Source of the DNA: Acidimicrobiales bacterium | GTDB lineage: Bacteria; Actinomycetota; Acidimicrobiia; Acidimicrobiales; SZUA-35 | DNA: 64,000 bases | Direction: 5' to 3' | Assembly: GCA_028285495.1 (NCBI GenBank) | Contig: JANQPB010000044.1 | Span: 124,001 to 188,000, forward strand | Shown: positions 1 through 64,000 of the stretch, piece after piece | How positions within the stretch are numbered: the first letter of the stretch is position 1 | How the letters are laid out: each line of letters begins with the position of its first letter | Notes under the pieces: generated by a model | What the model saw: the letters and a program-made list of their open reading frames with translations, nothing else | Told to the model about the DNA's origin: nothing | The model's database searches: none | Program-made: the position numbers and the translations under genes

Positions 1-56
1 CCGCTGAGCGCCTACCAACCGGACTAGAAGCACCGATCGTCGCTCGTCCGCGGCGA

Positions 57-478
57 TCAGGGGCGCACCCGGATCTTGAACGTCAAGGCGTACGGGCCCG
101 GGAGCCGGTCGGGCAGTTGCTCGATGAGCAGGTCGCCACCGTCGAGGCGTCGCCACGGCAGCGGTTGGTCGCTCCCGAGCATGGTGATCTCGGAGCCGGG
201 GACGGGGGTGACGCCGGCGAGGCGAAAGGGCCCCGTCGGTGGCGTGCTGTCCTCGTCGTCAGCGAAGCCGACGGTCGGTGGCCAGGTGTTGCCGGCGAGC
301 CGGGGTGCTCGTGCACGGTGGCGACGGGCCTGAGCCCCTCGGCCCTGGCTGCGGCGAACATGTCGCCGAGCAGGTCGCGGCGCGGACCGGTGGTGACGGC
401 GTTGATGCTGTCGTGCTCGGTATCCCACATCGGGTAGCCGTCGCCATGGTCGGCGCCGATCCCGATGAAGCCGAAACC
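57..478 (-). pseudogene. Alpha-L-fucosidase (GH29) relic, frameshifted with the catalytic middle deleted
   Basis: Two pieces of a GH29 alpha-L-fucosidase can be read in different minus-strand frames. The upstream piece (about 478 to 310) contains GDGYPMWDTEHDSINAV followed by TGPRRDLLGDMFAAARAEG. It matches the family's stretch in which the enzyme meets its substrate pocket and then says 'GPxRDLVGEL...A'. The downstream piece (about 310 to 57) contains EITMLGSDQPLPWRR and ends LPGPYALTFKIRV, the usual C-terminal beta-sandwich ending. The roughly 300 residues that normally lie between, including the catalytic aspartate, are missing, and the frame changes at the junction. No start codon or N-terminal barrel strands precede it. 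It is therefore a dead remnant, not a gene. Family assignment rests on recalled motifs and is fairly secure for the C-terminal part. Confidence 0.6.
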
Positions 479-675
479 GGGGCGACCGGGTCCGGGGTCG
501 GGATGGTCTCGCCATCGGCGGCCCCGTCCCCACCGACCTCCTCGTCGCCGCGGGCGCCGTCGAGCCCGCCCTCCTCGCGCTCGGCGTCGGTCGACTCCGG
601 CCGGTCGACCTCGTCGAGCTCAACTGGATCTCCTTTCGAGGTGGGTCGCCGAGGAGTGTTCAGGACCGTCGATGA
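469..675 (+). other. Coding-like open stretch without a start codon, origin unknown
   Basis: On the plus strand one frame is open from just after a stop at 466 to a TGA at 673. It has strongly G/C-ended codons and a protein-like hydrophobic pattern (for example PTDLLVAAGAVEPALLAL). No ATG, GTG or TTG lies in the frame. It runs head to head with the fucosidase relic. It may be the broken tail of a second gene, or only the antisense image of an acidic linker on the other strand, because both strands look codon-biased here. No function can be given. The 90 bases between it and the next gene hold nothing recognisable. Confidence 0.2.
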
Positions 676-764
676 AGGGCCCGTGAAGCGCTGCCGCCGG
701 GCAGCACGGGTCGGGCCGGCCGAACCGACGTCTCGCCGGGGAAGAGCGTCCCCGGTCGGCGGCG

Positions 765-1295
765 ATGCCACATCGGCCCGTCATCGGCGACACTGGCGAC
801 GTGGAGTCGCGTGCCCCCTTCGACATCGCGGCGTTTCTCGGCGAGGTGATGCGTCCCGCCCAGGTGTCGGCCGTGTCGCCGTCCGGCCTGCCGTTGCTCG
901 GCAGCCTCTGGTTCCTCTGGGCCGATCGGCGCTTCTGGTTCTCCAGCGCGTCCGACTCGCCGCTGGTGCGGGCGCTCGGACACGGGAGCCAGCTCGCCGT
1001 CCTGGTCGACGACTTCTCACCCCCGATCGACATCCGCCAGATCAGGGTTCGGGGGCCCGGGTCGATCGAGCGCCACGAGCCGGCCAGGGTGCAACGGATC
1101 TACGAGCGCTACCTCGGGACCGACCTCGACCGGTGGCCGGACGCATTCCGGACCCGGCTGGACGACCCGGCCTACGTCCTCTGGTCGGTGGTGCCGGCCA
1201 GTGGCGTCGTCGCCTCCTTCGCCAACTTCACGGGCGCCGAGATCCGCTGGTCCGACCTCGACGGCTGCCCCCTGCCACCGTCGTCGGCCGGCTGA
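765..1295 (+). CDS. Pyridoxamine 5'-phosphate oxidase-fold (PPOX) family protein
   Basis: A 176-residue protein with the split-barrel flavin/F420-binding fold seen in short PPOX-family enzymes. It has an N-terminal helix, then VSAVSPSGLPLLGSLWFLW, then FWFSSASDSPLVRAL, the usual 'P-V-x-x-W-F... F-x-x-S-x-x-S-x-K/R' order where the cofactor phosphate is held. The tail carries the helix RVQRIYERYLGTDLDRW common to the family. Substrate is unknown; relatives act as F420-dependent reductases, heme oxidases or FMN stores. Start: ATG at 765 gives the longest form, but GTG at 801 (VESRAPFDIAAF) would begin nearer the family's usual N terminus. It stands alone, 75 bases before the polysaccharide genes. 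Confidence 0.72.
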   Translation: MPHRPVIGDTGDVESRAPFDIAAFLGEVMRPAQVSAVSPSGLPLLGSLWFLWADRRFWFSSASDSPLVRALGHGSQLAVLVDDFSPPIDIRQIRVRGPGSIERHEPARVQRIYERYLGTDLDRWPDAFRTRLDDPAYVLWSVVPASGVVASFANFTGAEIRWSDLDGCPLPPSSAG

Positions 1296-1358
1296 CGTCG
1301 TCGACCCGGAACGGGCTCGGCCAAGCGGTCCCGCAACCTCCCAACCCGGACGGCCGAG

Positions 1359-1364
1359 TACCCT
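1359..1364 (+). promoter_or_regulatory. Putative -10 element of a leaderless promoter
   Basis: TACCCT sits exactly six bases before the GTG start of the flippase at 1371, so transcription would begin at or next to the start codon. No ribosome binding site is visible. The same spacing recurs at seven other genes here. Confidence 0.45.
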
Positions 1365-1370
1365 GGCGTC

Positions 1371-2702
1371 GTGCTGCCTCGGGTTCGCGGTCGGAGAGGG
1401 GCGTCGCCGCTCGACGGCGACCTGCGCAGCTCGGTGGCCGGCGGCGCGGCCGGCAAGGCGGTCGAGCTCGTCACCCTGATCGCCCTGGCCGTCGTCGTCC
1501 CCCGGTTGATGGGCCCGGCCGACTATGGCCGCTTCGCCGTCGCCCTCACCGTCGTGACCCTCGGCTCGCTCGCCCTCACGCTCGGCGGGCACACCCTGAT
1601 GGCCCGCTACGTGCCGGCCGCACCGGAGCAGGAGCGGGTCGGCCTGGCCCTGGCCCTCGGTCGCCGCTTCGCCCGGGGCCGCGCCGTGCCCCTGGCCGGC
1701 GCGGTCATGGTCGGCGCCACGATGACGGCGGTCGCCCCGGCGACCTTCGAGACCTCGCTGACCGCCCTGGTGCTGGTCGCCCTCGTCGCCAACGTGGCCA
1801 CCACGCTGCTGCTGCAGGTCGGCCTCGGGCTGGGGCGGACCGGGCTGTGGAGCGCCCGCTACCCGGTCCAGAACGCGCTGGTCGTGGTCGGCGCGCTGGT
1901 CCTCTATCCGACCGCCGGGCTGACCGGTGCGGTCGCCGGGCTCGCGGTCGCGGGGTTCGCGACCCTCGGGGTCGGGGCGTGGTTGCTTGCGCCGACGCTG
2001 GCCGCGGGACCGGTCGGCGCCGTCGACGTGCCGGACGGCGCCATCCGCTTCGGCTCGCTCCAGGCCGCCGGCGCCGCCCTGACCCAGGTGACCCACCGTG
2101 GCGGGGTGCTGGCGGTGGCGGTGCTGGCCGGCTCGACGGTGGAGACGGGCAATGCGGCCCTGGCGGTCGGCATCGCCCTCGGGGCGACCTACGCGATCCT
2201 CCAGCTGTTCACCGTCGCCCTCCCCCACCTGTCCGACGCCGACCGCCGGGGCGACGAGGCCGAGAAGGTGCTCCGCCGGGTCGCCGGCGGAGCGCTCGTG
2301 GTGATCGTCCCCGGTGCGCTGGCGGTCGCCGGCGCCCTGACCACCCTCGTCCCGCTGGTGTTCGGCGACGACTACCGAGGCGCAACCTCGGCGTTCGGCC
2401 CCGCGCTCGGGATCGTCGTGCTGGCCCCGGTCAGCTCGCTGCTGGTCCAGGTCTCGGCCCTGCGGCTACAGCCGGGGGTGGCGCTGGCCGCCGGGGCGAC
2501 CTCGGCCGCGGTGTTCGTGGTGACGGCGCTGGTCGCCGTGCCGGCATCGGGCGCGGCCGGCGGGACGGCGGCCACGCTGGCCGGCGTGGCCGCATCCACG
2601 GTGGTGTCGGCCCGGGCGCTGCCGGGAGCGGTCGGTGGTCGGCTCGTGGCGGTCTCGGCGGTGGCCGCGGCCCTCGTCACCGCCATCGGGGCCCTGGCGT
2701 GA
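1371..2702 (+). CDS. Lipopolysaccharide/oligosaccharide flippase, Wzx-like (MOP superfamily)
   Basis: A 443-residue integral membrane protein with about 12 to 14 hydrophobic helices and few charged loops. The opening 'SSVAGGAAGKAVELVTLI ... PRLMGPADYGRFAVAL' is the classic MATE/Wzx helix-1 pattern ('lG...y G.fala'). Such proteins flip undecaprenyl-linked sugar units across the cytoplasmic membrane for assembly outside. The later motif VFGDDYRGATSAFGPAL matches the conserved 'fG..y..a...l' of helix 9-10. The GTG start at 1371 is set by the open frame and by the -10 element six bases upstream. Its stop overlaps the next GT2 gene by GTGA, so the two are co-translated. The lipid-linked substrate cannot be told from sequence. 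Confidence 0.85.
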   Translation: MLPRVRGRRGASPLDGDLRSSVAGGAAGKAVELVTLIALAVVVPRLMGPADYGRFAVALTVVTLGSLALTLGGHTLMARYVPAAPEQERVGLALALGRRFARGRAVPLAGAVMVGATMTAVAPATFETSLTALVLVALVANVATTLLLQVGLGLGRTGLWSARYPVQNALVVVGALVLYPTAGLTGAVAGLAVAGFATLGVGAWLLAPTLAAGPVGAVDVPDGAIRFGSLQAAGAALTQVTHRGGVLAVAVLAGSTVETGNAALAVGIALGATYAILQLFTVALPHLSDADRRGDEAEKVLRRVAGGALVVIVPGALAVAGALTTLVPLVFGDDYRGATSAFGPALGIVVLAPVSSLLVQVSALRLQPGVALAAGATSAAVFVVTALVAVPASGAAGGTAATLAGVAASTVVSARALPGAVGGRLVAVSAVAAALVTAIGALA

Positions 2703-3592
2703 GCGACGCCGGCGGCGGCGACGACCGTCCGGCGGCCGCGGTGGTGGTCCCGACCCGCGACCGACCTCGGTCGCTGGCCCGCTGCCTCGCCGCCCTCGGC
2801 GCCCAGACCGCCTCCTCCTTCGAGATCGTCGTGGTCGACGACGGCTCGGCCGACGCCGAGGCCGTCGCCCACGTCGTGGCCGCCGCCCCCGGTGCCCGCC
2901 TGATCCGGGCCGGCGGGTCGGGTCCGGCGGCGGCCCGCAACCGGGGGGTGGCCGAGGCGTTGGCTCCCGTCGTCTGCCTCACCGACGACGACTGCATCCC
3001 GGTTCCCCGTTGGGTCGAGTCCCACCTCGATCGACTGGCGCGGGGCGAGTCGGTGGTGGCCGGCCCGACCCGTCACGGTGGGACGGGCGACGTCTGGGGC
3101 CGGGCCTCCCAGCTCGTGACCAACCACCTGGTGGCGTCGTCGAGCGACCCCTCCGGCGCCGTGACCTTCGCCCCCACCTCCAACCTGGCGGCCAGGGCCG
3201 AGGTGTTCGAGCGATATCCCTTCGACGAGTCCTACCCGGCCGCCGCCGGCGAGGACCGGGATTGGTGTGCCCGGGTTGTGGCCGGCGGGCTCCGCATCGC
3301 CGTGGAGGAGGCGGCGGCGGTCGACCATCATCAGGAGCTGTCGCTCGGGCGCTTCTGGCGCCAGCAGGTCCGCTACGGCCGAGGCGCGGTCGGGGTCCAC
3401 CGCAGCGGTGCCGACGGCGTCCGGTCGCCCGGGTTCTACCTGGCGCTCTGGCGCCGCGGCTTCGCCGATGGCCCCGCAACCGGGGCTGCGGTGGCGCTCG
3501 GCCAGCTGGCCACCGCCGTCGGCTTCGCCGCCGAGTGGCGTGGCGGTGTCAGCGGGCGCCGCCACGAGGCCTCGACGGCGAGTCGACCCTGA
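2699..3592 (+). CDS. Glycosyltransferase family 2
   Basis: About 297 residues of GT-A fold. It opens with AAVVVPTRDRPRSLARCLAAL, then EIVVVDDGSADAEAV (the nucleotide-binding DDGS), AARNRGVAEA, and the metal-binding CLTDDDCIPVPRWV (D-D-D). Later PTSNLAARAEVFERYPFDE and AGEDRDWCARVVAGG supply the acceptor-side ED-x-D/W catalytic motif. It should transfer a sugar from a nucleotide donor to a lipid- or protein-linked glycan on the cytoplasmic side. The start is GTG at 2699, overlapping the flippase stop (GTGA). The frame is open far upstream, but that part is antisense to nothing and overlaps the flippase, so it is excluded. Donor sugar is unknown. Confidence 0.85.
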   Translation: MSDAGGGDDRPAAAVVVPTRDRPRSLARCLAALGAQTASSFEIVVVDDGSADAEAVAHVVAAAPGARLIRAGGSGPAAARNRGVAEALAPVVCLTDDDCIPVPRWVESHLDRLARGESVVAGPTRHGGTGDVWGRASQLVTNHLVASSSDPSGAVTFAPTSNLAARAEVFERYPFDESYPAAAGEDRDWCARVVAGGLRIAVEEAAAVDHHQELSLGRFWRQQVRYGRGAVGVHRSGADGVRSPGFYLALWRRGFADGPATGAAVALGQLATAVGFAAEWRGGVSGRRHEASTASRP

Positions 3593-3642
3593 CGACCCGG
3601 GCTCGGATCGCAACCGGCGGGCCGGCCCGTGGATCGTTCGTG

Positions 3643-3672
3643 GCGGGCCCGGAACGCCGGTTCCACGCCCGC
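3643..3672. terminator. Intergenic hairpin between convergent genes
   Basis: GCGGGC-cc-GGAAC-gccg-GTTCC-ac-GCCCGC forms an 11-bp interrupted stem with a 4-base loop, midway between the stop codons at 3592 (+) and 3705 (-). There is no T-run, which is usual in such GC-rich genomes. It could stop transcription from both sides. Confidence 0.5.
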
Positions 3673-3704
3673 AACCCGGAGTTCGGCGGATGGCCCAGGG
3701 AGGG

Positions 3705-5252
3705 CTACCGGCCCCGGCCGGATGTGGCGGTGGCCTCGCCCGAGCGGTCACCGGCCGGCTCCAACAGCGGCTCGCCGACCAGGTCGGTGGTGTCGAGCCC
3801 GCCGACCGCGGCCACCGTGGCCGCGACGTCTTCGAGCCGAGGGGTCCTGGCCGGCTCCACCGCCCGGCTGCGACCGGGTACGACCAGCGCCCAGGCGTCA
3901 CCCTCGGTGTGGTTGCCCGACCGGCCGCTGCCGACCCCCTGGCGCTCGACGACGCCGAACCGCTCCGAGCGGACCGCGGTCAGGCGGGTGGCGGCCGAGG
4001 CATCCCAGCGGACCACCAGATCGGGCAGCAGGTCGGAGCGGGCCCCGTCGCCGAAGCGGTCGGCCACCCGCTCGACCGAGCGAACCGTCGGCGTGCCGTC
4101 GAGGTCGGTGAACGTCGCCAGACCGGCGGCGATCTCGTCCATCAGGGCTTCGGCCTGCTCGGGGGCCACGATCCCGTCCCGCTCCCGTCCCCGGAGGTTC
4201 AACCGGATGTAGCCCTGGTTCTCGGCCGGGTGGGCGAAGGCCCGGGTGTCGGACCAGTCGGTGCCCCGCAGCTCCAGCCGCGACGTGATGTCGAGAGCCG
4301 CCTGCTCGGGCAGGGCCCTGGCCACCCGGGCCCGCAACCCGACCGGGACCGAGGCCCGCAGCCACCAGATCGACGACGAGGCGGCGGCCGGGGCGGCGCC
4401 GAGCACGGCGTCGAGCATCCCGGGCAGCAGGTCGGCCCGGCTGGTGTTGACGTCCATCCCGACCGGTGAGATGACCAGGAGGTCACCGTCGGGCGGCAGG
4501 GCGGCCACGATCCGACCGATGGCGGTGTCGACCTCCCGATACACGTCCTCGAGCGCCGCGCCGAGGACCCGCTCCGAGTCGGGGTCGAGCTCGTCGGCCG
4601 GGAGCTGGGACAGGTCCCAGAACTGGTGGCCGGCCACGTGGGCCGCGCAGAACGTGAGCCAGGCCAGGTCGTAGCGCTCCCCGGCCAACAGGTGGGTGGC
4701 GGCCTCGGCCACCCGGCCGGGGGCCCGCAGCAGGCGACGGCGCAGACCGAGCATCTCGTCGACCGAGTGGCGGCCGAAGACCTCGTCGACGGGCTCGGAC
4801 CGGCCGAACAGCCGCTCCAGCCGGGCGGTGGTCGAGGCCGGCTCGGCCCAGGACCGCAAGACGACCCGGTCGTGCAGCTGCCAGCCGCACACCAGCGTGC
4901 CCGGCGGGGCCTCCTGCGGGGGCCGCGACTCGTAGGGGTCGACGGCCAGGGTCCGCCGGCCGTTGCGACCCAACCGCTCCCAGATCGGTGGCGGGGCCTC
5001 GAAGGCGGCCATGTAATGGGCCCGCTGCTCGGCCGCCGACCACTGGAACGGGTAGAAGAGCCCGTGGTCCTCGATCGGCACGCCGCTGTAGAGGGTGTGC
5101 TGGGCCCCGGCGGCGAAGGCCGTGGCCGGTGCGTCGAGCTCGTGCCAGCTGCCCCGGTCTCGCAGACCGGCCAGGGAGGGCAGCCGCCCCTCGCCGAGCA
5201 TCCGGGCCAGCACCGCCGCGCTGGCGGCGTCGAATTGCAGGACGGTGAGCAT
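3705..5252 (-). CDS. Alkaline-phosphatase-superfamily phosphodiesterase/phosphatase (nucleotide pyrophosphatase type)
   Basis: A 515-residue protein. The first metal aspartate is in MLTVLQFDAAS. A threonine nucleophile region follows in APATAFAAGAQHTLYSG, then IEDHGLFYPF (D-H-G metal pair), a central 'VISPVGMDVNT', and a C-terminal GNHTEGDAWALVVPG in place of the family's 'GtHr.dGili'. These are the metal sites of the type I phosphodiesterase/nucleotide pyrophosphatase group. In a glycan locus it may remove or transfer phospho-groups, but the substrate is not shown by the sequence. The start is ATG at 5252 with AGGAGG about ten bases upstream. It follows a 50-codon ORF by two bases and a GT2 gene, forming one operon. 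No signal peptide is visible, so it appears cytoplasmic. Confidence 0.7.
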   Translation of the reverse strand: MLTVLQFDAASAAVLARMLGEGRLPSLAGLRDRGSWHELDAPATAFAAGAQHTLYSGVPIEDHGLFYPFQWSAAEQRAHYMAAFEAPPPIWERLGRNGRRTLAVDPYESRPPQEAPPGTLVCGWQLHDRVVLRSWAEPASTTARLERLFGRSEPVDEVFGRHSVDEMLGLRRRLLRAPGRVAEAATHLLAGERYDLAWLTFCAAHVAGHQFWDLSQLPADELDPDSERVLGAALEDVYREVDTAIGRIVAALPPDGDLLVISPVGMDVNTSRADLLPGMLDAVLGAAPAAASSSIWWLRASVPVGLRARVARALPEQAALDITSRLELRGTDWSDTRAFAHPAENQGYIRLNLRGRERDGIVAPEQAEALMDEIAAGLATFTDLDGTPTVRSVERVADRFGDGARSDLLPDLVVRWDASAATRLTAVRSERFGVVERQGVGSGRSGNHTEGDAWALVVPGRSRAVEPARTPRLEDVAATVAAVGGLDTTDLVGEPLLEPAGDRSGEATATSGRGR

Positions 5253-5254
5253 GG

Positions 5255-5407
5255 TCAGTCTGCCTCCTGGGAAGTGGGGGTCGCCGCCGGCCCGCCGGTG
5301 GCGGCGCAGGTGCGGGCGGCGTCGATCACGGTCATGACGGCAGCGCCGTCGTCGGCGGTGGCCAGCCGCCCGCGACCGGCGAGCCCGATGGCGACCGGCG
5401 ACGTCAC
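5255..5407 (-). CDS. 50-residue ORF resembling the C-terminal tail of a Gfo/Idh/MocA dehydrogenase (probable relic)
   Basis: A short frame begins with GTG overlapping the stop of the upstream glycosyltransferase (GTGA) and ends two bases before the phosphatase ATG. It encodes LATADDGAAVMTVIDAARTC and AATGGPAAT. 'LATAeDG...v..VIDAAyrSAatG' is how many Gfo/Idh/MocA-family sugar dehydrogenases end. Nothing of their Rossmann domain precedes it. It could be the surviving tail of a deleted dehydrogenase kept for translational coupling, because its 3' end carries the phosphatase ribosome binding site, or a true micro-protein. The resemblance is recalled from memory and moderate. Confidence 0.45.
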   Translation of the reverse strand: MTSPVAIGLAGRGRLATADDGAAVMTVIDAARTCAATGGPAATPTSQEAD

Positions 5408-6465
5408 GGGCCCTCCCGACCGGGTCCGGCGCCGACCGACCCGTCGACCGGCCGATCGACCCCTGGCCCATCGACCGGCTGATCGACCGCTCGTCCGGTC
5501 GTGGTCTCGGCGCTCGATCCGGGCGGCGCCACGTCGATCGGGCCGGGCGGCCCCGATCGCTGCCCGCCCCGGGTCAGCCCGACGACGACGCCGGCCGGGA
5601 CCGCAGCGATCGAGACCAGGTGGTGGAGGGCGTGCAGGGCCACCCCGACGGCGGCCGACCGCAGCCCGAGGCGGCGCCGCAACACACCGTAGAAGCGGCG
5701 GTTGAGCGCGAGCAGCACCCCGCCGGCGGCGAGCGCAACCGGCGGGCGGCGGACCAGGATCCCGGCCGCGGCCACCAGCGACGCCAGTGCGCTCACCCGG
5801 TGGGTCCACCCGAGGTTGAGACCGGTCGGGGCCCGGCGGTCGCGGACCAGCAGCGCCACCCACGGGACCCCACGGCGGGCGAAGTCGGTCCGGACCATCG
5901 AGGCCAGCGTCCACGTCTTGAGGTGGGTGCCCTGGATGGTCGGATCGAGCAGGAGGTCGTCGCCGGCGGCCCGGAGCCGCATGCCGAGGTCGACGTCCTC
6001 GACGGACGGGTCGGGGAAGCGGGCCTCGTCGAAGCCGCCGATGACCAGGAATCGGTGGCGGCGGACGGCACCGAGGCCGGTCCAGAACGTCTCCGCCGGT
6101 CCGGCCCCCTCGTGATGGACGTGGTGGTGCAACAGGTTCCGGAAGGCCGAGACGGTGGCCCGGTCGGCGGGGGCGTCGTCGTAGGACCCGAAGACGGCGG
6201 TCAGCTCGGGCCGCTCGGTCATCGTCGACCGGACGCGGGCGATGGCGTCTCGGTCGACCTCGACGTCGGCGTCGACGAACAGCACGACCTCGCCGCTGGC
6301 CCGCCTGGCCCCGTCGTTGCGGGCGGCCGAGGCCGACAGCCCGGCCGGTCCGTCGACCACGATCGTCTCGTCGGCCCGGTCGGTCCCGGCCTCCAGCGCC
6401 CGGAGGCACCGATCGAGGGTGGGGGGTCGGTCGGTGGCCGGAACGACGACGGAAACCGTCACCAT
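5404..6465 (-). CDS. Membrane-associated glycosyltransferase family 2
   Basis: A 353-residue protein. Its GT-A motifs are TVSVVVPATDRPPTLDRCL at the N terminus, ETIVVDGPAG, ASAARNDGARRASGEVVLF, the metal site VLFVDADVEVDRD (D-x-D) and SVEDVDLGMRLRAAG (E-D-x-D, R). Residues around 225 to 300 hold two hydrophobic stretches (VSALASLVAAAGIL..., VSIAAVPAGVVVGL) that should anchor it in the membrane. The last 60 residues are a low-complexity Pro/Gly/Asp tail. The ATG at 6465 lies six bases after a TACACT hexamer, so the mRNA is probably leaderless. It leads an operon with the 50-codon ORF and the phosphatase, and is divergent from the flavoprotein at 6545. Sugar donor unknown. Confidence 0.82.
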   Translation of the reverse strand: MVTVSVVVPATDRPPTLDRCLRALEAGTDRADETIVVDGPAGLSASAARNDGARRASGEVVLFVDADVEVDRDAIARVRSTMTERPELTAVFGSYDDAPADRATVSAFRNLLHHHVHHEGAGPAETFWTGLGAVRRHRFLVIGGFDEARFPDPSVEDVDLGMRLRAAGDDLLLDPTIQGTHLKTWTLASMVRTDFARRGVPWVALLVRDRRAPTGLNLGWTHRVSALASLVAAAGILVRRPPVALAAGGVLLALNRRFYGVLRRRLGLRSAAVGVALHALHHLVSIAAVPAGVVVGLTRGGQRSGPPGPIDVAPPGSSAETTTGRAVDQPVDGPGVDRPVDGSVGAGPGREGP

Positions 6466-6471
6466 GGCCGG

Positions 6472-6477
6472 AGTGTA
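6472..6477 (-). promoter_or_regulatory. Putative -10 element of a leaderless promoter
   Basis: On the minus strand TACACT is followed by CCGGCC and then the ATG of the GT2 gene at 6465, the six-base spacing typical of leaderless transcripts. Confidence 0.5.
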
Positions 6478-6544
6478 CAGACCAGGTTGACGTCAACGAT
6501 CATGACGGCCGATCACGTCGAGGTAAGGGTACCTTCACTACCTT

Positions 6545-8083
6545 ATGGACATGCAGGTCGACCCTCGCCCCGGATCGGTGGCCGTGATCGGGGCCGGACC
6601 GGCCGGCCTGACGGCGGCGTACCAGCTCGGCAAGGCCGGACACACGTGCCTCGTGCTCGAGGCCGACGACGTGGTCGGTGGGATCAGCCGCACCGTCGAA
6701 GCCGACGGCTATCGCTTCGACATCGGCGGGCACCGGTTCTTCACCAAGGTCGACGCCGTCCAGCAACTGTGGACCGAGCTGCTGCCCCCGTCCGAGTGGC
6801 TGATCCGCTCCCGGCTGAGCCGGATCCGCTACCGGGACCGCTTCTTCGCCTACCCGATCGAGCCGGTCGACGCCCTCCGAAACCTCGGGCCCGTCGAGGC
6901 CGCCCGCTGTGTCGGGTCGTATCTCGGGGCCCGGCTCCGGCCGAGCGGCACCCCGGTCTCGCTGGAGGACTACGTCGTGGCCCGCTACGGTCGCCGGCTC
7001 TACCGCCACTTCTTCGCCGCCTACACCGAGAAGGTGTGGGGTGTGCCGGCGTCGGAGCTCTCGGCCGACTGGGGAGCCCAGCGGATCAAGGGCATGTCGC
7101 TGTGGGATGCGGTGTGGACCCCCGTCCACCGGCGCCTCGGGCGAGCCCCGGTCAGCCCCGGCCAGGAGGTGACGAGCCTCATCGACCGCTTCCACTACCC
7201 GCGGCTCGGGCCGGGCATGCTGTGGGAGCGGTGCCGGGAGCTCGTCGAGGCCCAGGGTTCCAAGGTCCTGCTCGAGTCCCCGGTCGTCCACATCGCAACC
7301 GGCGGCACCGGGGCAACGACCGTGACCGCTCGGCACCGCAACGGCGGCGACACCACCTATGCCGTCGATCACGTGATCTCGTCGATGCCGCTGGCCGAGC
7401 TGGTCCGGGTGCTCGATCCGCCGCCACCGGCGGACGTCCTGGCCGCCGCCGACGGTCTGCGGTTCCGCGACTTCGTGTGCGTCGCCCTGGTCCTGCCGGC
7501 GGCCGACGTCGACTGGAACGACAACTGGATCTACCTCCACGAGCCGTCGGTGCGGGCCATGCGGGTCCAGAACTTCGGGGCCTGGTCGCCCGAGCTGGTC
7601 CGCGACGGCCACAACGTCCTCGGCGTCGAGTACACCGTCGACGACGGTGACGACGCCTGGACGATGCCGGACCGGACGCTGGTCGAGCGGGCCACCGCCG
7701 AGCTGGCCTCGATCGGCCTGATCGATCCCGATCGGGTCGAGGGCGGCCACGTGGTCCGCATGCCCAAGGCCTACCCGGTCTACGAGCAGGGCTACGAGCA
7801 GGACGTCGCCACCATCCGGGCCTGGCTGGAGCGGGCCACACCGAACGTCCACCCGGTCGGCCGGAACGGCATGCACCGCTACAACAACCAGGACCACTCG
7901 ATGCTCACCGCGATGTTGACCGTCGAGAACCTGACCACCGGCGCCGGGCACGACATCTGGGCCGTCAACGTCGACGAGGACTACCTCGAGGAGCGGACCG
8001 AGGGCGACCGGGACCCTCGGGCCGAGCCGGGCACCGGCCGATCGGCCCCGGTCCTGCCCCGCCCCACCCCCGCGCCGCGGTGA
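6545..8083 (+). CDS. FAD-dependent NAD(P)-binding oxidoreductase, UDP-galactopyranose mutase/protoporphyrinogen oxidase-like
   Basis: A 512-residue flavoprotein. The dinucleotide-binding motif VAVIGAGPAGLTAAYQLGKAG is at residues 13-33, followed by VLEADDVVGGISRTV and the clamp YRFDIGGHRFFTKVDAV. The block YTEKVWGVPASELSADWGAQRIKGMSLWDAV is characteristic of a clade often annotated 'NAD(P)/FAD-dependent oxidoreductase' in glycan loci, distantly related to UDP-galactopyranose mutase. The C-terminal FAD pocket NGMHRYNNQDHSMLTAML is intact. It probably isomerises or oxidises a nucleotide- or lipid-linked sugar, which is inference from context. The last 30 residues are Pro/Arg-rich. Its stop overlaps the next gene by GTGA. 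The start ATG at 6545 lies close to TACCTT and ACTACC sequences. Confidence 0.75.
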   Translation: MDMQVDPRPGSVAVIGAGPAGLTAAYQLGKAGHTCLVLEADDVVGGISRTVEADGYRFDIGGHRFFTKVDAVQQLWTELLPPSEWLIRSRLSRIRYRDRFFAYPIEPVDALRNLGPVEAARCVGSYLGARLRPSGTPVSLEDYVVARYGRRLYRHFFAAYTEKVWGVPASELSADWGAQRIKGMSLWDAVWTPVHRRLGRAPVSPGQEVTSLIDRFHYPRLGPGMLWERCRELVEAQGSKVLLESPVVHIATGGTGATTVTARHRNGGDTTYAVDHVISSMPLAELVRVLDPPPPADVLAAADGLRFRDFVCVALVLPAADVDWNDNWIYLHEPSVRAMRVQNFGAWSPELVRDGHNVLGVEYTVDDGDDAWTMPDRTLVERATAELASIGLIDPDRVEGGHVVRMPKAYPVYEQGYEQDVATIRAWLERATPNVHPVGRNGMHRYNNQDHSMLTAMLTVENLTTGAGHDIWAVNVDEDYLEERTEGDRDPRAEPGTGRSAPVLPRPTPAPR

Positions 8084-9495
8084 CCCCGTCGGGTGAGATC
8101 GGCGATCGCGCCGGTGTCGGCGGCCCGGCGCCGTTCGGCCGACCGGCGCTCTCGCTCGTCTGGACCTGCCTGGCCGTCGGCGCGCTGTCGACCCCGTTCC
8201 CGACCGCCCTCGGCTTCGATCCTTGGGCCTGGCTGGTCTGGGGCCGGGAGGTGACGGCACTGGAGCTCGACACCACCGCCGAGCCGTCGTGGAAGCCGCT
8301 TCCGGTGCTGGTCACCACGGTGGCCTCGCTCACCGGCGACCTGGCCCCGACGATGTGGATGGCGGTCGGCCGGACCGGGGGCCTGTTGCTCGTGGCCGGG
8401 GTGTTCGCCCTGGCGGCCCGGACCGCCGGGCCCCGGGCCGGCCTCGTCGCCCTCGCGCCCCTCGTGCTGACCCCGGACGGCGAGCCCCGGCTGATCCGGA
8501 CCATCGTCGAGGCCCACAGCGCTCCGATCGACGCCGCCCTGGCGGTCTGGGCGGTCGAGCGTCATCTGGCCGGGCGGCCTGGCATCGTCCTGGCCCTGCT
8601 GACCGCGCTCGGCCTCTCCCGACCCGAGGCCTGGCCGTTCCTCGTCGCCTACGGGGCGCTGGTCTGGTGGTGGCATCGGCCGCTGCGCCCGGCGGCGGTG
8701 GCGGCGCTTGCCGTGATCCCCCTGCTGTGGTTCGGCGGCGACTGGTGGGGCTCGGGCGACCCGCTGAGCGGTGCGGCGTCGGCCCGGGTCGGCGACGACA
8801 CGGCGATCGAGCGCCTCGCCGAGGCCCTGGGGACCGTCGGCGCCATCGTGGTGATCCCGGTGTGGATCGCCGCTGCGGTCGGTGTCGCCATGGCCCTGGT
8901 CGATCGGGACCGGGTGGTGCTGGCGGTCGCCGCTCTGGCTGCGGCCTGGTCTGCGGTGGTGGTTGGGATGGCGACCCTGCTCGGCTACGCCGCGCTGAGC
9001 CGGTTCCTGCTGCCGGCCGCAGCCCTGGCCTGCGTGCTGGCCGGCGTCGGGGGGATACGGGCCGTGGAGCGCTTCGGCCACCGACGGTGGACGATGACCG
9101 CCGTCGTCGCCGCCGTCCTCGTCGTGTCCGCACCCCAGCTGTCTGACCGGATCCGGGGCCTCGACGACGTGGCGTCGGAGATCCGGGCCCGGGCCCTGCT
9201 GTCGGAGGACCTGCCGGACGTTCTCGCCGCCGCCGGCGGGCCCGATGCGGTGCTGGCCTGCGGGACGGTGGCGGTCGAGGGAGCCACGCTCCTGTTGCCG
9301 GCGGTGGCGTGGGAGCTCGACGAGCCGATCTCGGCCATGCGGACCACACCCGAGGACGGACCGGTGGTCGTGTTCCTGATCAACGGCGCCGTCCAGGACC
9401 TGGCCCTGCTCGACTCCGACGCCGAGGTCCGGACGCTGGCCCAGTCGCTGGTGTGGTCGATCCACGCCGTCGACTGCGACACCGGGAGCGGCTGA
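8080..9495 (+). CDS. Polytopic membrane protein, possibly GT-C-like
   Basis: A 471-residue protein with about nine to ten hydrophobic helices, for example PALSLVWTCLAVGALST, VGRTGGLLLVAGVFALAA, IVLALLTALGLS, AAVAALAVIPLLWF, AIVVIPVWIAAAVGVAMAL and WTMTAVVAAVLVVSAPQL. A periplasmic-looking C-terminal domain of about 110 residues follows. An early loop has the acidic pair GFDPWAWLVWGREVTALELD, and another loop has PDGEPRLIRTIVEAHSAP. That layout (acidic residue after helix 1, helix bundle, soluble tail) resembles GT-C glycosyltransferases, but no family signature is secure. GTG start overlaps the preceding flavoprotein stop, so they are co-translated and probably act in one glycan pathway. Confidence 0.65.
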   Translation: MTPSGEIGDRAGVGGPAPFGRPALSLVWTCLAVGALSTPFPTALGFDPWAWLVWGREVTALELDTTAEPSWKPLPVLVTTVASLTGDLAPTMWMAVGRTGGLLLVAGVFALAARTAGPRAGLVALAPLVLTPDGEPRLIRTIVEAHSAPIDAALAVWAVERHLAGRPGIVLALLTALGLSRPEAWPFLVAYGALVWWWHRPLRPAAVAALAVIPLLWFGGDWWGSGDPLSGAASARVGDDTAIERLAEALGTVGAIVVIPVWIAAAVGVAMALVDRDRVVLAVAALAAAWSAVVVGMATLLGYAALSRFLLPAAALACVLAGVGGIRAVERFGHRRWTMTAVVAAVLVVSAPQLSDRIRGLDDVASEIRARALLSEDLPDVLAAAGGPDAVLACGTVAVEGATLLLPAVAWELDEPISAMRTTPEDGPVVVFLINGAVQDLALLDSDAEVRTLAQSLVWSIHAVDCDTGSG

Positions 9496-9523
9496 CGGCG
9501 GCGGGCGGGCGGGCGACCGACGA

Positions 9524-9922
9524 TCAGCCGGCGCCGGCGGCGTCGAGATAGTCCCGGACGGCCCGCTTCGATGCGCTGCACAGCCAGGCGTCGGTCACCA
9601 GCTCCTCGACGAGGCCGGGCTCGGCGGCCGACAGCTCGATCAGGAGCGAGGCGTAGCCGTCGAAGTGGGGGGTGGTGAACACCCCGGCGTGCCCCGCGTC
9701 GAGGATGGCGTCCTTCTCCCCCAGGTCGTCGACCCGGACCCCGATGATCGGATCGTCCGGCACGGGCCCGTCGCCGAACGACGCCAGGTCGGAGTTGCGG
9801 AGCGGCCGCTCCCAGACGAACAGCTTCGTGCCGGCCCGCCAGGCCCGGTTGCCGTACGAGGTGCCCTCGACCACACCGGGCAGGGTGAGGGCGAACGCAC
9901 CGACCTCGTCGAGCGTGCGCAC
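9524..9922 (-). CDS. MmcQ/YjbR family protein
   Basis: About 132 residues of the CyaY-like MmcQ/YjbR fold: VRTLDEVGAFALTLPGVVEG at the start, TSYGNRAWRAGTKLFVWERP, an acidic middle, and the ending TTPHFDGYASLLIELSAAEPG ... ELVTDAWLCSASKRAVRDYLD. These proteins are small, cytoplasmic, DNA-binding-like and of unclear role. The frame is open further upstream, but that part is antisense-like and overlaps the DUF3499 gene. The first plausible start is GTG at 9922, just downstream of the DUF3499 stop at 9943, giving the usual family length. Confidence 0.78.
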   Translation of the reverse strand: MRTLDEVGAFALTLPGVVEGTSYGNRAWRAGTKLFVWERPLRNSDLASFGDGPVPDDPIIGVRVDDLGEKDAILDAGHAGVFTTPHFDGYASLLIELSAAEPGLVEELVTDAWLCSASKRAVRDYLDAAGAG

Positions 9923-9942
9923 GGTTGCCGTCTGGTCCCCGG

Positions 9943-10608
9943 TCAGCCGGTGCTGGAGCGGAACGCTCGCGACAGCAGCGGCGACGAGGCCTGCATCTCC
10001 TCGGGCTCGTCGTCCTGGTACTGGTGGTGCCAGGGGAACCGCTCCTCGGGCTCGGCCGTCTCCTCGGGCACGTCGCGCCGGCGGGTCGGCCGAGACTCCG
10101 GCGCGTCGACCGCCTCGTCGTCGACCGCTCCGGCGTCGGTCTGGCCACGGCGGCGTGTGGACGAGCCGGCCCCGGCCCCCGCCGTTGCCCGGCCCGTCGC
10201 CCCGGGGGCGGGCTCGGGTTCGACCGACTCGCTCTCGGCGGCGCGGGAGCTGCGGAACAGGTGGTCGTCGCCGGCGACCGGTTGATCGACCCTGGTCGCC
10301 CGCTCCTCGATCGACTGGCGGCGCGACATCTTGCGGGCCACCGTCGGCTCGGGCCGGACCCGAGGCGGTGTCGAGGTCGGCACCGCCCCCTCGTCCGGGA
10401 CGGCGGACAGCGAGCGATTCCGGCTGCGCAGGTCGTTCATCGTCCACCCCATCGGCGGGGTGGTGGCGTCGGCGTGGCGGGCGCAGAGCGGCACACCGTC
10501 ACGGCTGATGCGGGGGTCGACCAACGAGACGGTCTCCGACGGCGCGTCGATCTGGAGGGTGGCGGTGGACTCCTTGCCACAACCCGGACGCCCGCAGAGG
10601 AATTTCAC
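9943..10608 (-). CDS. DUF3499 family protein (actinobacterial zinc-ribbon-like N terminus)
   Basis: A 221-residue protein. Residues 1-60 carry the conserved part: KFLCGRPGCGKESTATLQI, then PLCARHADATTPPMGWTMND. The C-x4-C plus C-x2-H arrangement could bind zinc. The remaining 150 residues are low-complexity, rich in Arg, Glu, Pro and Ala. DUF3499 is almost restricted to Actinobacteria, which supports the taxonomic guess. Function unknown. The GTG start at 10608 lies six bases after TAGGTT, an apparent leaderless promoter. It is divergent from the aminotransferase and is followed directly by the MmcQ gene. Confidence 0.8.
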   Translation of the reverse strand: MKFLCGRPGCGKESTATLQIDAPSETVSLVDPRISRDGVPLCARHADATTPPMGWTMNDLRSRNRSLSAVPDEGAVPTSTPPRVRPEPTVARKMSRRQSIEERATRVDQPVAGDDHLFRSSRAAESESVEPEPAPGATGRATAGAGAGSSTRRRGQTDAGAVDDEAVDAPESRPTRRRDVPEETAEPEERFPWHHQYQDDEPEEMQASSPLLSRAFRSSTG

Positions 10609-10614
10609 ACCAAA

Positions 10615-10620
10615 AACCTA
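10615..10620 (-). promoter_or_regulatory. Putative -10 element of a leaderless promoter
   Basis: TAGGTT (minus strand) followed by TTTGGT and the GTG start of the DUF3499 gene. This is the AT-richest spot of the divergent intergenic region. Confidence 0.5.
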
Positions 10621-10717
10621 GCATCTTTGGTCGCGCTCGGCCGTTCGTCCTGGTAGATGGGGTCGTCATCCGGTGCCAGCCACCTCCGGAGACGGCCCGG
10701 CGCCGGGCCGCCATCGG

Positions 10718-10723
10718 TAGCGT
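10718..10723 (+). promoter_or_regulatory. Putative -10 element of a leaderless promoter
   Basis: TAGCGT followed by TGGGGC and the ATG at 10730. Same six-base spacing as the divergent DUF3499 promoter. Confidence 0.45.
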
Positions 10724-10729
10724 TGGGGC

Positions 10730-11836
10730 ATGAACGCACCGCACCGCGACACGACCGTCGCCGGGGTCCGGCCGGCCGTCGCCGGCCTGGCCGCCTACCG
10801 GCCCGGCAAGGGCGCCGCCCAGGCCGAGGTCGAGCACGGCATCACCGAGGCGATCAAGCTGGCCTCGAACGAGAACCCGTTCCCGCCGATCCCGGCCGTC
10901 GTGCGAGCGGTCGAGGAGGCCGCCTCGGGCGTCAACCGCTACCCCGATCACCGGGCGACGGCCCTGCGGGAGCGGCTGGCCGACTGGGTCGGCGTCGAGC
11001 CAGAGCAGGTGGCGGTCGGCTGTGGCTCGGTCGGGCTGCTCCAACAGCTGTGCCTGACCTTCGTCGACCCGGGCGACGAGGTCGTCTACCCGTGGCTGTC
11101 GTTCGAGGCCTACCCGGTGTGCGTGAAGATGATGGGCGGTGTCCCGGTCAACCCGCCCCTGGTCGACCACGCCTTCGACATGGCGGGGGTGGCCGCGGCG
11201 GTGACCGACAAGACCAAGATGGTCCTGCTGGCCACGCCGAACAACCCGACCGGCACCGCCATCTCCACCGCCCAGGTGGCCGACCTGCTGGCCGCCATCG
11301 ACGACGACGTGATCGTGCTGGTCGACGAGGCCTACCGGGAGTTCAACGACCCAGCCCTCGGTGACCCGGTCGCCGACCTCACCCCCGACCACCCCAACCT
11401 GGTCGTGACCCGCACCTTCTCCAAGGCCTACGGCCTGGCCGGGCTGCGGGTCGGCTACGCCGTGTGCGAGCCCGGGATCGTGCGGGAGATCGACAAGATC
11501 CTGCTGCCGTTCGCCGTCAACGGCGCAGCCCAGGCGGCCGCGCTGGCCGCCATCGACTCGCTCGACCAGATCCAGCCGACGATCGACGAGCTGCTCGGCG
11601 AGCGGACCCGCCTGGTCGACGAGCTGACCGCCGCCGGGTGGTCGCTCCCCCCGGCCAACGCCAACTTCGTCTACCTGGCCACCGGCGACCGGACCGACGA
11701 GGTCTACCTCGGACTCGAGCGGGAGGGCGTCGTGACCCGGCCGTTCAGCGGGCAGGGGATCCGGGTGACGGTCGGCACCCGGGCCGAGAACGACCGCTTC
11801 CTGGCCACGCTCGACCGGGTCGCCCGAACCAACTGA
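10730..11836 (+). CDS. hisC: Histidinol-phosphate/aromatic amino acid aminotransferase (HisC/Pat type)
   Basis: A 368-residue fold-type I PLP aminotransferase of full length. Seen in order: YRPGKGAAQAEVEHG, IKLASNENPFPPIPAV, NRYPDHRATALRERLA, VAVGCGSVGLLQQLCL, LLATPNNPTGTAIS (Asn and Pro of the cofactor pocket), VLVDEAYREF (Asp and Tyr), TRTFSKAYGLAGLRVGYAV (the Lys that binds PLP) and the C-terminal VVTRPFSGQGIRVTVGT. It transfers an amino group from glutamate to imidazole-acetol phosphate or to an aromatic 2-oxo acid. The segment 'VAVGCGSVGLLQQL' is closer to the actinobacterial Pat (phenylalanine) enzymes than to classical HisC. There is no his operon nearby, so an aromatic role is likely. 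Stands alone. Confidence 0.85.
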   Translation: MNAPHRDTTVAGVRPAVAGLAAYRPGKGAAQAEVEHGITEAIKLASNENPFPPIPAVVRAVEEAASGVNRYPDHRATALRERLADWVGVEPEQVAVGCGSVGLLQQLCLTFVDPGDEVVYPWLSFEAYPVCVKMMGGVPVNPPLVDHAFDMAGVAAAVTDKTKMVLLATPNNPTGTAISTAQVADLLAAIDDDVIVLVDEAYREFNDPALGDPVADLTPDHPNLVVTRTFSKAYGLAGLRVGYAVCEPGIVREIDKILLPFAVNGAAQAAALAAIDSLDQIQPTIDELLGERTRLVDELTAAGWSLPPANANFVYLATGDRTDEVYLGLEREGVVTRPFSGQGIRVTVGTRAENDRFLATLDRVARTN

Positions 11837-11945
11837 CCGGGGCCATCCGGCCCATCACCCCACCCCACCCTCAAGACCGGAATCGGTGCGTCCGACCGGG
11901 GTTGCAGCACCGATGTCGGCCGGCGGGCCGCGGAAAGAGGGTGAG

Positions 11946-14735
11946 ATGCACGAGGGTGAGCGCAACGAACGGACCGGCGAGCGGTCCGAGCTGCACGGAC
12001 CCACGGCCAGTCTGAGCCAGTACCTGGCGCCGGTCCGCAACCAGAGCCGGGTCGTCATCCTGGTCACGGTCGTGGTGGTGGCACTTGGCGTCACGGTGGC
12101 CCTGGCCGGACCCCGCAGCTACACGGCGACCACGTCGGTCGTCGTCCAACCGGTCTCGGCCAACCCGAGCGAGGCGATCGAGGCGACCGAGCGGATCGCC
12201 GACATGGCGACCGAGGCCAGGATCGCGGCCTCGCAGGCCGTTGCCGTCGCCACCTCGGACGGGTTCCGTGAGCTGGCGGTCGAGATCGAGCCAGACGCCG
12301 TCGCCGACCGGATCACGATCACCAACCGACCCGAGGACTCCCGGGTGCTCGACATCGCCTACCGGGCCTCCGATCCGTCGGTTGCCCGCGTCGGCTCCGA
12401 GCTGGCCGCGGCGGCGTACCTCGAGTACCGCTCGGCCCTCAACACCGCCACCCTCGAGGCGTCCCGGACCGCCGTCGACGAACGGATCGCCGAGCTGCAG
12501 GACCGTCTGGTCGACGTCGACGAGCGGATCGACGAGACGGCGATCGGCAGCCCGGCCCGCCTGGCGGTCGAGGTCGAGCAGACCTCGATCCAGGGCGAGC
12601 TGGCGGCCCAGCAGCGGGCCCTGGCCGGCCTCTCGACCCTGGCCGTCGACACCGCGACCGTCATCGACGAGGCTCGCCAACCGAGCACGGCTGACGGGCT
12701 CGGTGCGGCCCAGATCATCGCCGGGGCCCTCGCCGGCGGCCTCGTCCTCGGTGTGATCGCCGCCTGGATCATCGACGCCATCGGTCTGCCGGCCGCCGGC
12801 GGACGCGCCGCCCCGAGCACGACGCCACGGCCCGCCGCACCGACCACGACACCCGAGGCCAACGGCGCCGAGCCGAGCCAGACGCCGAAGGGTCGGTTCC
12901 GCCGTCGGCGCCGGAAGGCGGAGCAGGAGCCGGACGACGTCGACGACCCGTTCGACGACACCGACGACCGCGATCCCCTCGAGCTGCTGAAAGCCCTCGA
13001 CGTCATCGAGGCCGATCCCTCGATCGCCTTCAAGGCCAGCAAGGAGAAGAAGGAGCGGGCCAAGGCCGAGGCGGCGGCCGCCGAGGCCGGCGACGCGCCG
13101 GACGAGGAGCAGAAGTCGTTCGCCGAGCTGTACCCCGTCGAATACTTCGACGCCGACGGCGACGCCGGCAGCCTCATCGACAAGCTCGAGGCCAGGAGCG
13201 ACGACGACGATCACGAGATCGGCCAGGTCCGCACCGACGAGGAGCTGCTGTCGTCGGTCGACCGGCTCCTGCGCAGCCCGACCGGTCGCCTGCCCGACCC
13301 CGTCGAGCCGGCGCCGCCCGCCGGTCCGGCCGCCGACGATCGAGCCGAGGCCGATCCGACGGCCGCCGAGTCGACGCTTGCCGAGCCGACCATCGACGCC
13401 GGCGAGCAGCTCGCCTGGCACGATCAGCTCCCCGACCATGGCATCGACGAGTCCGCCATGGCCGTCGAGGAGCCGGCACTCGGCACCCGGACGGCCGACA
13501 TCCCACTCGGCGACGCAGACGAGACCGCGCCGACCGTCGCAGACGACGTGTCGCCCGACGCGGGCGGCGACGCGAGCTGGGCCAGCGACCCCGCAGCGCC
13601 CCTCGACGCCACGTTCGACGACATCGGGCTCGGCGACGACTCGACCACGGGGGCCATGGCCGGCCTCGGCGGCGGCGTCGGCGAGGTCCCGCCGCTCGAC
13701 GACCTCTCCGAGTTCCCGCCGCCGACCGATCTGCCGATCGACGTCTCCTTCGAGGAGCACGCGTTCGACGGCCCCGTTTCGGGCGACGAGACGCCCGATC
13801 CGACGAACCACGCCGGCGACGGCGGTCTCGACGACGATGGCTTCCGCGACGCCGGCATCACCAGCGGCGATCCGAGCGACCTCGACCCGGGTCCGCCGTC
13901 GTGGGACGAGCCGTTCATCGGTCCGGTGACCTGGGACGAGCTGTCGGCCAGGCCCGGCGCCGACGCAACCCCGGCCAGGCCCGGACCGGGCGACGACGCC
14001 GAGCTGACCTCGATCGACCCCCGTGTCGATGACCGGATCGCGGCGCCACCGGCGGCCGAGCCCGGCGACCTCGCCCCGCCCCCGGCGGAGCTGCGAGCCA
14101 CCGACGACCTCGGCCGCCTGCTCGATCAGCTGGCCCGGATCGGTGGCGACGGCCCGGTCACGCTGCTCAGCGTCAGCGATCGCGACCCGACCGCCGGCCT
14201 GACCACCGGATTCGAGGTGGCCGACGAGCTGCGGGCCACCGGCTCACGGGTGCTGCTGATCGACACCCGCCTCGAGGAACCGGTCCTCGACGCCCTGTTC
14301 GACGGCGAGCCCAGGTGCGGCCTGGCCCAGGTGATGGCCGGCGACGAGGTCCTCGACCAGGCCATCCGTACCCTCGAGGGGCTCGACGGTCTGAGCCTGC
14401 TCCCGGTCGGCGCCGTCGGCCCCGACACCGCGGAGCTGCTGACCGGTCCGGCCCTCCCCCGACTGCTGTCCCAGGCCCAGCTCGACTTCGGATCGATCGT
14501 GATCATCGGCGAGTCGCTCGCCGGCCCCGAGGTCGACCCGACGACCACCAGGGCCAGGACCCGGGCACTGGCCGAGGCCGCAGACGGGCTCATCGTCGGC
14601 ACGACCGACCCGATCGGCTCCGGGCCGGACGAGGAGGTGGTCGAGGCCCTGGACGAGCTCCCGGCCCCGACCCTGCAGCTCCTGGCCGCCCACCTCCCGG
14701 TGGCCGAGACCACGACCGAGCCAGCGAGCGTGTGA
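11946..14735 (+). CDS. Wzz-like chain-length/capsule protein fused to a degenerate tyrosine-kinase (BY-kinase) domain
   Basis: A 929-residue protein. Residues about 22-56 give the N-terminal Wzz helix (RVVILVTVVVVALGVTVALA), followed by SYTATTSVVVQPVSANPSE, a periplasmic coiled region with repeated Asp/Glu/Arg heptads, and a second membrane helix at about 257-281 (IIAGALAGGLVLGVIAAWII). This is the polysaccharide co-polymerase layout that sets chain length. About 430 residues of acidic, disordered linker follow. The last 210 residues have the P-loop kinase fold: VLLIDTRLEEP is a good Walker A', but the Walker A site reads SVSDRDPTAGLTTG without GKT/S, and Walker B reads VIIGES. No C-terminal Tyr cluster exists. 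It is therefore probably a non-catalytic domain. Start ATG 11946 has AGAGGG just upstream. It overlaps the next gene by GTGA. Confidence 0.78.
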   Translation: MHEGERNERTGERSELHGPTASLSQYLAPVRNQSRVVILVTVVVVALGVTVALAGPRSYTATTSVVVQPVSANPSEAIEATERIADMATEARIAASQAVAVATSDGFRELAVEIEPDAVADRITITNRPEDSRVLDIAYRASDPSVARVGSELAAAAYLEYRSALNTATLEASRTAVDERIAELQDRLVDVDERIDETAIGSPARLAVEVEQTSIQGELAAQQRALAGLSTLAVDTATVIDEARQPSTADGLGAAQIIAGALAGGLVLGVIAAWIIDAIGLPAAGGRAAPSTTPRPAAPTTTPEANGAEPSQTPKGRFRRRRRKAEQEPDDVDDPFDDTDDRDPLELLKALDVIEADPSIAFKASKEKKERAKAEAAAAEAGDAPDEEQKSFAELYPVEYFDADGDAGSLIDKLEARSDDDDHEIGQVRTDEELLSSVDRLLRSPTGRLPDPVEPAPPAGPAADDRAEADPTAAESTLAEPTIDAGEQLAWHDQLPDHGIDESAMAVEEPALGTRTADIPLGDADETAPTVADDVSPDAGGDASWASDPAAPLDATFDDIGLGDDSTTGAMAGLGGGVGEVPPLDDLSEFPPPTDLPIDVSFEEHAFDGPVSGDETPDPTNHAGDGGLDDDGFRDAGITSGDPSDLDPGPPSWDEPFIGPVTWDELSARPGADATPARPGPGDDAELTSIDPRVDDRIAAPPAAEPGDLAPPPAELRATDDLGRLLDQLARIGGDGPVTLLSVSDRDPTAGLTTGFEVADELRATGSRVLLIDTRLEEPVLDALFDGEPRCGLAQVMAGDEVLDQAIRTLEGLDGLSLLPVGAVGPDTAELLTGPALPRLLSQAQLDFGSIVIIGESLAGPEVDPTTTRARTRALAEAADGLIVGTTDPIGSGPDEEVVEALDELPAPTLQLLAAHLPVAETTTEPASV

Positions 14736-16081
14736 CCGATCTGGCTGGCCCGGCCCATCCGGCCATCGGTCCCGACCCGGCCGTCGACGCAGGTCGGCCC
14801 GGCCACGACCGGGCGGCCAGCGGGCACGACGGTCGGCTGGTGGCGTGGCTCCTGGCCGCCTACCCGTTGGCCTGGGCCGTCGGCCTCGGGCTGGTCCACC
14901 ACGCGGCGCTGGCCGGCGCCATGGTGCTGTGGTTGCTGGTCAACCGCCCGCTCCGGGTTGCGCCGGGAACCGGCCCACTGGCCCTGTTCGTCGTCGTCGT
15001 CGCCCTCTCGGGGATCGGCCTCGAGTCGGCCGGCGCCGGCGCCCTGTTCCTGCTGCGATTGTCGTGGTATCTGGCCGCCCTCGCCTGCTGGCTGTACTTG
15101 ACCAGGCTGCGTGACGTGCTCGCCGGGCGGCGGGTCGTCCGCTCGCTCGTGTTGCTGTGGGTGCTGGTCGTTGCCGGTGGCTGGCTGTCCGTCCTGGCCC
15201 CCGACCTCGAGTGGTCGACGCCGCTCGCTCGGCTCCTGCCCGCCGCCCTGGCCGACAACGAGCTGATCGCCCGCTTCCTGGACCCGTCGGTCTCCGAGAC
15301 CCAGGTCTTCCGGTCCGACAACCTGACGCTGAACCGGCCCGCCGCCCCGTTCGCCTACACCAACGGCTGGGGCTCGGCGATGGCGCTGCTCACACCGTTC
15401 GCCCTGGCCGCCGTCCACGATCGCCGCCTCGGCATCCCCCGCCCGCTCGTCGTCGTCCTGCTCCTCCTGGCCCTGGTCCCGTTCACCCAGGCCCTCAACC
15501 GGGGCTCCTGGCTGACGCTCGGGATCGGTCTGGCCTACGGAGCGGTCCGCTGGGCCCGGCTGCGGCGGGACCCCCGACCGGTCGCCGTGCTCGGCCTGCT
15601 CGTGGCCGTCGGCCTCGCCGTCGCCTCGCTGACCGGCGTCGCCCAATCGGCCGCCGACTCGCTGGCCACCCGCTCGGCCGACTCGAACGAGACCAGGGCC
15701 GGGCTCTACCTGGAGACGATCGCCGAGACCACCGCCTCGCCCCTGATCGGCTACGGCTCGACCAGGCCGAGCATCGACAACCCCGACGGCCCGCCCCTCG
15801 GCACCCACGGTCAGCTCTGGGCGGTGCTGTTCGCCCACGGCTTCGTCGGCCTCGTCCTGTACGTCGGCTTCTTCGTCGCCGCGCTGGTCCGGGCCCGAGC
15901 CGAGACCCCGGTGCAGCACTGGGCCAAGGTGGCGCTGGTGATCGGACTGGTCCAGCTCCCGATCTACGGTCACCTCCCCCACCAGCTCTTCGTCATGGTG
16001 GCGGCCGCCGCCATCGTGGGCTGGCCGACCGTCGTCAACCACGTCGAACCCGGCCGGGCCGAGCGCCCTGTCGGGCGATGA
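14732..16081 (+). CDS. O-antigen polymerase/ligase family membrane protein (Wzy/WaaL-like)
   Basis: A 449-residue protein with about eleven membrane helices. The long periplasmic loop between helices is typical of O-antigen ligases, here SVSETQVFRSDNLTLNRPAAPFAYTNGWGSAMALLTPFAL. Downstream come LNRGSWLTLGIGLAYGA (conserved R in the 'sRg..l' motif) and GYGSTRP...GTHGQLWAVLFAHGFVGLVLYVG, whose His-x-x-x...G-hG pattern is the family's second loop. It should link or polymerise lipid-borne glycan units outside the membrane. The start is GTG at 14732 overlapping the Wzz fusion stop, and its stop overlaps the second flippase by ATGA, so three genes are translated as one unit. Confidence 0.78.
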   Translation: MTDLAGPAHPAIGPDPAVDAGRPGHDRAASGHDGRLVAWLLAAYPLAWAVGLGLVHHAALAGAMVLWLLVNRPLRVAPGTGPLALFVVVVALSGIGLESAGAGALFLLRLSWYLAALACWLYLTRLRDVLAGRRVVRSLVLLWVLVVAGGWLSVLAPDLEWSTPLARLLPAALADNELIARFLDPSVSETQVFRSDNLTLNRPAAPFAYTNGWGSAMALLTPFALAAVHDRRLGIPRPLVVVLLLLALVPFTQALNRGSWLTLGIGLAYGAVRWARLRRDPRPVAVLGLLVAVGLAVASLTGVAQSAADSLATRSADSNETRAGLYLETIAETTASPLIGYGSTRPSIDNPDGPPLGTHGQLWAVLFAHGFVGLVLYVGFFVAALVRARAETPVQHWAKVALVIGLVQLPIYGHLPHQLFVMVAAAAIVGWPTVVNHVEPGRAERPVGR

Positions 16082-17679
16082 CGAGCGGGACCGGGGCCCG
16101 ACTGAGCGGCGCGGGGACCACCGGGTCGGCGATCCGCGATCCGGCGGCGAGCGGTGCCGCCGGCGCCCGCACCGGACCGACCGCCGGGTCGGGACGGGCC
16201 GCCAGGGGCACGGCGCTCAACCTGGCCGGCTCGCTGGTCGGCACCGTGCTCGGGTTCGTGACCGTCGGGCTCGTCACCAACCACTGGGGTCCGGACGGGG
16301 CCGGGCTGTTCTTCGCCGCCACCGCTCTGTTCACGCTGGCCGCGAACGGGGTCAGGATGGGCTCGGAGGCCGGCCTCACCACGTTCGTCGCCCGGCTGCG
16401 GGCAGCCGACGACCACGTGTCGGTGCCAACGGTGGTGACCGCGGGGCTGACCACCACCGCCGCCGTGGCCACCGTCGTCGGGGCCGTCGGTCTGCTCGCC
16501 GCGCCCGACCTGGCGGCGTTGATCGCCGATGGCGACGCCGCCCGCCGCGACGCCACCACGATGCTGCAGGTCCTGGCCGTCGCCGTCCCGCTGTTCGCCG
16601 TCACCCAGGCGATGCTCGGTGCCAGCCGGGGCTTCGCCACGATGCGGCCGGCGGTCCTCGCCGGCCAGGTGGTCCGGCCGGGCTCGCAGCTGCTGGCGGT
16701 CGTCGTGGTGATCGTGACCGTCGACGCCCTGCCCGCCCTCGCCTGGGCCTGGGCGGCGGCGAGCGCGGTCACCCTGGCGGCGATCGCAGCCTGGCTCGGG
16801 CCTCGGCTCGCCCGGGTCCGGCGCCGGTACCCGGGTCCCGGCGACCCGGGCGCCGTCACCGCCTACCGCCGGTTCGCCGCCGGCCGGGCCGGGGCCGACC
16901 TCGTGTCGGCGGCGCTCGAGCGACTCGACGTGATCCTCGTCGCGGCCATCCTCGGCCAGTCGGGGGCCGGCCTGTACGGCGCCGCCGGCCGGTTGATCCT
17001 CGCCGGACAGCTCCTGATGATCGCCGGCGCCCAGTCGACGGCTCCGCTGCTGTCGGCCAGCTTCGCCGCCGGGCGGGACGACGACGCCAAGCGCCTCCTC
17101 CAGGTCACGACCGGGTGGAACGTGACGCTGCTGTGGCCGCTGTTCATCGGGCTCGGGTTCGGGGCGCCGACGGCGCTGGCCGCGTTCGGGCCGGACTTCG
17201 CCGACGGCGCGTCGCTCGTCGTCGTGCTGTCGGTGGCGATGCTGGCCATCGTGGCCATCGGCGGCGGCGACACGCTGCTCACCAGCACCGGCGACAGCCT
17301 GGCGTCGCTGCTCAACCACCTCGTCGCCCTCGCGGTGCTGGTGATCGCCGCCGTCACCCTGCTGCCGTCGATCGGTCTCGTCGGCGCCGCCGTTGCCTGG
17401 GCCCTGTCCCGGCTGACCCTGCGGATGCTCGCCACGGCCCGGGTGTGGCGGACCCGCGGCGTGCACGCACTCGGCCGGCCGCTGGCCCTCGCCGCCGGCG
17501 CCGCCGCCGTTGCCTGGGTCCCGACCGGTGCCGCCGCCCTGGCCCTCCTCGGTGACGGGCTCCCTGCGCTCGCCGCCCACGCCGTCGCCGGCGGTGCGCT
17601 GCACCTGGCCATCCTGGTCCGGCTGCGACGGGACCTCGAGCTCGACCGCTTCGTCGCCGTCGTCACCCGCCGCCGCTGA
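16078..17679 (+). CDS. Second Wzx-like flippase (MOP superfamily)
   Basis: A 533-residue protein. The first 45 residues form a Gly/Ala/Ser/Thr-rich cytoplasmic lead. About fourteen helices then start with ALNLAGSLVGTVLGFVTVGL and the family's NHWGPDGAGLFFAATALF. Further features are ASRGFATMRPAVLAGQVVRPG, LERLDVILVAAILGQSGAGLYGAAGRLI and TALAAFGPDFADGASLVVVL. It is a paralogue-type protein of the flippase at 1.4 kb rather than a duplicate, since lengths and loops differ. It is expected to translocate lipid-linked sugar units for the neighbouring polymerase and chain-length protein. ATGA overlap with the polymerase fixes the start. Confidence 0.82.
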   Translation: MTSGTGARLSGAGTTGSAIRDPAASGAAGARTGPTAGSGRAARGTALNLAGSLVGTVLGFVTVGLVTNHWGPDGAGLFFAATALFTLAANGVRMGSEAGLTTFVARLRAADDHVSVPTVVTAGLTTTAAVATVVGAVGLLAAPDLAALIADGDAARRDATTMLQVLAVAVPLFAVTQAMLGASRGFATMRPAVLAGQVVRPGSQLLAVVVVIVTVDALPALAWAWAAASAVTLAAIAAWLGPRLARVRRRYPGPGDPGAVTAYRRFAAGRAGADLVSAALERLDVILVAAILGQSGAGLYGAAGRLILAGQLLMIAGAQSTAPLLSASFAAGRDDDAKRLLQVTTGWNVTLLWPLFIGLGFGAPTALAAFGPDFADGASLVVVLSVAMLAIVAIGGGDTLLTSTGDSLASLLNHLVALAVLVIAAVTLLPSIGLVGAAVAWALSRLTLRMLATARVWRTRGVHALGRPLALAAGAAAVAWVPTGAAALALLGDGLPALAAHAVAGGALHLAILVRLRRDLELDRFVAVVTRRR

Positions 17680-17682
17680 GAC

Positions 17683-17696
17683 GAGCCGGCCGGCTC
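17683..17696. terminator. Small palindromic hairpin between convergent genes
   Basis: GAGCCGGCCGGCTC is a perfect 14-base palindrome that can fold as a 5-bp stem with a 4-base loop, four bases after a stop codon and ahead of the convergent sulfotransferase end. Weak evidence. Confidence 0.3.
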
Positions 17697-17717
17697 CGGG
17701 GACCCGCGGTCGTCGGT

Positions 17718-18641
17718 CTACCCGTTGGCCTCGTCGCTGCCCAGCCAGTCGAACCGCCGGCCGAGCATGGCGTAGAGCCGCTCGTTCGGCTCCCGGTACA
17801 GCTCGATCAGCCGGGCTCGTCTGTCGTGATCCATCGAGCGGTAGGCGTGGCCGTTGCGGTCGTCGCCGGTGTCGAGCGCAACCGGGTCGAGCCCGAGCCA
17901 GTCGGTGACGTCGCCGAGCACCCGATCGGGCCGGCGGTAGAACTCCTCGGACTGGACCACCATCACCCGGTCGCGGTCGTAGTGGCGGAACAGGCGCCCG
18001 AGCTGGTCGGCGTACAGGCCCTTGGCCAGGTACGAGTGGTGCTCGTGGTGATGGCTCCAGTACGACCAGTCCTGCTCCATCCGGTCGATCTCGCCCGCCA
18101 TCCGGTCGTCCTCGGCGGCCAGGGCCTCGGTGAGCGACAGGTCCTCGTGGCCATGGCTGACCGAGTGGTGGTAGTGCGACTCCGCCCGCCGCACCGGGTC
18201 GCGCAGCATCACCATCACCTTCACCTCCGGCAGGGCCTGCGCCATCCGCTCGACGGCGAAGGGGTGGAACAGGTAGTAGGGGCAGGCGTCGAAGGTGAAC
18301 AGGGGCCGCCCGGTCCGGGACTCGACGGAGCGGGCCCACGCCTCGGTCGGGAACTGCGACTGGAACCACTCCCAGCCCCGATGGAAGTTGTACGAGAAGT
18401 AGTGCGATCCCTTGCCCCGGCGTGGCCGCTCGACGTTCGGCAGCCGGTACAGCGCCTCGAACAGGGCCGTCGTGCCGCTGCGCTGGACGCCGGCGAGGAC
18501 GAGATCCGGCAGGACCCGTCGCTCCCACGTCGCCACGGCAACCCGTTCACGGCCCCACTTGCCGCCCTCCTTGAGGTGGCGGAGACCGGAGCGCTCCATC
18601 AGCGGGTGCTGGGAGACGCGGGTGATGATCCGGGTGCTCAT
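17718..18641 (-). CDS. PAPS-dependent sulfotransferase
   Basis: A 307-residue protein. The 5'-phosphosulfate loop is LVLAGVQRSGTTALFEAL and the 3'-phosphate site is VMVMLRDPVRRAESHYHHSVSHG (the R and S that hold PAPS). A middle block, KGSHYFSYNFHRGWEWFQSQFP, resembles the heparan/glycolipid sulfotransferase group ('K E p H f f ... y...y..lFp'). It would move sulfate from PAPS to a sugar hydroxyl. No signal peptide, so the acceptor is made in the cytoplasm. The start ATG at 18641 has AGGAGG upstream and overlaps the stop of the kinase-like gene by ATGA, so the two proteins are made together and probably decorate the same glycan. Confidence 0.82.
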   Translation of the reverse strand: MSTRIITRVSQHPLMERSGLRHLKEGGKWGRERVAVATWERRVLPDLVLAGVQRSGTTALFEALYRLPNVERPRRGKGSHYFSYNFHRGWEWFQSQFPTEAWARSVESRTGRPLFTFDACPYYLFHPFAVERMAQALPEVKVMVMLRDPVRRAESHYHHSVSHGHEDLSLTEALAAEDDRMAGEIDRMEQDWSYWSHHHEHHSYLAKGLYADQLGRLFRHYDRDRVMVVQSEEFYRRPDRVLGDVTDWLGLDPVALDTGDDRNGHAYRSMDHDRRARLIELYREPNERLYAMLGRRFDWLGSDEANG

Positions 18642-20011
18642 CGGTCGACCTCCTGAGGCGACGGCGCCCGGGTCGCGACCGTCGAGGTCGTCCTGGCCTC
18701 GCGGCGGGCCATGGCGGCCAGGCGATCGAGGGCGGCCGGTCCGCTGGTCAGGCGCTCGCTCGGGTAGCCGGCGGCCCGGAGGGCGATGGAACGACGAACC
18801 AGCTCGACCAGGTAGAGCCGCCACACGAGGTTCCGCTCGGCCGGGTCGATCCCGAGCGTGGCGAGGCCCTGGGGGCTGAGCCGGGCCGAGCGGTCGAGGG
18901 CGGCGGCCGGACCGGCGCCCCGCATCTCGGTGGCGACCTGGGTGTGGAAGTGGCAGAGATCGAACCCGACCGGAGCGCCGTCGGCGGCCAGCTCCCAGTC
19001 GATGAGCTGCACGCCGCGGCGGGTCGTCATCAGGTTCCAGGGCGTCAGGTCGCCGTGCCAGGCGCCGACCTCGAGCCTGCGGTCTCCGGCCGCCACCGCG
19101 GTGGCGGCGATGGCGGTCCACTCCCCGTCGGTGGCGTTTGGCCGGACGGCCTCGACCGAGTGCCACCAGATCGACTCGCCCAGCCGAACCCGGCCGGTCG
19201 AGCCGCGACCGGCCACCGCCCGCAGGATCGCCGGCGGTGGCGGGGCGTCGGGCCGGCGGCGGGGCCGGCGGCCGACGTCGACCGGCGAGGCGACGACCAC
19301 CCGACGCCCGCACAGCTCGACGTCGTGCAGCAGCCGCGGCGTGATCAGCGGCGCAACCGCCGGTCGATCGAGCCAGTCGGCCTCGTTGGCCACCAGCGCC
19401 TCGGAGATCGGGCTCCAGGCCACCTTGGCCCAGCCGAGGCAGATCCCGCCCGGGGTCAGCAGCTGGAGGACGGGCTTGCGGTTCGACTTGGGGATCGACA
19501 GCGAGACGGCGACGAGGAGGTCGGGCTCGTCGAGCAGCTCGCCGAGCCACTCGACCACCCCGCGGGTCGCCCCCGGGTCGGCCTCGACCCGGATCCGGTG
19601 GCGGCCGAGAGCCCTGGCCGCGACCCCCGGGACCAGCATCGTCGCCTCGGCCGCCGCGCTCCTCAGCCGGCGGCCGGGGCTGAAGCCGTCGTGGTAGCGA
19701 CGCACGGCCCGCCTGGCCGCGCCGGGAGCTCCGGCCGGGATCAGGATCCGTGGCGCCGTCCCGTCGGGCGAGCCCCACCAGCCGGCGGCCATCGGCCCCG
19801 AACGGCGGCCCGGGACCGCGGCGGCGACGTCGACCGCGGCGGTGCTGGCGGCGCCGAACCGGCCGTCGGCGGCGGCCGGCACCAGCCGGGTCCGGCCGTC
19901 CGGCCACAGGATCGGGGCCAGCCAGGCCAGCGGGTCGGGGGCTCGGTCCTCTGGCTCGGCGTGCAGCACGGATCCACCTGGGGTCGACGGTCTTGGTGTT
20001 CCATCGGCCAC
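18638..20011 (-). CDS. APH-fold kinase (aminoglycoside/choline-kinase-like)
   Basis: A 457-residue protein. The C-terminal half carries the catalytic loop AWHGDLTPWNLMTT (H-G-D-x-x-x-x-N) and the metal site VQLIDWELAADG. The N-terminal lobe has PKSNRKPVLQLLTPGG, which looks like a nucleotide-lobe beta hairpin with its lysine. The N-terminal 150 residues are extra compared with simple APH enzymes. Relatives phosphorylate small hydroxylated substrates, and the pairing with a sulfotransferase in a glycan locus suggests a sugar or lipid-sugar acceptor. This is inference, not antibiotic resistance. Start ATG 20011 with AGGTGG upstream. Overlaps the sulfotransferase start by four bases. Confidence 0.72.
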   Translation of the reverse strand: MADGTPRPSTPGGSVLHAEPEDRAPDPLAWLAPILWPDGRTRLVPAAADGRFGAASTAAVDVAAAVPGRRSGPMAAGWWGSPDGTAPRILIPAGAPGAARRAVRRYHDGFSPGRRLRSAAAEATMLVPGVAARALGRHRIRVEADPGATRGVVEWLGELLDEPDLLVAVSLSIPKSNRKPVLQLLTPGGICLGWAKVAWSPISEALVANEADWLDRPAVAPLITPRLLHDVELCGRRVVVASPVDVGRRPRRRPDAPPPPAILRAVAGRGSTGRVRLGESIWWHSVEAVRPNATDGEWTAIAATAVAAGDRRLEVGAWHGDLTPWNLMTTRRGVQLIDWELAADGAPVGFDLCHFHTQVATEMRGAGPAAALDRSARLSPQGLATLGIDPAERNLVWRLYLVELVRRSIALRAAGYPSERLTSGPAALDRLAAMARREARTTSTVATRAPSPQEVDR

Positions 20012-20122
20012 CTGCGGCCGGCGATTAACCCGCTGCTAACGCCAGCGCCGGACAGTGCCTCCATCGGGGCGACCGGCCCCGGCCCGCCCCCGGCGGCGAC
20101 GGCAACGACACAGGACACGACC

Positions 20123-21064
20123 ATGACCACGCTCCCCGTCGGTTCCCCGACCCCGACCGACACCCCCGTCCCCTTCGACGGCGCCGCCCCGGCGGCGTCG
20201 GGCGCCTGGACCCCGACCCTGGAGGCCGGCCGTCTCACCGTCGCCGACGGCAGCGAACGGCGGTACCTCTTCCTCGCCCCCGACCCCGCCGTGACCGATC
20301 CGGTTCCCCTGATCCTCGTGTTCCACGGCGGCGGTGGCAACTCGACGATCATCGCCAACCAGCTCGGCTTCGACGAGCTGACCGCTCCCCTGCCCGCCCT
20401 CGTCGTGTTCCCCCAGGGCACCGACCTGCCGGGGCCGGAGGTCGAGGGCGTCTGGAACTTCGGCCACTCCTACCTCGGCGGCCAGGTCGGCGCCGACGAC
20501 GTCGGGTTCATCGACGAGCTGCTGATCGAGCTGGCCGGGCGGGCGGCCACCGCCGGGTGGCGCATCGACCAGTCGAGGACCTACGCCTGCGGGTTCTCGG
20601 CCGGCGGCATGATGTCGTACCGGCTGGCGGCCGAGCGATCGCGCGAGCTCGCCGCCATCGCCGTGATCTGCTCGTCGATCGGCGGGGTGGCCGACACCGT
20701 CGACGCCCCCGACCTGGTCCACCTCAACGATCCCGCCATCCACGGTGACCGACCGGTGTCGATCCTGCACCTTCACGGCCTCCTCGACGACGGCGTGCCG
20801 TTCCACGGCGGTCGGGATCCGAGCGACGCCAACCCTCGCTCGGACGTGCCGACGATGGACGCCATGGAGCTCTGGGCGTCACACAACGGGTGCCGTCCGG
20901 TGCCCCGGATCGAGTCGACCCAACACGGCACGCTGCGGACCTGGTCCGGCGGTGACGGCGGCAGCGAGGTGCAGCTGCTGCTCATGCCCGGCCGGGGCCA
21001 CGGCGTCCCGGACTTCGCCCTCGACCGCATCCTCACGTTCTTCGAGGACCACCCGGCCCGATGA
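20123..21064 (+). CDS. Polyhydroxybutyrate-depolymerase/feruloyl-esterase-like alpha/beta hydrolase (LpqC type)
   Basis: A 313-residue hydrolase. LILVFHGGGGNSTIIANQLG forms the oxyanion region, VVFPQGTD follows, and GADDVGFIDELL is the family's 'vDDvgFi' block. TYACGFSAGGMMSYRLAAE contains the nucleophile Ser in G-x-S-x-G. HLHGLLDDGVPFHGG bears the acid region, and the histidine is probably in LMPGRGHGVPDF. It hydrolyses esters such as short polyesters or aryl esters. No export signal is seen from this ATG. The frame stays open upstream without a better start, so secretion cannot be excluded. Divergent from the kinase gene across a 111-base gap. Confidence 0.78.
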   Translation: MTTLPVGSPTPTDTPVPFDGAAPAASGAWTPTLEAGRLTVADGSERRYLFLAPDPAVTDPVPLILVFHGGGGNSTIIANQLGFDELTAPLPALVVFPQGTDLPGPEVEGVWNFGHSYLGGQVGADDVGFIDELLIELAGRAATAGWRIDQSRTYACGFSAGGMMSYRLAAERSRELAAIAVICSSIGGVADTVDAPDLVHLNDPAIHGDRPVSILHLHGLLDDGVPFHGGRDPSDANPRSDVPTMDAMELWASHNGCRPVPRIESTQHGTLRTWSGGDGGSEVQLLLMPGRGHGVPDFALDRILTFFEDHPAR

Positions 21065-21104
21065 GGTCGCCCTGACCGCGGCGTCTGGTCCGGCCGGTCG
21101 ACGG

Positions 21105-21443
21105 TCAGCCGTCGACGACCCGCCCGTCGGCCGTGGCCACGCCCTCGCCGGCGAGGCGGCGGGCCTGTTCGGCCGGGTGGTGCGGGATCAGTCGCCCCGA
21201 GGCGGTGACCACCCGCCACCACGGCAGGCCGTCTATCCGGCGCAGCAGGTTGCCGACGGCCCTGGCCGCACCCGGGTAGCCGGCCTCGGCCGCCACCTCG
21301 CCGTAGGCGAGGACGTCGCCGGGCTCGGTGGCCAGCAGCACGTCGACCACCGCCGCCTCGAACTCGGTCAGCCCGTCTCGGTCGAGCGGCGCCGGATCGG
21401 GTCGGCTCGGGCCGGCGCCGAGCGCCGGCCCGTCAGTCGGCAT
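21105..21443 (-). CDS. MGMT-fold alkyltransferase-like protein (ATL), Trp in place of the active Cys
   Basis: A 112-residue protein with only the C-terminal DNA-binding domain of O6-methylguanine methyltransferases. It shows FEAAVVDVLLATEPGDVLAYGEVAAEAGYPGAARAVGNLLR, the winged-helix with its 'ArgFinger' R, then GLPWWRVVTASGRL where the enzyme would have PCHRV. The cysteine is replaced by tryptophan, so it cannot take up alkyl groups. ATL proteins instead flag alkylated guanine for nucleotide excision repair. Start ATG 21443 lies inside the last codons of the HD gene (11-base overlap), so translation is coupled. Longer upstream starts would add a non-conserved piece. Confidence 0.78.
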   Translation of the reverse strand: MPTDGPALGAGPSRPDPAPLDRDGLTEFEAAVVDVLLATEPGDVLAYGEVAAEAGYPGAARAVGNLLRRIDGLPWWRVVTASGRLIPHHPAEQARRLAGEGVATADGRVVDG

Positions 21444-22239
21444 CGCCCTTGTTCTCGGCCCACCAGTCGTCGAGCCGGGCCCGGATCTCGTCGTCCGGCA
21501 GCACGCCATCGGACCGCTTGATGGCCAGGAGGTGGGTGAGGGCCTCGCCGACGATCGGCCCGCCGCCGATCCCGAGGTGCTCCATCACCTGCTTGCCGTC
21601 GAGCTGGGGCCGCTCGGCCGCCGCCCGGTCCTCGCGGGCCAGCTGGAGGATGCGGGCCTCGAGCTCGTCCATCAGCTCCTGGATCCGCAGCGCCTTCTGG
21701 CGATTGCGGGTGGTGCAGTCGCAGCGGATCAGCTCGTTGAGCAGGCCGAGCAGATGCCCGGCGTCGCGGGCGTAGCGACGGACGGCCGAGTCGGACCAGC
21801 CCTCCGCGTAGCCCTTGAAGCGGCCGGACAGCCGGACCAGCTCGGTCACGTCGGCCACCAACCCCTTGTCGTGGCCGAGCTCCCGCAGCCGGCGACGGGT
21901 CATCTTGGCCCCGACGGCCTCGTGATGACGGAAGGTCACGCCGCCGTGCTCGAACGAGCGGGTGGCCGGCTTGCCGATGTCGTGGAAGAGGGCCGCCAAC
22001 CGCAGCGTGAGGTCGGGCCGGGTCTTGGCCGTCACCGCGATCGTGTGGGCCAGGACGTCCTTGTGACGGTGGATCGGGTCCTGCTCCAGTCGCAGCGCCG
22101 GCAGCTCGGGTACCAGCTCGCCGGCCAGGCCGGTGTCGACCGCCCGCCAGAGCCCGTCGGTCGGGTCCGGCTCGAGCAGGATCGCCGAGAGGCGCTCGCG
22201 TCGCTCGTCTGGATCGAGGGAGGTGGCTGGAGTGGTCAT
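21433..22239 (-). CDS. HD-domain protein equal to the C-terminal half of a CCA tRNA nucleotidyltransferase
   Basis: A 268-residue protein that matches, from residue 10 on, the tail of actinobacterial CCA-adding enzymes. It shows DGLWRAVDTGLAGELVPELP, ALRLEQDPIHRHKDVLAHTI, LRLAALFHDIGKPATRSF (the H-D metal motif), ALTFRHHEAVGAKMTR-type block, DSAVRRYARDAGHLL, RCDCTTRNRQKALRIQ and LDGKQVMEHLGIGGGPIVGEAL. The whole N-terminal nucleotidyltransferase head (the part with the GGxVRD and DxD motifs, about 200 residues) is absent. Upstream DNA codes for an unrelated membrane protein that overlaps by ATGA. It could be a stand-alone HD phosphohydrolase acting on nucleotides or tRNA 3' ends, or half of a split enzyme. 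Confidence 0.8.
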   Translation of the reverse strand: MTTPATSLDPDERRERLSAILLEPDPTDGLWRAVDTGLAGELVPELPALRLEQDPIHRHKDVLAHTIAVTAKTRPDLTLRLAALFHDIGKPATRSFEHGGVTFRHHEAVGAKMTRRRLRELGHDKGLVADVTELVRLSGRFKGYAEGWSDSAVRRYARDAGHLLGLLNELIRCDCTTRNRQKALRIQELMDELEARILQLAREDRAAAERPQLDGKQVMEHLGIGGGPIVGEALTHLLAIKRSDGVLPDDEIRARLDDWWAENKGDAD

Positions 22240-23066
22240 GGCGTCGTCTCGAGGATCCGGATCGGGCCGCGCCCCTCGACGGTGATCCGGCTGGCGGCCG
22301 CCTCGTCCCGGGACACGTCGATGTCGGCCGTGTGGCTCCCCTCAACGCTAACGGCATAGCGGCCCGGTGGCAGCTCGATGGTCACCGGCGCCGGCCCGGC
22401 GACCACGTCGACCCGGTCGGGCCGCTCCCGGAACACCAGGTCGACCTGGCCGTCGACGGTCCGAACGTCGACATCGGCGGCGGCCAGGCCGGTGCCGAGG
22501 ACGTCGCCGCCCTCGGTGACGACGACGAGGGTGCCGGCGGCCGGGCCGACGATGACGTCGTGGTCGCCGGTCGTGCTGGCCCGCACGGCGGCGTCGACGG
22601 CCCCGACGGCCACGGGCCCGGCGTCCGCGGTGACCCGGACCACGACCCCGGCCGGCACGGCGACGACCGACGACGCTCGGCACGGCCACCGGTTGGGGCA
22701 GTCGAGGCCGAGCTCGACGAGCGGGTCGAGCCGGACCGATGGCGCAGCCGAGGCCGACGTCGGCGCAGCGGCCGGTGCCATCGCCAGCTCCGGGCCCCGG
22801 CCGAGCCACGACGCCCGGTAGGTCAGTGTCGCCCGGTCCCCGGCCACGAGCTCGACCGGCCCGGCGGAGGAGTCGATGGCCAGGCCCGCCGGCGGCTCCA
22901 GCTCGACCACCCGCTCGGCGCTCGAGCGACCGATGGCGGTCGCGACCAGGGCCGCGCCGACGACGGCCGGGATCGACAGCAGCACGAGCCGCCGCTTCGA
23001 CAGCGGGGCTCGGGCCGGTTGGATGCGACGGTGGCGGCGGGCACCGTCTCGCTGGTGGCGGCGCAC
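22236..23066 (-). CDS. Single-pass envelope protein with beta-rich exterior domain (DUF4097-like)
   Basis: A 276-residue protein. A basic N terminus (RRHQRDGARRHRR) is followed by one hydrophobic helix (residues about 27-47, LVLLSIPAVVGAALVATAI), so the rest faces outside. The exterior part is made of short beta repeats such as GPVELVAGDRATLTYRASW, VRVTADAGPVAVGAVDAAVR, VRTVDGQVDLVF and GPAPVTIELPPGRYAVSVEG, which resembles the parallel beta-helix DUF4097/adhesin-like fold. Function unknown. GTG start at 23066 has TAGGTT ten bases upstream. It is the first gene of an operon with the HD protein and the ATL protein. Confidence 0.65.
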   Translation of the reverse strand: MRRHQRDGARRHRRIQPARAPLSKRRLVLLSIPAVVGAALVATAIGRSSAERVVELEPPAGLAIDSSAGPVELVAGDRATLTYRASWLGRGPELAMAPAAAPTSASAAPSVRLDPLVELGLDCPNRWPCRASSVVAVPAGVVVRVTADAGPVAVGAVDAAVRASTTGDHDVIVGPAAGTLVVVTEGGDVLGTGLAAADVDVRTVDGQVDLVFRERPDRVDVVAGPAPVTIELPPGRYAVSVEGSHTADIDVSRDEAAASRITVEGRGPIRILETTP

Positions 23067-23207
23067 GGTGGTGCGAACCTAGCAGGCCGCGAACGACCCG
23101 GACGCCGCCGATCGGCGCGGTCGGCGGGAATCTCGCGACAAAGCGCCGTCCCCATCCGTCACTCAGGGGCAAGCAACCGCCGAACCGTCCCGGAGGGGGG
23201 CCTCGTC

Positions 23208-24002
23208 ATGCTCCGCAACCTGCTCACCGCCGTCCACGCCGCCATCGCCGTCGGCTTCATCGCCCTGATCGGCGCCCTCGCCCTCGCCTTCGGCGTGGTC
23301 TCGTTCTCGACACCCTCGCTACCGGACTTCACCGACGTCGAGGTCGACCTGACCCTGCCGGACGAGGCCAGGATCGTCCGCGTCGAGCCCATCCGCCTCG
23401 ACTGCCGGGCCCGGGTCTTCGCCGAGGTGCCCGTCGAGGGTCGCCGCGAGCACCGGGCCTTCGGTCAGGTGTACCGGACCGACCGCATCGAGCTGCGGGC
23501 CTACGGCGACGTCGACACCTGCGTCGACGGCACCGGTACCCGGGTCGACCATCACGACGACGGCACCACCGACATCGTGGTCGACGCCGAGTCGATCGTG
23601 TTCGTCCGGCCCCGGGTCGACGCCGTCCGCACCGCGGCCACCGTCGACGTCGACAAGGACGCCATCGGCAAGCTCGTCGACGCCTTCCCCTGGGTCGACG
23701 ACAACCTCGGTCTGACCCCGGCCGCCTACGCCTACGCCCAGAACGTCATCGGCTCCAGCCGGTGCATGGAGGCCGCCTACGCCGTCACCCAGGACATCCT
23801 GATCGATGCCTACCGCGACCAGGCGATCGAGCAGGGGGTCGACCCCGACCGGCTGTCGGTCGCGATCGAGGGCGAGCCCCGGTTCACCGACCCCGACCCG
23901 GTCGAGCTCGGTGACGTCGAGCTGTGGGCCGGGTCCGACGGGGTGAGCTGTCGGGCCAGCGACGACCTCGGCGGCGGCGGAGCGTCCCGCTCCGACCTGT
24001 AG
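23208..24002 (+). CDS. Membrane-anchored hypothetical protein (possible DUF4230-like exterior domain)
   Basis: A 264-residue protein. Residues 1-35 hold one membrane helix (AAIAVGFIALIGALALAFGVV). The remainder has paired beta segments: RIVRVEPIRLDCRARVFAEV, HRAFGQVYRTDRIELRAYGD, DVDTCVDGTG and DIVVDAESIVFVRPRVDAV, then a helical part around MEAAYAVTQDILIDAYRDQA. The beta-then-helix order and 'VdaesI.v..P' wording recall DUF4230 proteins, but I am not certain. Two cysteines outside could pair. Start ATG 23208 has GGAGGGGGG about 10 bases upstream. It is divergent from the other envelope protein at 23066, so both may be controlled from the same 140-base gap. Confidence 0.6.
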   Translation: MLRNLLTAVHAAIAVGFIALIGALALAFGVVSFSTPSLPDFTDVEVDLTLPDEARIVRVEPIRLDCRARVFAEVPVEGRREHRAFGQVYRTDRIELRAYGDVDTCVDGTGTRVDHHDDGTTDIVVDAESIVFVRPRVDAVRTAATVDVDKDAIGKLVDAFPWVDDNLGLTPAAYAYAQNVIGSSRCMEAAYAVTQDILIDAYRDQAIEQGVDPDRLSVAIEGEPRFTDPDPVELGDVELWAGSDGVSCRASDDLGGGGASRSDL

Positions 24003-24088
24003 CCACTCCTCCAGCGCCGACCGACCAGGGCTGACGGTCGGGCTGGCGTCCCCGGCCCGGTCGGCTCGACCCCGACCGGGCCGTGGAC

Positions 24089-24094
24089 GATACT
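24089..24094 (+). promoter_or_regulatory. Putative -10 element of a leaderless promoter
   Basis: GATACT followed by GCCCTC and the ATG of the rhodanese gene at 24101. Confidence 0.45.
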
Positions 24095-24100
24095 GCCCTC

Positions 24101-24544
24101 ATGTCGCAAGCATCGGAGAACGGACCCCAGGTCACCAGCGTCTGGAGCATGGTCGAGGCGATCAAGGCGGACCTCCAGAACCTCTCGGCCGAGCAGCTCA
24201 AGTCGGAGATCGACGGCGGCGACACGGTCGTGGTCGACATCCGGGATCATCGGGAGCTGTACCTGAAGGGCAAGATCCCGGGTGCGGTCCACGCCCCCAG
24301 GGGCATGCTGGAGTTCTGGATCGACCCGGCCAGCGAGTACTACCGCAACGTCTTCGAGCCGTCGAAGCGGTACGTCCTCTACTGCGCCGGCGGCGGCCGC
24401 TCGGCCCTGGCGGCGAAGGCGATGAAGGACATGGGCTACACCGACGTCGCCCACCTCGAGCCCGGATTCGGTGGCTGGGAGAGCGCCGGTTACGACATCG
24501 AGGACATCAAGGCCGACTCGAAGTGGGTGCCCCGATCCGGGTAG
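24101..24544 (+). CDS. Rhodanese-like sulfurtransferase
   Basis: A 147-residue single-domain rhodanese. LSAEQLKSEIDGGDTVVVDIRDHRELYLKGKIPGAVHAP is the CH2A motif, and YVLYCAGGGRSALAAKAMKDMGY supplies the persulfide-carrying Cys in a six-residue active loop C-A-G-G-G-R-S. FGGWESAGYDIE is the CH2B end. It moves sulfane sulfur between small thiols or proteins in the cytoplasm. A 35-residue N-terminal helix precedes the domain. The ATG at 24101 is preferred because GATACT ends six bases before it; a further start at 24083 would overlap that promoter. Convergent with the protease gene, six bases apart. Confidence 0.85.
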   Translation: MSQASENGPQVTSVWSMVEAIKADLQNLSAEQLKSEIDGGDTVVVDIRDHRELYLKGKIPGAVHAPRGMLEFWIDPASEYYRNVFEPSKRYVLYCAGGGRSALAAKAMKDMGYTDVAHLEPGFGGWESAGYDIEDIKADSKWVPRSG

Positions 24545-24550
24545 GGCCGA

Positions 24551-26827
24551 CTACTGGGCGTTGATCTGGAGCACGACCGGCTCCACGATCGGCAGCCCCT
24601 CGAACTCGTTGGCCACCGGCTCGTCCTGGCAGTCGTAGGCCTCGACCACCACCTCGCCCCGGGGCAGCCGGGTCGACCACTGGCCGCCGGGCGGGATCAC
24701 GGTGCCATCGGGCAGCTCGTCGAGGCCGATCTGGCGTGAGGTGGCCAGCGGGTTGATGGCCAGCCCACACAGCGGGACGCCGGTCTCGTTCGTCCAGGTC
24801 ACCTCGACCTGCTCGACCGGGGCCTCGGTCAGCTCGATGCCCTCGACGAACGCCACCTGGCGGTCGAGGTAGAACACGACCTCGTAGACGCCGGCGTCGA
24901 GCCCCCCGTCGTCGCCGTCGATGCAGATCCAGAACAGCTGGCCGCTCTCCTCCTGGCGGATCCGGCCGCTGTAGGCGGCCCGGCTCACCTGGATCTCGTT
25001 GTCGAGGTACCACGAGCCGTCGGTGCTGGCCTCGGCCGGGATCCGCTCCCAGTCGACGAAGAAGCACAGGCGGGGGATGCCGGCCACCGCGGTGGTGATC
25101 AGATCGACGGGCAGGTTGTCGTCGCTGACGTCGAGGGCGAAGCGGGGGTTGAACAGGTCGACGTCGTCGAGGCTCACCGGGGGTGGGGGCTGGGGTGCGG
25201 CCACCGGCTGCTCGGGGTCGGAGATGCCGGCGGCGGCCAGCAGGGGCAGGGACAGGTTGATCGGCCGGATCCCGTTCAGGAAGCCCCCGACCGACACACA
25301 CGTGTCGCCATCGCCGATGACCCCGTCGCCGTTGGTGTCCTCGACCGGGCGGCAGTCGACGGCCGGACCCTGATCGCTCGCCCTGGCCTTGGTCGGGATG
25401 CCGATCACCCGGCCCTCGTCGTCAATGGCGAGGCCGCCGCTGTTGCCGGCGGAGATGCTGGCGTCGGTCTTGATCAGGGCCCGGTTGCCGAGCCCGACCT
25501 GGGACGTGAAGCCGCTGACGGTGCCGGTGGTGAGGGTGATCGTGTCGCCCCCGATGACCGGATAGCCGAGGACCCGGACCTGATCGCCGAGCTCGACGGT
25601 GCCGCTGTCGCCGAGCGGCGCCGCCGTGAAGGTGCGGGGCCACTCGGCACCGTTGCTCTCGTCGAGCGGCCCCGCGATCCGGAGCACCGCCAGGTCGACC
25701 CCGAGGCGAAGCAGGACGACCTCGGCCCGGTACAGCAGGTCGGGGGCCGAGCTGGAGTCGGCGGTGACACCGACCCCGATCGTGGTGAAGGTGCACTCGG
25801 CGTCGCTGCGGACGACGTGGGCGTTGGTCAGCACCGTGCCGTCGGTGGCGACGACGATGCCGGAGCCGGCGCACTGGGGCTGGCCGGCGTCGTCGAGGAG
25901 CACGAGCTGCACGGTGGAGGTGGCGAGCTGCTCGATCGTGGCCGGGGCGACGTCGGCCCCGACCGACAGCGCCAGCTCGTCGTCGGCCGGATCGGTGGCC
26001 GCCGGCGCCGCCGGCGTTGCCGAGTCGACGTCGGTCCGGTCGGGCCCGAAGCCGACGACCAGGTAGGCGGTCAGGCCGGCGAGGACGATCAGGGCGACGG
26101 TGGCGAGGCCGAGGCGTCGCAGGGCGTCCGGCGGTCGGGCCGATGACGGGGCGGTGCCGGCGACCTGGACGCCGGAGCGGTCGGGGAGCTGGCGCCGCAT
26201 CTGGCGGGCCGCCCGCTGGTTGGCCCGGAGCCTCGCCTGGCGCCGGTTCCGCTCCTGGGCCCGCTGCCAGGCCTCGATGGCGGCCAGGTCGTCGGCGTCG
26301 GGGCTCCGCCGCTCGGCATCGGCCCGGTCGCCGGCCGAGTCGGCGCCGTCGCCCGGCCCGTCGTCGACCTGGTCGTCCTCGTCGTCGGTCGGCCAGCTCT
26401 GATCGAGCTCGAACCCGCGGCCGGCAACGACGTCGCCGGTGGCGCCGACGGTCTCGGTCGCCGGCTGGTCGACCCCGATGACCGGATCGGGCTCGGGGGT
26501 GTCGGCCAGCAGGCGGACCGGTCCGGGGCGCTCGGGTGGGGGTGGGAGTGACCGGCGGCCCTCGTCGACGATGCGCTCGCCACGGTCGTCGGCACCGGCG
26601 TCACGATCGCCCCAGGGGTGGTCGCCGGCGCCGTCGGGACGGTCGCCGTCGCCGGCGTCGTCGTGACGGCCGGGCCCGTCCGCATGCGGTGCCTGCTCGG
26701 CGTCGCCGGCCCCGTCGGTCTCCTCGATCTCCTCGAACAGGCCGACCCACTCGGCCACCCAGGAGTCGGCGTCGCCGGTGCCGTCGCCGGGCCCGGATCC
26801 GGGTTGGGAATCGTCGTCGTTGGTCAC
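24551..26827 (-). CDS. Membrane-anchored HtrA/trypsin-like serine protease with an EF-hand-like insert
   Basis: About 758 residues. The first 230 are an acidic disordered cytoplasmic region, followed by a basic coiled stretch (RNRRQARLRANQRAARQMRR) and a membrane helix at about 239-259. The outer protease domain has TNAHVV (His about 337), VDLAVLRI (Asp about 378) and SISAGNSGGLAIDDEG (Ser about 463), a complete triad. Right after it, around 497-508, lies DTNGDGVIGDGDT, a dockerin/EF-hand type calcium loop flanked by two cysteines. No PDZ domain follows; instead there are about 200 residues of beta-rich sequence. Start: GTG at 26827 gives VTNDDDSQPG; an upstream in-frame start at 26929 would add a basic tail. 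Divergent from the sigma factor, so it may be a stress-regulated envelope protease. Confidence 0.8.
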   Translation of the reverse strand: MTNDDDSQPGSGPGDGTGDADSWVAEWVGLFEEIEETDGAGDAEQAPHADGPGRHDDAGDGDRPDGAGDHPWGDRDAGADDRGERIVDEGRRSLPPPPERPGPVRLLADTPEPDPVIGVDQPATETVGATGDVVAGRGFELDQSWPTDDEDDQVDDGPGDGADSAGDRADAERRSPDADDLAAIEAWQRAQERNRRQARLRANQRAARQMRRQLPDRSGVQVAGTAPSSARPPDALRRLGLATVALIVLAGLTAYLVVGFGPDRTDVDSATPAAPAATDPADDELALSVGADVAPATIEQLATSTVQLVLLDDAGQPQCAGSGIVVATDGTVLTNAHVVRSDAECTFTTIGVGVTADSSSAPDLLYRAEVVLLRLGVDLAVLRIAGPLDESNGAEWPRTFTAAPLGDSGTVELGDQVRVLGYPVIGGDTITLTTGTVSGFTSQVGLGNRALIKTDASISAGNSGGLAIDDEGRVIGIPTKARASDQGPAVDCRPVEDTNGDGVIGDGDTCVSVGGFLNGIRPINLSLPLLAAAGISDPEQPVAAPQPPPPVSLDDVDLFNPRFALDVSDDNLPVDLITTAVAGIPRLCFFVDWERIPAEASTDGSWYLDNEIQVSRAAYSGRIRQEESGQLFWICIDGDDGGLDAGVYEVVFYLDRQVAFVEGIELTEAPVEQVEVTWTNETGVPLCGLAINPLATSRQIGLDELPDGTVIPPGGQWSTRLPRGEVVVEAYDCQDEPVANEFEGLPIVEPVVLQINAQ

Positions 26828-27097
26828 GGTTCGCTCGCTCCCGAGCGGGTTTCCCGCTCGCCGTGGCCGCGGCGTTCCCGGCCACCGACCCCGCATCGCC
26901 GCCGCCCAAGATACCGCATCCCCGTCCACGCTGCGTCCCGGGTCGGCGGGAGCGCTCCCACCGGGTTTCGCCGACGGCCCCCGGGCCGGTATGGGGTGTG
27001 GCCCCTATGTACCCGATCGCGGTCGATTGGCACGATGCCCCAACAGCAACGAGACCCCGAGACCAATCTCTCCGGGGCACGAGAGGATCGACGGGCC

Positions 27098-27658
27098 ATG
27101 ACGATCATGGAGCTCCACCACCAAGCGACCGACCAGCGGGACCGGGCCGCCGACGGCCGGACCCGAGCCGATGGCCCCGCTGACCCCGGCGCCGCCGGGC
27201 TCGCCGACGCCGAGCGGGCCACCGGCTTCGACCGACTGTTCGAGGATCGCCACCGCCACATGCTCCGCCTGGCCACCGGTCTCGTCGATCAGCCGTCCGT
27301 CGCCGAGGACGTCGTCCAGGAGGCCTTCCAACGGGTCTGGATCCGCTGGCACGATCTCGAGCAGCCGGCGGTCTATCTGCGGACGGCGGTGGTCAACGGT
27401 TGCAACGACGAGCTGCGCAAGCGCCGGGTCCGGCGCAAGACCGATCCGACCCTCCGACCATCGGCCCCGGCCGAGTCGCACTACCTGGTCGACGCCCTGT
27501 CCTCGATCGCCCCTCGCCGCCGCAAGGCGATCATCCTCCGGTTCTACGGCGGCCACACGCTGCCCGAGGTCGCCGAGGTCATGGGCATCCCGACCGGCAC
27601 GGCCAAGAGCCTGGTCCACCGTGGTCTGGCCGACCTCCGGGGCGCCCTGGCCGCCTGA
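27098..27658 (+). CDS. ECF-type RNA polymerase sigma factor (SigE-like)
   Basis: A 186-residue sigma-70 relative with two domains. Region 2 is FDRLFEDRHRHMLRLATGLVDQPSVAEDVVQEAFQRVW. The linker has YLRTAVVNGCNDELRKRRVRRK. Region 4 is IAPRRRKAIILRFYGGHTLPEVAEVMGIPTGTAKSLVHRGLADL, the helix-turn-helix that reads the -35 box. It directs RNA polymerase to a small regulon, usually envelope stress. No anti-sigma gene follows, which is unusual. The start ATG at 27098 has GAGAGGA upstream. The 270-base divergent gap to the protease (26828-27097) holds no gene; a GGGG-tgtgg-CCCC hairpin lies near 26995. Confidence 0.85.
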   Translation: MTIMELHHQATDQRDRAADGRTRADGPADPGAAGLADAERATGFDRLFEDRHRHMLRLATGLVDQPSVAEDVVQEAFQRVWIRWHDLEQPAVYLRTAVVNGCNDELRKRRVRRKTDPTLRPSAPAESHYLVDALSSIAPRRRKAIILRFYGGHTLPEVAEVMGIPTGTAKSLVHRGLADLRGALAA

Positions 27659-27695
27659 TCACCCGATCGGCCCGACCTCCCCACGGGCCGATCCT

Positions 27696-27757
27696 GCTGA
27701 CGGCAGGGTCCGCATCACCCCACAACGGCGTGGGGCGATGCGGGCCTCGCCGTCAGC
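27696..27757. terminator. Large two-part hairpin between convergent genes
   Basis: An outer stem GCTGACGGC/GCCGTCAGC (27696-27704 and 27749-27757) encloses a strong inner stem CCGCATC-a-CCCCAC with GTGGGG-c-GATGCGG (27710-27743) around a six-base loop. It lies between the sigma-factor stop and the GGDEF-EAL stop, overlapping the latter, and probably ends both transcripts. Confidence 0.65.
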
Positions 27758-30700
27758 TCGCGCTGACGGTTCCGACCTTGGCCAGCGCCGACGAGCGGTG
27801 GGTCGAGGTCGCCACCAGCCGGAGCCGACTCTCGGCGAAGTTGGTGGTGAGCAGCTTCTCGGCCGCGATGCCGGACATCCAGTCGAGCACCGCGAATCGA
27901 GGGTCGGACAGCGCCCGCGACAGCGCCGCCGACTCGACGAGTCGGCCTGGCGAGTAGTGCTGCCACTCGGTCGCCATCCGGCCGTCGTAGATGCGGTAGG
28001 TGTCGCCGTCGAGGATGGCGACCGCGTAGGCCGCCAGCTCGCCGTCGAGCCGGAGGGTGGCGATCTCGATCTCCCAGTCGTCGTTGCCCCCCTCGACGAC
28101 CCGCCGCCAGAACTCGCGTTCCGCCGGTCGGTCGAGGTCGCTGTTGCGCCTGGCGTGACGATCGCGGGAGATGTGGACCGCCTCGACCTCGTCGATCAGC
28201 TCGGACGAGATGGCCCGACCCCGGTCGAACGAGATGACCATCTCCAGACCGGCCTGCTCGATCCGGTTGCGGGCCTTGCGCAGCTGCTTGCGCTTGCCCT
28301 TGGAGAGGACCTGATCGGCGTTGTGAGCGGTCGAGAACACGACCCGGGGGACCCGCAGCTCGGGCAGCAACTGACCGTTGTCGAGCAGCTCGCTGAGGTG
28401 GCGGACCGTGGGATCGTCCTCGGGGATCTGCTCCAGCTCGAGGGCCCAGGTGTCGGACAGCTGGTCGAGGCAGTCGATGATCGCCGCGGCCAGCGCGCGG
28501 GCCGCGGCCGGATCGCGGGCCGGCAACCCGGCCCACAGCGAGGTGGTGTGGCCCATGGCCATGACCCGGGCGCCCGAGTCGGCCTGGTCGACCGCAAGCA
28601 GGGCGTAGGCCGCGAGCTGCCCCGTCTCGGGCATCCGCACGTCGACCATCATGGGCGTCCAGTTGGTGAACGACTCGGCCCAGTGCTGCAGCCACGACCA
28701 GCTGCCCATGATCGGCAGCTTGAGGTCCTCGGCCAGCTGCTGGACGTCGGCCGAGGCGGCCCGGATCTCGGGAAGCCCGTTGCGCAGCTCGATGTCGAAG
28801 CCGCGGTCCTGGACCTCCTCCGACTGCTGCCGCCAGGCCTCGAGCGGCTCCAGCTCGTCGTCGAGGTGCTCGCGGAACAGGGCGGTGAGGGCCGGGCCGT
28901 TGAGCGGGCGGCAGTAGTAGAAGCCCTGCCCACGGTCGCAGCCGAGGCGGCGGAGGATGCCGGCCTGGTCGGCGTACTCGATGCCCTCGGCCACCGTGTA
29001 GGCCCCCAGGGCCCGAGCCAGGTTGACCACCGCCTCGACCAGGGCCGACGACGTCGACGAGCGGTGGAGCTCGTTGATGAACGACCGGTCGATCTTGATG
29101 GCGTCGACCGGGAACGCCTTGAGGTAGCTGAGCGACGAGTAGCCCGTGCCGAAGTCGTCGATGGCCAGCTTGACCCCGATGGTCTTGAGCTGGCCCAGGA
29201 TCCCGACGCTGGCGTCGGCGTCGATGGCCAGCATCGACTCGGTGATCTCCAGCACCAGCCGGTTGGCCGGCAGGCCGGCGGCGGCGATGGCGTTGGTCAG
29301 GCCGTTGATCAGGCGGTCGTCCTCGAGCTGTCGCATCGACAGGTTGACCGAGACGCTGATCTCCTCGCAACCGGGGATCTTCTGCCACTGGGCGGCCTGG
29401 CGGCAGGCCTCCCGGAGCACCCAGTCGCCGATCGGCACGATCAGCCCGTTCTCCTCGGCCAGGGGGATGAACCGGTCCGGGGCGATCATGCCCCGCTCCG
29501 GGTGCTTCCAGCGGATCAGCGCCTCGACCAGGCTGACCTTGCCGGACTTGAGGTCGAAGATCGGCTGGAAGTGCAGCTGGAACTGGCCCTCGTCGAGGGC
29601 CCGCTGCAGGTCGGCCTTGAGATCGAGGCGCTCGACCGCCTCCTCGTGCATCGTCGGCTCGAAGAACTCGAAGCGACCCTTGCCCCTCGACTTCGACAGG
29701 TACATGGCGACGTCGGCGTTGCGCATCAGCGAGTCGACGTCCGAGGTCCCGTCGAGGTCGAGGGCGATGCCGATGCTGGCCTGGGCCCGAACGCTGCGGA
29801 CCCCGAGGTCGATGGGCTCGCCAAGCACCTCGAGGGCCCGGCGGGCCACGTTCATGGCATCGCGCCGGTCGACCGCCGACTCGAGCAGCACCGCGAACTC
29901 GTCGCCCCCGAAGCGGGCCACCGTGTCGCCGGCCCTCGTGACGCCGTCCAACCGCGAGGCGACCTCGGCCAGCAGCCGGTCGCCGGCCTGGTGGCCGAGG
30001 CTGTCGTTGACCGTCTTGAAGTCGTCGAGGTCGATGAACAGCACCGCGACCGGGTGCCGGCCCTCGGCTGCGGCCAGCGCCGTCCGGGTCCGGTCGGCGA
30101 AACGGACCCGGTTGGCCAGGCCGGTCAGCGAGTCGTGCTCGGCGTCGTGACGGAGCCGGTCCTTGCCCTGCTCGATCGTGCGGGTCAGGTCGAAGATGCG
30201 GACCAGGATCAGGAGGAACAGGAGGGCCGAGCAGGAGATGGTGACGATCCGGTCCTGCTGGTTGCCCCAGAAGAGATCGACGACCGGGACGCTGAGGGTG
30301 GCGACGAACATGATCACCAGCTGCACCGGTGTGAGGCGGTCCATGTCCTCGGGCTCCGGTGGCTTGCGGGCCACGGTCGGATGCAATGCGGCGAGGGCGA
30401 AGCCGACGTAGAACAGCAGCCAGAAGGCGTCGATGAACAGCCCGGTCCTGAACGTCCCGTTCTGCAGGTAGATCTGGTAGCCGGTGTCGGCGATGGCGAG
30501 CGAGCCGATGGCGGTGACGATGAAGGCGAACGGCGGGTGTTTCAGGTGGACCGTCACCACCAACCGGGCCGCCACCGCCAGGAGGGCCACGTCCATCACC
30601 GGATAGGCGAGCGACACCGCCAGGGCGTCGAGACTGGTGCCCGACCCGAAGAAGTCGTCGACGAAGAGCACCCAGAGGATGCCGAACATGGCGATGCCGA

Positions 30701-31121
30701 CGACCGCACCGTCGATGAAGCTGGCCCGGCTGCGACCGGGGGCGACGTGCTGCACCATCAGGGTGAGCCCGACGATCATCAGCGGGTACATCGACAGGTA
30801 GAAGGCGTCGGCGATGTTGGGGAAGGGCGGCCCGGCCTCGCCGGCCCGCAGCTCGATCACGTAGTAGATGACGTCGGCGGTGAGGAACGACGCCAGGCCG
30901 GCCCCGAACCAGAGCCAGGGGGCCATCGGTCGGGGACGGTGCCGCCACACTCCGACGACGAGGAGCACCAGCGACATGAAGCCGACGCCGTTGTACAGCA
31001 CCAGCTTCGACTCGGGCGACTTCTCGACCGCGAAGTAGACAACGGTCAGCGAGGCCGCGGCCAGGGCCCAGGCTTTCCACGCACTTTGCACGGTCCCTAC
31101 ATCGGCACGTCGGGCGAGCAC
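27753..31121 (-). CDS. Membrane GGDEF-EAL c-di-GMP protein fused to a CelD/BcsL-type GNAT acyltransferase
   Basis: A 1122-residue protein. Residues 1-310 hold about nine or ten membrane helices, a possible sensor. The GGDEF domain is at about 322-490, with [24 protein letters not shown], and an intact GGDEF motif at 405-409 preceded by the inhibitory-site RAGD at 396-399. The EAL domain is at about 495-755, with [43 protein letters not shown] and EGIE, so the phosphodiesterase residues look intact. Residues about 780-1105 are a second, unrelated enzyme: [21 protein letters not shown], then [29 protein letters not shown] and [16 protein letters not shown], the CelD/BcsL/FemAB-like acetyltransferase pattern known from exopolysaccharide loci. 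The start is GTG at 31121, with another GTG 10 codons later. The fusion is unusual. Confidence 0.85.
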
Positions 31122-31145
31122 CTGAGCTCGGGGTGCTCAACTGGG

Positions 31146-32042
31146 CTAGCCGGCCCCCACGCCGACCAGGACCAGGGCCGTGGCCGCACCGACCAGGCCG
31201 GCGGTCTGGACGGGCACGATCCGCTCGGCCAGGACCAGCCGGGCCAGCAGGACGGTGGCCACCGGATAGAGCGACACGACGGCCGCCACCCAGGTCAGCG
31301 AACCCCCGTCGAGGGCGAGCAGGTAGAAGCTGTTGGCCGAGCAGTCGAGCACGCCGGCGGCGACGATCGCGCCGAGGTCGCCCCGATCGACACCGACCCG
31401 AACGGCCGATCGGGCGCGGAGCGCAGCGGCAAGCCCGAGGACGGCGATGGCGGCAGCCCGGGCGCCGAGCAGCGGGTGTAGACCACCGTCGGCCGAGGTC
31501 TGGGCGAGGGCGACGAAGAACGACCCGAAGCCGGCGCCGGCGACGAGCGCCAGCGTTCGGGTGCGGGCCTGGCGGAGACGCAGCCGGATCCGGTCCCGGG
31601 GGCCGAGGTCGATCCCGTCGGCCAGCCGAGCCAGGCCACCGACGGAGACGGCCACCCCGGCTGGCACCGCCAGGGCGATCCCGGCCAGGGTCAGCGAGCT
31701 CGGAACCTCACCGAGGGCGAGCCCGACGAGGACCGGGATCAGCGAGCCGACCAGGCCGGTGACCGAGGCCGCCGTCGACATCGGCCCCCGGGCCAGGGCC
31801 TCGTAGAACGCCGACAGGCCGACGGCGATGCCGAGGCCGGCCGCCGCCCCCCACAGCAGATCGGTCCCGAGCAACGAGCCCGGCCGGTAGACGGTGAGCA
31901 CCGCGAGCAACGCCAGCAGGCTGGCCACCTGCATGGCCAGGGTGACGGCAACCGGGTCGCTTCGCTTGGAGGCCAGGCCGCCCGAGAAGTCGGAGGCGCC
32001 GTACGAGAGCCCGGAGATGGTGGCGAAGACGACGGCGAGCAC
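31146..32042 (-). CDS. EamA/DMT-family transporter
   Basis: A 298-residue protein with ten hydrophobic helices in two similar halves, as in drug/metabolite exporters. The first half opens LAVVFATISGLSYGASDFSG and includes LSAFYEALARGPMSTAASVTGLVGSLIPVLVGL. The second includes GVLDCSANSFYLLALDGGSLTWVAAVVSLYPVATVLLARLVLAE, the conserved 'l.p....la..ll.E' ending of an EamA repeat. Substrate unknown. The GTG start at 32042 is only 17 bases from the start of the divergent membrane protein, so their promoters must overlap coding sequence. Confidence 0.8.
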   Translation of the reverse strand: MLAVVFATISGLSYGASDFSGGLASKRSDPVAVTLAMQVASLLALLAVLTVYRPGSLLGTDLLWGAAAGLGIAVGLSAFYEALARGPMSTAASVTGLVGSLIPVLVGLALGEVPSSLTLAGIALAVPAGVAVSVGGLARLADGIDLGPRDRIRLRLRQARTRTLALVAGAGFGSFFVALAQTSADGGLHPLLGARAAAIAVLGLAAALRARSAVRVGVDRGDLGAIVAAGVLDCSANSFYLLALDGGSLTWVAAVVSLYPVATVLLARLVLAERIVPVQTAGLVGAATALVLVGVGAG

Positions 32043-32059
32043 CGCACTCCGATCGGCCG

Positions 32060-33031
32060 ATGTCGAGCGAGTTCAAGGCTCCCGTCCGGCCGGTCGCGGC
32101 CGATGGGCAGGCCATGGATCGTCACCTGCGCTGGCTCCGGCGCTACGTCGTGACCAGCGTGATCGAGCGGGTCGTGGTCGAGGCGGTGGTCGTCGGCGTG
32201 GCCACGGCCGTGGTGGCGGCCGTCGGCGGTTCCCGTCCGGTCGAGATCGCTCTCGTCGCCGTCGCCGCCGCTGCCGCCTCGGCGGTCCTCCGGCTGGCGC
32301 TCGCCGTCGGGACCGGGCCGGTGACACATCGCTACCTGCTGCGATGGCGTGACCCGACGGCGATGCTGTGCCCGGTACCGGGCGGGCCGACCGACCGACT
32401 CGATGTCGGGACCGGGCTCGACTTCGCCGTGCGGCTCGAGCGGGTCGACGCCGAGGTCGATCCGGACGACGGCCGCCGGCCCGGCCTCGACGTGTACCGG
32501 GTCGACGACGACCGGACGCTCCTGGTCCGCAGCGATGCCGGCGAGACGACCGCCCTGTCGAGGCTCAGCGACGGGCGGGCCCTCGTCACCGCCGACGGCT
32601 TCGTTCCTCCGGTCGGGGCGCTGGTGGTCAAGCGGTCCGTCGTCGATCCTGGTGACGATCCGATCGGCGTGGTGCTCGCCGACCATCGACGCCAGCGGGA
32701 GCGGTTGGCGACGATGGGGGTCGACGGCGTCGGCACCGAGCCCGGGGCGGTCCTCGGCCTGGTCCGGGTGGAATGGCGGGCGTGGGAGGAGCTCGGTCCC
32801 GTCGTCGGTCCGCTGGTGGCGGTCGGGCCGCCGGCGAGGTTCCGACTCGGGCTCGCCGTCGACGTTCCCGCCGACCTGGTCCTGGATCGGACCGAGCGCT
32901 CGCCGGCCCGGCGACGAACCCGACCGGAATCGGGCGTGGACCGGAATGGGGTCCCGGGGGCTCCGGTTCCTCGCGAACGGGCGTCGAGATCCGCCGTGCC
33001 CGCCGACCACCGAGGAGCCCCTCACCCATGA
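32060..33031 (+). CDS. Hypothetical membrane protein with two N-terminal helices
   Basis: A 323-residue protein of unknown family. After a short lead, residues about 32-56 (IERVVVEAVVVGVATAVVAAV) and 60-82 (PVEIALVAVAAAAASAVLRLALAV) form a membrane hairpin. The rest is soluble and beta-rich (LDFAVRLERVDAEVD, YRVDDDRTLLVRSDAG, LVTADGFVPPVGALVVKR). The last 45 residues are Arg/Pro-rich and look unconserved. The start could be ATG 32060 or ATG 32114 (MDRHLRWLRRY); the latter would leave more room for the divergent promoter. Its stop overlaps the DoxX start by ATGA. Confidence 0.55.
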   Translation: MSSEFKAPVRPVAADGQAMDRHLRWLRRYVVTSVIERVVVEAVVVGVATAVVAAVGGSRPVEIALVAVAAAAASAVLRLALAVGTGPVTHRYLLRWRDPTAMLCPVPGGPTDRLDVGTGLDFAVRLERVDAEVDPDDGRRPGLDVYRVDDDRTLLVRSDAGETTALSRLSDGRALVTADGFVPPVGALVVKRSVVDPGDDPIGVVLADHRRQRERLATMGVDGVGTEPGAVLGLVRVEWRAWEELGPVVGPLVAVGPPARFRLGLAVDVPADLVLDRTERSPARRRTRPESGVDRNGVPGAPVPRERASRSAVPADHRGAPHP

Positions 33032-33486
33032 ACACCCTCAACGCTGCCTTGTCGCGCCAGGCCAACCTGGCGCCGCTCGTCCTCCGACTCGTCATCGGCG
33101 GGCTGCTGCTGTTCCACGGCATCGACAAGTTCGATACCGGACTGACCAACGTCGAGAGCTTCTTCGCCAGCAACGACGTGCCCGCCGCGGGGTTCACCGC
33201 ACCCCTGGTCGCAGTGATCGAGATCGCCGTCGGGACGGCCCTCATCCTCGGCATCGGTACCCGAATCGCCGCCGCGATCCAGATCGCGGTGCTGCTCGGG
33301 GCGATGGCCTTCGTGAAGCTGCCGGCCATCCTCGGCAGCGCCGAGCTCGACCTGGCCTACATCGCCGGGCTGTCCGCCGTCGTCCTGCTCGGCCCCGGCC
33401 GGCTGTCGGTCGACGAGGCCATCGAGGTCGACACGGTCATCGACCTGCGCGCCCGCGCCGACGACCGCAGCTCGGTCGACGCCTAG
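33028..33486 (+). CDS. DoxX-family membrane protein
   Basis: A 152-residue protein with four hydrophobic helices. LVLRLVIGGLLLFHGIDKF is the family signature (R-x-x-x-G-x-x-x-x-x-x-G-x-x-K), followed by VAVIEIAVGTALILGIGTR and AAAIQIAVLLGAMAFVKLP. DoxX proteins act in membranes, sometimes as part of thiol/oxidant-handling or quinone-linked complexes; the exact role is unknown here. ATGA overlap with the preceding gene fixes the start and implies co-translation. Confidence 0.82.
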   Translation: MNTLNAALSRQANLAPLVLRLVIGGLLLFHGIDKFDTGLTNVESFFASNDVPAAGFTAPLVAVIEIAVGTALILGIGTRIAAAIQIAVLLGAMAFVKLPAILGSAELDLAYIAGLSAVVLLGPGRLSVDEAIEVDTVIDLRARADDRSSVDA

Positions 33487-33506
33487 CTCGCCCGTCGGCG
33501 CCGGTT

Positions 33507-33521
33507 CGGGCCGTCGGCCCG
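33507..33521. terminator. Short GC-rich hairpin between convergent genes
   Basis: CGGGCC-gtc-GGCCCG, a 6-bp stem with three-base loop, followed by more GGCC-rich inverted sequence, in the 78-base gap between DoxX and boxB. Modest support. Confidence 0.35.
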
Positions 33522-33564
33522 GGCCGGCCGCCGGCCGCCCGACGATCGACGGCGGGGGGTCTGG

Positions 33565-34980
<1,416 letters not shown>

Positions 34981-35014
34981 CGGGCACCTCGCTGAGTCGG
35001 CTGCGGTACCGTTT

Positions 35015-35042
35015 AGTCTACAATCGGTGACCGATTCGTCAA
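35015..35042 (-). promoter_or_regulatory. Promoter with palindromic operator upstream of boxB
   Basis: On the minus strand TTGACG (-35) and TAGACT (-10) are separated by 16 bases. The spacer contains a perfect 15-bp palindrome (plus strand AATCGGTGACCGATT, 35022-35036). A repressor bound there would block polymerase. The boxC promoter has the same hexamers and the same spacing. The AT-richer composition stands out from the surrounding coding DNA. Confidence 0.65.
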
Positions 35043-35080
35043 GATTGTGTGTCGTGTCTCGGTGGCATGTCCGGCGGCGC

Positions 35081-35854
35081 TCAGAACTTGCCCGAGTTGA
35101 CCGACTCCTCGGGCGACGGCACCGGCTCGCTGTTGTCCCAGTGCTCGACCACCTTGCCGTCCTCCAGGCGGAAGATGTCGACCTGGGCGAGTGGATCGCC
35201 GTTCCAGTTGGCCCGACACAGCGTGGCCACGAAGTTGCCACGACCGACGCAGAGCACCAGCTCGTCATAGTTGAGCGGGCGATCGGGGTCCTGGACCAGG
35301 GCGGCGAAGTGATCGCGCCCGTCGCCGACCTCGGGGTTGTGCTGGAGGTAGTCCGCAGCGATGTAGTCGGCGAGGTTGGCCGCCGTGGCCCCGACGGCCA
35401 GGCAATCGGCGATCAGGCCACGGACGACCGCCTTGTTGGCCTCGGTCCGGTCGAGGTCGGCGATCTCGGTCGAGCCGTCGATCTGGGTGCGCCCGGACGG
35501 GTTGGGCCCGGCGACGGCGGCGATGACGTCCCAGTGCTCGACGATCCTGTCGTCCTCGTCGGTGTCGAAGAAGTCGGTGGTGACCCACTCGGCCTCGCCG
35601 TCGTTGATGTTCTGGTAGGCCTGCAGGAACACGTACCGGCCGTCCTCCCAGCCTCGGACGATGCGGATGTCGCGGACCGGGTTGCGCTCCAGGAAGTCCT
35701 CGAAGAACTCGACGAATCCCTCGATGCCGTCGCGCACCCCGGTGCTGTGCTGGGTGTAGCGGTCGCCGGTGTAGGCGGTGACCGCCTCCCTGGCCCGGCC
35801 CTCGAGGATCCCCTCGAGGTAGAGGTTCTTGGCGTTGTCGAGCTTGCGGCCCAT
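35081..35854 (-). CDS. Tandem SnoaL/NTF2-like protein between boxB and boxC
   Basis: A 257-residue protein built of two SnoaL-like units. The first (about 1-125) has KNLYLEGILEGRAREAVTAY, YTQHSTGVRDGIEGFVEFF and DFFDTDEDDRIVEHWDVIAAV. The second (about 135-250) has VVRGLIADCLAVGATAANLAD, YIAADYLQHNPEVGDGRDHF and VDIFRLEDGKVVEHWDNSEPV. Each unit holds the Tyr/His/Asp pocket and the closing E-H-W-D strand. Relatives are small-molecule cyclases, isomerases or dehydratases. Its position inside the box cluster suggests it acts on an epoxide or ring-opened CoA intermediate, which is inference. Start ATG 35854 has GGGAGG upstream. Confidence 0.78.
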   Translation of the reverse strand: MGRKLDNAKNLYLEGILEGRAREAVTAYTGDRYTQHSTGVRDGIEGFVEFFEDFLERNPVRDIRIVRGWEDGRYVFLQAYQNINDGEAEWVTTDFFDTDEDDRIVEHWDVIAAVAGPNPSGRTQIDGSTEIADLDRTEANKAVVRGLIADCLAVGATAANLADYIAADYLQHNPEVGDGRDHFAALVQDPDRPLNYDELVLCVGRGNFVATLCRANWNGDPLAQVDIFRLEDGKVVEHWDNSEPVPSPEESVNSGKF

Positions 35855-35982
35855 CGGTGGCCTCCCGTTCCGTCGATCGTCGCCCTCCATCGTCTCCACC
35901 GCCGGTCGGCGTCGAAAGGTGGAATCGGGACCGCACATGGTCGATTCCGGACAGCTGCTGGGACCGGGCGCTGGCGGGCGAC

Positions 35983-37677
35983 TCAGACGCGGCGGCGGTC
36001 GAAGTCGGGTCGCGACCCGGTCCCGAACCGCTGGAGCGCACCCTCGGGGCCGACCGCGTTGGGGCGCTGGAAGATCCAGTTCTGCCAGGCGGTGAGTCGG
36101 GCGAAGATCTTGGTCTCCAGCGTCTCGGGGCCGACGAAGCGATGGTTGGCCTCCATCCCGGTCAGGGCGTCGGGCGAGAAGCTGGCCCGCTCCTCGATCA
36201 TGACCCGGATCTCGTCCTCCCAGTCGATGTCGTCCATGGCCGCGGTGACGAGGCCGACCTCCTCGGCCTCGGGTCCGTCGAGCGCCCGGCCGACCTCGGC
36301 GGCCGCCACAGCGAGGTCGGCCGGCCGTCCCCAGAAGCGGCTGGCCAGCCGGCTCAGCCCGTTGCCCATCGGCAGGCCGTCGAGGTTCAGCGACGACAGC
36401 TCGAGGGTCGGCGCCGGCAGCTCGGTGTCGCGGTCGGGGTCCTCCCAGGTGCCCTCCAGCATGTAGCTGCGGTCGGCGGCCAGGGCCAGCTCGACCAGGA
36501 GCCCGGCGAAGCAGCTCCCTGGCTCGATCAGGGCGAACAGCGACCGGGCCGACACGTCGAGCCGCTTGAGCACCCGGGCCCACAGCAGCCGGACCTCCCG
36601 GGCCAGCCAGTGCTCGGGTCCGTCGGGCGGGGGCACGATGACCGATTCGGCGGCCAGCACCGCCGCCGGGTCGCCGCTGGTGGCCAGCAGCCAGGTCCCG
36701 ACCTCGGGCTCGTTGAACCGGAGGTGGAGGATGGCGTCGTCGAGGTCCCGGGCCGCGGCCAGCACCCAGGCCTCGGCCCCGGCCGCGACCAGCTCGTCCG
36801 GTGTCGACGGTTGGGGATCGGCCGGCGCTTCGACGGTGATCGTCGCCGCCCGCAGCTGACGGTCGATCGCCACCGACACGGTGGACCAGCGCAGGCCATC
36901 GGCCGTCTCGACCCGTTCGATCGGGGTGAGGGCCACACCGGGCCCGTCCTCGGCCCCGGCGCCCCGATCGGCGGACTCGACCCGGGCCGCCGCCCGCTCG
37001 GCCACCAGGTCGTCGAACGCAGAGGCGGGGGCCACCGCATCGACCAGTCCCCACTCCACGGCCTGCCTGCCCCGGATGCCTTCGGTTCGGGTGGCGAAGG
37101 CGTCGGCCCGGTCGCGTCGGACATGGCGCTTGTCGACCACCCGGGTCAGGCCCCCGGTGCCGGGCAGGACGGCCAGCAGCGGCACCTCGGGCAGCGACAC
37201 CGCGGAGGACCGGTCGTCGACGAGCAGGATCTCGTCACAGGCCAGCGCCAGCTCGTAGCCCCCGCCGGCCGCAGTGCCGTTGACCGCGGCGATCCAGACC
37301 TGCCCGGAGTTGGCGGTGGCGTCCTCGATCGAGTTGCGGGTCTCGTTGGTCAACTTGCAGAAGTTGACCTTGTGGGCGTGCGACGAGGTGGCCAGCATCT
37401 GGATGTTGGCGCCGGCGCAGAAGATCTTGTCGAGCCCGCCGGTCACCACGACGGCGCGAACCTCGGGGTGCTCGAAGCGAAGCCGCTCCAGCAGGTCCCG
37501 CAGCTCGATGTCGACGCTCAGGTCGTACGAGTTCGTCTTGAGCTCGTAGTCGCCGGCCCGGAGACCGCCATCGGGGTCGACGGCGAGCGTCACCGTCGCC
37601 ACCGGCCCGTCGTTGGTGACGGTCCAGTGCCGGTAGCGGTCCGGCTCGGTCCTGGCGTCGACGAAGGGCTCACTCAT
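35983..37677 (-). CDS. boxC: Benzoyl-CoA-dihydrodiol lyase BoxC
   Basis: A 564-residue crotonase-superfamily enzyme of the full BoxC length, longer than ordinary enoyl-CoA hydratases. The N-terminal half has LAVDPDGGLRAGDYELKTNSYDLSVDIEL, VVVTGGLDKIFCAGANIQML (oxyanion hole) and VNGTAAGGGYELALACDEI. The C-terminal half has IEPGSCFAGLLVELALAADR and the ending FARLTAWQNWIFQRPNAVG. It opens the ring of 2,3-epoxybenzoyl-CoA to a dihydro-muconyl semialdehyde-CoA with loss of formate. The ATG at 37677 lies eight bases after the TAGACT hexamer, so the mRNA is nearly leaderless. No ribosome site is visible. Confidence 0.93.
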   Translation of the reverse strand: MSEPFVDARTEPDRYRHWTVTNDGPVATVTLAVDPDGGLRAGDYELKTNSYDLSVDIELRDLLERLRFEHPEVRAVVVTGGLDKIFCAGANIQMLATSSHAHKVNFCKLTNETRNSIEDATANSGQVWIAAVNGTAAGGGYELALACDEILLVDDRSSAVSLPEVPLLAVLPGTGGLTRVVDKRHVRRDRADAFATRTEGIRGRQAVEWGLVDAVAPASAFDDLVAERAAARVESADRGAGAEDGPGVALTPIERVETADGLRWSTVSVAIDRQLRAATITVEAPADPQPSTPDELVAAGAEAWVLAAARDLDDAILHLRFNEPEVGTWLLATSGDPAAVLAAESVIVPPPDGPEHWLAREVRLLWARVLKRLDVSARSLFALIEPGSCFAGLLVELALAADRSYMLEGTWEDPDRDTELPAPTLELSSLNLDGLPMGNGLSRLASRFWGRPADLAVAAAEVGRALDGPEAEEVGLVTAAMDDIDWEDEIRVMIEERASFSPDALTGMEANHRFVGPETLETKIFARLTAWQNWIFQRPNAVGPEGALQRFGTGSRPDFDRRRV

Positions 37678-37685
37678 GGCCGGTC

Positions 37686-37713
37686 AGTCTACAAATCGAT
37701 CGCAATCCGTCAA
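37686..37713 (-). promoter_or_regulatory. Promoter of boxC, sister of the boxB promoter
   Basis: Minus-strand TTGACG and TAGACT with a 16-base spacer, identical hexamers and spacing to the boxB promoter. The spacer carries an imperfect version of the palindrome (plus strand AATCGATCGCAATCC, 37694-37708). Transcription would begin at or next to the boxC ATG. Confidence 0.6.
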
Positions 37714-37771
37714 GAACATGTAGAACGTGGGGGCGGAGGCGCCCACCGGCTGACCGGTGATCGCCCGAGGC

Positions 37772-39007
37772 TCAGGACGGGGCGCTCCACGGGTAGGAGT
37801 CGCGGCCGCCGTAGGTGGTGTCGTTGGCCAGCAGGCGATCGCGGATCGGTCCGGCCGCAGTGGCGTCGAGGCAGGTCATCGCCATCGCCATCGCCCCCTC
37901 GACCGTGGCCCTGTCGGCCTCGCCGGTCGCGCAGTGGGCGGTGAACTCGGGCTGGTGGTTGACCGCCGGGGCACAGTCGAGGCCGATGCTCGGGTGGATC
38001 GTCGGCATCAGCAGCGACACGTTGGCCATGTCGGTCGAGGCCGCACCCTTGGTGGCCCGGGGGGCGAACGTGCGGCCGAGCGTCTCGGCGTTGGCCCGGT
38101 AGGCCACCGCCAGGTCCTCGTCGTGGCGGAACTCGGAGTAGGGGGCCGCCTTGATCTCCTTCTCGAGCCTGGCCCCGGTTGCCAGCGCCCCGGCCTCGAA
38201 GCAGCGCTCGATCCTGGCCTGCAGCTTGTGCATCGCCTCGAGGTCGGGGGCCCGGACGATGTACTGGGCGATCGCCTCCGACGGCACGATGTTCGGCGCC
38301 TCGCCGCCGTCGATCACGATGCCGTGGACCTGATCGCCCGGTTCGAGGTGCTGGCGCAACAGCCCGATCGCCACCTGGGAGACGGTGATGGCGTCGGCGG
38401 CGTTGATGCCGATCTGGGGGGCCATCGAGGCATGGGCCGGCTTGCCGTGGAAGTGGTAGTCGCAGTGGGTCGAGGCGAGCGTCGGGAAGATGTCGCTCTC
38501 CATCGGCGCCGGGTGGATCATCATCGCCGCGTGCAGGCCGTCGAACTCACCGGCCTCCAACATGACCACCTTGCCGGCGCCGCCCTCCTCGGCCGGCGTG
38601 CCGAGCACCCGGATCGTGAGGTCGAGGTCGTCGGCGATCTCGGCCAGGCCGAGCCCGGCCCCGATGGCCGATGCGGCGATCATGTTGTGGCCGCAGGCGT
38701 GGCCCATCTTCGGCAGGGCGTCGTACTCGGCGCAGATGCCGATCGTCAGCGAGCCGGAACCGATCGTGGCCACGAACGAGGTGTCGAGCCCGGCCACGCC
38801 GGTGGCCACGTCGAAGCCGGCCTTGTCGAGCACCTGGCAGCAGGCATCGGCCGCCCGGACCTCCTCGAACGCCAGCTCGGGATGCTCCCAGATCTCGTGC
38901 GACAGCCCGATCACGGTGTCGGACGCCGCCTCGATCGCGACCCTGGCCGACTCCTTCGCCCGGTCGGTGAGGTCCCTGGTCGGTCCGTGTTCGTGTCCGT
39001 TCGCCAT
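37772..39007 (-). CDS. M20-family amidohydrolase/peptidase
   Basis: A 411-residue zinc amidohydrolase. HEIWEHPELAFEEVRAAD opens the catalytic domain, then ICAEYDALPKMGHACGHNM (His and the bridging Asp region), RVLGTPAEEGGAGKVV (Glu base), and a dimerisation insert with YHFHGKPAHASMAPQIGINA. The later HQPEFTAHCATGEAD supplies the last metal His. The insert wording is nearest to PM20D2/AbgB-like members, which cut amide bonds of aromatic or amino-acyl amides. Beside the box genes it could release benzoate from an N-benzoyl compound, but this is inference. ATG 39007 sits six bases after TACGGT. Confidence 0.8.
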   Translation of the reverse strand: MANGHEHGPTRDLTDRAKESARVAIEAASDTVIGLSHEIWEHPELAFEEVRAADACCQVLDKAGFDVATGVAGLDTSFVATIGSGSLTIGICAEYDALPKMGHACGHNMIAASAIGAGLGLAEIADDLDLTIRVLGTPAEEGGAGKVVMLEAGEFDGLHAAMMIHPAPMESDIFPTLASTHCDYHFHGKPAHASMAPQIGINAADAITVSQVAIGLLRQHLEPGDQVHGIVIDGGEAPNIVPSEAIAQYIVRAPDLEAMHKLQARIERCFEAGALATGARLEKEIKAAPYSEFRHDEDLAVAYRANAETLGRTFAPRATKGAASTDMANVSLLMPTIHPSIGLDCAPAVNHQPEFTAHCATGEADRATVEGAMAMAMTCLDATAAGPIRDRLLANDTTYGGRDSYPWSAPS

Positions 39008-39013
39008 GACCCA

Positions 39014-39019
39014 ACCGTA
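39014..39019 (-). promoter_or_regulatory. Putative -10 element of a leaderless promoter
   Basis: Minus-strand TACGGT followed by TGGGTC and the ATG of the M20 amidohydrolase at 39007. Confidence 0.45.
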
Positions 39020-39144
39020 CCGGAGGTGCCGTCGCCACATCGAGGGCGGCGGCCGGGTCGGCCGGCCGGGAGACCCTGTTGGCCTCCGGGGGTGCTGTGG
39101 TACGTTCGGGCCGGCCCCCGGCCCCTCCCCTGGCACCAGACGAG

Positions 39145-39987
39145 ATGACCTCCCGCTCCGACGACCGCGACCTCCGGCCCCGGCGAGGCGACAGTGCCAA
39201 GTCGGTGATGCTGACCGTGCTCGGCGAGTTCGTGCTGCCGTCCGGGGCCGGCGCGTGGAGCGGGACGCTGGTCGACGCCCTGACCGTCGCCGGCTACCGG
39301 GACCGGAACGCTCGGCAGGTGCTGAGCCGCCTCCGCGACGACGGCCGGATCGAGTCGTCACGCCAGGGTCGGCGGACCAGGTGGCACCTGACCGACGAGG
39401 GGCGGGCGCTGCTCGAGGCGGGGGCCGAGCGGATCTACCGCTTCGGTCGGCGGGCCGAGACGTGGGACGGCCGGTGGCTGCTGGTCCAGTGCTCGGTCCC
39501 CGAGGCCAAGCGCCGCGAGCGGCGGCTGCTGCAGACCCGACTGTCGTTCGAGGGCTTCGGGTTCCTCGCTCCGACCGTTGCCATCTCGCCGTACTGCGAT
39601 CGGGAGGTCGCAGCCAACCGGGTCCTGGCCGAGCTGGAACTCGATCGCCAGGCGGTGGTCATGGCCGGTACCACCGGCACCCTCTCCACCGACGACGTGA
39701 TCCTGGCCAGGGCCTGGGACCTCGACGGCCTGGCCACGGCCTACCGGGACTTCGTCGACCGGTTCGAGCCGGCCGATCCGGACGGCCCGGAAGCGTGCTT
39801 CGCCGAGCTGATCCACCTCGTCCACGCCTGGCGCCGCTTCCCGTTCCGCGACCCGGAGATCCCGGTGCAGCTCCTGCCCGACGACTGGATCGGGCTCCGG
39901 GCCCAGGGCCTGTTCGAGGAACGGCGGACCCGGTGGAGCCCCGAGGCCGTCACCTACTTCAAGGAGCTGGAGGCCGCCTGGTCCTGA
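39145..39987 (+). CDS. PaaX-family transcriptional regulator
   Basis: About 280 residues in the three-part PaaX layout. The N-terminal winged helix is SVMLTVLGEFVLPSGAGAWSGTLVDAL...NARQVLSRLRDDGRIESSRQGRRTRW. The central region starts WDGRWLLVQCSVPEAKRRER and has LSFEGFGFLAPTVAISPYCD. The C-terminal region has FVDRFEPADPDGPEACFAELIHLVHAWRRFPFRDPEIPVQLLPDDW. PaaX proteins repress phenylacetyl-CoA or related aromatic-CoA pathways and release DNA when the CoA thioester binds. Position next to boxB/boxC makes benzoyl-CoA a likely ligand. Start: ATG 39145 (MTSRSDDRD) is chosen; the frame also allows one at 39079. Divergent from the M20 gene. Confidence 0.85.
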   Translation: MTSRSDDRDLRPRRGDSAKSVMLTVLGEFVLPSGAGAWSGTLVDALTVAGYRDRNARQVLSRLRDDGRIESSRQGRRTRWHLTDEGRALLEAGAERIYRFGRRAETWDGRWLLVQCSVPEAKRRERRLLQTRLSFEGFGFLAPTVAISPYCDREVAANRVLAELELDRQAVVMAGTTGTLSTDDVILARAWDLDGLATAYRDFVDRFEPADPDGPEACFAELIHLVHAWRRFPFRDPEIPVQLLPDDWIGLRAQGLFEERRTRWSPEAVTYFKELEAAWS

Positions 39988-40036
39988 GCGGCCCCCGGCT
40001 GCGCCGACGTCGGCGACGTCGGACGACTCGGCGACG

Positions 40037-42316
40037 TCAGACGGTCGGCTCGGCGTCGGGGATGAGCCCGAGGTCGACCGCCCGCTCGACGATCGATGCC
40101 CGACCGGTGACGCCGAGCTTGTGGCGGATCGACGTCAGGTGCGTCTTGACCGTGTTCTCCGACACGTGGAGCTGCCGGGCCAGCTCGCGTCGGCTGAGCT
40201 GGTGGGGCAGCAGCACGAGAACCGCCCGCTCCCGATCGGTGAGCTCCCTGGCCCCGACGGGGAGGGCGTCGGCGTCGGGGGCGACGAAGCGGATCGCGTT
40301 CTCGGTTGCCCGCAGCCGCTCGTCGAAGCGGGGGTCGGGCAGCTCCTCCACGATGGTCCTCGCCGCCCGCAGCGCCGCCCTGGCCGCCTCCACCTCCGTC
40401 GTCTGGTGGAGGACGACCGCGTGCTGCAGCTCGATGGCCGCATCGTTGAGTGGCTCGCGCCGGTAGGCCGCCACCCGCCGGGCCGACGCCAGGGCCTCGG
40501 CCGCGTCGACGGGGCGGCCCGTCTCGCTCAGAGCGATCGATCGGGCGAGATGGGCGAGGACCGGAAGGTGGCTCGGTTCCTGGCTCGGCGTGATGAGGGC
40601 GAGCGCCTGGTCGGCGTGGGCCAGTGCCTCCTCGTGGTCGCCGACATCGACCGCCGCCATCGCCAGGTACTGGTAGCAGAACACCCGCTCCAGGGTCAGG
40701 GAGGCGTCGCTGTTCATGGCCAGGGCGTCGAGGGCGAACCGGCGGGCCTCGTCGGGCCGACCGGCCCAGTAGGCCGCCGAGGCCACCGCCGACCGGGCCG
40801 CCATCCGGGCCGCCTGCTCGCCGAAGACCATGCCCTCCCAACTCATGGCCGACCAGTCGATGGCCCGGTCGGCGTCCAGTGCCAGGTCGGTGTGTCGCAG
40901 CATCGCCCCGACGTCGCCGAGGTGTCGGGCCCGGTGGATGTCGACGGCCGGGGTGTGGATCTGGGCCAGGGCCAGCTCCGCCGGGGTCGCGCCGTTGGTC
41001 GCGGCCAGCTCGAGCCAGCGGTCGACATCGTCGTAGCGGCGCACGTTGAGGCTGAGCCAGGCCATGGCCGTCGCCGTCTCGGCCCGACGCTCGTGGCGGG
41101 GACCGAGCCCGTCGACCCAGCCGGCGACGGTGCCGAAGTGGCCGGCGTTGGCGTACTGCAGGAAGGTGTCGAGGATCAGCGCCTCGGCTCGGCCGGTGTC
41201 GCCGGATGCGATGGCGTGGTCGACGGCCTCCTCGTGGTCGCGGCGGCCCTCGAACCAGCGGGAGGCCCGATCGTGGAGCCCGGCAACCTGCTCGGGGTGG
41301 TTCTCCCGGAGCGACGAGCGCAGGTGCTCCCGGAACAGCGGGTGGTAGCGGAAGACGGTGGCCCCGTCGTCGAGGATCTCGGTGAAGACGTTCTCGGCCG
41401 CCAGCCGGCGGAGGGCGCGCAGGCTCCCGGCGCCCTCGGTGACCGCGTCGCACAGATCGGGGTGCAGCGTCGACAGGATGCTGGTGGCGAGCGCGAACGC
41501 CCGGTCGTCGTCGGACAGCCCGTCCATCGCCTCGGCCGCCAGGTACTCGTCGAGGTGGCGGGTGTCGCCGGTGAAGCGGGCCAGGCTGCTGGCCATGTCG
41601 GGCTCGTCCCGCAACGTGAGGCCGGCCAGGTAGAGCCCGACGGGCCAGCCCTCGGTCCGTCGCTCGAGGGCGACGAGCTGGTCGGCGGTGAGCTGGCCGA
41701 GGCCGAAGGCGGCGGCCAACAGTGCGGCCGACTCGTCGCGATCGAAGGCGAGGTCGGCGATCCTGGCCTCGGTCAGCAGGCCCTGGCTGCGCAGCCGACC
41801 GACCGGGAGCGGGAGGTCGTGGCGGGAGGCGGCGATGATGCGCAGATCGGTCAGCGGGTGTCGGAGCCAGTCGCCGACCGTGGCCTCGATCACGGCGTCG
41901 CCGACCGCCTGCACGTCGTCGAGTACGAGGACGACCCGGCGGGGGTGGCGCTCGACGGCCGAGCGCAGGGTGAGGGAGGCGGCGGCGACACCGTCGGCGC
42001 CGGAGGCGAGCTGCTCGTAGGCGGCGTCGGAGCCATCGACGCCGGCGTGGCAGAGCGAGGCGGCGAGGTAGGTCAGGAAGCGGACGGGATCGTCGTCGGC
42101 CGACTCCAGCGACAGCCAGGCCAGGTCGGCGTCGAGGCGGCCTGCCAACTGGGCTGCGAGCGTCGTCTTGCCGTAGCCGGCCGGGGCGACGATGGCGGTC
42201 AGCGCCGCCCGGGGCCGCACCAGATCGGCGACCAGCTCGCCCCGCTCGATGACACCGGCCGGCGGCCGGGGCGGCTGGAGCTTGGCCCAGACGAGCGGGA
42301 TCGGGGGCTCGATCAC
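40037..42316 (-). CDS. LAL/MalT-type LuxR-family transcriptional activator
   Basis: A 759-residue regulator. The N-terminal ATPase has Walker A IVAPAGYGKTTLAAQL (about 43-57), LVLDDVQAVGD as Walker B-like, and the STAND arrangement with GWPVGLYLAGLTLRDE. The middle 350 residues are helical repeat pairs (TPR-like). The C terminus ends with an HTH: ARELTDRERAVLVLLPHQLSRRELARQLHVSENTVKTHLTSI. Such proteins sense a small ligand, oligomerise with ATP and activate operons. The target is unknown; the nearest genes are PaaX (convergent) and SRPBCC (divergent). GTG start with GGAGG close upstream. The 258-base gap before the SRPBCC gene holds no gene. Confidence 0.85.
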   Translation of the reverse strand: MIEPPIPLVWAKLQPPRPPAGVIERGELVADLVRPRAALTAIVAPAGYGKTTLAAQLAGRLDADLAWLSLESADDDPVRFLTYLAASLCHAGVDGSDAAYEQLASGADGVAAASLTLRSAVERHPRRVVLVLDDVQAVGDAVIEATVGDWLRHPLTDLRIIAASRHDLPLPVGRLRSQGLLTEARIADLAFDRDESAALLAAAFGLGQLTADQLVALERRTEGWPVGLYLAGLTLRDEPDMASSLARFTGDTRHLDEYLAAEAMDGLSDDDRAFALATSILSTLHPDLCDAVTEGAGSLRALRRLAAENVFTEILDDGATVFRYHPLFREHLRSSLRENHPEQVAGLHDRASRWFEGRRDHEEAVDHAIASGDTGRAEALILDTFLQYANAGHFGTVAGWVDGLGPRHERRAETATAMAWLSLNVRRYDDVDRWLELAATNGATPAELALAQIHTPAVDIHRARHLGDVGAMLRHTDLALDADRAIDWSAMSWEGMVFGEQAARMAARSAVASAAYWAGRPDEARRFALDALAMNSDASLTLERVFCYQYLAMAAVDVGDHEEALAHADQALALITPSQEPSHLPVLAHLARSIALSETGRPVDAAEALASARRVAAYRREPLNDAAIELQHAVVLHQTTEVEAARAALRAARTIVEELPDPRFDERLRATENAIRFVAPDADALPVGARELTDRERAVLVLLPHQLSRRELARQLHVSENTVKTHLTSIRHKLGVTGRASIVERAVDLGLIPDAEPTV

Positions 42317-42574
42317 GCCTCCAGCGTGCCCGATCGGGGGCCCGACCGGACCACCCGAGGCCCGGATTCACCCGTCGGAGGCGCCGCCGGCCGGTGCCGT
42401 TTCACCCGGAGCCGGGCCGTCCGGCCGACGGGGCGTCATCACCGTCCGGTGCACGGGTGAACCTCGACGCCGGGCGATGTCGGGGCCCGGCCTGGCGGGT
42501 TGTGATGGGACCAGGAGGCGATCGAGGAGCGGTCGCCCGGCCCGAGCCGGGCCGACATCACGAGGAGATCCGCC

Positions 42575-43066
42575 ATGCAGTTCGAGAAGTCCATCGAGGT
42601 CGACGTCGACGCCGGCCGCCTGTGGGAGATCGTTGCCCACGACTTCGACCGGGTCGGCGAGTGGTCCTCCGCCGTGCAGGCGTCGGCCCCGAACCCCGAG
42701 GCGACGGCGCCGGACGGGGCCACGGTCGGCGGTCGGGTCTGCGCCACCACCTTCGGCGACATCCAGGAGACGTTCATCGACTACGACGAGGCGGCGAGGC
42801 GGTACACCTTCCGGGCGACCGGGCTGCCGTCGTACATCACGCTGGCCCAGAACACGGTCGAGGTGGTGCCGGCCGGGCCCGGCCGGTCATCGGTCAGCCT
42901 CGGCATCCGGATGGAGACCAACGCCGTCGGCAAGGTGATGGGACCGATGTTCGCCATCAAGCTGAAGAACACGCTCGACACGTTCCTGGTCGAGCTCAAG
43001 GACTTCGCCGAGCGGGGCGAGCTGTCGAACCGCAAGCACAAGCAGTTGGCCAAGGCCGGCCGGTGA
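42575..43066 (+). CDS. SRPBCC-family (START/Bet v1 fold) protein
   Basis: A 163-residue protein with the helix-grip fold for hydrophobic ligands. It opens with MQFEKSIEVDVDAGRLWEIVAHDFDRVGEWSSAV, the usual first strand and helices. It continues VGGRVCATTFGDIQETFIDYDEAARRYTFRA, and ends in the long helix MGPMFAIKLKNTLDTFLVELKDFAERGEL. Likely binds a lipid, polyketide or aromatic compound. Start ATG 42575 has GAGGAGAT upstream. A strong hairpin follows the stop. It is divergent from the LAL regulator, which may control it. Confidence 0.8.
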   Translation: MQFEKSIEVDVDAGRLWEIVAHDFDRVGEWSSAVQASAPNPEATAPDGATVGGRVCATTFGDIQETFIDYDEAARRYTFRATGLPSYITLAQNTVEVVPAGPGRSSVSLGIRMETNAVGKVMGPMFAIKLKNTLDTFLVELKDFAERGELSNRKHKQLAKAGR

Positions 43067-43087
43067 GCTCGGCGCTGCTCGACGATC

Positions 43088-43114
43088 TGCGGGGAGGGGC
43101 TGGCCCTCCCCGCA
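43088..43114 (+). terminator. Strong 11-bp hairpin after the SRPBCC gene
   Basis: TGCGGGGAGGG-gctgg-CCCTCCCCGCA, a perfect 11-bp stem with 5-base loop, 22 bases after the SRPBCC stop. No T-run. Confidence 0.65.
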
Positions 43115-43150
43115 GTTGATGCACTGCTCGGGGAAACGCTCGGCCGCGAC

Positions 43151-43560
43151 GATCGGCTGCCGATCGGGATGGACCTGGTGAGGGACCCCGAGACGCTGGT
43201 CCGGGCCTACGACGACGAGGCCGGCGTGACCGCCGAGTTCAACCGCGACCTGATCCGGGTGATCGGGCGGGAGCTCTCCCTCGACGACGCCGCCCTCGAT
43301 CCGGCCTGGTTCGACCATCGGGCGGTGTGGAACGGAAGGCGTCGTGGATCGAGATGCACCTCGTCGCCGACCGGCGCATCGACGTGGCCCTGGCCAACGA
43401 TCTCGTGCTCCGCCTCGACCCGGGTGACCGCCTCCTGACCGAGGTGTCCGCCACGTTCACGGTCGACGCCGCCAGGACCGAGCTGGCGGCGGCGGGGATG
43501 GTGGCGGCCGGGCTCTGGAGCGACGGGCGGTACCTGCCTGGTCTCTGGCGCCGGGCCGAC
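43151..43560 (+). pseudogene. EgtD (histidine N-alpha-methyltransferase) C-terminal relic with a frameshift
   Basis: One frame reads IGMDLVRDPETLVRAYDDEAG, VTAEFNRDLIRVIGRELS and WFDHRAVWN. The next frame then continues SWIEMHLVADRRIDVAL, LTEVSATFTVDAARTEL and DGRYLPGLW. Together this is the last third of EgtD, the SAM enzyme that trimethylates histidine to hercynine for ergothioneine, whose hallmark is 'KDp.vLv.AYdDa.GVTA.FN'. The first 200 residues with the SAM site are missing and a one-base shift near 43327 breaks the rest. A GTG at 43327 keeps the second frame open into the next flavoprotein gene. The function must be lost here; an intact copy may exist elsewhere. Confidence 0.75.
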
Positions 43561-43695
43561 AGAGCCCTCGCGGCGACGACCGTCGTCCTGGCCGCCGATC
43601 CTGCTCGGTTCCCGGCCGGATCCGGGGCCGGACCGGCACCCGCTTCGACCGGCCGACGCAGCCTCGACTACACCGGGGTCGGGAAGGGGGACCCC

Positions 43696-44940
43696 ATGAT
43701 CACCCGTTTCGGCACGCTGTACGTCGGCCAGGTCGACCACGAGCACCTCGGCTTCGACACGCCGGCCGTCAACGACCGCTGGTACGACGACGACCACCTG
43801 GCCAGCCCGCTGCACGTGGCCGAGGACCTGGCCGTCCAGATGGACGACCTCGGGTACGACACGCTGTGGCTGGCCGAGCACCACTTCCAGCGGGAGGGCT
43901 ACGAGTGCATCCCCAACATCCCACTGCTGGCCACCCACCTGGCCGCCAGGACCGAGCGGCTGCGGTTCGGCTGCGGGTTCAACATCATCCCGGTCTGGCA
44001 CCCGCTGCGGCTGGCCGAGGACTACGCGATGGCCGACATCCTCACGAGGGGGCGGGTTCGGCTCGGGGTCGGTCGGGGCTACCACTCCCGTGAGCTGGCC
44101 TCGCTCGGACCCGCCGGCACCGGTGACCCGGCCGGCGCGGCCGACGACCCGGACGCAGCCAGGGACCGGTTCGAGGAGCAGGTCGAGGTGTTGCTGACCG
44201 CCCTGCGCCAGCCGTCGTTCCGCCATCGGGGCCGGCACTACCGGCTGCCGCCGGACGGCATCGAGTACCGGGGCTACGAGCTCGAGGATCTGACGCTCGT
44301 ACCCAAGCCCCGTCACTCGACCGAGTGCTGGCAGCCGATCGTGTCGGCATCGGACCGCGGCCTCGACTTCATGCTCGACCACGACATCAAGGGCTTCGTC
44401 GGTGGAGGAGCTGCGTCTGGCGGGGCGTCGGAGACCGTCGCCAGGCGCTGGCAGGCCAAGCTGGCCGAGCGGGGCCGGGACACCGAGCTCGGCACCGACC
44501 TCGTCTTCGGCTTCTCCTTCTATCTGGCCGACAGCGAGGCCGAGGCCAAGGCGGCCGGGCGGCCGATCCTCGAGGAGTACCAGAAGATGTTCGGGCCGCT
44601 CGGCTTCGCCGGCCGCCTCACCGACGATCAGCTCGACCGGCTGGCCGACCCGGCCAGGGCCGCGACCGCCGGCCTGCCGACGATCGACGACGCCATCGCC
44701 GCCGGGTCGTGGCTGGTCGGCCCGCCCGAGGTCCTGATCGAGGCGCTGAGCGCCGTCCAGGAGACGTACCCGGGGCTCGAGGAGGTCATGGTGGCCCAAC
44801 CGGTCGGCGCCCGACCCGAGACGATCGGCGAGCAGCTCGAGCGCTTCGCCGCCGAGGTCATGCCGGCGTTCGCCCGACGGCAGGCTCCGGCCGAGCCGAG
44901 CCCGGACGAGCAGGCGGCGGCTCCGGCGGCGGGGGCCTGA
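43696..44940 (+). CDS. LLM-class flavin-dependent monooxygenase/oxidoreductase
   Basis: A 414-residue luciferase-like protein. MITRFGTLYVGQVDHEHLG starts strand 1, then LGYDTLWLAEHHFQREGYECIPNIPLLATHLAA (the E-H-H of the flavin pocket), LRFGCGFNIIPVWHPLRLAEDYAMADIL and RVRLGVGRGYHSREL. The end has YPGLEEVMVAQPVGARPETIGEQLERFAAEVMP. It binds reduced FMN or F420 and oxygenates or reduces a small molecule. Its frame runs upstream into the EgtD relic, so the start is placed at ATG 43696, preceded by AAGGGGG. Followed four bases later by a second LLM gene. Confidence 0.85.
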   Translation: MITRFGTLYVGQVDHEHLGFDTPAVNDRWYDDDHLASPLHVAEDLAVQMDDLGYDTLWLAEHHFQREGYECIPNIPLLATHLAARTERLRFGCGFNIIPVWHPLRLAEDYAMADILTRGRVRLGVGRGYHSRELASLGPAGTGDPAGAADDPDAARDRFEEQVEVLLTALRQPSFRHRGRHYRLPPDGIEYRGYELEDLTLVPKPRHSTECWQPIVSASDRGLDFMLDHDIKGFVGGGAASGGASETVARRWQAKLAERGRDTELGTDLVFGFSFYLADSEAEAKAAGRPILEEYQKMFGPLGFAGRLTDDQLDRLADPARAATAGLPTIDDAIAAGSWLVGPPEVLIEALSAVQETYPGLEEVMVAQPVGARPETIGEQLERFAAEVMPAFARRQAPAEPSPDEQAAAPAAGA

Positions 44941-44944
44941 CGCC

Positions 44945-45925
44945 GTGCGGATCGGCGTCGGCCTGTGGTGCCTGCAGTCGACGGCGACGGCGCCGCGATC
45001 CTTCACCGCCGCCTACCGGGATCTGCTCGACGATGCCCGGCTGGCCGAGCGGGTCGGGATCGACAGCCTCTGGCTGTCCGAGCACCATCGCTACTACGAC
45101 GGTTACTGCCCGGCGCTGCTGCCGGCCGCCTCGGCCGCGCTGGCGGTGACCGAGCGCCTGCGGGTCGGGACGGGGGTGCTGCTGTTGCCCCTGCACCGAC
45201 CGGAGCGGGTGTCGGCGGCGGCGGCCGAGCTGACCACGCGCTCGGGCGGTCGCTTCGAGCTCGGGATGGGCATGGGCTACCGGCCGATCGAGTTCGATGG
45301 CAAGGGGCTGTCGATGACCGATCGGGTGCGGCGGATGACCGCCGGGCTCGACGAGCTGGCGGCCGACCGTCCGGCCCCGCTGTGGGTCGGCGTGACCAGC
45401 GAGGCCGCGGCCCGCCGAGCCGGTCGTCGCGGCCTCGGGCTGTTCATCTCCGGGGCCTTCTCGAGGGAGGTCGTCGACTCGCTCATCGCCGCCCACCGGC
45501 GGGCCTGGATCGACGGGGGTCGGCCAGGCCCGGGCGGCGACGAGGGCGGGCGCCCGCCCCCGGTCGGCCTGCTCCGCAACCTGTGGCTCACGGACGGCGA
45601 CCGTGAGCGGCGCCGGGCCCTCGACTGGGTCCGCTCGAGCTACCTCGTCTACGCCGGACTCGGCTGGGGCGCCGACGACACGGGCGTCGACTTCACCGCC
45701 GCCATCGAGGCGTCGATGGACGAGGTGGAGGCGTCGGCCGTGGTCGGGTCGGCGGAGCACGTGGCCGACGAGCTCGGCCGCTACGACGACGTCGACCTGG
45801 TGGTGTGCCGGATCGCCTACGACCAGCCGCCCCGTACCGCCCTGGTCGAGGTCATCGAGCGCATCGGGACCGAGCTGGTCCCCCTCGTCGGCGACCCGAT
45901 CGGGGCCGGGGCGGTGACCCCGTGA
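44945..45925 (+). CDS. LLM-class flavin-dependent oxidoreductase (second copy)
   Basis: A 326-residue protein of the luciferase-like fold but only moderately like its neighbour. It shows MRIGVGLWCLQSTATAPRSF, IDSLWLSEHHRYYDGYCPALLPAASAALAV, LRVGTGVLLLPLHRPERV, GGRFELGMGMGYRPIEF and PLWVGVTSEAAARRAGRRGLGLFISGAF. The pocket histidines SEHHRY are kept. The GTG start is four bases after the previous stop, and its own stop overlaps the third LLM-like gene by GTGA, so all three are translated together. Confidence 0.83.
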   Translation: MRIGVGLWCLQSTATAPRSFTAAYRDLLDDARLAERVGIDSLWLSEHHRYYDGYCPALLPAASAALAVTERLRVGTGVLLLPLHRPERVSAAAAELTTRSGGRFELGMGMGYRPIEFDGKGLSMTDRVRRMTAGLDELAADRPAPLWVGVTSEAAARRAGRRGLGLFISGAFSREVVDSLIAAHRRAWIDGGRPGPGGDEGGRPPPVGLLRNLWLTDGDRERRRALDWVRSSYLVYAGLGWGADDTGVDFTAAIEASMDEVEASAVVGSAEHVADELGRYDDVDLVVCRIAYDQPPRTALVEVIERIGTELVPLVGDPIGAGAVTP

Positions 45926-46518
45926 GGCTCGGGCTCGATCTGCGGGGCGAACCCGACGCGGATCGGCGCCGGTCGCTGGCGATGGAGGCCGACCGGCTGG
46001 GCCTGTGGGCGGTGCTGGTCGGCCGACCCGGGCGGCCGGCGGTGATCGAGGCCGCGGCACTGGCCACCGAAACCGAGCACGTCCACCTGGGCGTCTGGCT
46101 CGACGGCGGCACGGCCCACCCGACCACCCTGGCCGAGGAGGTGGCGATCCTCGATCACCTGAGCCGGCGTCGGGCGCTGGCCGTCGTCGACGGGACGGCG
46201 GCAGTGGTCGGGCACGTCGAACGGCTGCTGGCCGGCGAGATCGTCGACGGCGTCGCCCTGACCCCGCCACCGGCCCAGACCCGGGTCACCGTCTGGGCGG
46301 CCGCCGACCTGGAGCCGGTTGGCCTCACCGGCGACCTCGATCGGGACCGGGTCACCATCGACCGCCTGCGGGACGGCGGCACCACCCACGCCATCGTCAC
46401 CTGGCCGGGTCCGCTCCGCGTCCTGGCCCGGCACCTCGCCTCCAGGGCGGCCGGCCCCGGCTTCCCTGACCTGGTGGCCGAGATGGCCGACACCGTCGAC
46501 CAACCGGGCGACGCATGA
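45922..46518 (+). CDS. Truncated LLM-like protein (third copy)
   Basis: A 198-residue protein that follows the luciferase-like plan in shortened form: VRLGLDLRGEPDADRRRSLAMEADRLGLWAVLVGRPG, TETEHVHLGVWLDGGTAHPTTLAEEVAILDHLSRRRALAVVDG, then a jump to GGTTHAIVTWPGPLRVLARHLA. The usual EHH pocket and the central 100 residues are missing, so flavin binding is doubtful. It may be a partner subunit for the two upstream proteins or a decaying copy. GTG start overlaps the previous stop. Its last codons form the first copy of a 28-bp tandem repeat. Confidence 0.7.
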   Translation: MRLGLDLRGEPDADRRRSLAMEADRLGLWAVLVGRPGRPAVIEAAALATETEHVHLGVWLDGGTAHPTTLAEEVAILDHLSRRRALAVVDGTAAVVGHVERLLAGEIVDGVALTPPPAQTRVTVWAAADLEPVGLTGDLDRDRVTIDRLRDGGTTHAIVTWPGPLRVLARHLASRAAGPGFPDLVAEMADTVDQPGDA

Positions 46519-46560
46519 CACCGTCGACCAACCGGGCGACGCATGACACCGTCGACCAAC
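46489..46560. repeat. 28-bp tandem repeat on a stop codon (2.6 copies)
   Basis: A 28-bp unit starting GACACCGTCGACCAACCGGG is present at 46489-46516 and 46517-46544 with no mismatch, and again for 16 bases from 46545. The first copy encodes the C terminus DTVDQPGDA of the third LLM-like protein and the stop sits on the junction. The duplication is recent because the copies are identical. Confidence 0.9.
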
Positions 46561-46602
46561 GAGACCGTCGGCCTGCCGGCGACGAGCTGAGCGTGCGCCC
46601 GG

Positions 46603-47325
46603 CTACTGCAGGGCCCCGTCGACGATCTCGACCGTGCGGTCGCCGAAGTCGATCACTCGCTCGTCGTGGGTGACCACGATCGCCGCCACGCCGCGCTGCT
46701 TGATCTCGCGGTGCAGCAGCTCCATCACCTGCTGGCCGAGCTTCGAGTCGAGGGCCGAGGTCGGCTCGTCGATCAGCACCAGGTCGGGGTCGTTCATCAG
46801 CGCCCGCCCGATCGCCACCCGCTGCTTCTGCCCCCCCGAGAGCTGAGACGGCAGGTTCTTCGATCGATCGGCGAGGCCGAGCTCGTCGAGCAGCTGGTCG
46901 GCCCGCTCCCTGGCCGCCCGATCGATCCGTCCGCCACCGAACTGGCGGACGGCCAGCAGGTTCTCCCTGGCGGTGAGGAACGGGACCAGGTTGACCGACT
47001 GGAACACGAAGCCGATCCGGTCGCGCCGGAACGCCGAGAGCTTCCCGTCACCGAGGTCGCCGAGGTCGACGTCGCCGACCCGGACGGTGCCGGAGGTGGC
47101 CCGCAGCAGCGCCCCGGCAACGGTCAGCAGCGTGGTCTTGCCCGAGCCGGACGGGCCGATCAGCACGACCATCTCGTCGCTGGCCACGGTGAGGTCGACC
47201 TCATCGAGCGCCGTGACCTGCTGCTCGTCGCGGCCGTAGATCTTCGACACCCCGGCCATGGTGAGGGCGGGTGTGTCGACCGACGCCGGTTCGGCCGGGG
47301 CGGCTGAGGCGGTTGGCGAGCTCAT
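46603..47325 (-). CDS. ABC transporter ATP-binding protein (MacB/LolD type)
   Basis: A 240-residue ATPase with Walker A LIGPSGSGKTTLLTVAGAL, Q-loop VFQSVNLVPFLTARENLL, signature QLSGGQKQRVAIGRAL, Walker B LVLIDEPTSALD and H-loop VVTHDERVI. The wording matches exporters that pair with FtsX-like permeases, such as lipoprotein or peptide exporters. A 20-residue Ala/Ser/Pro lead precedes the fold. It is the last gene of a three-gene operon with two permeases, starting five bases after the second permease stop. Confidence 0.9.
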   Translation of the reverse strand: MSSPTASAAPAEPASVDTPALTMAGVSKIYGRDEQQVTALDEVDLTVASDEMVVLIGPSGSGKTTLLTVAGALLRATSGTVRVGDVDLGDLGDGKLSAFRRDRIGFVFQSVNLVPFLTARENLLAVRQFGGGRIDRAARERADQLLDELGLADRSKNLPSQLSGGQKQRVAIGRALMNDPDLVLIDEPTSALDSKLGQQVMELLHREIKQRGVAAIVVTHDERVIDFGDRTVEIVDGALQ

Positions 47326-47329
47326 GGGG

Positions 47330-48442
47330 TCATCCGATCGCTTCGGCCGGATCGATGCGGAGGATCCGGCGGGCGGTGAACAGGCTCCCGAGCAGGGCGG
47401 TCACGATCGTGCCGAGCGCGATCTGGCCGAGGCGGGCCGGCTCGACCCGCAACGGCAGCTCGGGTGGGAGGAAGGAGACGAACAGCGCGCTCAGGGCGAA
47501 CCCGACAGCGATGGCGACGAGGCTGATGACCACCGCCTGGGCCGACAGACCGAGCAGCAGCTCACCGGTCCGGGCGCCGAGGGCCTTGAACACGGCGTAC
47601 AGCCCGACCCGCTCGAGGGTGATGAGGGCGAAGAACAGGGCCACCACCAGGAGCACGACGATGAAGGTGACCGAGATGATCCCCTGGAACGTCGACGACT
47701 GCTGCTGGACCACGTCGAGGGCCTCGATCGCCTCGTCGACCGTGATCGCCTCGACGCCGCCGAGCCCAGCGCCGTCGACGGCGGTGACCGCCTCGGCCGG
47801 CGTGGCGGCCGGGCGGACCACGAGGATCTGGGCCGTGCCTTCCGGGGGCACGGCCGATGGGTTGCCGAGGGCGACCAGGCGGCGCCACTCCTCGACCCCG
47901 ACCCAGACCGTCGGCGCTCCGTTGGTGAGGTCGTCGACAATGGCGGCGATCGTCACCGGCTCGGCCGACGGACCGATCTCGATGATGTCGCCGACCTCGA
48001 CGTCGGCCACCCGCCGGAGCTGCTCGTCGACGATCGCCTCCCCGGCCGTCGGCGGCTCGGGCAGCACGTCGGTCGCGAGGTCGTAGCCGAACAGGGCGAC
48101 GTCCTCCAGCTCGTCGCGGCCGTCGACCCCGGCGGCCTCGTCGGCGATGCCGGCGACGGTGAACGTGGCGTCGAGGCTGCCGACCGCAGCGATCCCGGGT
48201 TGGACCGACAGCTCGTCGGCGACCGTGGTCGGGACCCGCGATCGCTGGAGCTGCCGCTCGGAGGTGTCGTCGAACACGAGCACGTTGCCATCGTGGGCCC
48301 GGTAGGCGCCGGTCTGGCTCAGCTCCAGCCCGTCGAGGAAGCCGCCGAGCACCACCAGCAGCACGATCAGCAGCGTCATGGCCCCGGTGACGGCCGAGAA
48401 CCGGCGGGGTTGGCGGAACAGCTCCTTGAGGGCGATCGACAT
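47330..48442 (-). CDS. ABC transporter permease, FtsX/MacB-like
   Basis: A 370-residue permease. One N-terminal helix follows MSIALKELFRQPRRFSAVTG (TGAMTLLIVLLVVLGGFLDG). Then comes an exterior domain of about 200 residues of mixed alpha/beta fold (LFGYDLATDVLPEPPTAGEAI, EIGPSAEPVTIAAIVDDL). Three C-terminal helices end ITLERVGLYAVFKALGARTGELLLGL...RIDPAEAIG, the FtsX signature. It pairs with the ATPase downstream and the second permease upstream. Confidence 0.88.
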   Translation of the reverse strand: MSIALKELFRQPRRFSAVTGAMTLLIVLLVVLGGFLDGLELSQTGAYRAHDGNVLVFDDTSERQLQRSRVPTTVADELSVQPGIAAVGSLDATFTVAGIADEAAGVDGRDELEDVALFGYDLATDVLPEPPTAGEAIVDEQLRRVADVEVGDIIEIGPSAEPVTIAAIVDDLTNGAPTVWVGVEEWRRLVALGNPSAVPPEGTAQILVVRPAATPAEAVTAVDGAGLGGVEAITVDEAIEALDVVQQQSSTFQGIISVTFIVVLLVVALFFALITLERVGLYAVFKALGARTGELLLGLSAQAVVISLVAIAVGFALSALFVSFLPPELPLRVEPARLGQIALGTIVTALLGSLFTARRILRIDPAEAIG

Positions 48443-48456
48443 GCCGGCTCCCAGCC

Positions 48457-49566
48457 CTAGACGGTCCCGGCCGTCGTGGCCTCGATCGGGTCGATGGCCA
48501 GGACTCGGCGCACCGCGCCGATCGAGGCCAGGACGCCGAGCACCAGGAGGAAGCCGATGGTGAGGACGGTGGTTCGGGGGTCGAGGGTCGAGCCGAAGGT
48601 GTCTCGGGCCGCACCGAGCAGGAGCCCGGCCACGGCGGTGCCGAGCAGGCTGCCGAGGCCGACGACGGCCAGTACCTGGTACAGCACCGGGGCGACGACG
48701 TCTCGGCGGCCGGCGCCGATCGCCCGGAACAGGACGAGGCTGCGCTGCTTCTGAACGGTGAGGATGAGGAAGAACACGCCGGTGACGATCGTGACCACGA
48801 TGAACAGCAGCAGGTAGAGGATGTTGAACGACTGGGTGACCTGCCCGACGCCGGGCAGCTCGGACACGGCGCGGTCGCGGTCGAGTGCCTCGACCCCCTC
48901 GACCGACCCGGAGATCGTCGCCGCCAGGTCGACCGGGTCGACGCCCTCCGCAGCCTCGACCGCGACCCACGACACCGGCACGGCCACCTCGTCGACGCTG
49001 GTCGCCCCCGCCCGCTCGGCCACCATCGCCGCGTAGTCGTCGAAGGGCACGTAGAAGGTCGGGCTGACGTCGAAGGCCGCATCGTCGGCGGTGCCGACGA
49101 CGGTCAGCTCGACGCCGGCCGCGGTCACGGTGTCGCCGATCTCGAAGCCGGTCGACAGGCTCGACGAGCTGACCACGGCCTCACCGGAAGCGGTCGCCCG
49201 GCGCCCGTCGGCCAGCCGGCCCGGGCCGCCGAAGTCGGGATCGGACAGGCCGATGACCACGACGTCCTCGTCGGCCGCGCTGAGCGCGAGCCGCCCGACC
49301 TCGGAGGTGCGACCAACACCGTCGACCGCGGCGATCGTCGGGCCGGTGCCCGGCGGGAGGAAGCTGGCGGCGGGGTTGCGGCGAGCCCGGTCGGAGTAGG
49401 CCAGCACCTCACCCGAGTTGTTCTCGACGCCGCCGGTCAGCCCGAGGGTGAGCGAGCCGGCCACCGCCTGGAAGAACAGCAGGAGCACGACGAGGAGTGC
49501 CACCGCCCCCGTGAGCAGGGCGAAGCGACCGATGGAACGGCGGATCTCGCGGAGGGCGATGAACAC
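48457..49566 (-). CDS. ABC transporter permease, FtsX/MacB-like (partner)
   Basis: A 369-residue permease with the same plan: MFIALREIRRSIGRFALLTG and helix LLVVLLLFFQAVAG, a large exterior domain (VVIGLSDPDFGGPGRLADG, VVGTADDAAFDVSPTFYVPFDDY), and three C-terminal helices ending LTVQKQRSLVLFRAIGAG...RVLAIDPIEATTAG. It is a diverged sister of the downstream permease, so the exporter is probably a heterodimer of permeases with one ATPase. GTG start. The 124-base gap up to the MaoC gene end holds no gene. Confidence 0.88.
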   Translation of the reverse strand: MFIALREIRRSIGRFALLTGAVALLVVLLLFFQAVAGSLTLGLTGGVENNSGEVLAYSDRARRNPAASFLPPGTGPTIAAVDGVGRTSEVGRLALSAADEDVVVIGLSDPDFGGPGRLADGRRATASGEAVVSSSSLSTGFEIGDTVTAAGVELTVVGTADDAAFDVSPTFYVPFDDYAAMVAERAGATSVDEVAVPVSWVAVEAAEGVDPVDLAATISGSVEGVEALDRDRAVSELPGVGQVTQSFNILYLLLFIVVTIVTGVFFLILTVQKQRSLVLFRAIGAGRRDVVAPVLYQVLAVVGLGSLLGTAVAGLLLGAARDTFGSTLDPRTTVLTIGFLLVLGVLASIGAVRRVLAIDPIEATTAGTV

Positions 49567-49690
49567 GGTGGTCTGGTCGTGCGGCGGGGACGCCGCTGGC
49601 CGCCCTTTCTCGTACGGGGTCGTCTGGTGTTTCGTTGGCGAGGGCCGATCGGATGCGTGGACCGGTGCCGGGTCCGCGGCGTCGGGCCCC

Positions 49691-50152
49691 TCAACCGGGG
49701 CGGCGCCTCAGCAGCATCGCCGATTCCAACGTCATCACCACCCGGCCATCGGCGTTCGACAGCTCGTTGGCGAAGCGGACGACGCCACGGTCGGGCTTCG
49801 ACGCCGACGGCCGGACGTCGAGCACGGTGATCCGGAGCGACAGCCGGTCACCCGGGCGGACCGGAGCGGTCCACCGCAACGAGTCACAGCCGGGCGAGCC
49901 GAGACTGGCCGGACCGAGCACGCTGGCGATGAGGCTCATCATGATCGAGCCGGTGTGCCAGCCGGAGGCGATCAGCCCGCCGTAGATCGACTCGGCCGCC
50001 GCGTCTGGATCGGTGTGGAACGGTTGGGGGTCGAACTCGCTGGCGAACTCGACGATGCGCTCGGCCGTCACCAGCCGGTCGCCGGGCACGTCGATGACCT
50101 CGCCGGACGTGTAGTCGTCGAACCAGCGATCGCGGAGCTCCACCGCCGACAC
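49691..50152 (-). CDS. MaoC-family dehydratase (hot-dog fold)
   Basis: A 153-residue hydratase-like protein. FASEFDPQPFHTDPDAAAES carries the hydratase-2 motif (D and H that activate water) and IYGGLIASGWHTGSIMMSLI the substrate-side helix. LRWTAPVRPGDRLSLRITVLDVRPSASKPDRGVVRF completes the fold. It hydrates an enoyl-CoA or dehydrates a 3-hydroxyacyl-CoA. The listed start is GTG 50152. A TACCGT hexamer lies seven bases before the in-frame GTG at 50143, so a leaderless start there (three residues shorter) is equally possible. Confidence 0.82.
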   Translation of the reverse strand: MSAVELRDRWFDDYTSGEVIDVPGDRLVTAERIVEFASEFDPQPFHTDPDAAAESIYGGLIASGWHTGSIMMSLIASVLGPASLGSPGCDSLRWTAPVRPGDRLSLRITVLDVRPSASKPDRGVVRFANELSNADGRVVMTLESAMLLRRRPG

Positions 50153-50204
50153 GGTACCCGTCGGACGAGGACCGAACGTCGACGGACAGCGGGCGTCGAC
50201 GAGC

Positions 50205-51446
50205 TCAGGGCGTGAGGGTGTAGCGGATCGGGAGTGTCTTGTGTCCGCCGACGAAGGTCGTCTTCATCGTGGCCGGATCGCCGGCCAGCTCGATCGTGTC
50301 GATCCGGGGGATCAGGTGGGTGAAGAGGCTGCGCAGCTCGTTGCGGGCCAGTTGGGCCCCGAGGCAGAAGTGCACGCCGTAACCGAACGACACCTGGCGG
50401 TCGGCGTTCGGGCGCTCGATGTCGAACACCAGCGGCCGGTCGAACACCTTGGGGTCGAGGTTGGCCGCCTTGTACGACAGGTACAGCCAGTCGCCTCGGC
50501 GGATCTCCTGGCCGAGGATCTCGGTGTCCTCGGTGGCGGTCCGCATGAAGTGCCGCACCGGGGCGGTCCAGCGGATCATCTCTTCCACCGCGTTGGCCAT
50601 CAGGCCCTCGGGATCCTCCTTGAGCTTGGCCAGCTCGCCGGGATGGTCGATCAGGGCGTGCATGCCGCCGGCCATCGCCGACGACGTCGTGTCGTGGCCC
50701 GCGGTGGCGACGATCACGTAGTAGCCCATCGTCTCGAGATCGGGCATCGGCTCGTCGTCGATGTTGCCGTTGGCGATCAGGGTGGCCAGATCGTCGGTCG
50801 GCTCGGCCCGGCGGGCCGCGGTCAGCTCCGTGAAGTACTGGTAGAAGTCGGCGATGACCTGACCGACGACCTCGGGGCTCGGCGGCTCCCGCTGGAGGTC
50901 GGGGTCGTCGGCCCCGAAGAGCTGTTGGGTCAGCATCATCATGCGGGGGAAGTCGTCCTCGGGCAGCCCCAGGATCTTGAGGATGACCTGCAGCGGGTAG
51001 GGCAGGGCGATGTCGGTGGCGAAGTCGATCTCGCCTCCCGCCGCCTCCAGCTTGGCGACGGCCTCCCGGCTGAGCTCGGCCAGCCGGTCGTTCAGCCGAC
51101 GGACGCTCGCAGGCTTGAACCAGTCGTTGGTCAGCCGCCGGTACTTGCCGTGCTGGGGAGCATCCATGTGGATGAGGGTCTTGATCTCCATCGTCCGGGA
51201 CTCGATGCCGTTGCGGTCGGTGAGCACCGGCTCGGGCCCGTTGGTGAACAGCTCGGGCTGGCGCTCGATCTCGAGCACCGCGGCGTGGTCGATGACCGCC
51301 CAGAACGGGTCGAACCCGTCGCACTCGATCCGGTGGATCCCGCCCTGGTCGTGCAGGTCGAGCGCGGCCCGGTTCCAGTCGTCGAGATCGCCCCACCGGT
51401 GGTTGTCGGTGAAGATGTCACTGGCTCGGCTGCTCAGGTCCGTCAT
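50205..51446 (-). CDS. Cytochrome P450
   Basis: A 413-residue soluble P450. The oxygen-binding helix I is VIVATAGHDTTSSAMAGGMH, the E-x-x-R is in NAVEEMIRWTAPVRHFMR, and the heme loop is VSFGYGVHFCLGAQLARNEL with the thiolate Cys. Start ATG 51446 is preceded by GGGGAGG. It lies between a MaoC dehydratase and an acyl-CoA dehydrogenase, so hydroxylation of a fatty-acid, terpenoid or sterol side chain is a reasonable guess. The electron donor (ferredoxin) is not encoded nearby. Confidence 0.9.
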   Translation of the reverse strand: MTDLSSRASDIFTDNHRWGDLDDWNRAALDLHDQGGIHRIECDGFDPFWAVIDHAAVLEIERQPELFTNGPEPVLTDRNGIESRTMEIKTLIHMDAPQHGKYRRLTNDWFKPASVRRLNDRLAELSREAVAKLEAAGGEIDFATDIALPYPLQVILKILGLPEDDFPRMMMLTQQLFGADDPDLQREPPSPEVVGQVIADFYQYFTELTAARRAEPTDDLATLIANGNIDDEPMPDLETMGYYVIVATAGHDTTSSAMAGGMHALIDHPGELAKLKEDPEGLMANAVEEMIRWTAPVRHFMRTATEDTEILGQEIRRGDWLYLSYKAANLDPKVFDRPLVFDIERPNADRQVSFGYGVHFCLGAQLARNELRSLFTHLIPRIDTIELAGDPATMKTTFVGGHKTLPIRYTLTP

Positions 51447-51608
51447 CGGTCGATCCTCCCCTGCGGGCCCGCCGATGCGTCCGACGCGCCCGCTGCTGAT
51501 CCGAACTCCGATTCTGCTTCGCCCGGAGAGCGTGGGCAAGCGGAAGTCGCCCGGCACCGCCGTCGACGCGTACAGTCGGGGCTGTTCGACCGACGAAGGG
51601 GACGCTCG

Positions 51609-52841
51609 ATGACCGCAGCCGCTACCGACGACCTCGACGCCTTCCGGGCCCGCTGCGTCGCCTTCCTGCAGGAGCACGCCGCCGAGGCCCCGGCCGAGGG
51701 CGAGGCCGACCCGAGGGGCGAGCTGGCGCTCGCCGACGCCCGGGAGTTCCAGGCCAAGCTGGCCGACGCCGGGCTGGCCGGGCTCCGCTACCCGACCGAG
51801 TACGGCGGTCAGGGCCTGAGCGACGAGCACGAGGCGATCTGGCGGGAGGAGGCCGGCCGGTTCCCGCTGATGACCCGCCAGCTCTCGATCACCCACGGGA
51901 TGTGCCTCCCGATGCTCGACGAGTACGGGACCGACGAGCAGCGGGCCGCCTACCAGGCCAAGGTCATCCGGGCCGAGGAGGTCTGGTGTCAGATGTTCTC
52001 CGAGCCCGGCGCCGGCTCCGACGTGGCCAGCCTCCAGACCCGGGCGGTCCGCGACGGCGACGAGTGGATCCTCAACGGGCAGAAGGTGTGGACCACGCTG
52101 GCCCATCTGTGCGACCGGGGCATCATCATCGCCAGGACCGACCCGAGCCAGCCGAAGCACCGGGGCATCTCGATGTTCATCATCGACATGCGGGCGCCGG
52201 GGGTCGAGATCCGGCCGATCCACCAGATCGACGGCGGCATGCGCTTCAACGAGATCTTCCTCACCGACGTGCGGGTGCCGGCCGACCACCAGATCGGCCC
52301 GCTCAACGAGGGCTGGCGACTGGCCACCGCCATGTTGATGTACGAGCGGGTGGCGATCGGCACCGGCCAGCAGGGCGGCATCACCCACGAGCGGAGCGAC
52401 CGGCTCATCGGCGAGGCCAGGGACAGGGGCCGTCACACCGATCCGCTGATCCGCCAGGGCCTGATGCGCCTCTACACGGCGGAGGTCTGCCAGAGCCTCG
52501 GTGCGATGCGGACCCGGGCCGAGGTCGAGGCGGGCAAGACGCCGGGGCCCGGCGGCTCGCTCGGCAAGCTGGCCGGGGCCAGGATCGCAGCGATCCAGCG
52601 CGACCTGTCGATGGCGATCGTCGGCGTCGACGGCATCGGCTGGGCCGGGGACGGCGGTGGCGACGGGTCGGACGGCGGGATCTGGGCCAAGGAGTGCGTC
52701 GGCACGTTCGCCAGCGGCATCGCCGGCGGGACCAACGAGATCCAGCGCAACATCATCGGCGAGCGGGTGCTCGGCCTGCCACGGGAGCCGTCGGTCGACA
52801 AGGACCTGCCCTTCGCCGAGCTGCGGGTCGCCACCCAGTAG
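51609..52841 (+). CDS. Acyl-CoA dehydrogenase
   Basis: A 410-residue flavoenzyme. GLAGLRYPTEYGGQGLSDEHEAIW opens the N-terminal domain, then CQMFSEPGAGSDVASLQTRAVRDGDEWILNGQKVWTT (FAD-side signature), FNEIFLTDVRVPADHQIG, and the C-terminal GTFASGIAGGTNEIQRNIIGERVLGLPRE. It oxidises an acyl-CoA to the 2-enoyl-CoA and passes electrons to ETF. Start ATG 51609 with AAGGGGAC upstream and a TACAGTCGGGG promoter-like motif at 51571, shared with the acyl-CoA dehydrogenase at 58203. Divergent from the P450. Confidence 0.88.
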   Translation: MTAAATDDLDAFRARCVAFLQEHAAEAPAEGEADPRGELALADAREFQAKLADAGLAGLRYPTEYGGQGLSDEHEAIWREEAGRFPLMTRQLSITHGMCLPMLDEYGTDEQRAAYQAKVIRAEEVWCQMFSEPGAGSDVASLQTRAVRDGDEWILNGQKVWTTLAHLCDRGIIIARTDPSQPKHRGISMFIIDMRAPGVEIRPIHQIDGGMRFNEIFLTDVRVPADHQIGPLNEGWRLATAMLMYERVAIGTGQQGGITHERSDRLIGEARDRGRHTDPLIRQGLMRLYTAEVCQSLGAMRTRAEVEAGKTPGPGGSLGKLAGARIAAIQRDLSMAIVGVDGIGWAGDGGGDGSDGGIWAKECVGTFASGIAGGTNEIQRNIIGERVLGLPREPSVDKDLPFAELRVATQ

Positions 52842-52907
52842 CGCCGGCGCTCGCCTGGCCGGCCCGTCGTCTCGCCGACCGGTCGCCTGCCCGGGCCGCT
52901 CGGCAAG

Positions 52908-53936
52908 TCACGACTCGAACCAGCGGAGCGACTGGCCGTGGGGGCCGGCGGCGGCCACCGCCACGCCGTCGAGCAGGAGCGCGAAGTCGCGGCCGATCTC
53001 GTCCCGCCACCGAGCGGTTGCGTCGGGGAAGACCCCGGGAGCCTCGTTGGCGATCCAACGAACGTCGAGGGAGCCGATGTCGGCGGCGACGGCGTCGATG
53101 TCGTCCCGGCTCGGCAGGTAGGCGAGCACGGCCGAGTGGTAGACGACGACCGTGGTGCCACCCGGCGCCTCGGCCACGAGATCGCCGAGCGAGGTCCGGA
53201 GGTCGCCCCGGACGATCCGCCCCCGCTCGGCCGCCGGCAGCGCGGCGATGGTCTCGACGGCGGCGGCCAGTCGCTCGGACCGATGGGTGTGCTCGGGCCA
53301 GATCAGCGTCTGGAGCCAGGTGCGATCGGCGGCATCGGACGGGTCGAGCGGGTTGAGGTCGAGCCCGGCCCGCCAGGCCACGGTCGGCAGCCTGGCCGGC
53401 AGCGGCGCCGGGCCGGCCACCGGGAGCGCGATCTCGGGGTGGCCGTCGCCGGCCCGGTGCTCGGTGCCGTCCGGCCACCGCCAGCGATAGCGGTAGCGGT
53501 CGGGGTGCAGGCACAGCCCGGCCGACGCCCCGATCTCCAGCAGCGACAGCGGCCTAGCCTCCTCGGCCTCGATCCGGGCGAGCAGCGGGACCAGCACGCC
53601 GCAACGGGCCGCTTCGTTCATCTGGTTCGAACGGGCGAGCATGATCGCCCGAACCGGAGCGGGGTCGGCGTGCAGGCGGGTCAGGAACTCTCGGGCGCCG
53701 TCCGGTGCGGCCCCATCGGCGAGGGCGGCCCGCCAGGCCGCGAACAGGAGGTTCGGCTGCTGCTTGGCCACCGGCAGCGTCGCCAGGAAGTCGAGCGTCG
53801 GCCGGTGGTCGGACACCGCCATCGCCAACTCGGCGTAGCGGGGCGAGACACCGTCGGCCTCGACCCGGGCGAAGCGCCGATAGCGGTCGGCCAGTCGCGA
53901 CCGGTCGTCGCCGGAGCCGGCCTCCGGAGCCGCCAC
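52908..53936 (-). CDS. DUF2332-family protein
   Basis: About 342 residues of a family common in actinobacteria. Seen: DHRPTLDFLATLPVAKQQPNLLFAAW, REFLTRLHADPAPVRAIM, SNQMNEAARCGVLVPLL, LSLLEIGASAGLCLHPDRYRY (a glycine-rich loop like a SAM site), LDLNPLDPSDAADRTWLQTLIWPEHTHR and TVVVYHSAVLAYLP. The E-x-G-x-S-x-G loop and fold suggest a methyltransferase-like protein, but activity is unknown. GTG start at 53936, five bases after the TetR gene stop, so the regulator and this gene form an operon. Confidence 0.8.
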   Translation of the reverse strand: MAAPEAGSGDDRSRLADRYRRFARVEADGVSPRYAELAMAVSDHRPTLDFLATLPVAKQQPNLLFAAWRAALADGAAPDGAREFLTRLHADPAPVRAIMLARSNQMNEAARCGVLVPLLARIEAEEARPLSLLEIGASAGLCLHPDRYRYRWRWPDGTEHRAGDGHPEIALPVAGPAPLPARLPTVAWRAGLDLNPLDPSDAADRTWLQTLIWPEHTHRSERLAAAVETIAALPAAERGRIVRGDLRTSLGDLVAEAPGGTTVVVYHSAVLAYLPSRDDIDAVAADIGSLDVRWIANEAPGVFPDATARWRDEIGRDFALLLDGVAVAAAGPHGQSLRWFES

Positions 53937-53941
53937 GGGGG

Positions 53942-54604
53942 TCAGGCGGGCTGGTCGATCTGGAGGTAGGCGCAGACCGAGCGCAGCGCCTCGGCCACGA
54001 ACACCCTGTCGGCCCGACGCCCGAGCTGGGTGGCGGCCCTGGCCCCGTGCAGCCTGATCCGGAGCATGGCCGAGATCTGGTCGAGCACGAAGGCGGTGGC
54101 GAGCTTCGGGTCGGGGTGGCCGATCTCGTCCGACCGGGCCAGGATCAGGTCGGTCAGGCCCCGGTTGAGCTCGCCCCGGAGCTTGTCGAAGTGCTCGCCG
54201 AGCGCGGGATCGATGCGGGAGGCCTCGAGCCCGACCCGCTTGAAGCCGGGGCGGGCCCGCTCCGATTCGAGGGCGAAGGTGAGGTAGCCGTGGAGGATGT
54301 CGACGATCGTCGCCCCCTCCCAGCGGGCGGGAGCGACGGCCTCGGCGGTCGTGGCCTCGAAGCTCCGGGCCAACCGGTCGTACAGCGCGTAGACCAGGGC
54401 CTTCTTGTCGCGGAAGTGGTGGTACACGGCGCCGATCGACGTGCCCGCCCGCTCCGCCACCTCGGCCACCGAGGTCGCGTCGACGCCCTGCTGGGCGAAC
54501 AGCTCCTCGGCCGCATCGAGCAGGGACTGCTGGGTCCTTTGGCTGCGGGTCTGCTGCCCGGGTCGCACCCAGTGGAGGTCGGAGGTCCACGTCTTGCTCG
54601 GCAC
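53942..54604 (-). CDS. TetR-family transcriptional regulator
   Basis: A 220-residue repressor. The N-terminal HTH is RTQQSLLDAAEELFAQQG, VDATSVAEVAERAGTSIGAVYHHF, RDKKALVYALYDRLA. The C-terminal helical ligand domain has ILHGYLTFALESERARPGFKRV and RIDPALGEHFDKLRGELNRGL. Start: GTG at 54604 with AGGAGG seven bases upstream fits best; ATG at 54628 would add eight residues. Divergent from the GntR regulator, 134 bases away, and upstream of DUF2332. Ligand unknown. Confidence 0.85.
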   Translation of the reverse strand: MPSKTWTSDLHWVRPGQQTRSQRTQQSLLDAAEELFAQQGVDATSVAEVAERAGTSIGAVYHHFRDKKALVYALYDRLARSFEATTAEAVAPARWEGATIVDILHGYLTFALESERARPGFKRVGLEASRIDPALGEHFDKLRGELNRGLTDLILARSDEIGHPDPKLATAFVLDQISAMLRIRLHGARAATQLGRRADRVFVAEALRSVCAYLQIDQPA

Positions 54605-54738
54605 GGGGCCTCCTCGCTGCTCCGGCATCCGGGGACGACGCCCATTCAAGCAGAAACCCGTGCCGGCTGCCTGCGGTCGACCGGTGTGACCGGCGACCGA
54701 GCGCAGGGGACCTCGGCGTCGATTAGCTTGTGTTGGCA

Positions 54739-55599
54739 ATGGGTTCGCCGTCGCATGAGCCATCGCGGAGTCTCGCGCTGCTCTCGCTGCTGGTGCCCCG
54801 CGCCTGCGGCCCGGTGTCGGCCCGGATCCGGGTGGCGATCGAGCGCTCGATCGCGCTCGGTCTGTTCCCCGAGGGCCTCCTGCCATCCGAGCGTCAACTG
54901 GCGGCCACGCTCGACGTGTCGCGTACGGCGCTCCGGGCCGCCCTCGATCTCGTGCGGGCATCCGGCTACGCCGAGCGCAGCCTGGTCGGTCGGGCCGGCG
55001 GGGTCCCGATCGGCACCGGCCGGCCCCTGACGGCGGCCGAGATCGAGCGGACCGCCAACCAGGCGCTCGACGAGATCGGCCAGCTGGCCGCCGTCAGGGC
55101 GTTCCTGGAGCCGGTCTGCGCCCGCCGCATGGCCACCGCGGACGAGGAGAGCCGCGAGCGCTTCCTGGCCCCGCTGATCGAGTCGCAGGAGCAGCTGGCC
55201 GCCTCGCCGAGCCCGATGGCCCACCGCATGACCGACGGTGACTTCCACTACCACCTGGCGTCGGTGAGCGGATCGGACGAGATCATCGGCGTGCTGCTCC
55301 GGGCCAGGGCCGACCTGCTGCGCTGGCGGGACCGGCTGCCGATGCAGGACACGATCTGGCACAGCGTCACCGAGCACTGCGCCATCATCGACGCCATTCG
55401 CGACGGCGACGCCGACGGGGCCGAGGCGGCGACCATCGATCACCTCCGGAGCTCCGAGGAGCTGTACACGCTCTTCCTGCGACGCTACGTCGACGAACCC
55501 GAGGTCGTCCTCGCCGAGGGTGAGGCCGCGGTCAGCCACCCGACCGAGCCGCTGGCCGACGGCCCGGCGCCGCCGGCCAGGCGGACCTCGTCCCGATGA
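54739..55599 (+). CDS. GntR-family (FadR subgroup) transcriptional regulator
   Basis: A 286-residue regulator. The N-terminal winged helix is PVSARIRVAIERSIALGLFPEGLLPSERQLAATLDVSRTALRAALDLVRASGYAERS. The C-terminal FCD domain has EIGQLAAVRAFLEPVCARRMA, DGDFHYHLASVSGSD (D and H metal ligands) and WHSVTEHCAIIDAIRDGDAD (the other His). It probably controls the downstream glutamine-synthetase-like and amidohydrolase genes. Start ATG 54739; TTG 54730 is also possible. A TAGCTT hexamer ends nine bases before the ATG. Confidence 0.85.
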   Translation: MGSPSHEPSRSLALLSLLVPRACGPVSARIRVAIERSIALGLFPEGLLPSERQLAATLDVSRTALRAALDLVRASGYAERSLVGRAGGVPIGTGRPLTAAEIERTANQALDEIGQLAAVRAFLEPVCARRMATADEESRERFLAPLIESQEQLAASPSPMAHRMTDGDFHYHLASVSGSDEIIGVLLRARADLLRWRDRLPMQDTIWHSVTEHCAIIDAIRDGDADGAEAATIDHLRSSEELYTLFLRRYVDEPEVVLAEGEAAVSHPTEPLADGPAPPARRTSSR

Positions 55600-55652
55600 G
55601 CCCTCGTCGCGGCTGACGGAGCCAGGCGGGGGATGATGGCGGTGCGACGCCC

Positions 55653-56975
55653 ATGACGACCGGGGACGGCCCGAGCACGATCACCTGGGTCCTCCACACC
55701 GACCTGGTCAACCTGGTCCGGGGCCGGGGTCTGCCCGACTACGACCCGGTGACGACCAAGGGCCCGGCCGTCGGCTGGGTCCCGGCCGATCTGGCCCTCG
55801 ACGCGTTCGGCGGGCTCGTCGAGAACCCGTGGGGACCGACCGGCGAGCTCCGCCTGGTGCCCGACCCCGAGACCTTCGTCGAGATCGACCGGCTTCCCGG
55901 TGGGCGGCCGCCGTTCCGGTTCGCCCTGGCCCGCTGCGTCGACCTCGACGACGTGTCCTGGCCGTCGTGCCCCCGCGTCGTGCTCGAGCGGACGGTCGGC
56001 CGCCTCGCCGACGAGTTCGGGCTGCACGTGCTGGCGGCGACCGAGCACGAGTTCGGCCTGCTCGGCCAGCCGGTCCCGTTGCCGTTCACCGTCGACGCCG
56101 CCCGCCGGGCCGAGCCGTTGCTCAGCGCCGTCGTCACCGCGTTGACCCAGGCCGGCGTCGGGCCCGAGAACGTCCTGCCCGAGTTCGGGCACAACCAGTT
56201 CGAGATCACGGCCGAGCCCGCCATGGGGGTCGCAGCGGCCGACCGGACGGTGATCGTCCGAGAGGTCGTCCGGGAGGTGGCCAGGGCACTCGACCGGGAG
56301 ATCACCTTCTCGCCGGTCATCGGACCGGGCGCCGGCACGAACGGGGCCCACCTCCACCTCAGCCTGCTCGACACCGACGGCCACTCGGTGACCGCCGACC
56401 CACTCGGCGAGCACGGGCTGTCGCCGGTCACCAGCCGATTCGCCGCCGGGATCATGGCCCACCTGCCCGGCCTCAGCGGCCTCTGCACCCCCTCGGTCGT
56501 GTCGTATCAGCGGGTCGGGCCCCGATCGTGGAGCGCCGGCTACACGGCCTTCGGCGTGGCCAACCGGGAGGCGGCACTGCGCCTGGCCCCCGGGCGACCG
56601 TCCGGCTCGGGCCGACCGGGCCTCGGGCCGAGCCTGGAGTTCCGCCCGATCGATGCCACCGCCAATCCGTACCTGGCGATGGCCGGCATCCTCGCCGCCG
56701 GCATGGATGGGATCAGGCGGAACCTGCCCCTCCCCCGGTCGATCGCGGTCGATCCCGACCAGCTCGACGACGACCAGCGGGCCGAGCTCGGCATCGAGCC
56801 GCTCCCCCGGTCCCTCGACGACGCCATCGCCGCCCTCGAGCGCGACGACGTGCTCACCGACCTCTTCGACGACGAGCTCTGGGCCTGCCTGACCAGTCTC
56901 AAGCGGCAGGAGATCGAGCGCTTCCGCGCCACACCGCCATCCCGGATCGTCACCGCCTACGCCCGTGCCTACTGA
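55653..56975 (+). CDS. Glutamine-synthetase-family ligase (FluG/PuuA-like)
   Basis: A 440-residue GS-fold ligase. The metal/ATP funnel residues lie in ATEHEFGLLGQPVPL, LPEFGHNQFEITAEP, GPGAGTNGAHLHLSLLD (N-G-x-H) and VGPRSWSAGYTAFGVANREAALRL. The end is LEFRPIDATANPYLAMAGIL. The N-terminal beta-grasp part is short. Members join glutamate to amines (polyamines, ethanolamine, isopropylamine) or work in FluG-type proteins. It overlaps the amidohydrolase by 11 bases; the two together have the domain content of fungal FluG, in reversed order. Likely catabolic use of an amine, under GntR control. Start ATG 55653. Confidence 0.85.
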   Translation: MTTGDGPSTITWVLHTDLVNLVRGRGLPDYDPVTTKGPAVGWVPADLALDAFGGLVENPWGPTGELRLVPDPETFVEIDRLPGGRPPFRFALARCVDLDDVSWPSCPRVVLERTVGRLADEFGLHVLAATEHEFGLLGQPVPLPFTVDAARRAEPLLSAVVTALTQAGVGPENVLPEFGHNQFEITAEPAMGVAAADRTVIVREVVREVARALDREITFSPVIGPGAGTNGAHLHLSLLDTDGHSVTADPLGEHGLSPVTSRFAAGIMAHLPGLSGLCTPSVVSYQRVGPRSWSAGYTAFGVANREAALRLAPGRPSGSGRPGLGPSLEFRPIDATANPYLAMAGILAAGMDGIRRNLPLPRSIAVDPDQLDDDQRAELGIEPLPRSLDDAIAALERDDVLTDLFDDELWACLTSLKRQEIERFRATPPSRIVTAYARAY

Positions 56976-58095
56976 GCTGACCGACGCCACCACCCTGATC
57001 GACCACCACTGCCATGGCGTGGTCGACGAGCCACTCGACCGGTCTCGCTTCGCCGCGCTGTTGTCGGAGGGCGGCGGCGCGATGCACGCCGAGATCGACC
57101 CGGCCGACACGCCGCTCGGCCTGGCCGTCCGCGCCATCTGTGCCCCGGTGCTCGACCTCGAGCCGCACGTCTCGTTCGACACCTACCTGGCTCGCCGCAA
57201 CACCCTGGCCGACGCCGACACCCGACTGCTCGCCGCCTCTGGACTCGGCCACCTGCTGATCGACACCGGCTACCGCACCGCCACCATCCGCGACCCGACG
57301 GCGATGGCCGAGCTCGGGTCGTTCCGGACCGACGAGATCGTCCGGATCGAGGCGGTGGCCGAGTCGGTGTTCGCCGAGGTCGGCGCCGCCGACTTCCTCG
57401 CCGCGTTCGAGCACGAGCTCCGCTACCGCTGCCAGGGCGCGGTCGGGCTGAAGTCGATCGTGGCCTACCGGGCCGGGTTCGACCTCGACCCGAGGCGCCC
57501 GATCTCACTCGACCTGCGCCGCAGCCTCAACCGGTGGCGGACCGGTCACCGGCTCGACGACCCGGTCCTGCTCCGGCACTGCCTGCACGTCGGCATCGAG
57601 GTGTCGGCCGACGAGAACCTGCCCCTCCAGCTGCACACCGGCTTCGGCGACGCCGACATCGAGCTGTGGCGCAGCGACCCGACCCGATTCACCTCGTGGC
57701 TCCGGCGGGCCCCGGCCGACGCCCGCTTCTGCTTCCTCCACTGCTGGCCCTACCACCGCGAGGCCGCCTTCCTCGCCGCGGTCTTCCCGTCGGTGTACTT
57801 CGACACCGGTGAGGTCAACACCCATGGTGCGCTCGGCTACAACTCGATCCTGGCCGAGTCGATGGAGGTCGCCCCCTTCGGCAAGCTCCTGTACTCGAGC
57901 GATGCCTTCGGCCTCTCCGAGCTGTACCTGATCGCCTCGACCCAGTACCGGGCCGCCCTGGCCCGGATCCTGATGGGCTGGTGGCGCGACGGGCGGTGCT
58001 CGCCGGCCGACACCGTCCGCATCACCCACATGATCTCGAGCGCCAACGCCAGCCGACTCTACGGCCTGCCGGCCGAGGGGTCCGACGAGCAGTAG
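56965..58095 (+). CDS. Amidohydrolase-superfamily protein (FluG N-domain type)
   Basis: A 376-residue TIM-barrel metal hydrolase. TLIDHHCHGVVDEPLDRSRF holds the H-x-H metal pair; LKSIVAYRAGFDLDPRRP the lysine strand; NLPLQLHTGFGDADIELW and FCFLHCWPYHREAAFL further metal histidines; LLYSSDAFGLSELYLIAST the last Asp. The wording matches the amidohydrolase half of FluG proteins. It probably cuts a gamma-glutamyl or other amide produced by the adjacent ligase. The start GTG at 56965 lies inside the ligase reading frame (11-base overlap), so they are made together. Confidence 0.83.
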   Translation: MPTELTDATTLIDHHCHGVVDEPLDRSRFAALLSEGGGAMHAEIDPADTPLGLAVRAICAPVLDLEPHVSFDTYLARRNTLADADTRLLAASGLGHLLIDTGYRTATIRDPTAMAELGSFRTDEIVRIEAVAESVFAEVGAADFLAAFEHELRYRCQGAVGLKSIVAYRAGFDLDPRRPISLDLRRSLNRWRTGHRLDDPVLLRHCLHVGIEVSADENLPLQLHTGFGDADIELWRSDPTRFTSWLRRAPADARFCFLHCWPYHREAAFLAAVFPSVYFDTGEVNTHGALGYNSILAESMEVAPFGKLLYSSDAFGLSELYLIASTQYRAALARILMGWWRDGRCSPADTVRITHMISSANASRLYGLPAEGSDEQ

Positions 58096-58190
58096 CGGTC
58101 GGGGCCCGAGTGCCGAGGAGCTGGCCGGTCCCGCTGGTGGCCGAGGTCGGGCGTCGTCGGCCCCGTTTCGACCGCCGTCGCGCCGGACCC

Positions 58191-58196
58191 TACAGT
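58191..58196 (+). promoter_or_regulatory. Putative -10 element of a leaderless promoter
   Basis: TACAGT followed by CGGGGC and the ATG of the acyl-CoA dehydrogenase at 58203. The 11-base string TACAGTCGGGG also occurs before the other acyl-CoA dehydrogenase (51571). Confidence 0.5.
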
Positions 58197-58202
58197 CGGG
58201 GC

Positions 58203-59471
58203 ATGACGTCGATCACGGGGGCTTCGGCGACCGAGGGCCAGGTCGCCGACGAGGTTCGGGACTGGTTCCGCGAGGCCTGGGACCCGACGCTGTCGCTGAT
58301 CCAGTGGCGGGAGCGACTCGTCGACTCGGGCTGGGCCGTGCCGTCGTGGTCGTCGCAGTGGTTCGGGCGAGACCTGCCGGCCTGGGCCGACCGGGTGGCC
58401 CACCAGGCGATCAAGGACGAGGGCGGTGTGGCCACCCCGCTCGGTGGGGGCATGGGGCTGGCCGCCCCGACGATCTACGACCACGGCTCCGACGACCTCA
58501 TGCGACGGTTCCTCCGCCCGACCCTGACCGGCGAGCTGCTCTGGTGCCAGCTGTTCAGCGAGCCGGTGGCCGGCTCCGACCTGGCCGGGCTGAAGACCAC
58601 CGCGGTGCTCGACGGCGACGAGTGGATCGTGAACGGCCAGAAGGTGTGGAACACCTCGGCCCACCACGCCGACTACGGGATCCTGGTGGCCCGCACGGAC
58701 TGGGACGCGGTCAAGCATGCGGGCCTCAGCTACTTCCTGATCGCGATGGACCAGCCGGGGATCGAGGTCAGGCCGATCCGGCAGATGAACGAGCACTCGT
58801 CGTTCAACGAGGTGTTCCTGACCGACGCCCGGATCCCCGTCGACGACATCGTCGGCCAGGTCGGCGACGGCTGGAAGGTGGCACGGGGCACGCTGGCCCA
58901 CGAGCGCCGCTTCGGCGGCCGGAGCTCGAAGACCACGAGGCCGGACGCCTCCGGTCGGGTGATCGACGAGGCCAGGCACGAGGCGGCAGAGCACGAGAAG
59001 ACCTACGTCTGGTACCCCCAGCGCCAGGGACGGATCGACCTGCTCCGACCGCGGGCCGAGGCGAACGGCCACGCCGACGACCCCGTCGTTCGCCAGGAGA
59101 TCATGGCGGTCACCGCATTCCATCGGGCGGCCGAGCTGACGGCCGAGCGGGCCAAGGCGGCCCGCGAGCTCGGCCGACCTCCCGGCTCGGAGGGCTCGAT
59201 CGGGAAGCTGGCGCTGTCGGAGGTGGCGAGGGCCAGCCACGCCGCCCACACCCGCATCGCCGGTGCGAAGGGGATGCTGACCGAGCCGCCGGCCGGCGAC
59301 GACGATCCCGATCACACCGCCGTGGCCGAGGTGCTCGTGTCGACGCCGGCCCAGTCGATCGCCGGCGGGACCGATGAGATCCAGCACAACATCTTGGGCG
59401 AGAACATCCTCGGGCTCCCCAAGGAACCAGCCGTCGACCGCGGCATCCCCTTCAAGGACGTCGGCCGATGA
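58203..59471 (+). CDS. Acyl-CoA dehydrogenase
   Basis: A 422-residue flavoenzyme from a different subfamily than the one at 51.6 kb. It has WRERLVDSGWAVPSWSSQWFGRDL, LWCQLFSEPVAGSDLAGLKTTAVLDGDEWIVNGQKVWNTSA, FNEVFLTDARIPVDDIVGQVGDGWKVA and a longer middle region. The end is TPAQSIAGGTDEIQHNILGENILGLPKEP. It dehydrogenates an acyl-CoA, possibly a branched or cyclic one; the FadE-like wording supports this only loosely. The ATG lies six bases after TACAGT. Its stop codon is inside a 26-bp tandem repeat that also spaces the ligase gene. Confidence 0.87.
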   Translation: MTSITGASATEGQVADEVRDWFREAWDPTLSLIQWRERLVDSGWAVPSWSSQWFGRDLPAWADRVAHQAIKDEGGVATPLGGGMGLAAPTIYDHGSDDLMRRFLRPTLTGELLWCQLFSEPVAGSDLAGLKTTAVLDGDEWIVNGQKVWNTSAHHADYGILVARTDWDAVKHAGLSYFLIAMDQPGIEVRPIRQMNEHSSFNEVFLTDARIPVDDIVGQVGDGWKVARGTLAHERRFGGRSSKTTRPDASGRVIDEARHEAAEHEKTYVWYPQRQGRIDLLRPRAEANGHADDPVVRQEIMAVTAFHRAAELTAERAKAARELGRPPGSEGSIGKLALSEVARASHAAHTRIAGAKGMLTEPPAGDDDPDHTAVAEVLVSTPAQSIAGGTDEIQHNILGENILGLPKEPAVDRGIPFKDVGR

Positions 59472-59523
59472 GGCCCTTCGAGGACGTCGGCCGATGAGGC
59501 CCTTCGAGGACCTCGGCCGCTAG
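59448..59523. repeat. 26-bp tandem repeat on a stop codon (3 copies)
   Basis: Three copies with a 26-bp period begin CCCTTCAAGGACGTCGGCCG at 59448, 59474 and 59500. Each, read from its CCC, encodes PF(K/E)D(V/L)GR and a stop (TGA, TGA, TAG). The first is the true C terminus of the acyl-CoA dehydrogenase; the last runs into the ATG of the ligase at 59524. Confidence 0.9.
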
Positions 59524-61104
59524 ATGGCCTATCCCGGCGTCCACGCCCGCACCCGCCCCGATCACCCGGCCGTCGTCATGGTCGGCTCCGGCGAGGTCCT
59601 CACCTACCGCCAGCTCGACGAGCGCTCGAACCAGCTGGCCAACCTCCTTCGCTCGATGGGGCTGACGACGGGCGACCACATCGCCCTGTTCATGGAGAAC
59701 CAGATCCGGTTCATGGAGGTCATCTGGGCCGCCCTCCGCTCGGGCATCTACGTCACCGCCATCAACAGCTTCCTCTCCGCCGAGGAGGCGGCGTACATCA
59801 TCGACGACTGCGACGCCCGGCTCGTCGTGACCACCAGGGCCAAGGGCGAGGTGGCCGCGGCCATCGACCCGGCCACCACGCCGAAGGTCGAGCGGTGGCT
59901 GATGACCGACGGCGTTCCCGCCGACGCCGGTCCCGGCCCGATCTGGGAGCCCTACGAGGACGCCATCGCCGAGCACCCGACCACGCCGGTCGACGGGGAG
60001 CGCCCCGGCTACCCGATGCTCTACTCGTCGGGCACCACCGGCCGACCGAAGGGGGTCAAGCGGCCGCTCCCCGAGCACGGGATCGACGAGCTCGAGCCCC
60101 GGGTCGCGACCTTCTTCACCGACCGCTACCGCTACGGGCCCGACATGACCTACCTGTCGCCGGCCCCGCTGTACCACGCGGCACCGATGGCCTTCTCCAC
60201 CGGCGTGCACCGGGTCGGCGGGACGCTGGTGGTCATGGAGCGCTTCGACGCCGCCAGCTGCCTGGCCGCCATCGAGCACCACCGGGTCACCCACAGCCAG
60301 TTCGTGCCGACCATGTTCATCCGGATGCTCAAGCTCGACGAGGAGGAGCGGCTGGGGCCCGACCTGTCGACCCTCGAGGTCGCCATCCACGCCGCCGCTC
60401 CGTGCCCGGTGCCGATCAAGCACCAGATGATCGAGTGGTGGGGTCCGATCCTGCTCGAGTACTACGCGGGCTCCGAGGGCAACGGCGCCACGTTCATCGA
60501 CAGCGAGGAGTGGCTCGAGCGCCCGGGCTCGGTCGGCAAGCCCCGGGCCGGGGCCATCCACATCTGCGACGACGAGGGCAACGAGCTGGGTCCCGGCGAG
60601 GTCGGCGGCATCTACTTCTCCGGCGGCGGCACCTACGAGTACTACAAGGACCCGACCAAGACGGCTGCCGCCGCCCTCCCCGGTGGGCGGACGACGCTGG
60701 GCGACATCGGCTACGTCGACGAGGACGGCTACCTGTTCCTCACCGACCGCAAGGCCCACATGATCATCTCCGGCGGGGTCAACATCTATCCCCAGGAGAT
60801 CGAGGACCGGCTGGTCACCCACCCGAAGGTCGCCGACGTTGCGGTGTTCGGCGTGCCCGACCCGGAGATGGGCGAGCAGGTCAAGGCCGTCGTCCAGCCG
60901 GTCGACGGCGTTGCCGGCGGCGAGGCCGAGCGGGAGGCACTGGCCGGCGAGCTGATCGCGTACTGCCGCGACCAGATCGCCCACTACAAGTGCCCGAAGT
61001 CGGTCGACTTCGTCGACGAGCTGCCCCGCCTGCCGACCGGCAAGCTCTACAAGCGCCTGCTGCGCGACCGCTACTGGGGCGACAGCACCTCGCGCATCGT
61101 GTGA
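59524..61104 (+). CDS. Acyl-CoA ligase (AMP-binding, FadD type)
   Basis: A 526-residue ANL-family ligase. The P-loop is MLYSSGTTGRPKGVKRPL, then YYAGSEGNGATFIDSEEW, GDIGYVDEDGYLFLTDRKAHMIISGGVNIYPQEIE (A8 hinge) and the C-terminal lysine in LPTGKLYKRLLRDRYW. It activates a carboxylic acid with ATP and CoA, providing substrates for the adjacent dehydrogenases. Start ATG 59524 directly follows a TAG of the repeated spacer. A strong hairpin follows the stop. Specificity unknown; benzoate is possible but there is no direct support. Confidence 0.9.
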   Translation: MAYPGVHARTRPDHPAVVMVGSGEVLTYRQLDERSNQLANLLRSMGLTTGDHIALFMENQIRFMEVIWAALRSGIYVTAINSFLSAEEAAYIIDDCDARLVVTTRAKGEVAAAIDPATTPKVERWLMTDGVPADAGPGPIWEPYEDAIAEHPTTPVDGERPGYPMLYSSGTTGRPKGVKRPLPEHGIDELEPRVATFFTDRYRYGPDMTYLSPAPLYHAAPMAFSTGVHRVGGTLVVMERFDAASCLAAIEHHRVTHSQFVPTMFIRMLKLDEEERLGPDLSTLEVAIHAAAPCPVPIKHQMIEWWGPILLEYYAGSEGNGATFIDSEEWLERPGSVGKPRAGAIHICDDEGNELGPGEVGGIYFSGGGTYEYYKDPTKTAAAALPGGRTTLGDIGYVDEDGYLFLTDRKAHMIISGGVNIYPQEIEDRLVTHPKVADVAVFGVPDPEMGEQVKAVVQPVDGVAGGEAEREALAGELIAYCRDQIAHYKCPKSVDFVDELPRLPTGKLYKRLLRDRYWGDSTSRIV

Positions 61105-61131
61105 GTCGGACCCGCGGAGCGGGTCCGACTC
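61103..61131. terminator. Strong 13-bp hairpin after the ligase gene
   Basis: GAGTCGGACCCGC-gga-GCGGGTCCGACTC, a perfect 13-bp stem and three-base loop that overlaps the stop codon and lies before the convergent small gene. Likely the end of both transcripts. Confidence 0.75.
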
Positions 61132-61142
61132 GGAGCTCCACC

Positions 61143-61325
61143 TCAGGCGGCGATGGCCGGCCGAGCCGACGGGCGCTCCGGGCGCCGTGGCGACCGTCCC
61201 GTCCGCGCTCCGCCGAGGCGGCGCCAGGCCGGGGTGTGGACGGCGGCCACCAGCCTGGCCTCCTCGGCGGCCGTGAGCCGGGCCCGTTGCAGGGCGAGAA
61301 TGGCGTCGGTGTCGATGGGGTGCAT
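61143..61325 (-). CDS. 60-residue hypothetical protein with a strong ribosome binding site
   Basis: A short frame starts at ATG 61325, preceded by GGAGG at optimal distance, and encodes MHPIDTDAILALQRARLTAA, then EEARLVAAVHTPAWRRLGG and a basic tail rich in Arg and Pro. The first 30 residues should form an amphipathic helix pair. No family is recognised. It lies downstream of the LAL regulator on the same strand, 135 bases after that gene's stop. The near-consensus Shine-Dalgarno sequence and the terminator just beyond support a real gene. Confidence 0.6.
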   Translation of the reverse strand: MHPIDTDAILALQRARLTAAEEARLVAAVHTPAWRRLGGARTGRSPRRPERPSARPAIAA

Positions 61326-61460
61326 GGTGTCCTCCTTCCGAATCTCCCGGAGACGATCTCCGCTCGGTTCGTGACATCCACGGTACGGATCGACCCGATA
61401 CGCCGACATCGGTGCCACACACCCATTCCGGCAACCCACCCACCTAGGTTGGCCGGCCGG

Positions 61461-64000
61461 CTATGTCGGCGCTCCCCGGTCGGCGGAAACGGCCTCGACG
61501 ATGCCGAGCTCGGCGGCGGCGACGACCGCCTCGTCGCGGCCAGCGACGTCGAGCTTGGCCAGGATCGCCGACACGTGGTGGTCGACGGTCCGGGGTGAGA
61601 TGAAGAGCTGGTCGGCGATCTCGGGGTTGCTCCGACCGACGGCGAGCAGCTCGACCACCTCGACCTGGCGGGCGGTGAGGCCGGCCGGGTTGCCCCGGGT
61701 CGACGGGCGGGGGCCACGGGGCAGCTGGCGAACGCCGTCGGCCCGCAGCTCGGAGCGGAGCTTGGCCGCGACGGCCTCGGCTCCCAGCTCGTCGAGCAGG
61801 CGGAGGGCCTCCAGTCTGGCGTCGGTGTCGCCCTCGGCCAGGGCCAGGGCCCGCTCGTAGGGCATGCCCAGCTCGTGCCAGCGGTCGGCCGCCTCCCGCC
61901 ACCGACCCTCGATCTGCAGCCGGTGGGGCTCGCTGATGCCGGCCGGGGCCTCGTCGATGGCGCCTGCCTTCCAGGCCCAGTAGGCCAGGGCGCCGGCGAA
62001 CCACGAGCACGACACCCGCAGGGCCTCGTCGAGCACCGGCAGGACGACCGGCCCGATCTCGCCGAGCCGATCGTCGATCCAGGCCAGCTCGGCCACCGCC
62101 GCCCCGGCGACGGCGGTCCGCTGCAGCTCGCGGCTCGACGACGCCAGGGCCCAGCCCTCGTCCAGCAGCGCCCTGGCCCCGACGACACCACGCCTGGCCC
62201 GGACGACGCCGACGGCCGGCAACAGCACGAGCCGCTCCCGCGACGCCTGCTCCCTGGCCAGGCCGGGGGCGAGGTCCTCGACGGCATGCCAATCGCCGGT
62301 CAGGGTCTGCACCAGCGCCCGGGTCGCCGAGCCGTACAGCTCGAAGCTGAACAGGTCGTGGGCCACGGCCTCGGCGATGGCCCCGTCGAGCTCGTCGAGG
62401 GCGACGGGGAGCCGGCGATGCACGAGGAACGCCCAGGCCCGATTGACCCGACCACGGATCACCTCTTCGAGATCACCGAGGGCCGCCGCCTCCCCGATCG
62501 CCTCGACCAGCGCCTCGTCACCTCCGGCCACCCCCTCCATGGCCATGGCACTGCCCCGGTTGACCAGCATGTTGGCCCGGAAACGTCGGTCACCCAGGTC
62601 CGAGACGATGGCGAGGGCGCGGTCGGCCGTGGCGACGGCGGCGGCGTGGTCGAAGGCCAGCATCTCCAGCTGGGCCCTGGTGCTGAGGGCGGCGGCCAGC
62701 TCGGACGACGGGCCGGCCGGTTCGAGCAGGGCGATGGCCTCGGCCGACGCCGCCTCGGCCTCCGCCCGCTCGCCGGCGCTCCAGGCCGCTCGGCTCAGCC
62801 AGCCGAGCTCCTCGGCGAGGGCGACGTCGTCGTCGACCGTTCTCCAGAGCTTCACCGATCGCCTCGCCAGGTCGAGCGCCTCCTGGATCTCGACCTCGAC
62901 GATCGCCGCCCTCGACCAGGCGTCGAGCAGCTCGGCGCCGGCCCGGGGCTCGAACCGGTCCAGGTGGGGTCCGAGACGGCGGTAGTGGGCGAGCGCCTGG
63001 GTGTGGCTCTCCGCCGCCGCGGCCTGGCGGGCCGCCTCGGGCGCATTGACCACGATGGCATCCACGTCGCCGGCCTCGTCGGCGTGGTGCACGAGCTCGG
63101 CCGCCGGGGCCCCGAGCTCGGTGAGCACGGCCAGCGCAACGGCGTTGAGCCGCCGTCGTCTGGCCACGGGCAGACCGGCGACGATGGCCCGCCGAGCGAG
63201 CTGGTGGCGGAAGCAGATCACGGCCCCGTCGTACTCGACGAGGCCGCGGCCGACCGCCTCGTCGACGGCGTCGGCCCAGCCCTCGACGGTGGCCGCCACC
63301 TCGATCGGCGCGGCCCGGGGGACCACGGCGACCTGCTCGACCAGCGCCCGGGCCACCGGCGACAGCTGGGCGGCCCGGCTCCGGGTGGCGTCCTCGACCG
63401 AGGCCGGCACCTCCCCGTCGGCGCTGGCCAGCAGCTCGGCCACGAAGAACGGGTTGCCGTCGCTCTCGGCCAGCAGCTGGTCGGCGTCGCGGCCGGTTCC
63501 GTCGGCCAGCCGCCGCACCCCCTCCGGCCCGAGCGGGTCGAGCGCCAGGCGCTCGACCGCGTGGGGTGGCAGGTCGCCGACCACGGCCCGGATTCGGTCG
63601 CCGACCGTGACGTCGTCGTCGCGATAGGTGGCGACGAGCAGGGCCCTGGCGGTGTCGATGCGCCGACCGATGACCTTCACGAGGTCGAGGGTGGCGGCGT
63701 CGGCCCAGTGGAGGTCCTCGAGCAGGATCACCGTCGGCCGTGGCCGACCGATGAGCTCGAGGGCGGCGACGTAGACCTTGGCCCGGTCGCCGCTGGCCAG
63801 GGCGGCGGCCAGGGGTGGAACGGAGGCGGCCAGGTCCCAGATCGGTCCGAGCTCCCGTGGGGTGGCGAGGTCGTCGCAGCGACCGAGCAGCACCTCGGGC
63901 CGCTCGGGCCCGTCGGCGGGGGTCTCGTCGACGAAGGCCCGGATCAGGGCGGTCTTGCCGATGCCGGGCTCGCCCCGGACCAGCACCACCCGGCCGGCGC
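61461..64000 (-). CDS. LAL-type LuxR-family transcriptional regulator (N terminus beyond the window)
   Basis: At least 846 residues, cut by the right edge. The visible part begins with Walker A VLVRGEPGIGKTALIRAF, so about 20 to 40 residues are probably missing. VILLEDLHWADAATLDLVKVIG is Walker B with the sensor region of the AAA/STAND ATPase. A long helical middle of TPR-like pairs follows, for example RAQLEMLAFDHAAAVATADRAL. The C terminus is a LuxR HTH: GLTARQVEVVELLAVGRSNPEIADQLFISPRTVDHHVSAIL. It should activate transcription on binding an unknown ligand. A small gene follows on the same strand. The target may include the catabolic genes to its left. Confidence 0.87.
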   Translation of the reverse strand, partial: AGRVVLVRGEPGIGKTALIRAFVDETPADGPERPEVLLGRCDDLATPRELGPIWDLAASVPPLAAALASGDRAKVYVAALELIGRPRPTVILLEDLHWADAATLDLVKVIGRRIDTARALLVATYRDDDVTVGDRIRAVVGDLPPHAVERLALDPLGPEGVRRLADGTGRDADQLLAESDGNPFFVAELLASADGEVPASVEDATRSRAAQLSPVARALVEQVAVVPRAAPIEVAATVEGWADAVDEAVGRGLVEYDGAVICFRHQLARRAIVAGLPVARRRRLNAVALAVLTELGAPAAELVHHADEAGDVDAIVVNAPEAARQAAAAESHTQALAHYRRLGPHLDRFEPRAGAELLDAWSRAAIVEVEIQEALDLARRSVKLWRTVDDDVALAEELGWLSRAAWSAGERAEAEAASAEAIALLEPAGPSSELAAALSTRAQLEMLAFDHAAAVATADRALAIVSDLGDRRFRANMLVNRGSAMAMEGVAGGDEALVEAIGEAAALGDLEEVIRGRVNRAWAFLVHRRLPVALDELDGAIAEAVAHDLFSFELYGSATRALVQTLTGDWHAVEDLAPGLAREQASRERLVLLPAVGVVRARRGVVGARALLDEGWALASSSRELQRTAVAGAAVAELAWIDDRLGEIGPVVLPVLDEALRVSCSWFAGALAYWAWKAGAIDEAPAGISEPHRLQIEGRWREAADRWHELGMPYERALALAEGDTDARLEALRLLDELGAEAVAAKLRSELRADGVRQLPRGPRPSTRGNPAGLTARQVEVVELLAVGRSNPEIADQLFISPRTVDHHVSAILAKLDVAGRDEAVVAAAELGIVEAVSADRGAPT

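Follow-up and report, generated by a model that had tools for sequence, protein, structure and literature searches.

A membrane-domain GGDEF-EAL protein of uncultured Acidimicrobiales carries a tandem GNAT domain and adjoins an EamA transporter gene

The pairing of c-di-GMP with a transferase of the GNAT type is already known (HfsK, PMC5362036; PixB, PMC8316039). HfsK of Caulobacter crescentus is a tandem GNAT protein nearest to FemX that binds c-di-GMP, is membrane-active and is required for holdfast cohesion; indirect evidence from the same study indicates that it modifies the holdfast polysaccharide (PMC5362036). Orthologues in several phyla are encoded within clusters of EPS genes, and HfsK itself is a separate soluble protein that binds c-di-GMP via R112 and a C-terminal Arg pair (PMC5362036). 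PixB of Myxococcus xanthus, which serves motility and development, carries an acetyltransferase domain and c-di-GMP domains in one chain, but the latter are two c-di-GMP-binding PilZ domains, and the protein has neither a cyclase or phosphodiesterase nor a membrane sensor (PMC8316039).

How a diffusible molecule such as c-di-GMP hits one target and not others is a long-standing question. Two further systems resemble the protein described here in tying signalling enzymes to envelope synthesis, namely DgcJ-NfrB, in which a dedicated c-di-GMP enzyme is tied to one exopolysaccharide synthase (PMC8669469), and RgsP, a membrane receptor with multiple helices that bears GGDEF and EAL domains and is linked to envelope synthesis (PMC6107284). 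In both, however, the partners are separate proteins and there is no GNAT domain. A cyclase, a phosphodiesterase and an envelope-type transferase joined in one chain represent a limiting case of local signalling, and such a chain is encoded by uncultured Acidimicrobiales.

The gene lies in the window (the whole 64,000-nucleotide stretch of DNA that was analyzed), where the open reading frame begins with GTG and encodes 1122 amino acids (Table 1). Because orthologues begin at the equivalent of a GTG codon at position 31091, this downstream codon is probably the true start, giving a gene of 27753..~31091 and a product of 1112 amino acids; the N-terminus reads MRTLWKIW in one orthologue and MQSAWKAW in the window protein. 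The initial annotation had proposed that a sensor, a GGDEF domain, an EAL domain and a GNAT domain reside in this single polypeptide, and Pfam matches, structural models and the recurrence of the chain in orthologues bear out that architecture.

Table 1. Features of the fusion locus in window coordinates; residue numbers are counted from 31121.
Feature	Position	Strand	Basis
Fusion gene: 10-helix membrane domain, GGDEF, EAL, tandem GNAT	27753..31121	-	ORF, Pfam, orthologue starts
Membrane domain, putative sensor, ten predicted helices, residues 8-317	30171..31100	-	AlphaFold2, hydropathy, conservation
GGDEF domain, residues 327-482	29676..30143	-	PF00990, E 1.3e-43
RxxD	29925-29936	-	Motif in GGDEF domain
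GGDEF motif	29895-29909	-	Motif in GGDEF domain
EAL domain, residues 503-739, catalytic residues intact	28905..29615	-	PF00563, E 2.8e-77; motifs
Tandem GNAT, FemAB-like fold, residues 776-1108	27798..28796	-	Model and fold search
Acetyltransf_6 match, second GNAT half, residues 943-1087	27861..28295	-	Pfam, E 4e-17
EamA/DMT transporter gene, directly upstream of fusion	31146..32042	-	PF00892, E 6.9e-15; adjacency in 17/18 genomes

The N-terminal portion had been called a multi-helix sensor, and it is indeed modeled by AlphaFold2 as ten helices (pLDDT 70.7), with hydropathy and conservation across 13 sequences supporting a membrane domain. The even number of helices would fit an N-terminus on the inside and enzyme domains in the cytoplasm. 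No named sensor family could be assigned, since Pfam gave no match to MASE or MHYT at E ≤ 1 anywhere in the fusion protein, Foldseek with the sensor model gave no match at E ≤ 0.001, and the structural matches found by VIA-align are to helical bundles. Helices 2 to 8 resemble 7TM rhodopsin/GPCR-like bundles with Z of 11 to 14, values that helical bundles can reach without kinship, and the resemblance may reflect merely a common helix arrangement.

Both c-di-GMP domains appear to be enzymes. The cyclase motif of the window protein reads R396-A-G-D...GGDEF, and all of the EAL catalytic motifs that were checked (EAL, N, E, DD, K, E and Q) are present, in keeping with the intact EAL domain previously proposed. 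The key catalytic residues of both domains are invariant among the nine orthologues and form complete sets, which is the mark of a bifunctional GGDEF-EAL protein. Judged by these residues, the fusion protein is predicted to have both cyclase and phosphodiesterase activity. The claim of an intact GGDEF domain with its RxxD inhibitory site holds for the window protein, but the site is not a conserved feature of the group, being kept in just five of the nine orthologues.

The C-terminal part had been proposed to form a complete CelD/BcsL/FemAB-like GNAT domain after residue 780. A profile search of this part, which the initial annotation had suggested, matched Acetyltransf_6 (PF13480, the CelD/BcsL-type GNAT family) at 63.2 bits, well above the curated cut-off of 22, and the domain proves to begin near residue 776. 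Residues ~775 to 1110 extend beyond the Pfam match and, in the structure prediction that had likewise been suggested, form a tandem GNAT (AlphaFold2 with 16 sequences; pLDDT 76.6, pTM 0.73). Foldseek ranks FemX of Weissella first among the PDB matches to this model (E 2.6e-12); a tandem GNAT of the clavulanate pathway comes next, and then the aminoacyl-tRNA-dependent synthase Sbb17 and MprF. With VIA-align, FemA (Z 18.9) and FemX (Z 18.1) match over 280 to 290 residues, and the acetyl-CoA enzymes 2wpx, MshD and a glucosamine N-acetyltransferase reach Z of 15 to 17. Thus, the fold leaves the donor, acyl-CoA or aminoacyl-tRNA, undecided. At the level of sequence profiles, FemAB_like (14.9 bits against a cut-off of 27) and LPG_synthase_C (15.1 against 27.5) fall below threshold, FemAB gives no match at E ≤ 1, NCBIfam gives no match to the C-terminal domain, and a PDB sequence search with the GNAT profile returned nothing useful.

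These results place the domain among several known groups without merging it into any of them. FemX, FemA and the synthase domain of MprF share its tandem-GNAT fold over ~290 residues (Z 15 to 19), but they are only 7 to 13% identical to it, their profiles score below cut-off and they have no c-di-GMP link. CelD/BcsL-type GNATs (PF13480) share the profile match, and the nearest stand-alone relatives occur in exopolysaccharide loci, but these are separate proteins without c-di-GMP domains. HfsK is alike in its tandem GNAT near FemX, its tie to c-di-GMP, its action at the membrane and its link to surface polysaccharide, the role of the fusion protein itself being a prediction. In contrast to HfsK, the GNAT of the fusion forms one covalent chain with a membrane sensor and both c-di-GMP enzymes, and it has an EamA partner. 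The tail after residue 1106 is short, varies among orthologues and lacks an Arg pair, HfsK having been compared by its published description only. Because the C-terminal Arg pair of HfsK is not seen, we do not class the fusion protein as HfsK.

The initial annotation had also called for a search for the same architecture elsewhere, and the chain was found in 11 further genomes. Among the first 41 genomes searched, the whole chain occurs in nine, including that of the window, and the eight other full-length orthologues in the family are 63 to 81% identical. The same chain is encoded by G052, G054 and G179 in frames of 1142 to 1178 amino acids, G179 being an occurrence in a second family. This recurrence in 11 other genomes from two families rules out an assembly chimera or a chance fusion. 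Within the family, an orthologue of the sensor (>300 bits) is present in 13 of 39 genomes and always belongs to a fused gene, although the copies in G045 and G048 are cut by a contig end, and the C-terminal domain is detected at E ≤ 0.001 in 16 of 39, one of which (G016) gives a weak match only. The C-terminal domain is present in 12 of the 298 genomes searched in the order and in 4 of the 396 that sample the phylum, a rarity that rules out a linker common to ordinary GGDEF-EAL proteins. Hosts in the named records are uncultured Acidimicrobiales, Acidimicrobiia or other actinobacterial bins.

Orthologues compared part by part have mean pairwise identities of 77% in both EAL and the second GNAT half, 72% in GGDEF and 56% in the first GNAT half. 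Therefore, the GNAT core is constrained as strongly as the EAL domain. The same parts also exist unfused. In G033, G170 and G140 (another family), a related membrane-(PAS)-GGDEF-EAL protein and a GNAT protein are encoded by consecutive genes on the same strand, and the separate GNAT (383 to 387 amino acids in G033 and G170) is 37 to 38% identical to the fused domain. That the parts are fused in one lineage and adjacent in another is classical evidence for joint function.

A diverged version of the fusion is found in G007 (loci L010/L074), G009 (L011) and G011 (L012), all from the genus of the window genome, with 42 to 51% identity over the matched stretches. It includes a proline-rich linker of ~200 residues, and GGDDF and ECL stand in place of GGDEF and EAL. 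Its GNAT domain lacks a conserved basic helix (KSKRKQLRRAR; KxxRKQLRRAR) and a late Lys residue, both of which every canonical copy and the split GNAT genes retain, and there is no EamA neighbor. Thus, the loss of the GNAT motifs and the loss of EamA go together in these genomes, and the diverged version is a natural form that has either decayed or been repurposed. Fused, split and decayed natural versions are open to comparison.

The EamA gene itself matches its Pfam family in two stretches (56 bits against a cut-off of 28.2). Of the genomes that carry the canonical fusion or the split form, 18 in all, EamA adjoins the pair in 17, and it does so in several gene orders. The gene lies upstream and is codirectional in nine canonical-fusion genomes (G000, which is the window genome, G002, G012, G014, G020, G023, G024, G054 and G179), an order seen again in a further bin (L043); it is divergent from the fusion in G021, G045 and G048, convergent in G052, and follows the GNAT gene in G033, G170, G140 and G197. 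In this tally EamA is cut by a contig end in G140 and G023, and the G197 contig begins inside the GNAT gene. The sole genome of the 18 that lacks an adjacent EamA is G013. Across the family, the canonical fusion and a close EamA orthologue are both present in 12 genomes, the fusion alone in G013, EamA alone in G042 and neither in 25 (Fisher p 4e-8, kinship of the genomes being ignored). Order and strand vary and yet the link is kept, which suggests selection for the fusion-EamA pair. More distant EamA homologues have unrelated neighbors at the two loci that were read. EamA is not a general companion of sensor-GGDEF-EAL genes, as it is absent beside such genes that have no GNAT in G030, G029, G034 and G032. 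In G042, the locus with the close EamA orthologue (L088, 3818-6201) includes a second EamA-like gene nearby, and no fusion was found in that genome.

EamA proteins carry mostly small metabolites. The protein encoded here matched no characterized subfamily, and NCBIfam and PDB sequence searches with it returned nothing useful. ArnE/ArnF, which belong to the related small-multidrug-resistance family, are flippases for a lipid-linked sugar (PMC9574504).

Evidence for a glycan substrate comes from relatives of the GNAT domain. The nearest stand-alone relatives in other lineages (L083 and L084) are located beside Wzy, Wzx and polysaccharide-deacetylase genes. One such locus (G673) holds a polysaccharide-deacetylase-like gene, a second Acetyltransf_6 gene, the GNAT relative, a Wzy-type polymerase, a Wzz-like gene and Wzx, and another (G337) holds a polysaccharide deacetylase, the GNAT relative and a Wzy-like gene. 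In G031 (L069, 2893-7981), a GGDEF-EAL gene with a different sensor is followed by a Wzx flippase, with weak NCBIfam matches to HfsF and Wzx_EPS, and by a GNAT relative; this row is an independent c-di-GMP/GNAT/flippase cluster. The presence of a Wzx flippase at the place of EamA favors an export or flipping role for EamA. These contexts independently support the proposed glycan role, but acylation of a glycan stays putative, the fold being at least as near to the aminoacyl-tRNA-dependent FemX and FemA as to acetyl-CoA enzymes.

The surrounding genome had also been described as rich in glycan export genes. A Wzx/Wzy-type polysaccharide locus is indeed present at 1434-18641 of the window, comprising two flippase-like genes, a Wzz-like gene, an O-antigen ligase/polymerase, two GT2 glycosyltransferases, a flavin amine-oxidase-like enzyme and a sulfotransferase, but it is ~9 kb from the fusion, whose constant neighbor is instead EamA, a gene absent from the initial annotation. 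Unrelated genes on both strands lie between, which rules out an operon joining the two. No glycosyltransferase or polymerase gene is a conserved neighbor of the fusion itself.

We tentatively favor, at somewhat below an even chance, a model in which the protein is a c-di-GMP-linked, membrane-held acyl- or aminoacyltransferase that acts on a glycan or a lipid-linked precursor and has EamA as its exporter. The 10-helix domain in the cytoplasmic membrane would sense a cue, and the GGDEF and EAL domains would synthesize and hydrolyze c-di-GMP. Held on the cytoplasmic side of the membrane, the FemAB/CelD-type tandem GNAT would move an acyl or aminoacyl group onto a precursor destined for the cell surface, most probably a glycan linked to a lipid or a nucleotide, at a time set by local c-di-GMP or by the conformation of GGDEF-EAL. 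EamA would then carry the product or its precursor across the membrane. From the gene context of distant relatives we infer the glycan acceptor, and the direction of control and the role of EamA are likewise putative.

The constancy of EamA, matched by no glycan gene, would also fit a scheme in which the GNAT N-acylated a cytoplasmic metabolite that EamA then secreted, with c-di-GMP control as an add-on coupling secretion to lifestyle. Small-molecule acetyl-CoA tandem GNATs (2wpx of the clavulanate pathway and MshD) are among the structural neighbors, but we consider this explanation unlikely given that the nearest sequence relatives outside the module reside in polysaccharide loci and that G031, which lacks EamA, has a Wzx-type flippase at that place. 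The structural ranking of FemX and FemA, then Sbb17 and MprF, would fit instead an aminoacyl-tRNA-dependent transferase resembling FemX or MprF, which would aminoacylate a membrane lipid or a precursor of the wall for EamA to flip. MprF has a flippase and a GNAT in one protein, and a GNAT accompanied by a multi-helix transporter parallels its flippase half, so that the module would be a split functional analogue of MprF. The flippase domain of MprF is absent from the fusion chain, where GGDEF-EAL occupies its place. This alternative seems quite unlikely to us, since LPG_synthase_C and FemAB_like remain below their cut-offs, the best sequence match is Acetyltransf_6, and acetyl-CoA enzymes have the same fold.

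A non-catalytic role, in which the GNAT fold is a binding or regulatory domain that localizes or tunes the c-di-GMP enzymes, would accommodate G007, G009 and G011, where the fusion persists despite loss of the basic helix and late Lys. We judge it improbable, because GNAT residues are conserved in canonical and split copies, the second half is as constrained as EAL, and the existence of a separate GNAT gene next to the same partners speaks for an independent activity. Returning to the favored model of a membrane-held transferase, a stricter form holds that the protein sets a private c-di-GMP state, that c-di-GMP gates the GNAT in cis, where otherwise the GNAT would simply be located together with local c-di-GMP turnover, and that EamA is a dedicated flippase for the modified lipid-linked product, making a self-contained signal-to-surface module. 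Such a module appears rather unlikely on present evidence, although, if cis gating does occur, this would be, to our knowledge, the first c-di-GMP metabolic enzyme whose own chain includes a catalytic output domain that modifies the envelope.

Our literature search found no GGDEF/EAL-GNAT fusion, no such transferase joined to both c-di-GMP enzymes and a membrane sensor, and no link of one to EamA, nor did it find a paper on c-di-GMP in Ilumatobacter. Its link to the fusion makes EamA a partner that can be tested, and through it one branch of a transporter family that is large and little understood could gain a function.

The window genome has five further Acetyltransf_6 matches over cut-off outside the fusion, on contigs C14, C31, C40 and C41. 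At the 3′ end of the fusion gene, an ECF-type sigma factor gene (27098-27658, plus strand) is convergent with it.
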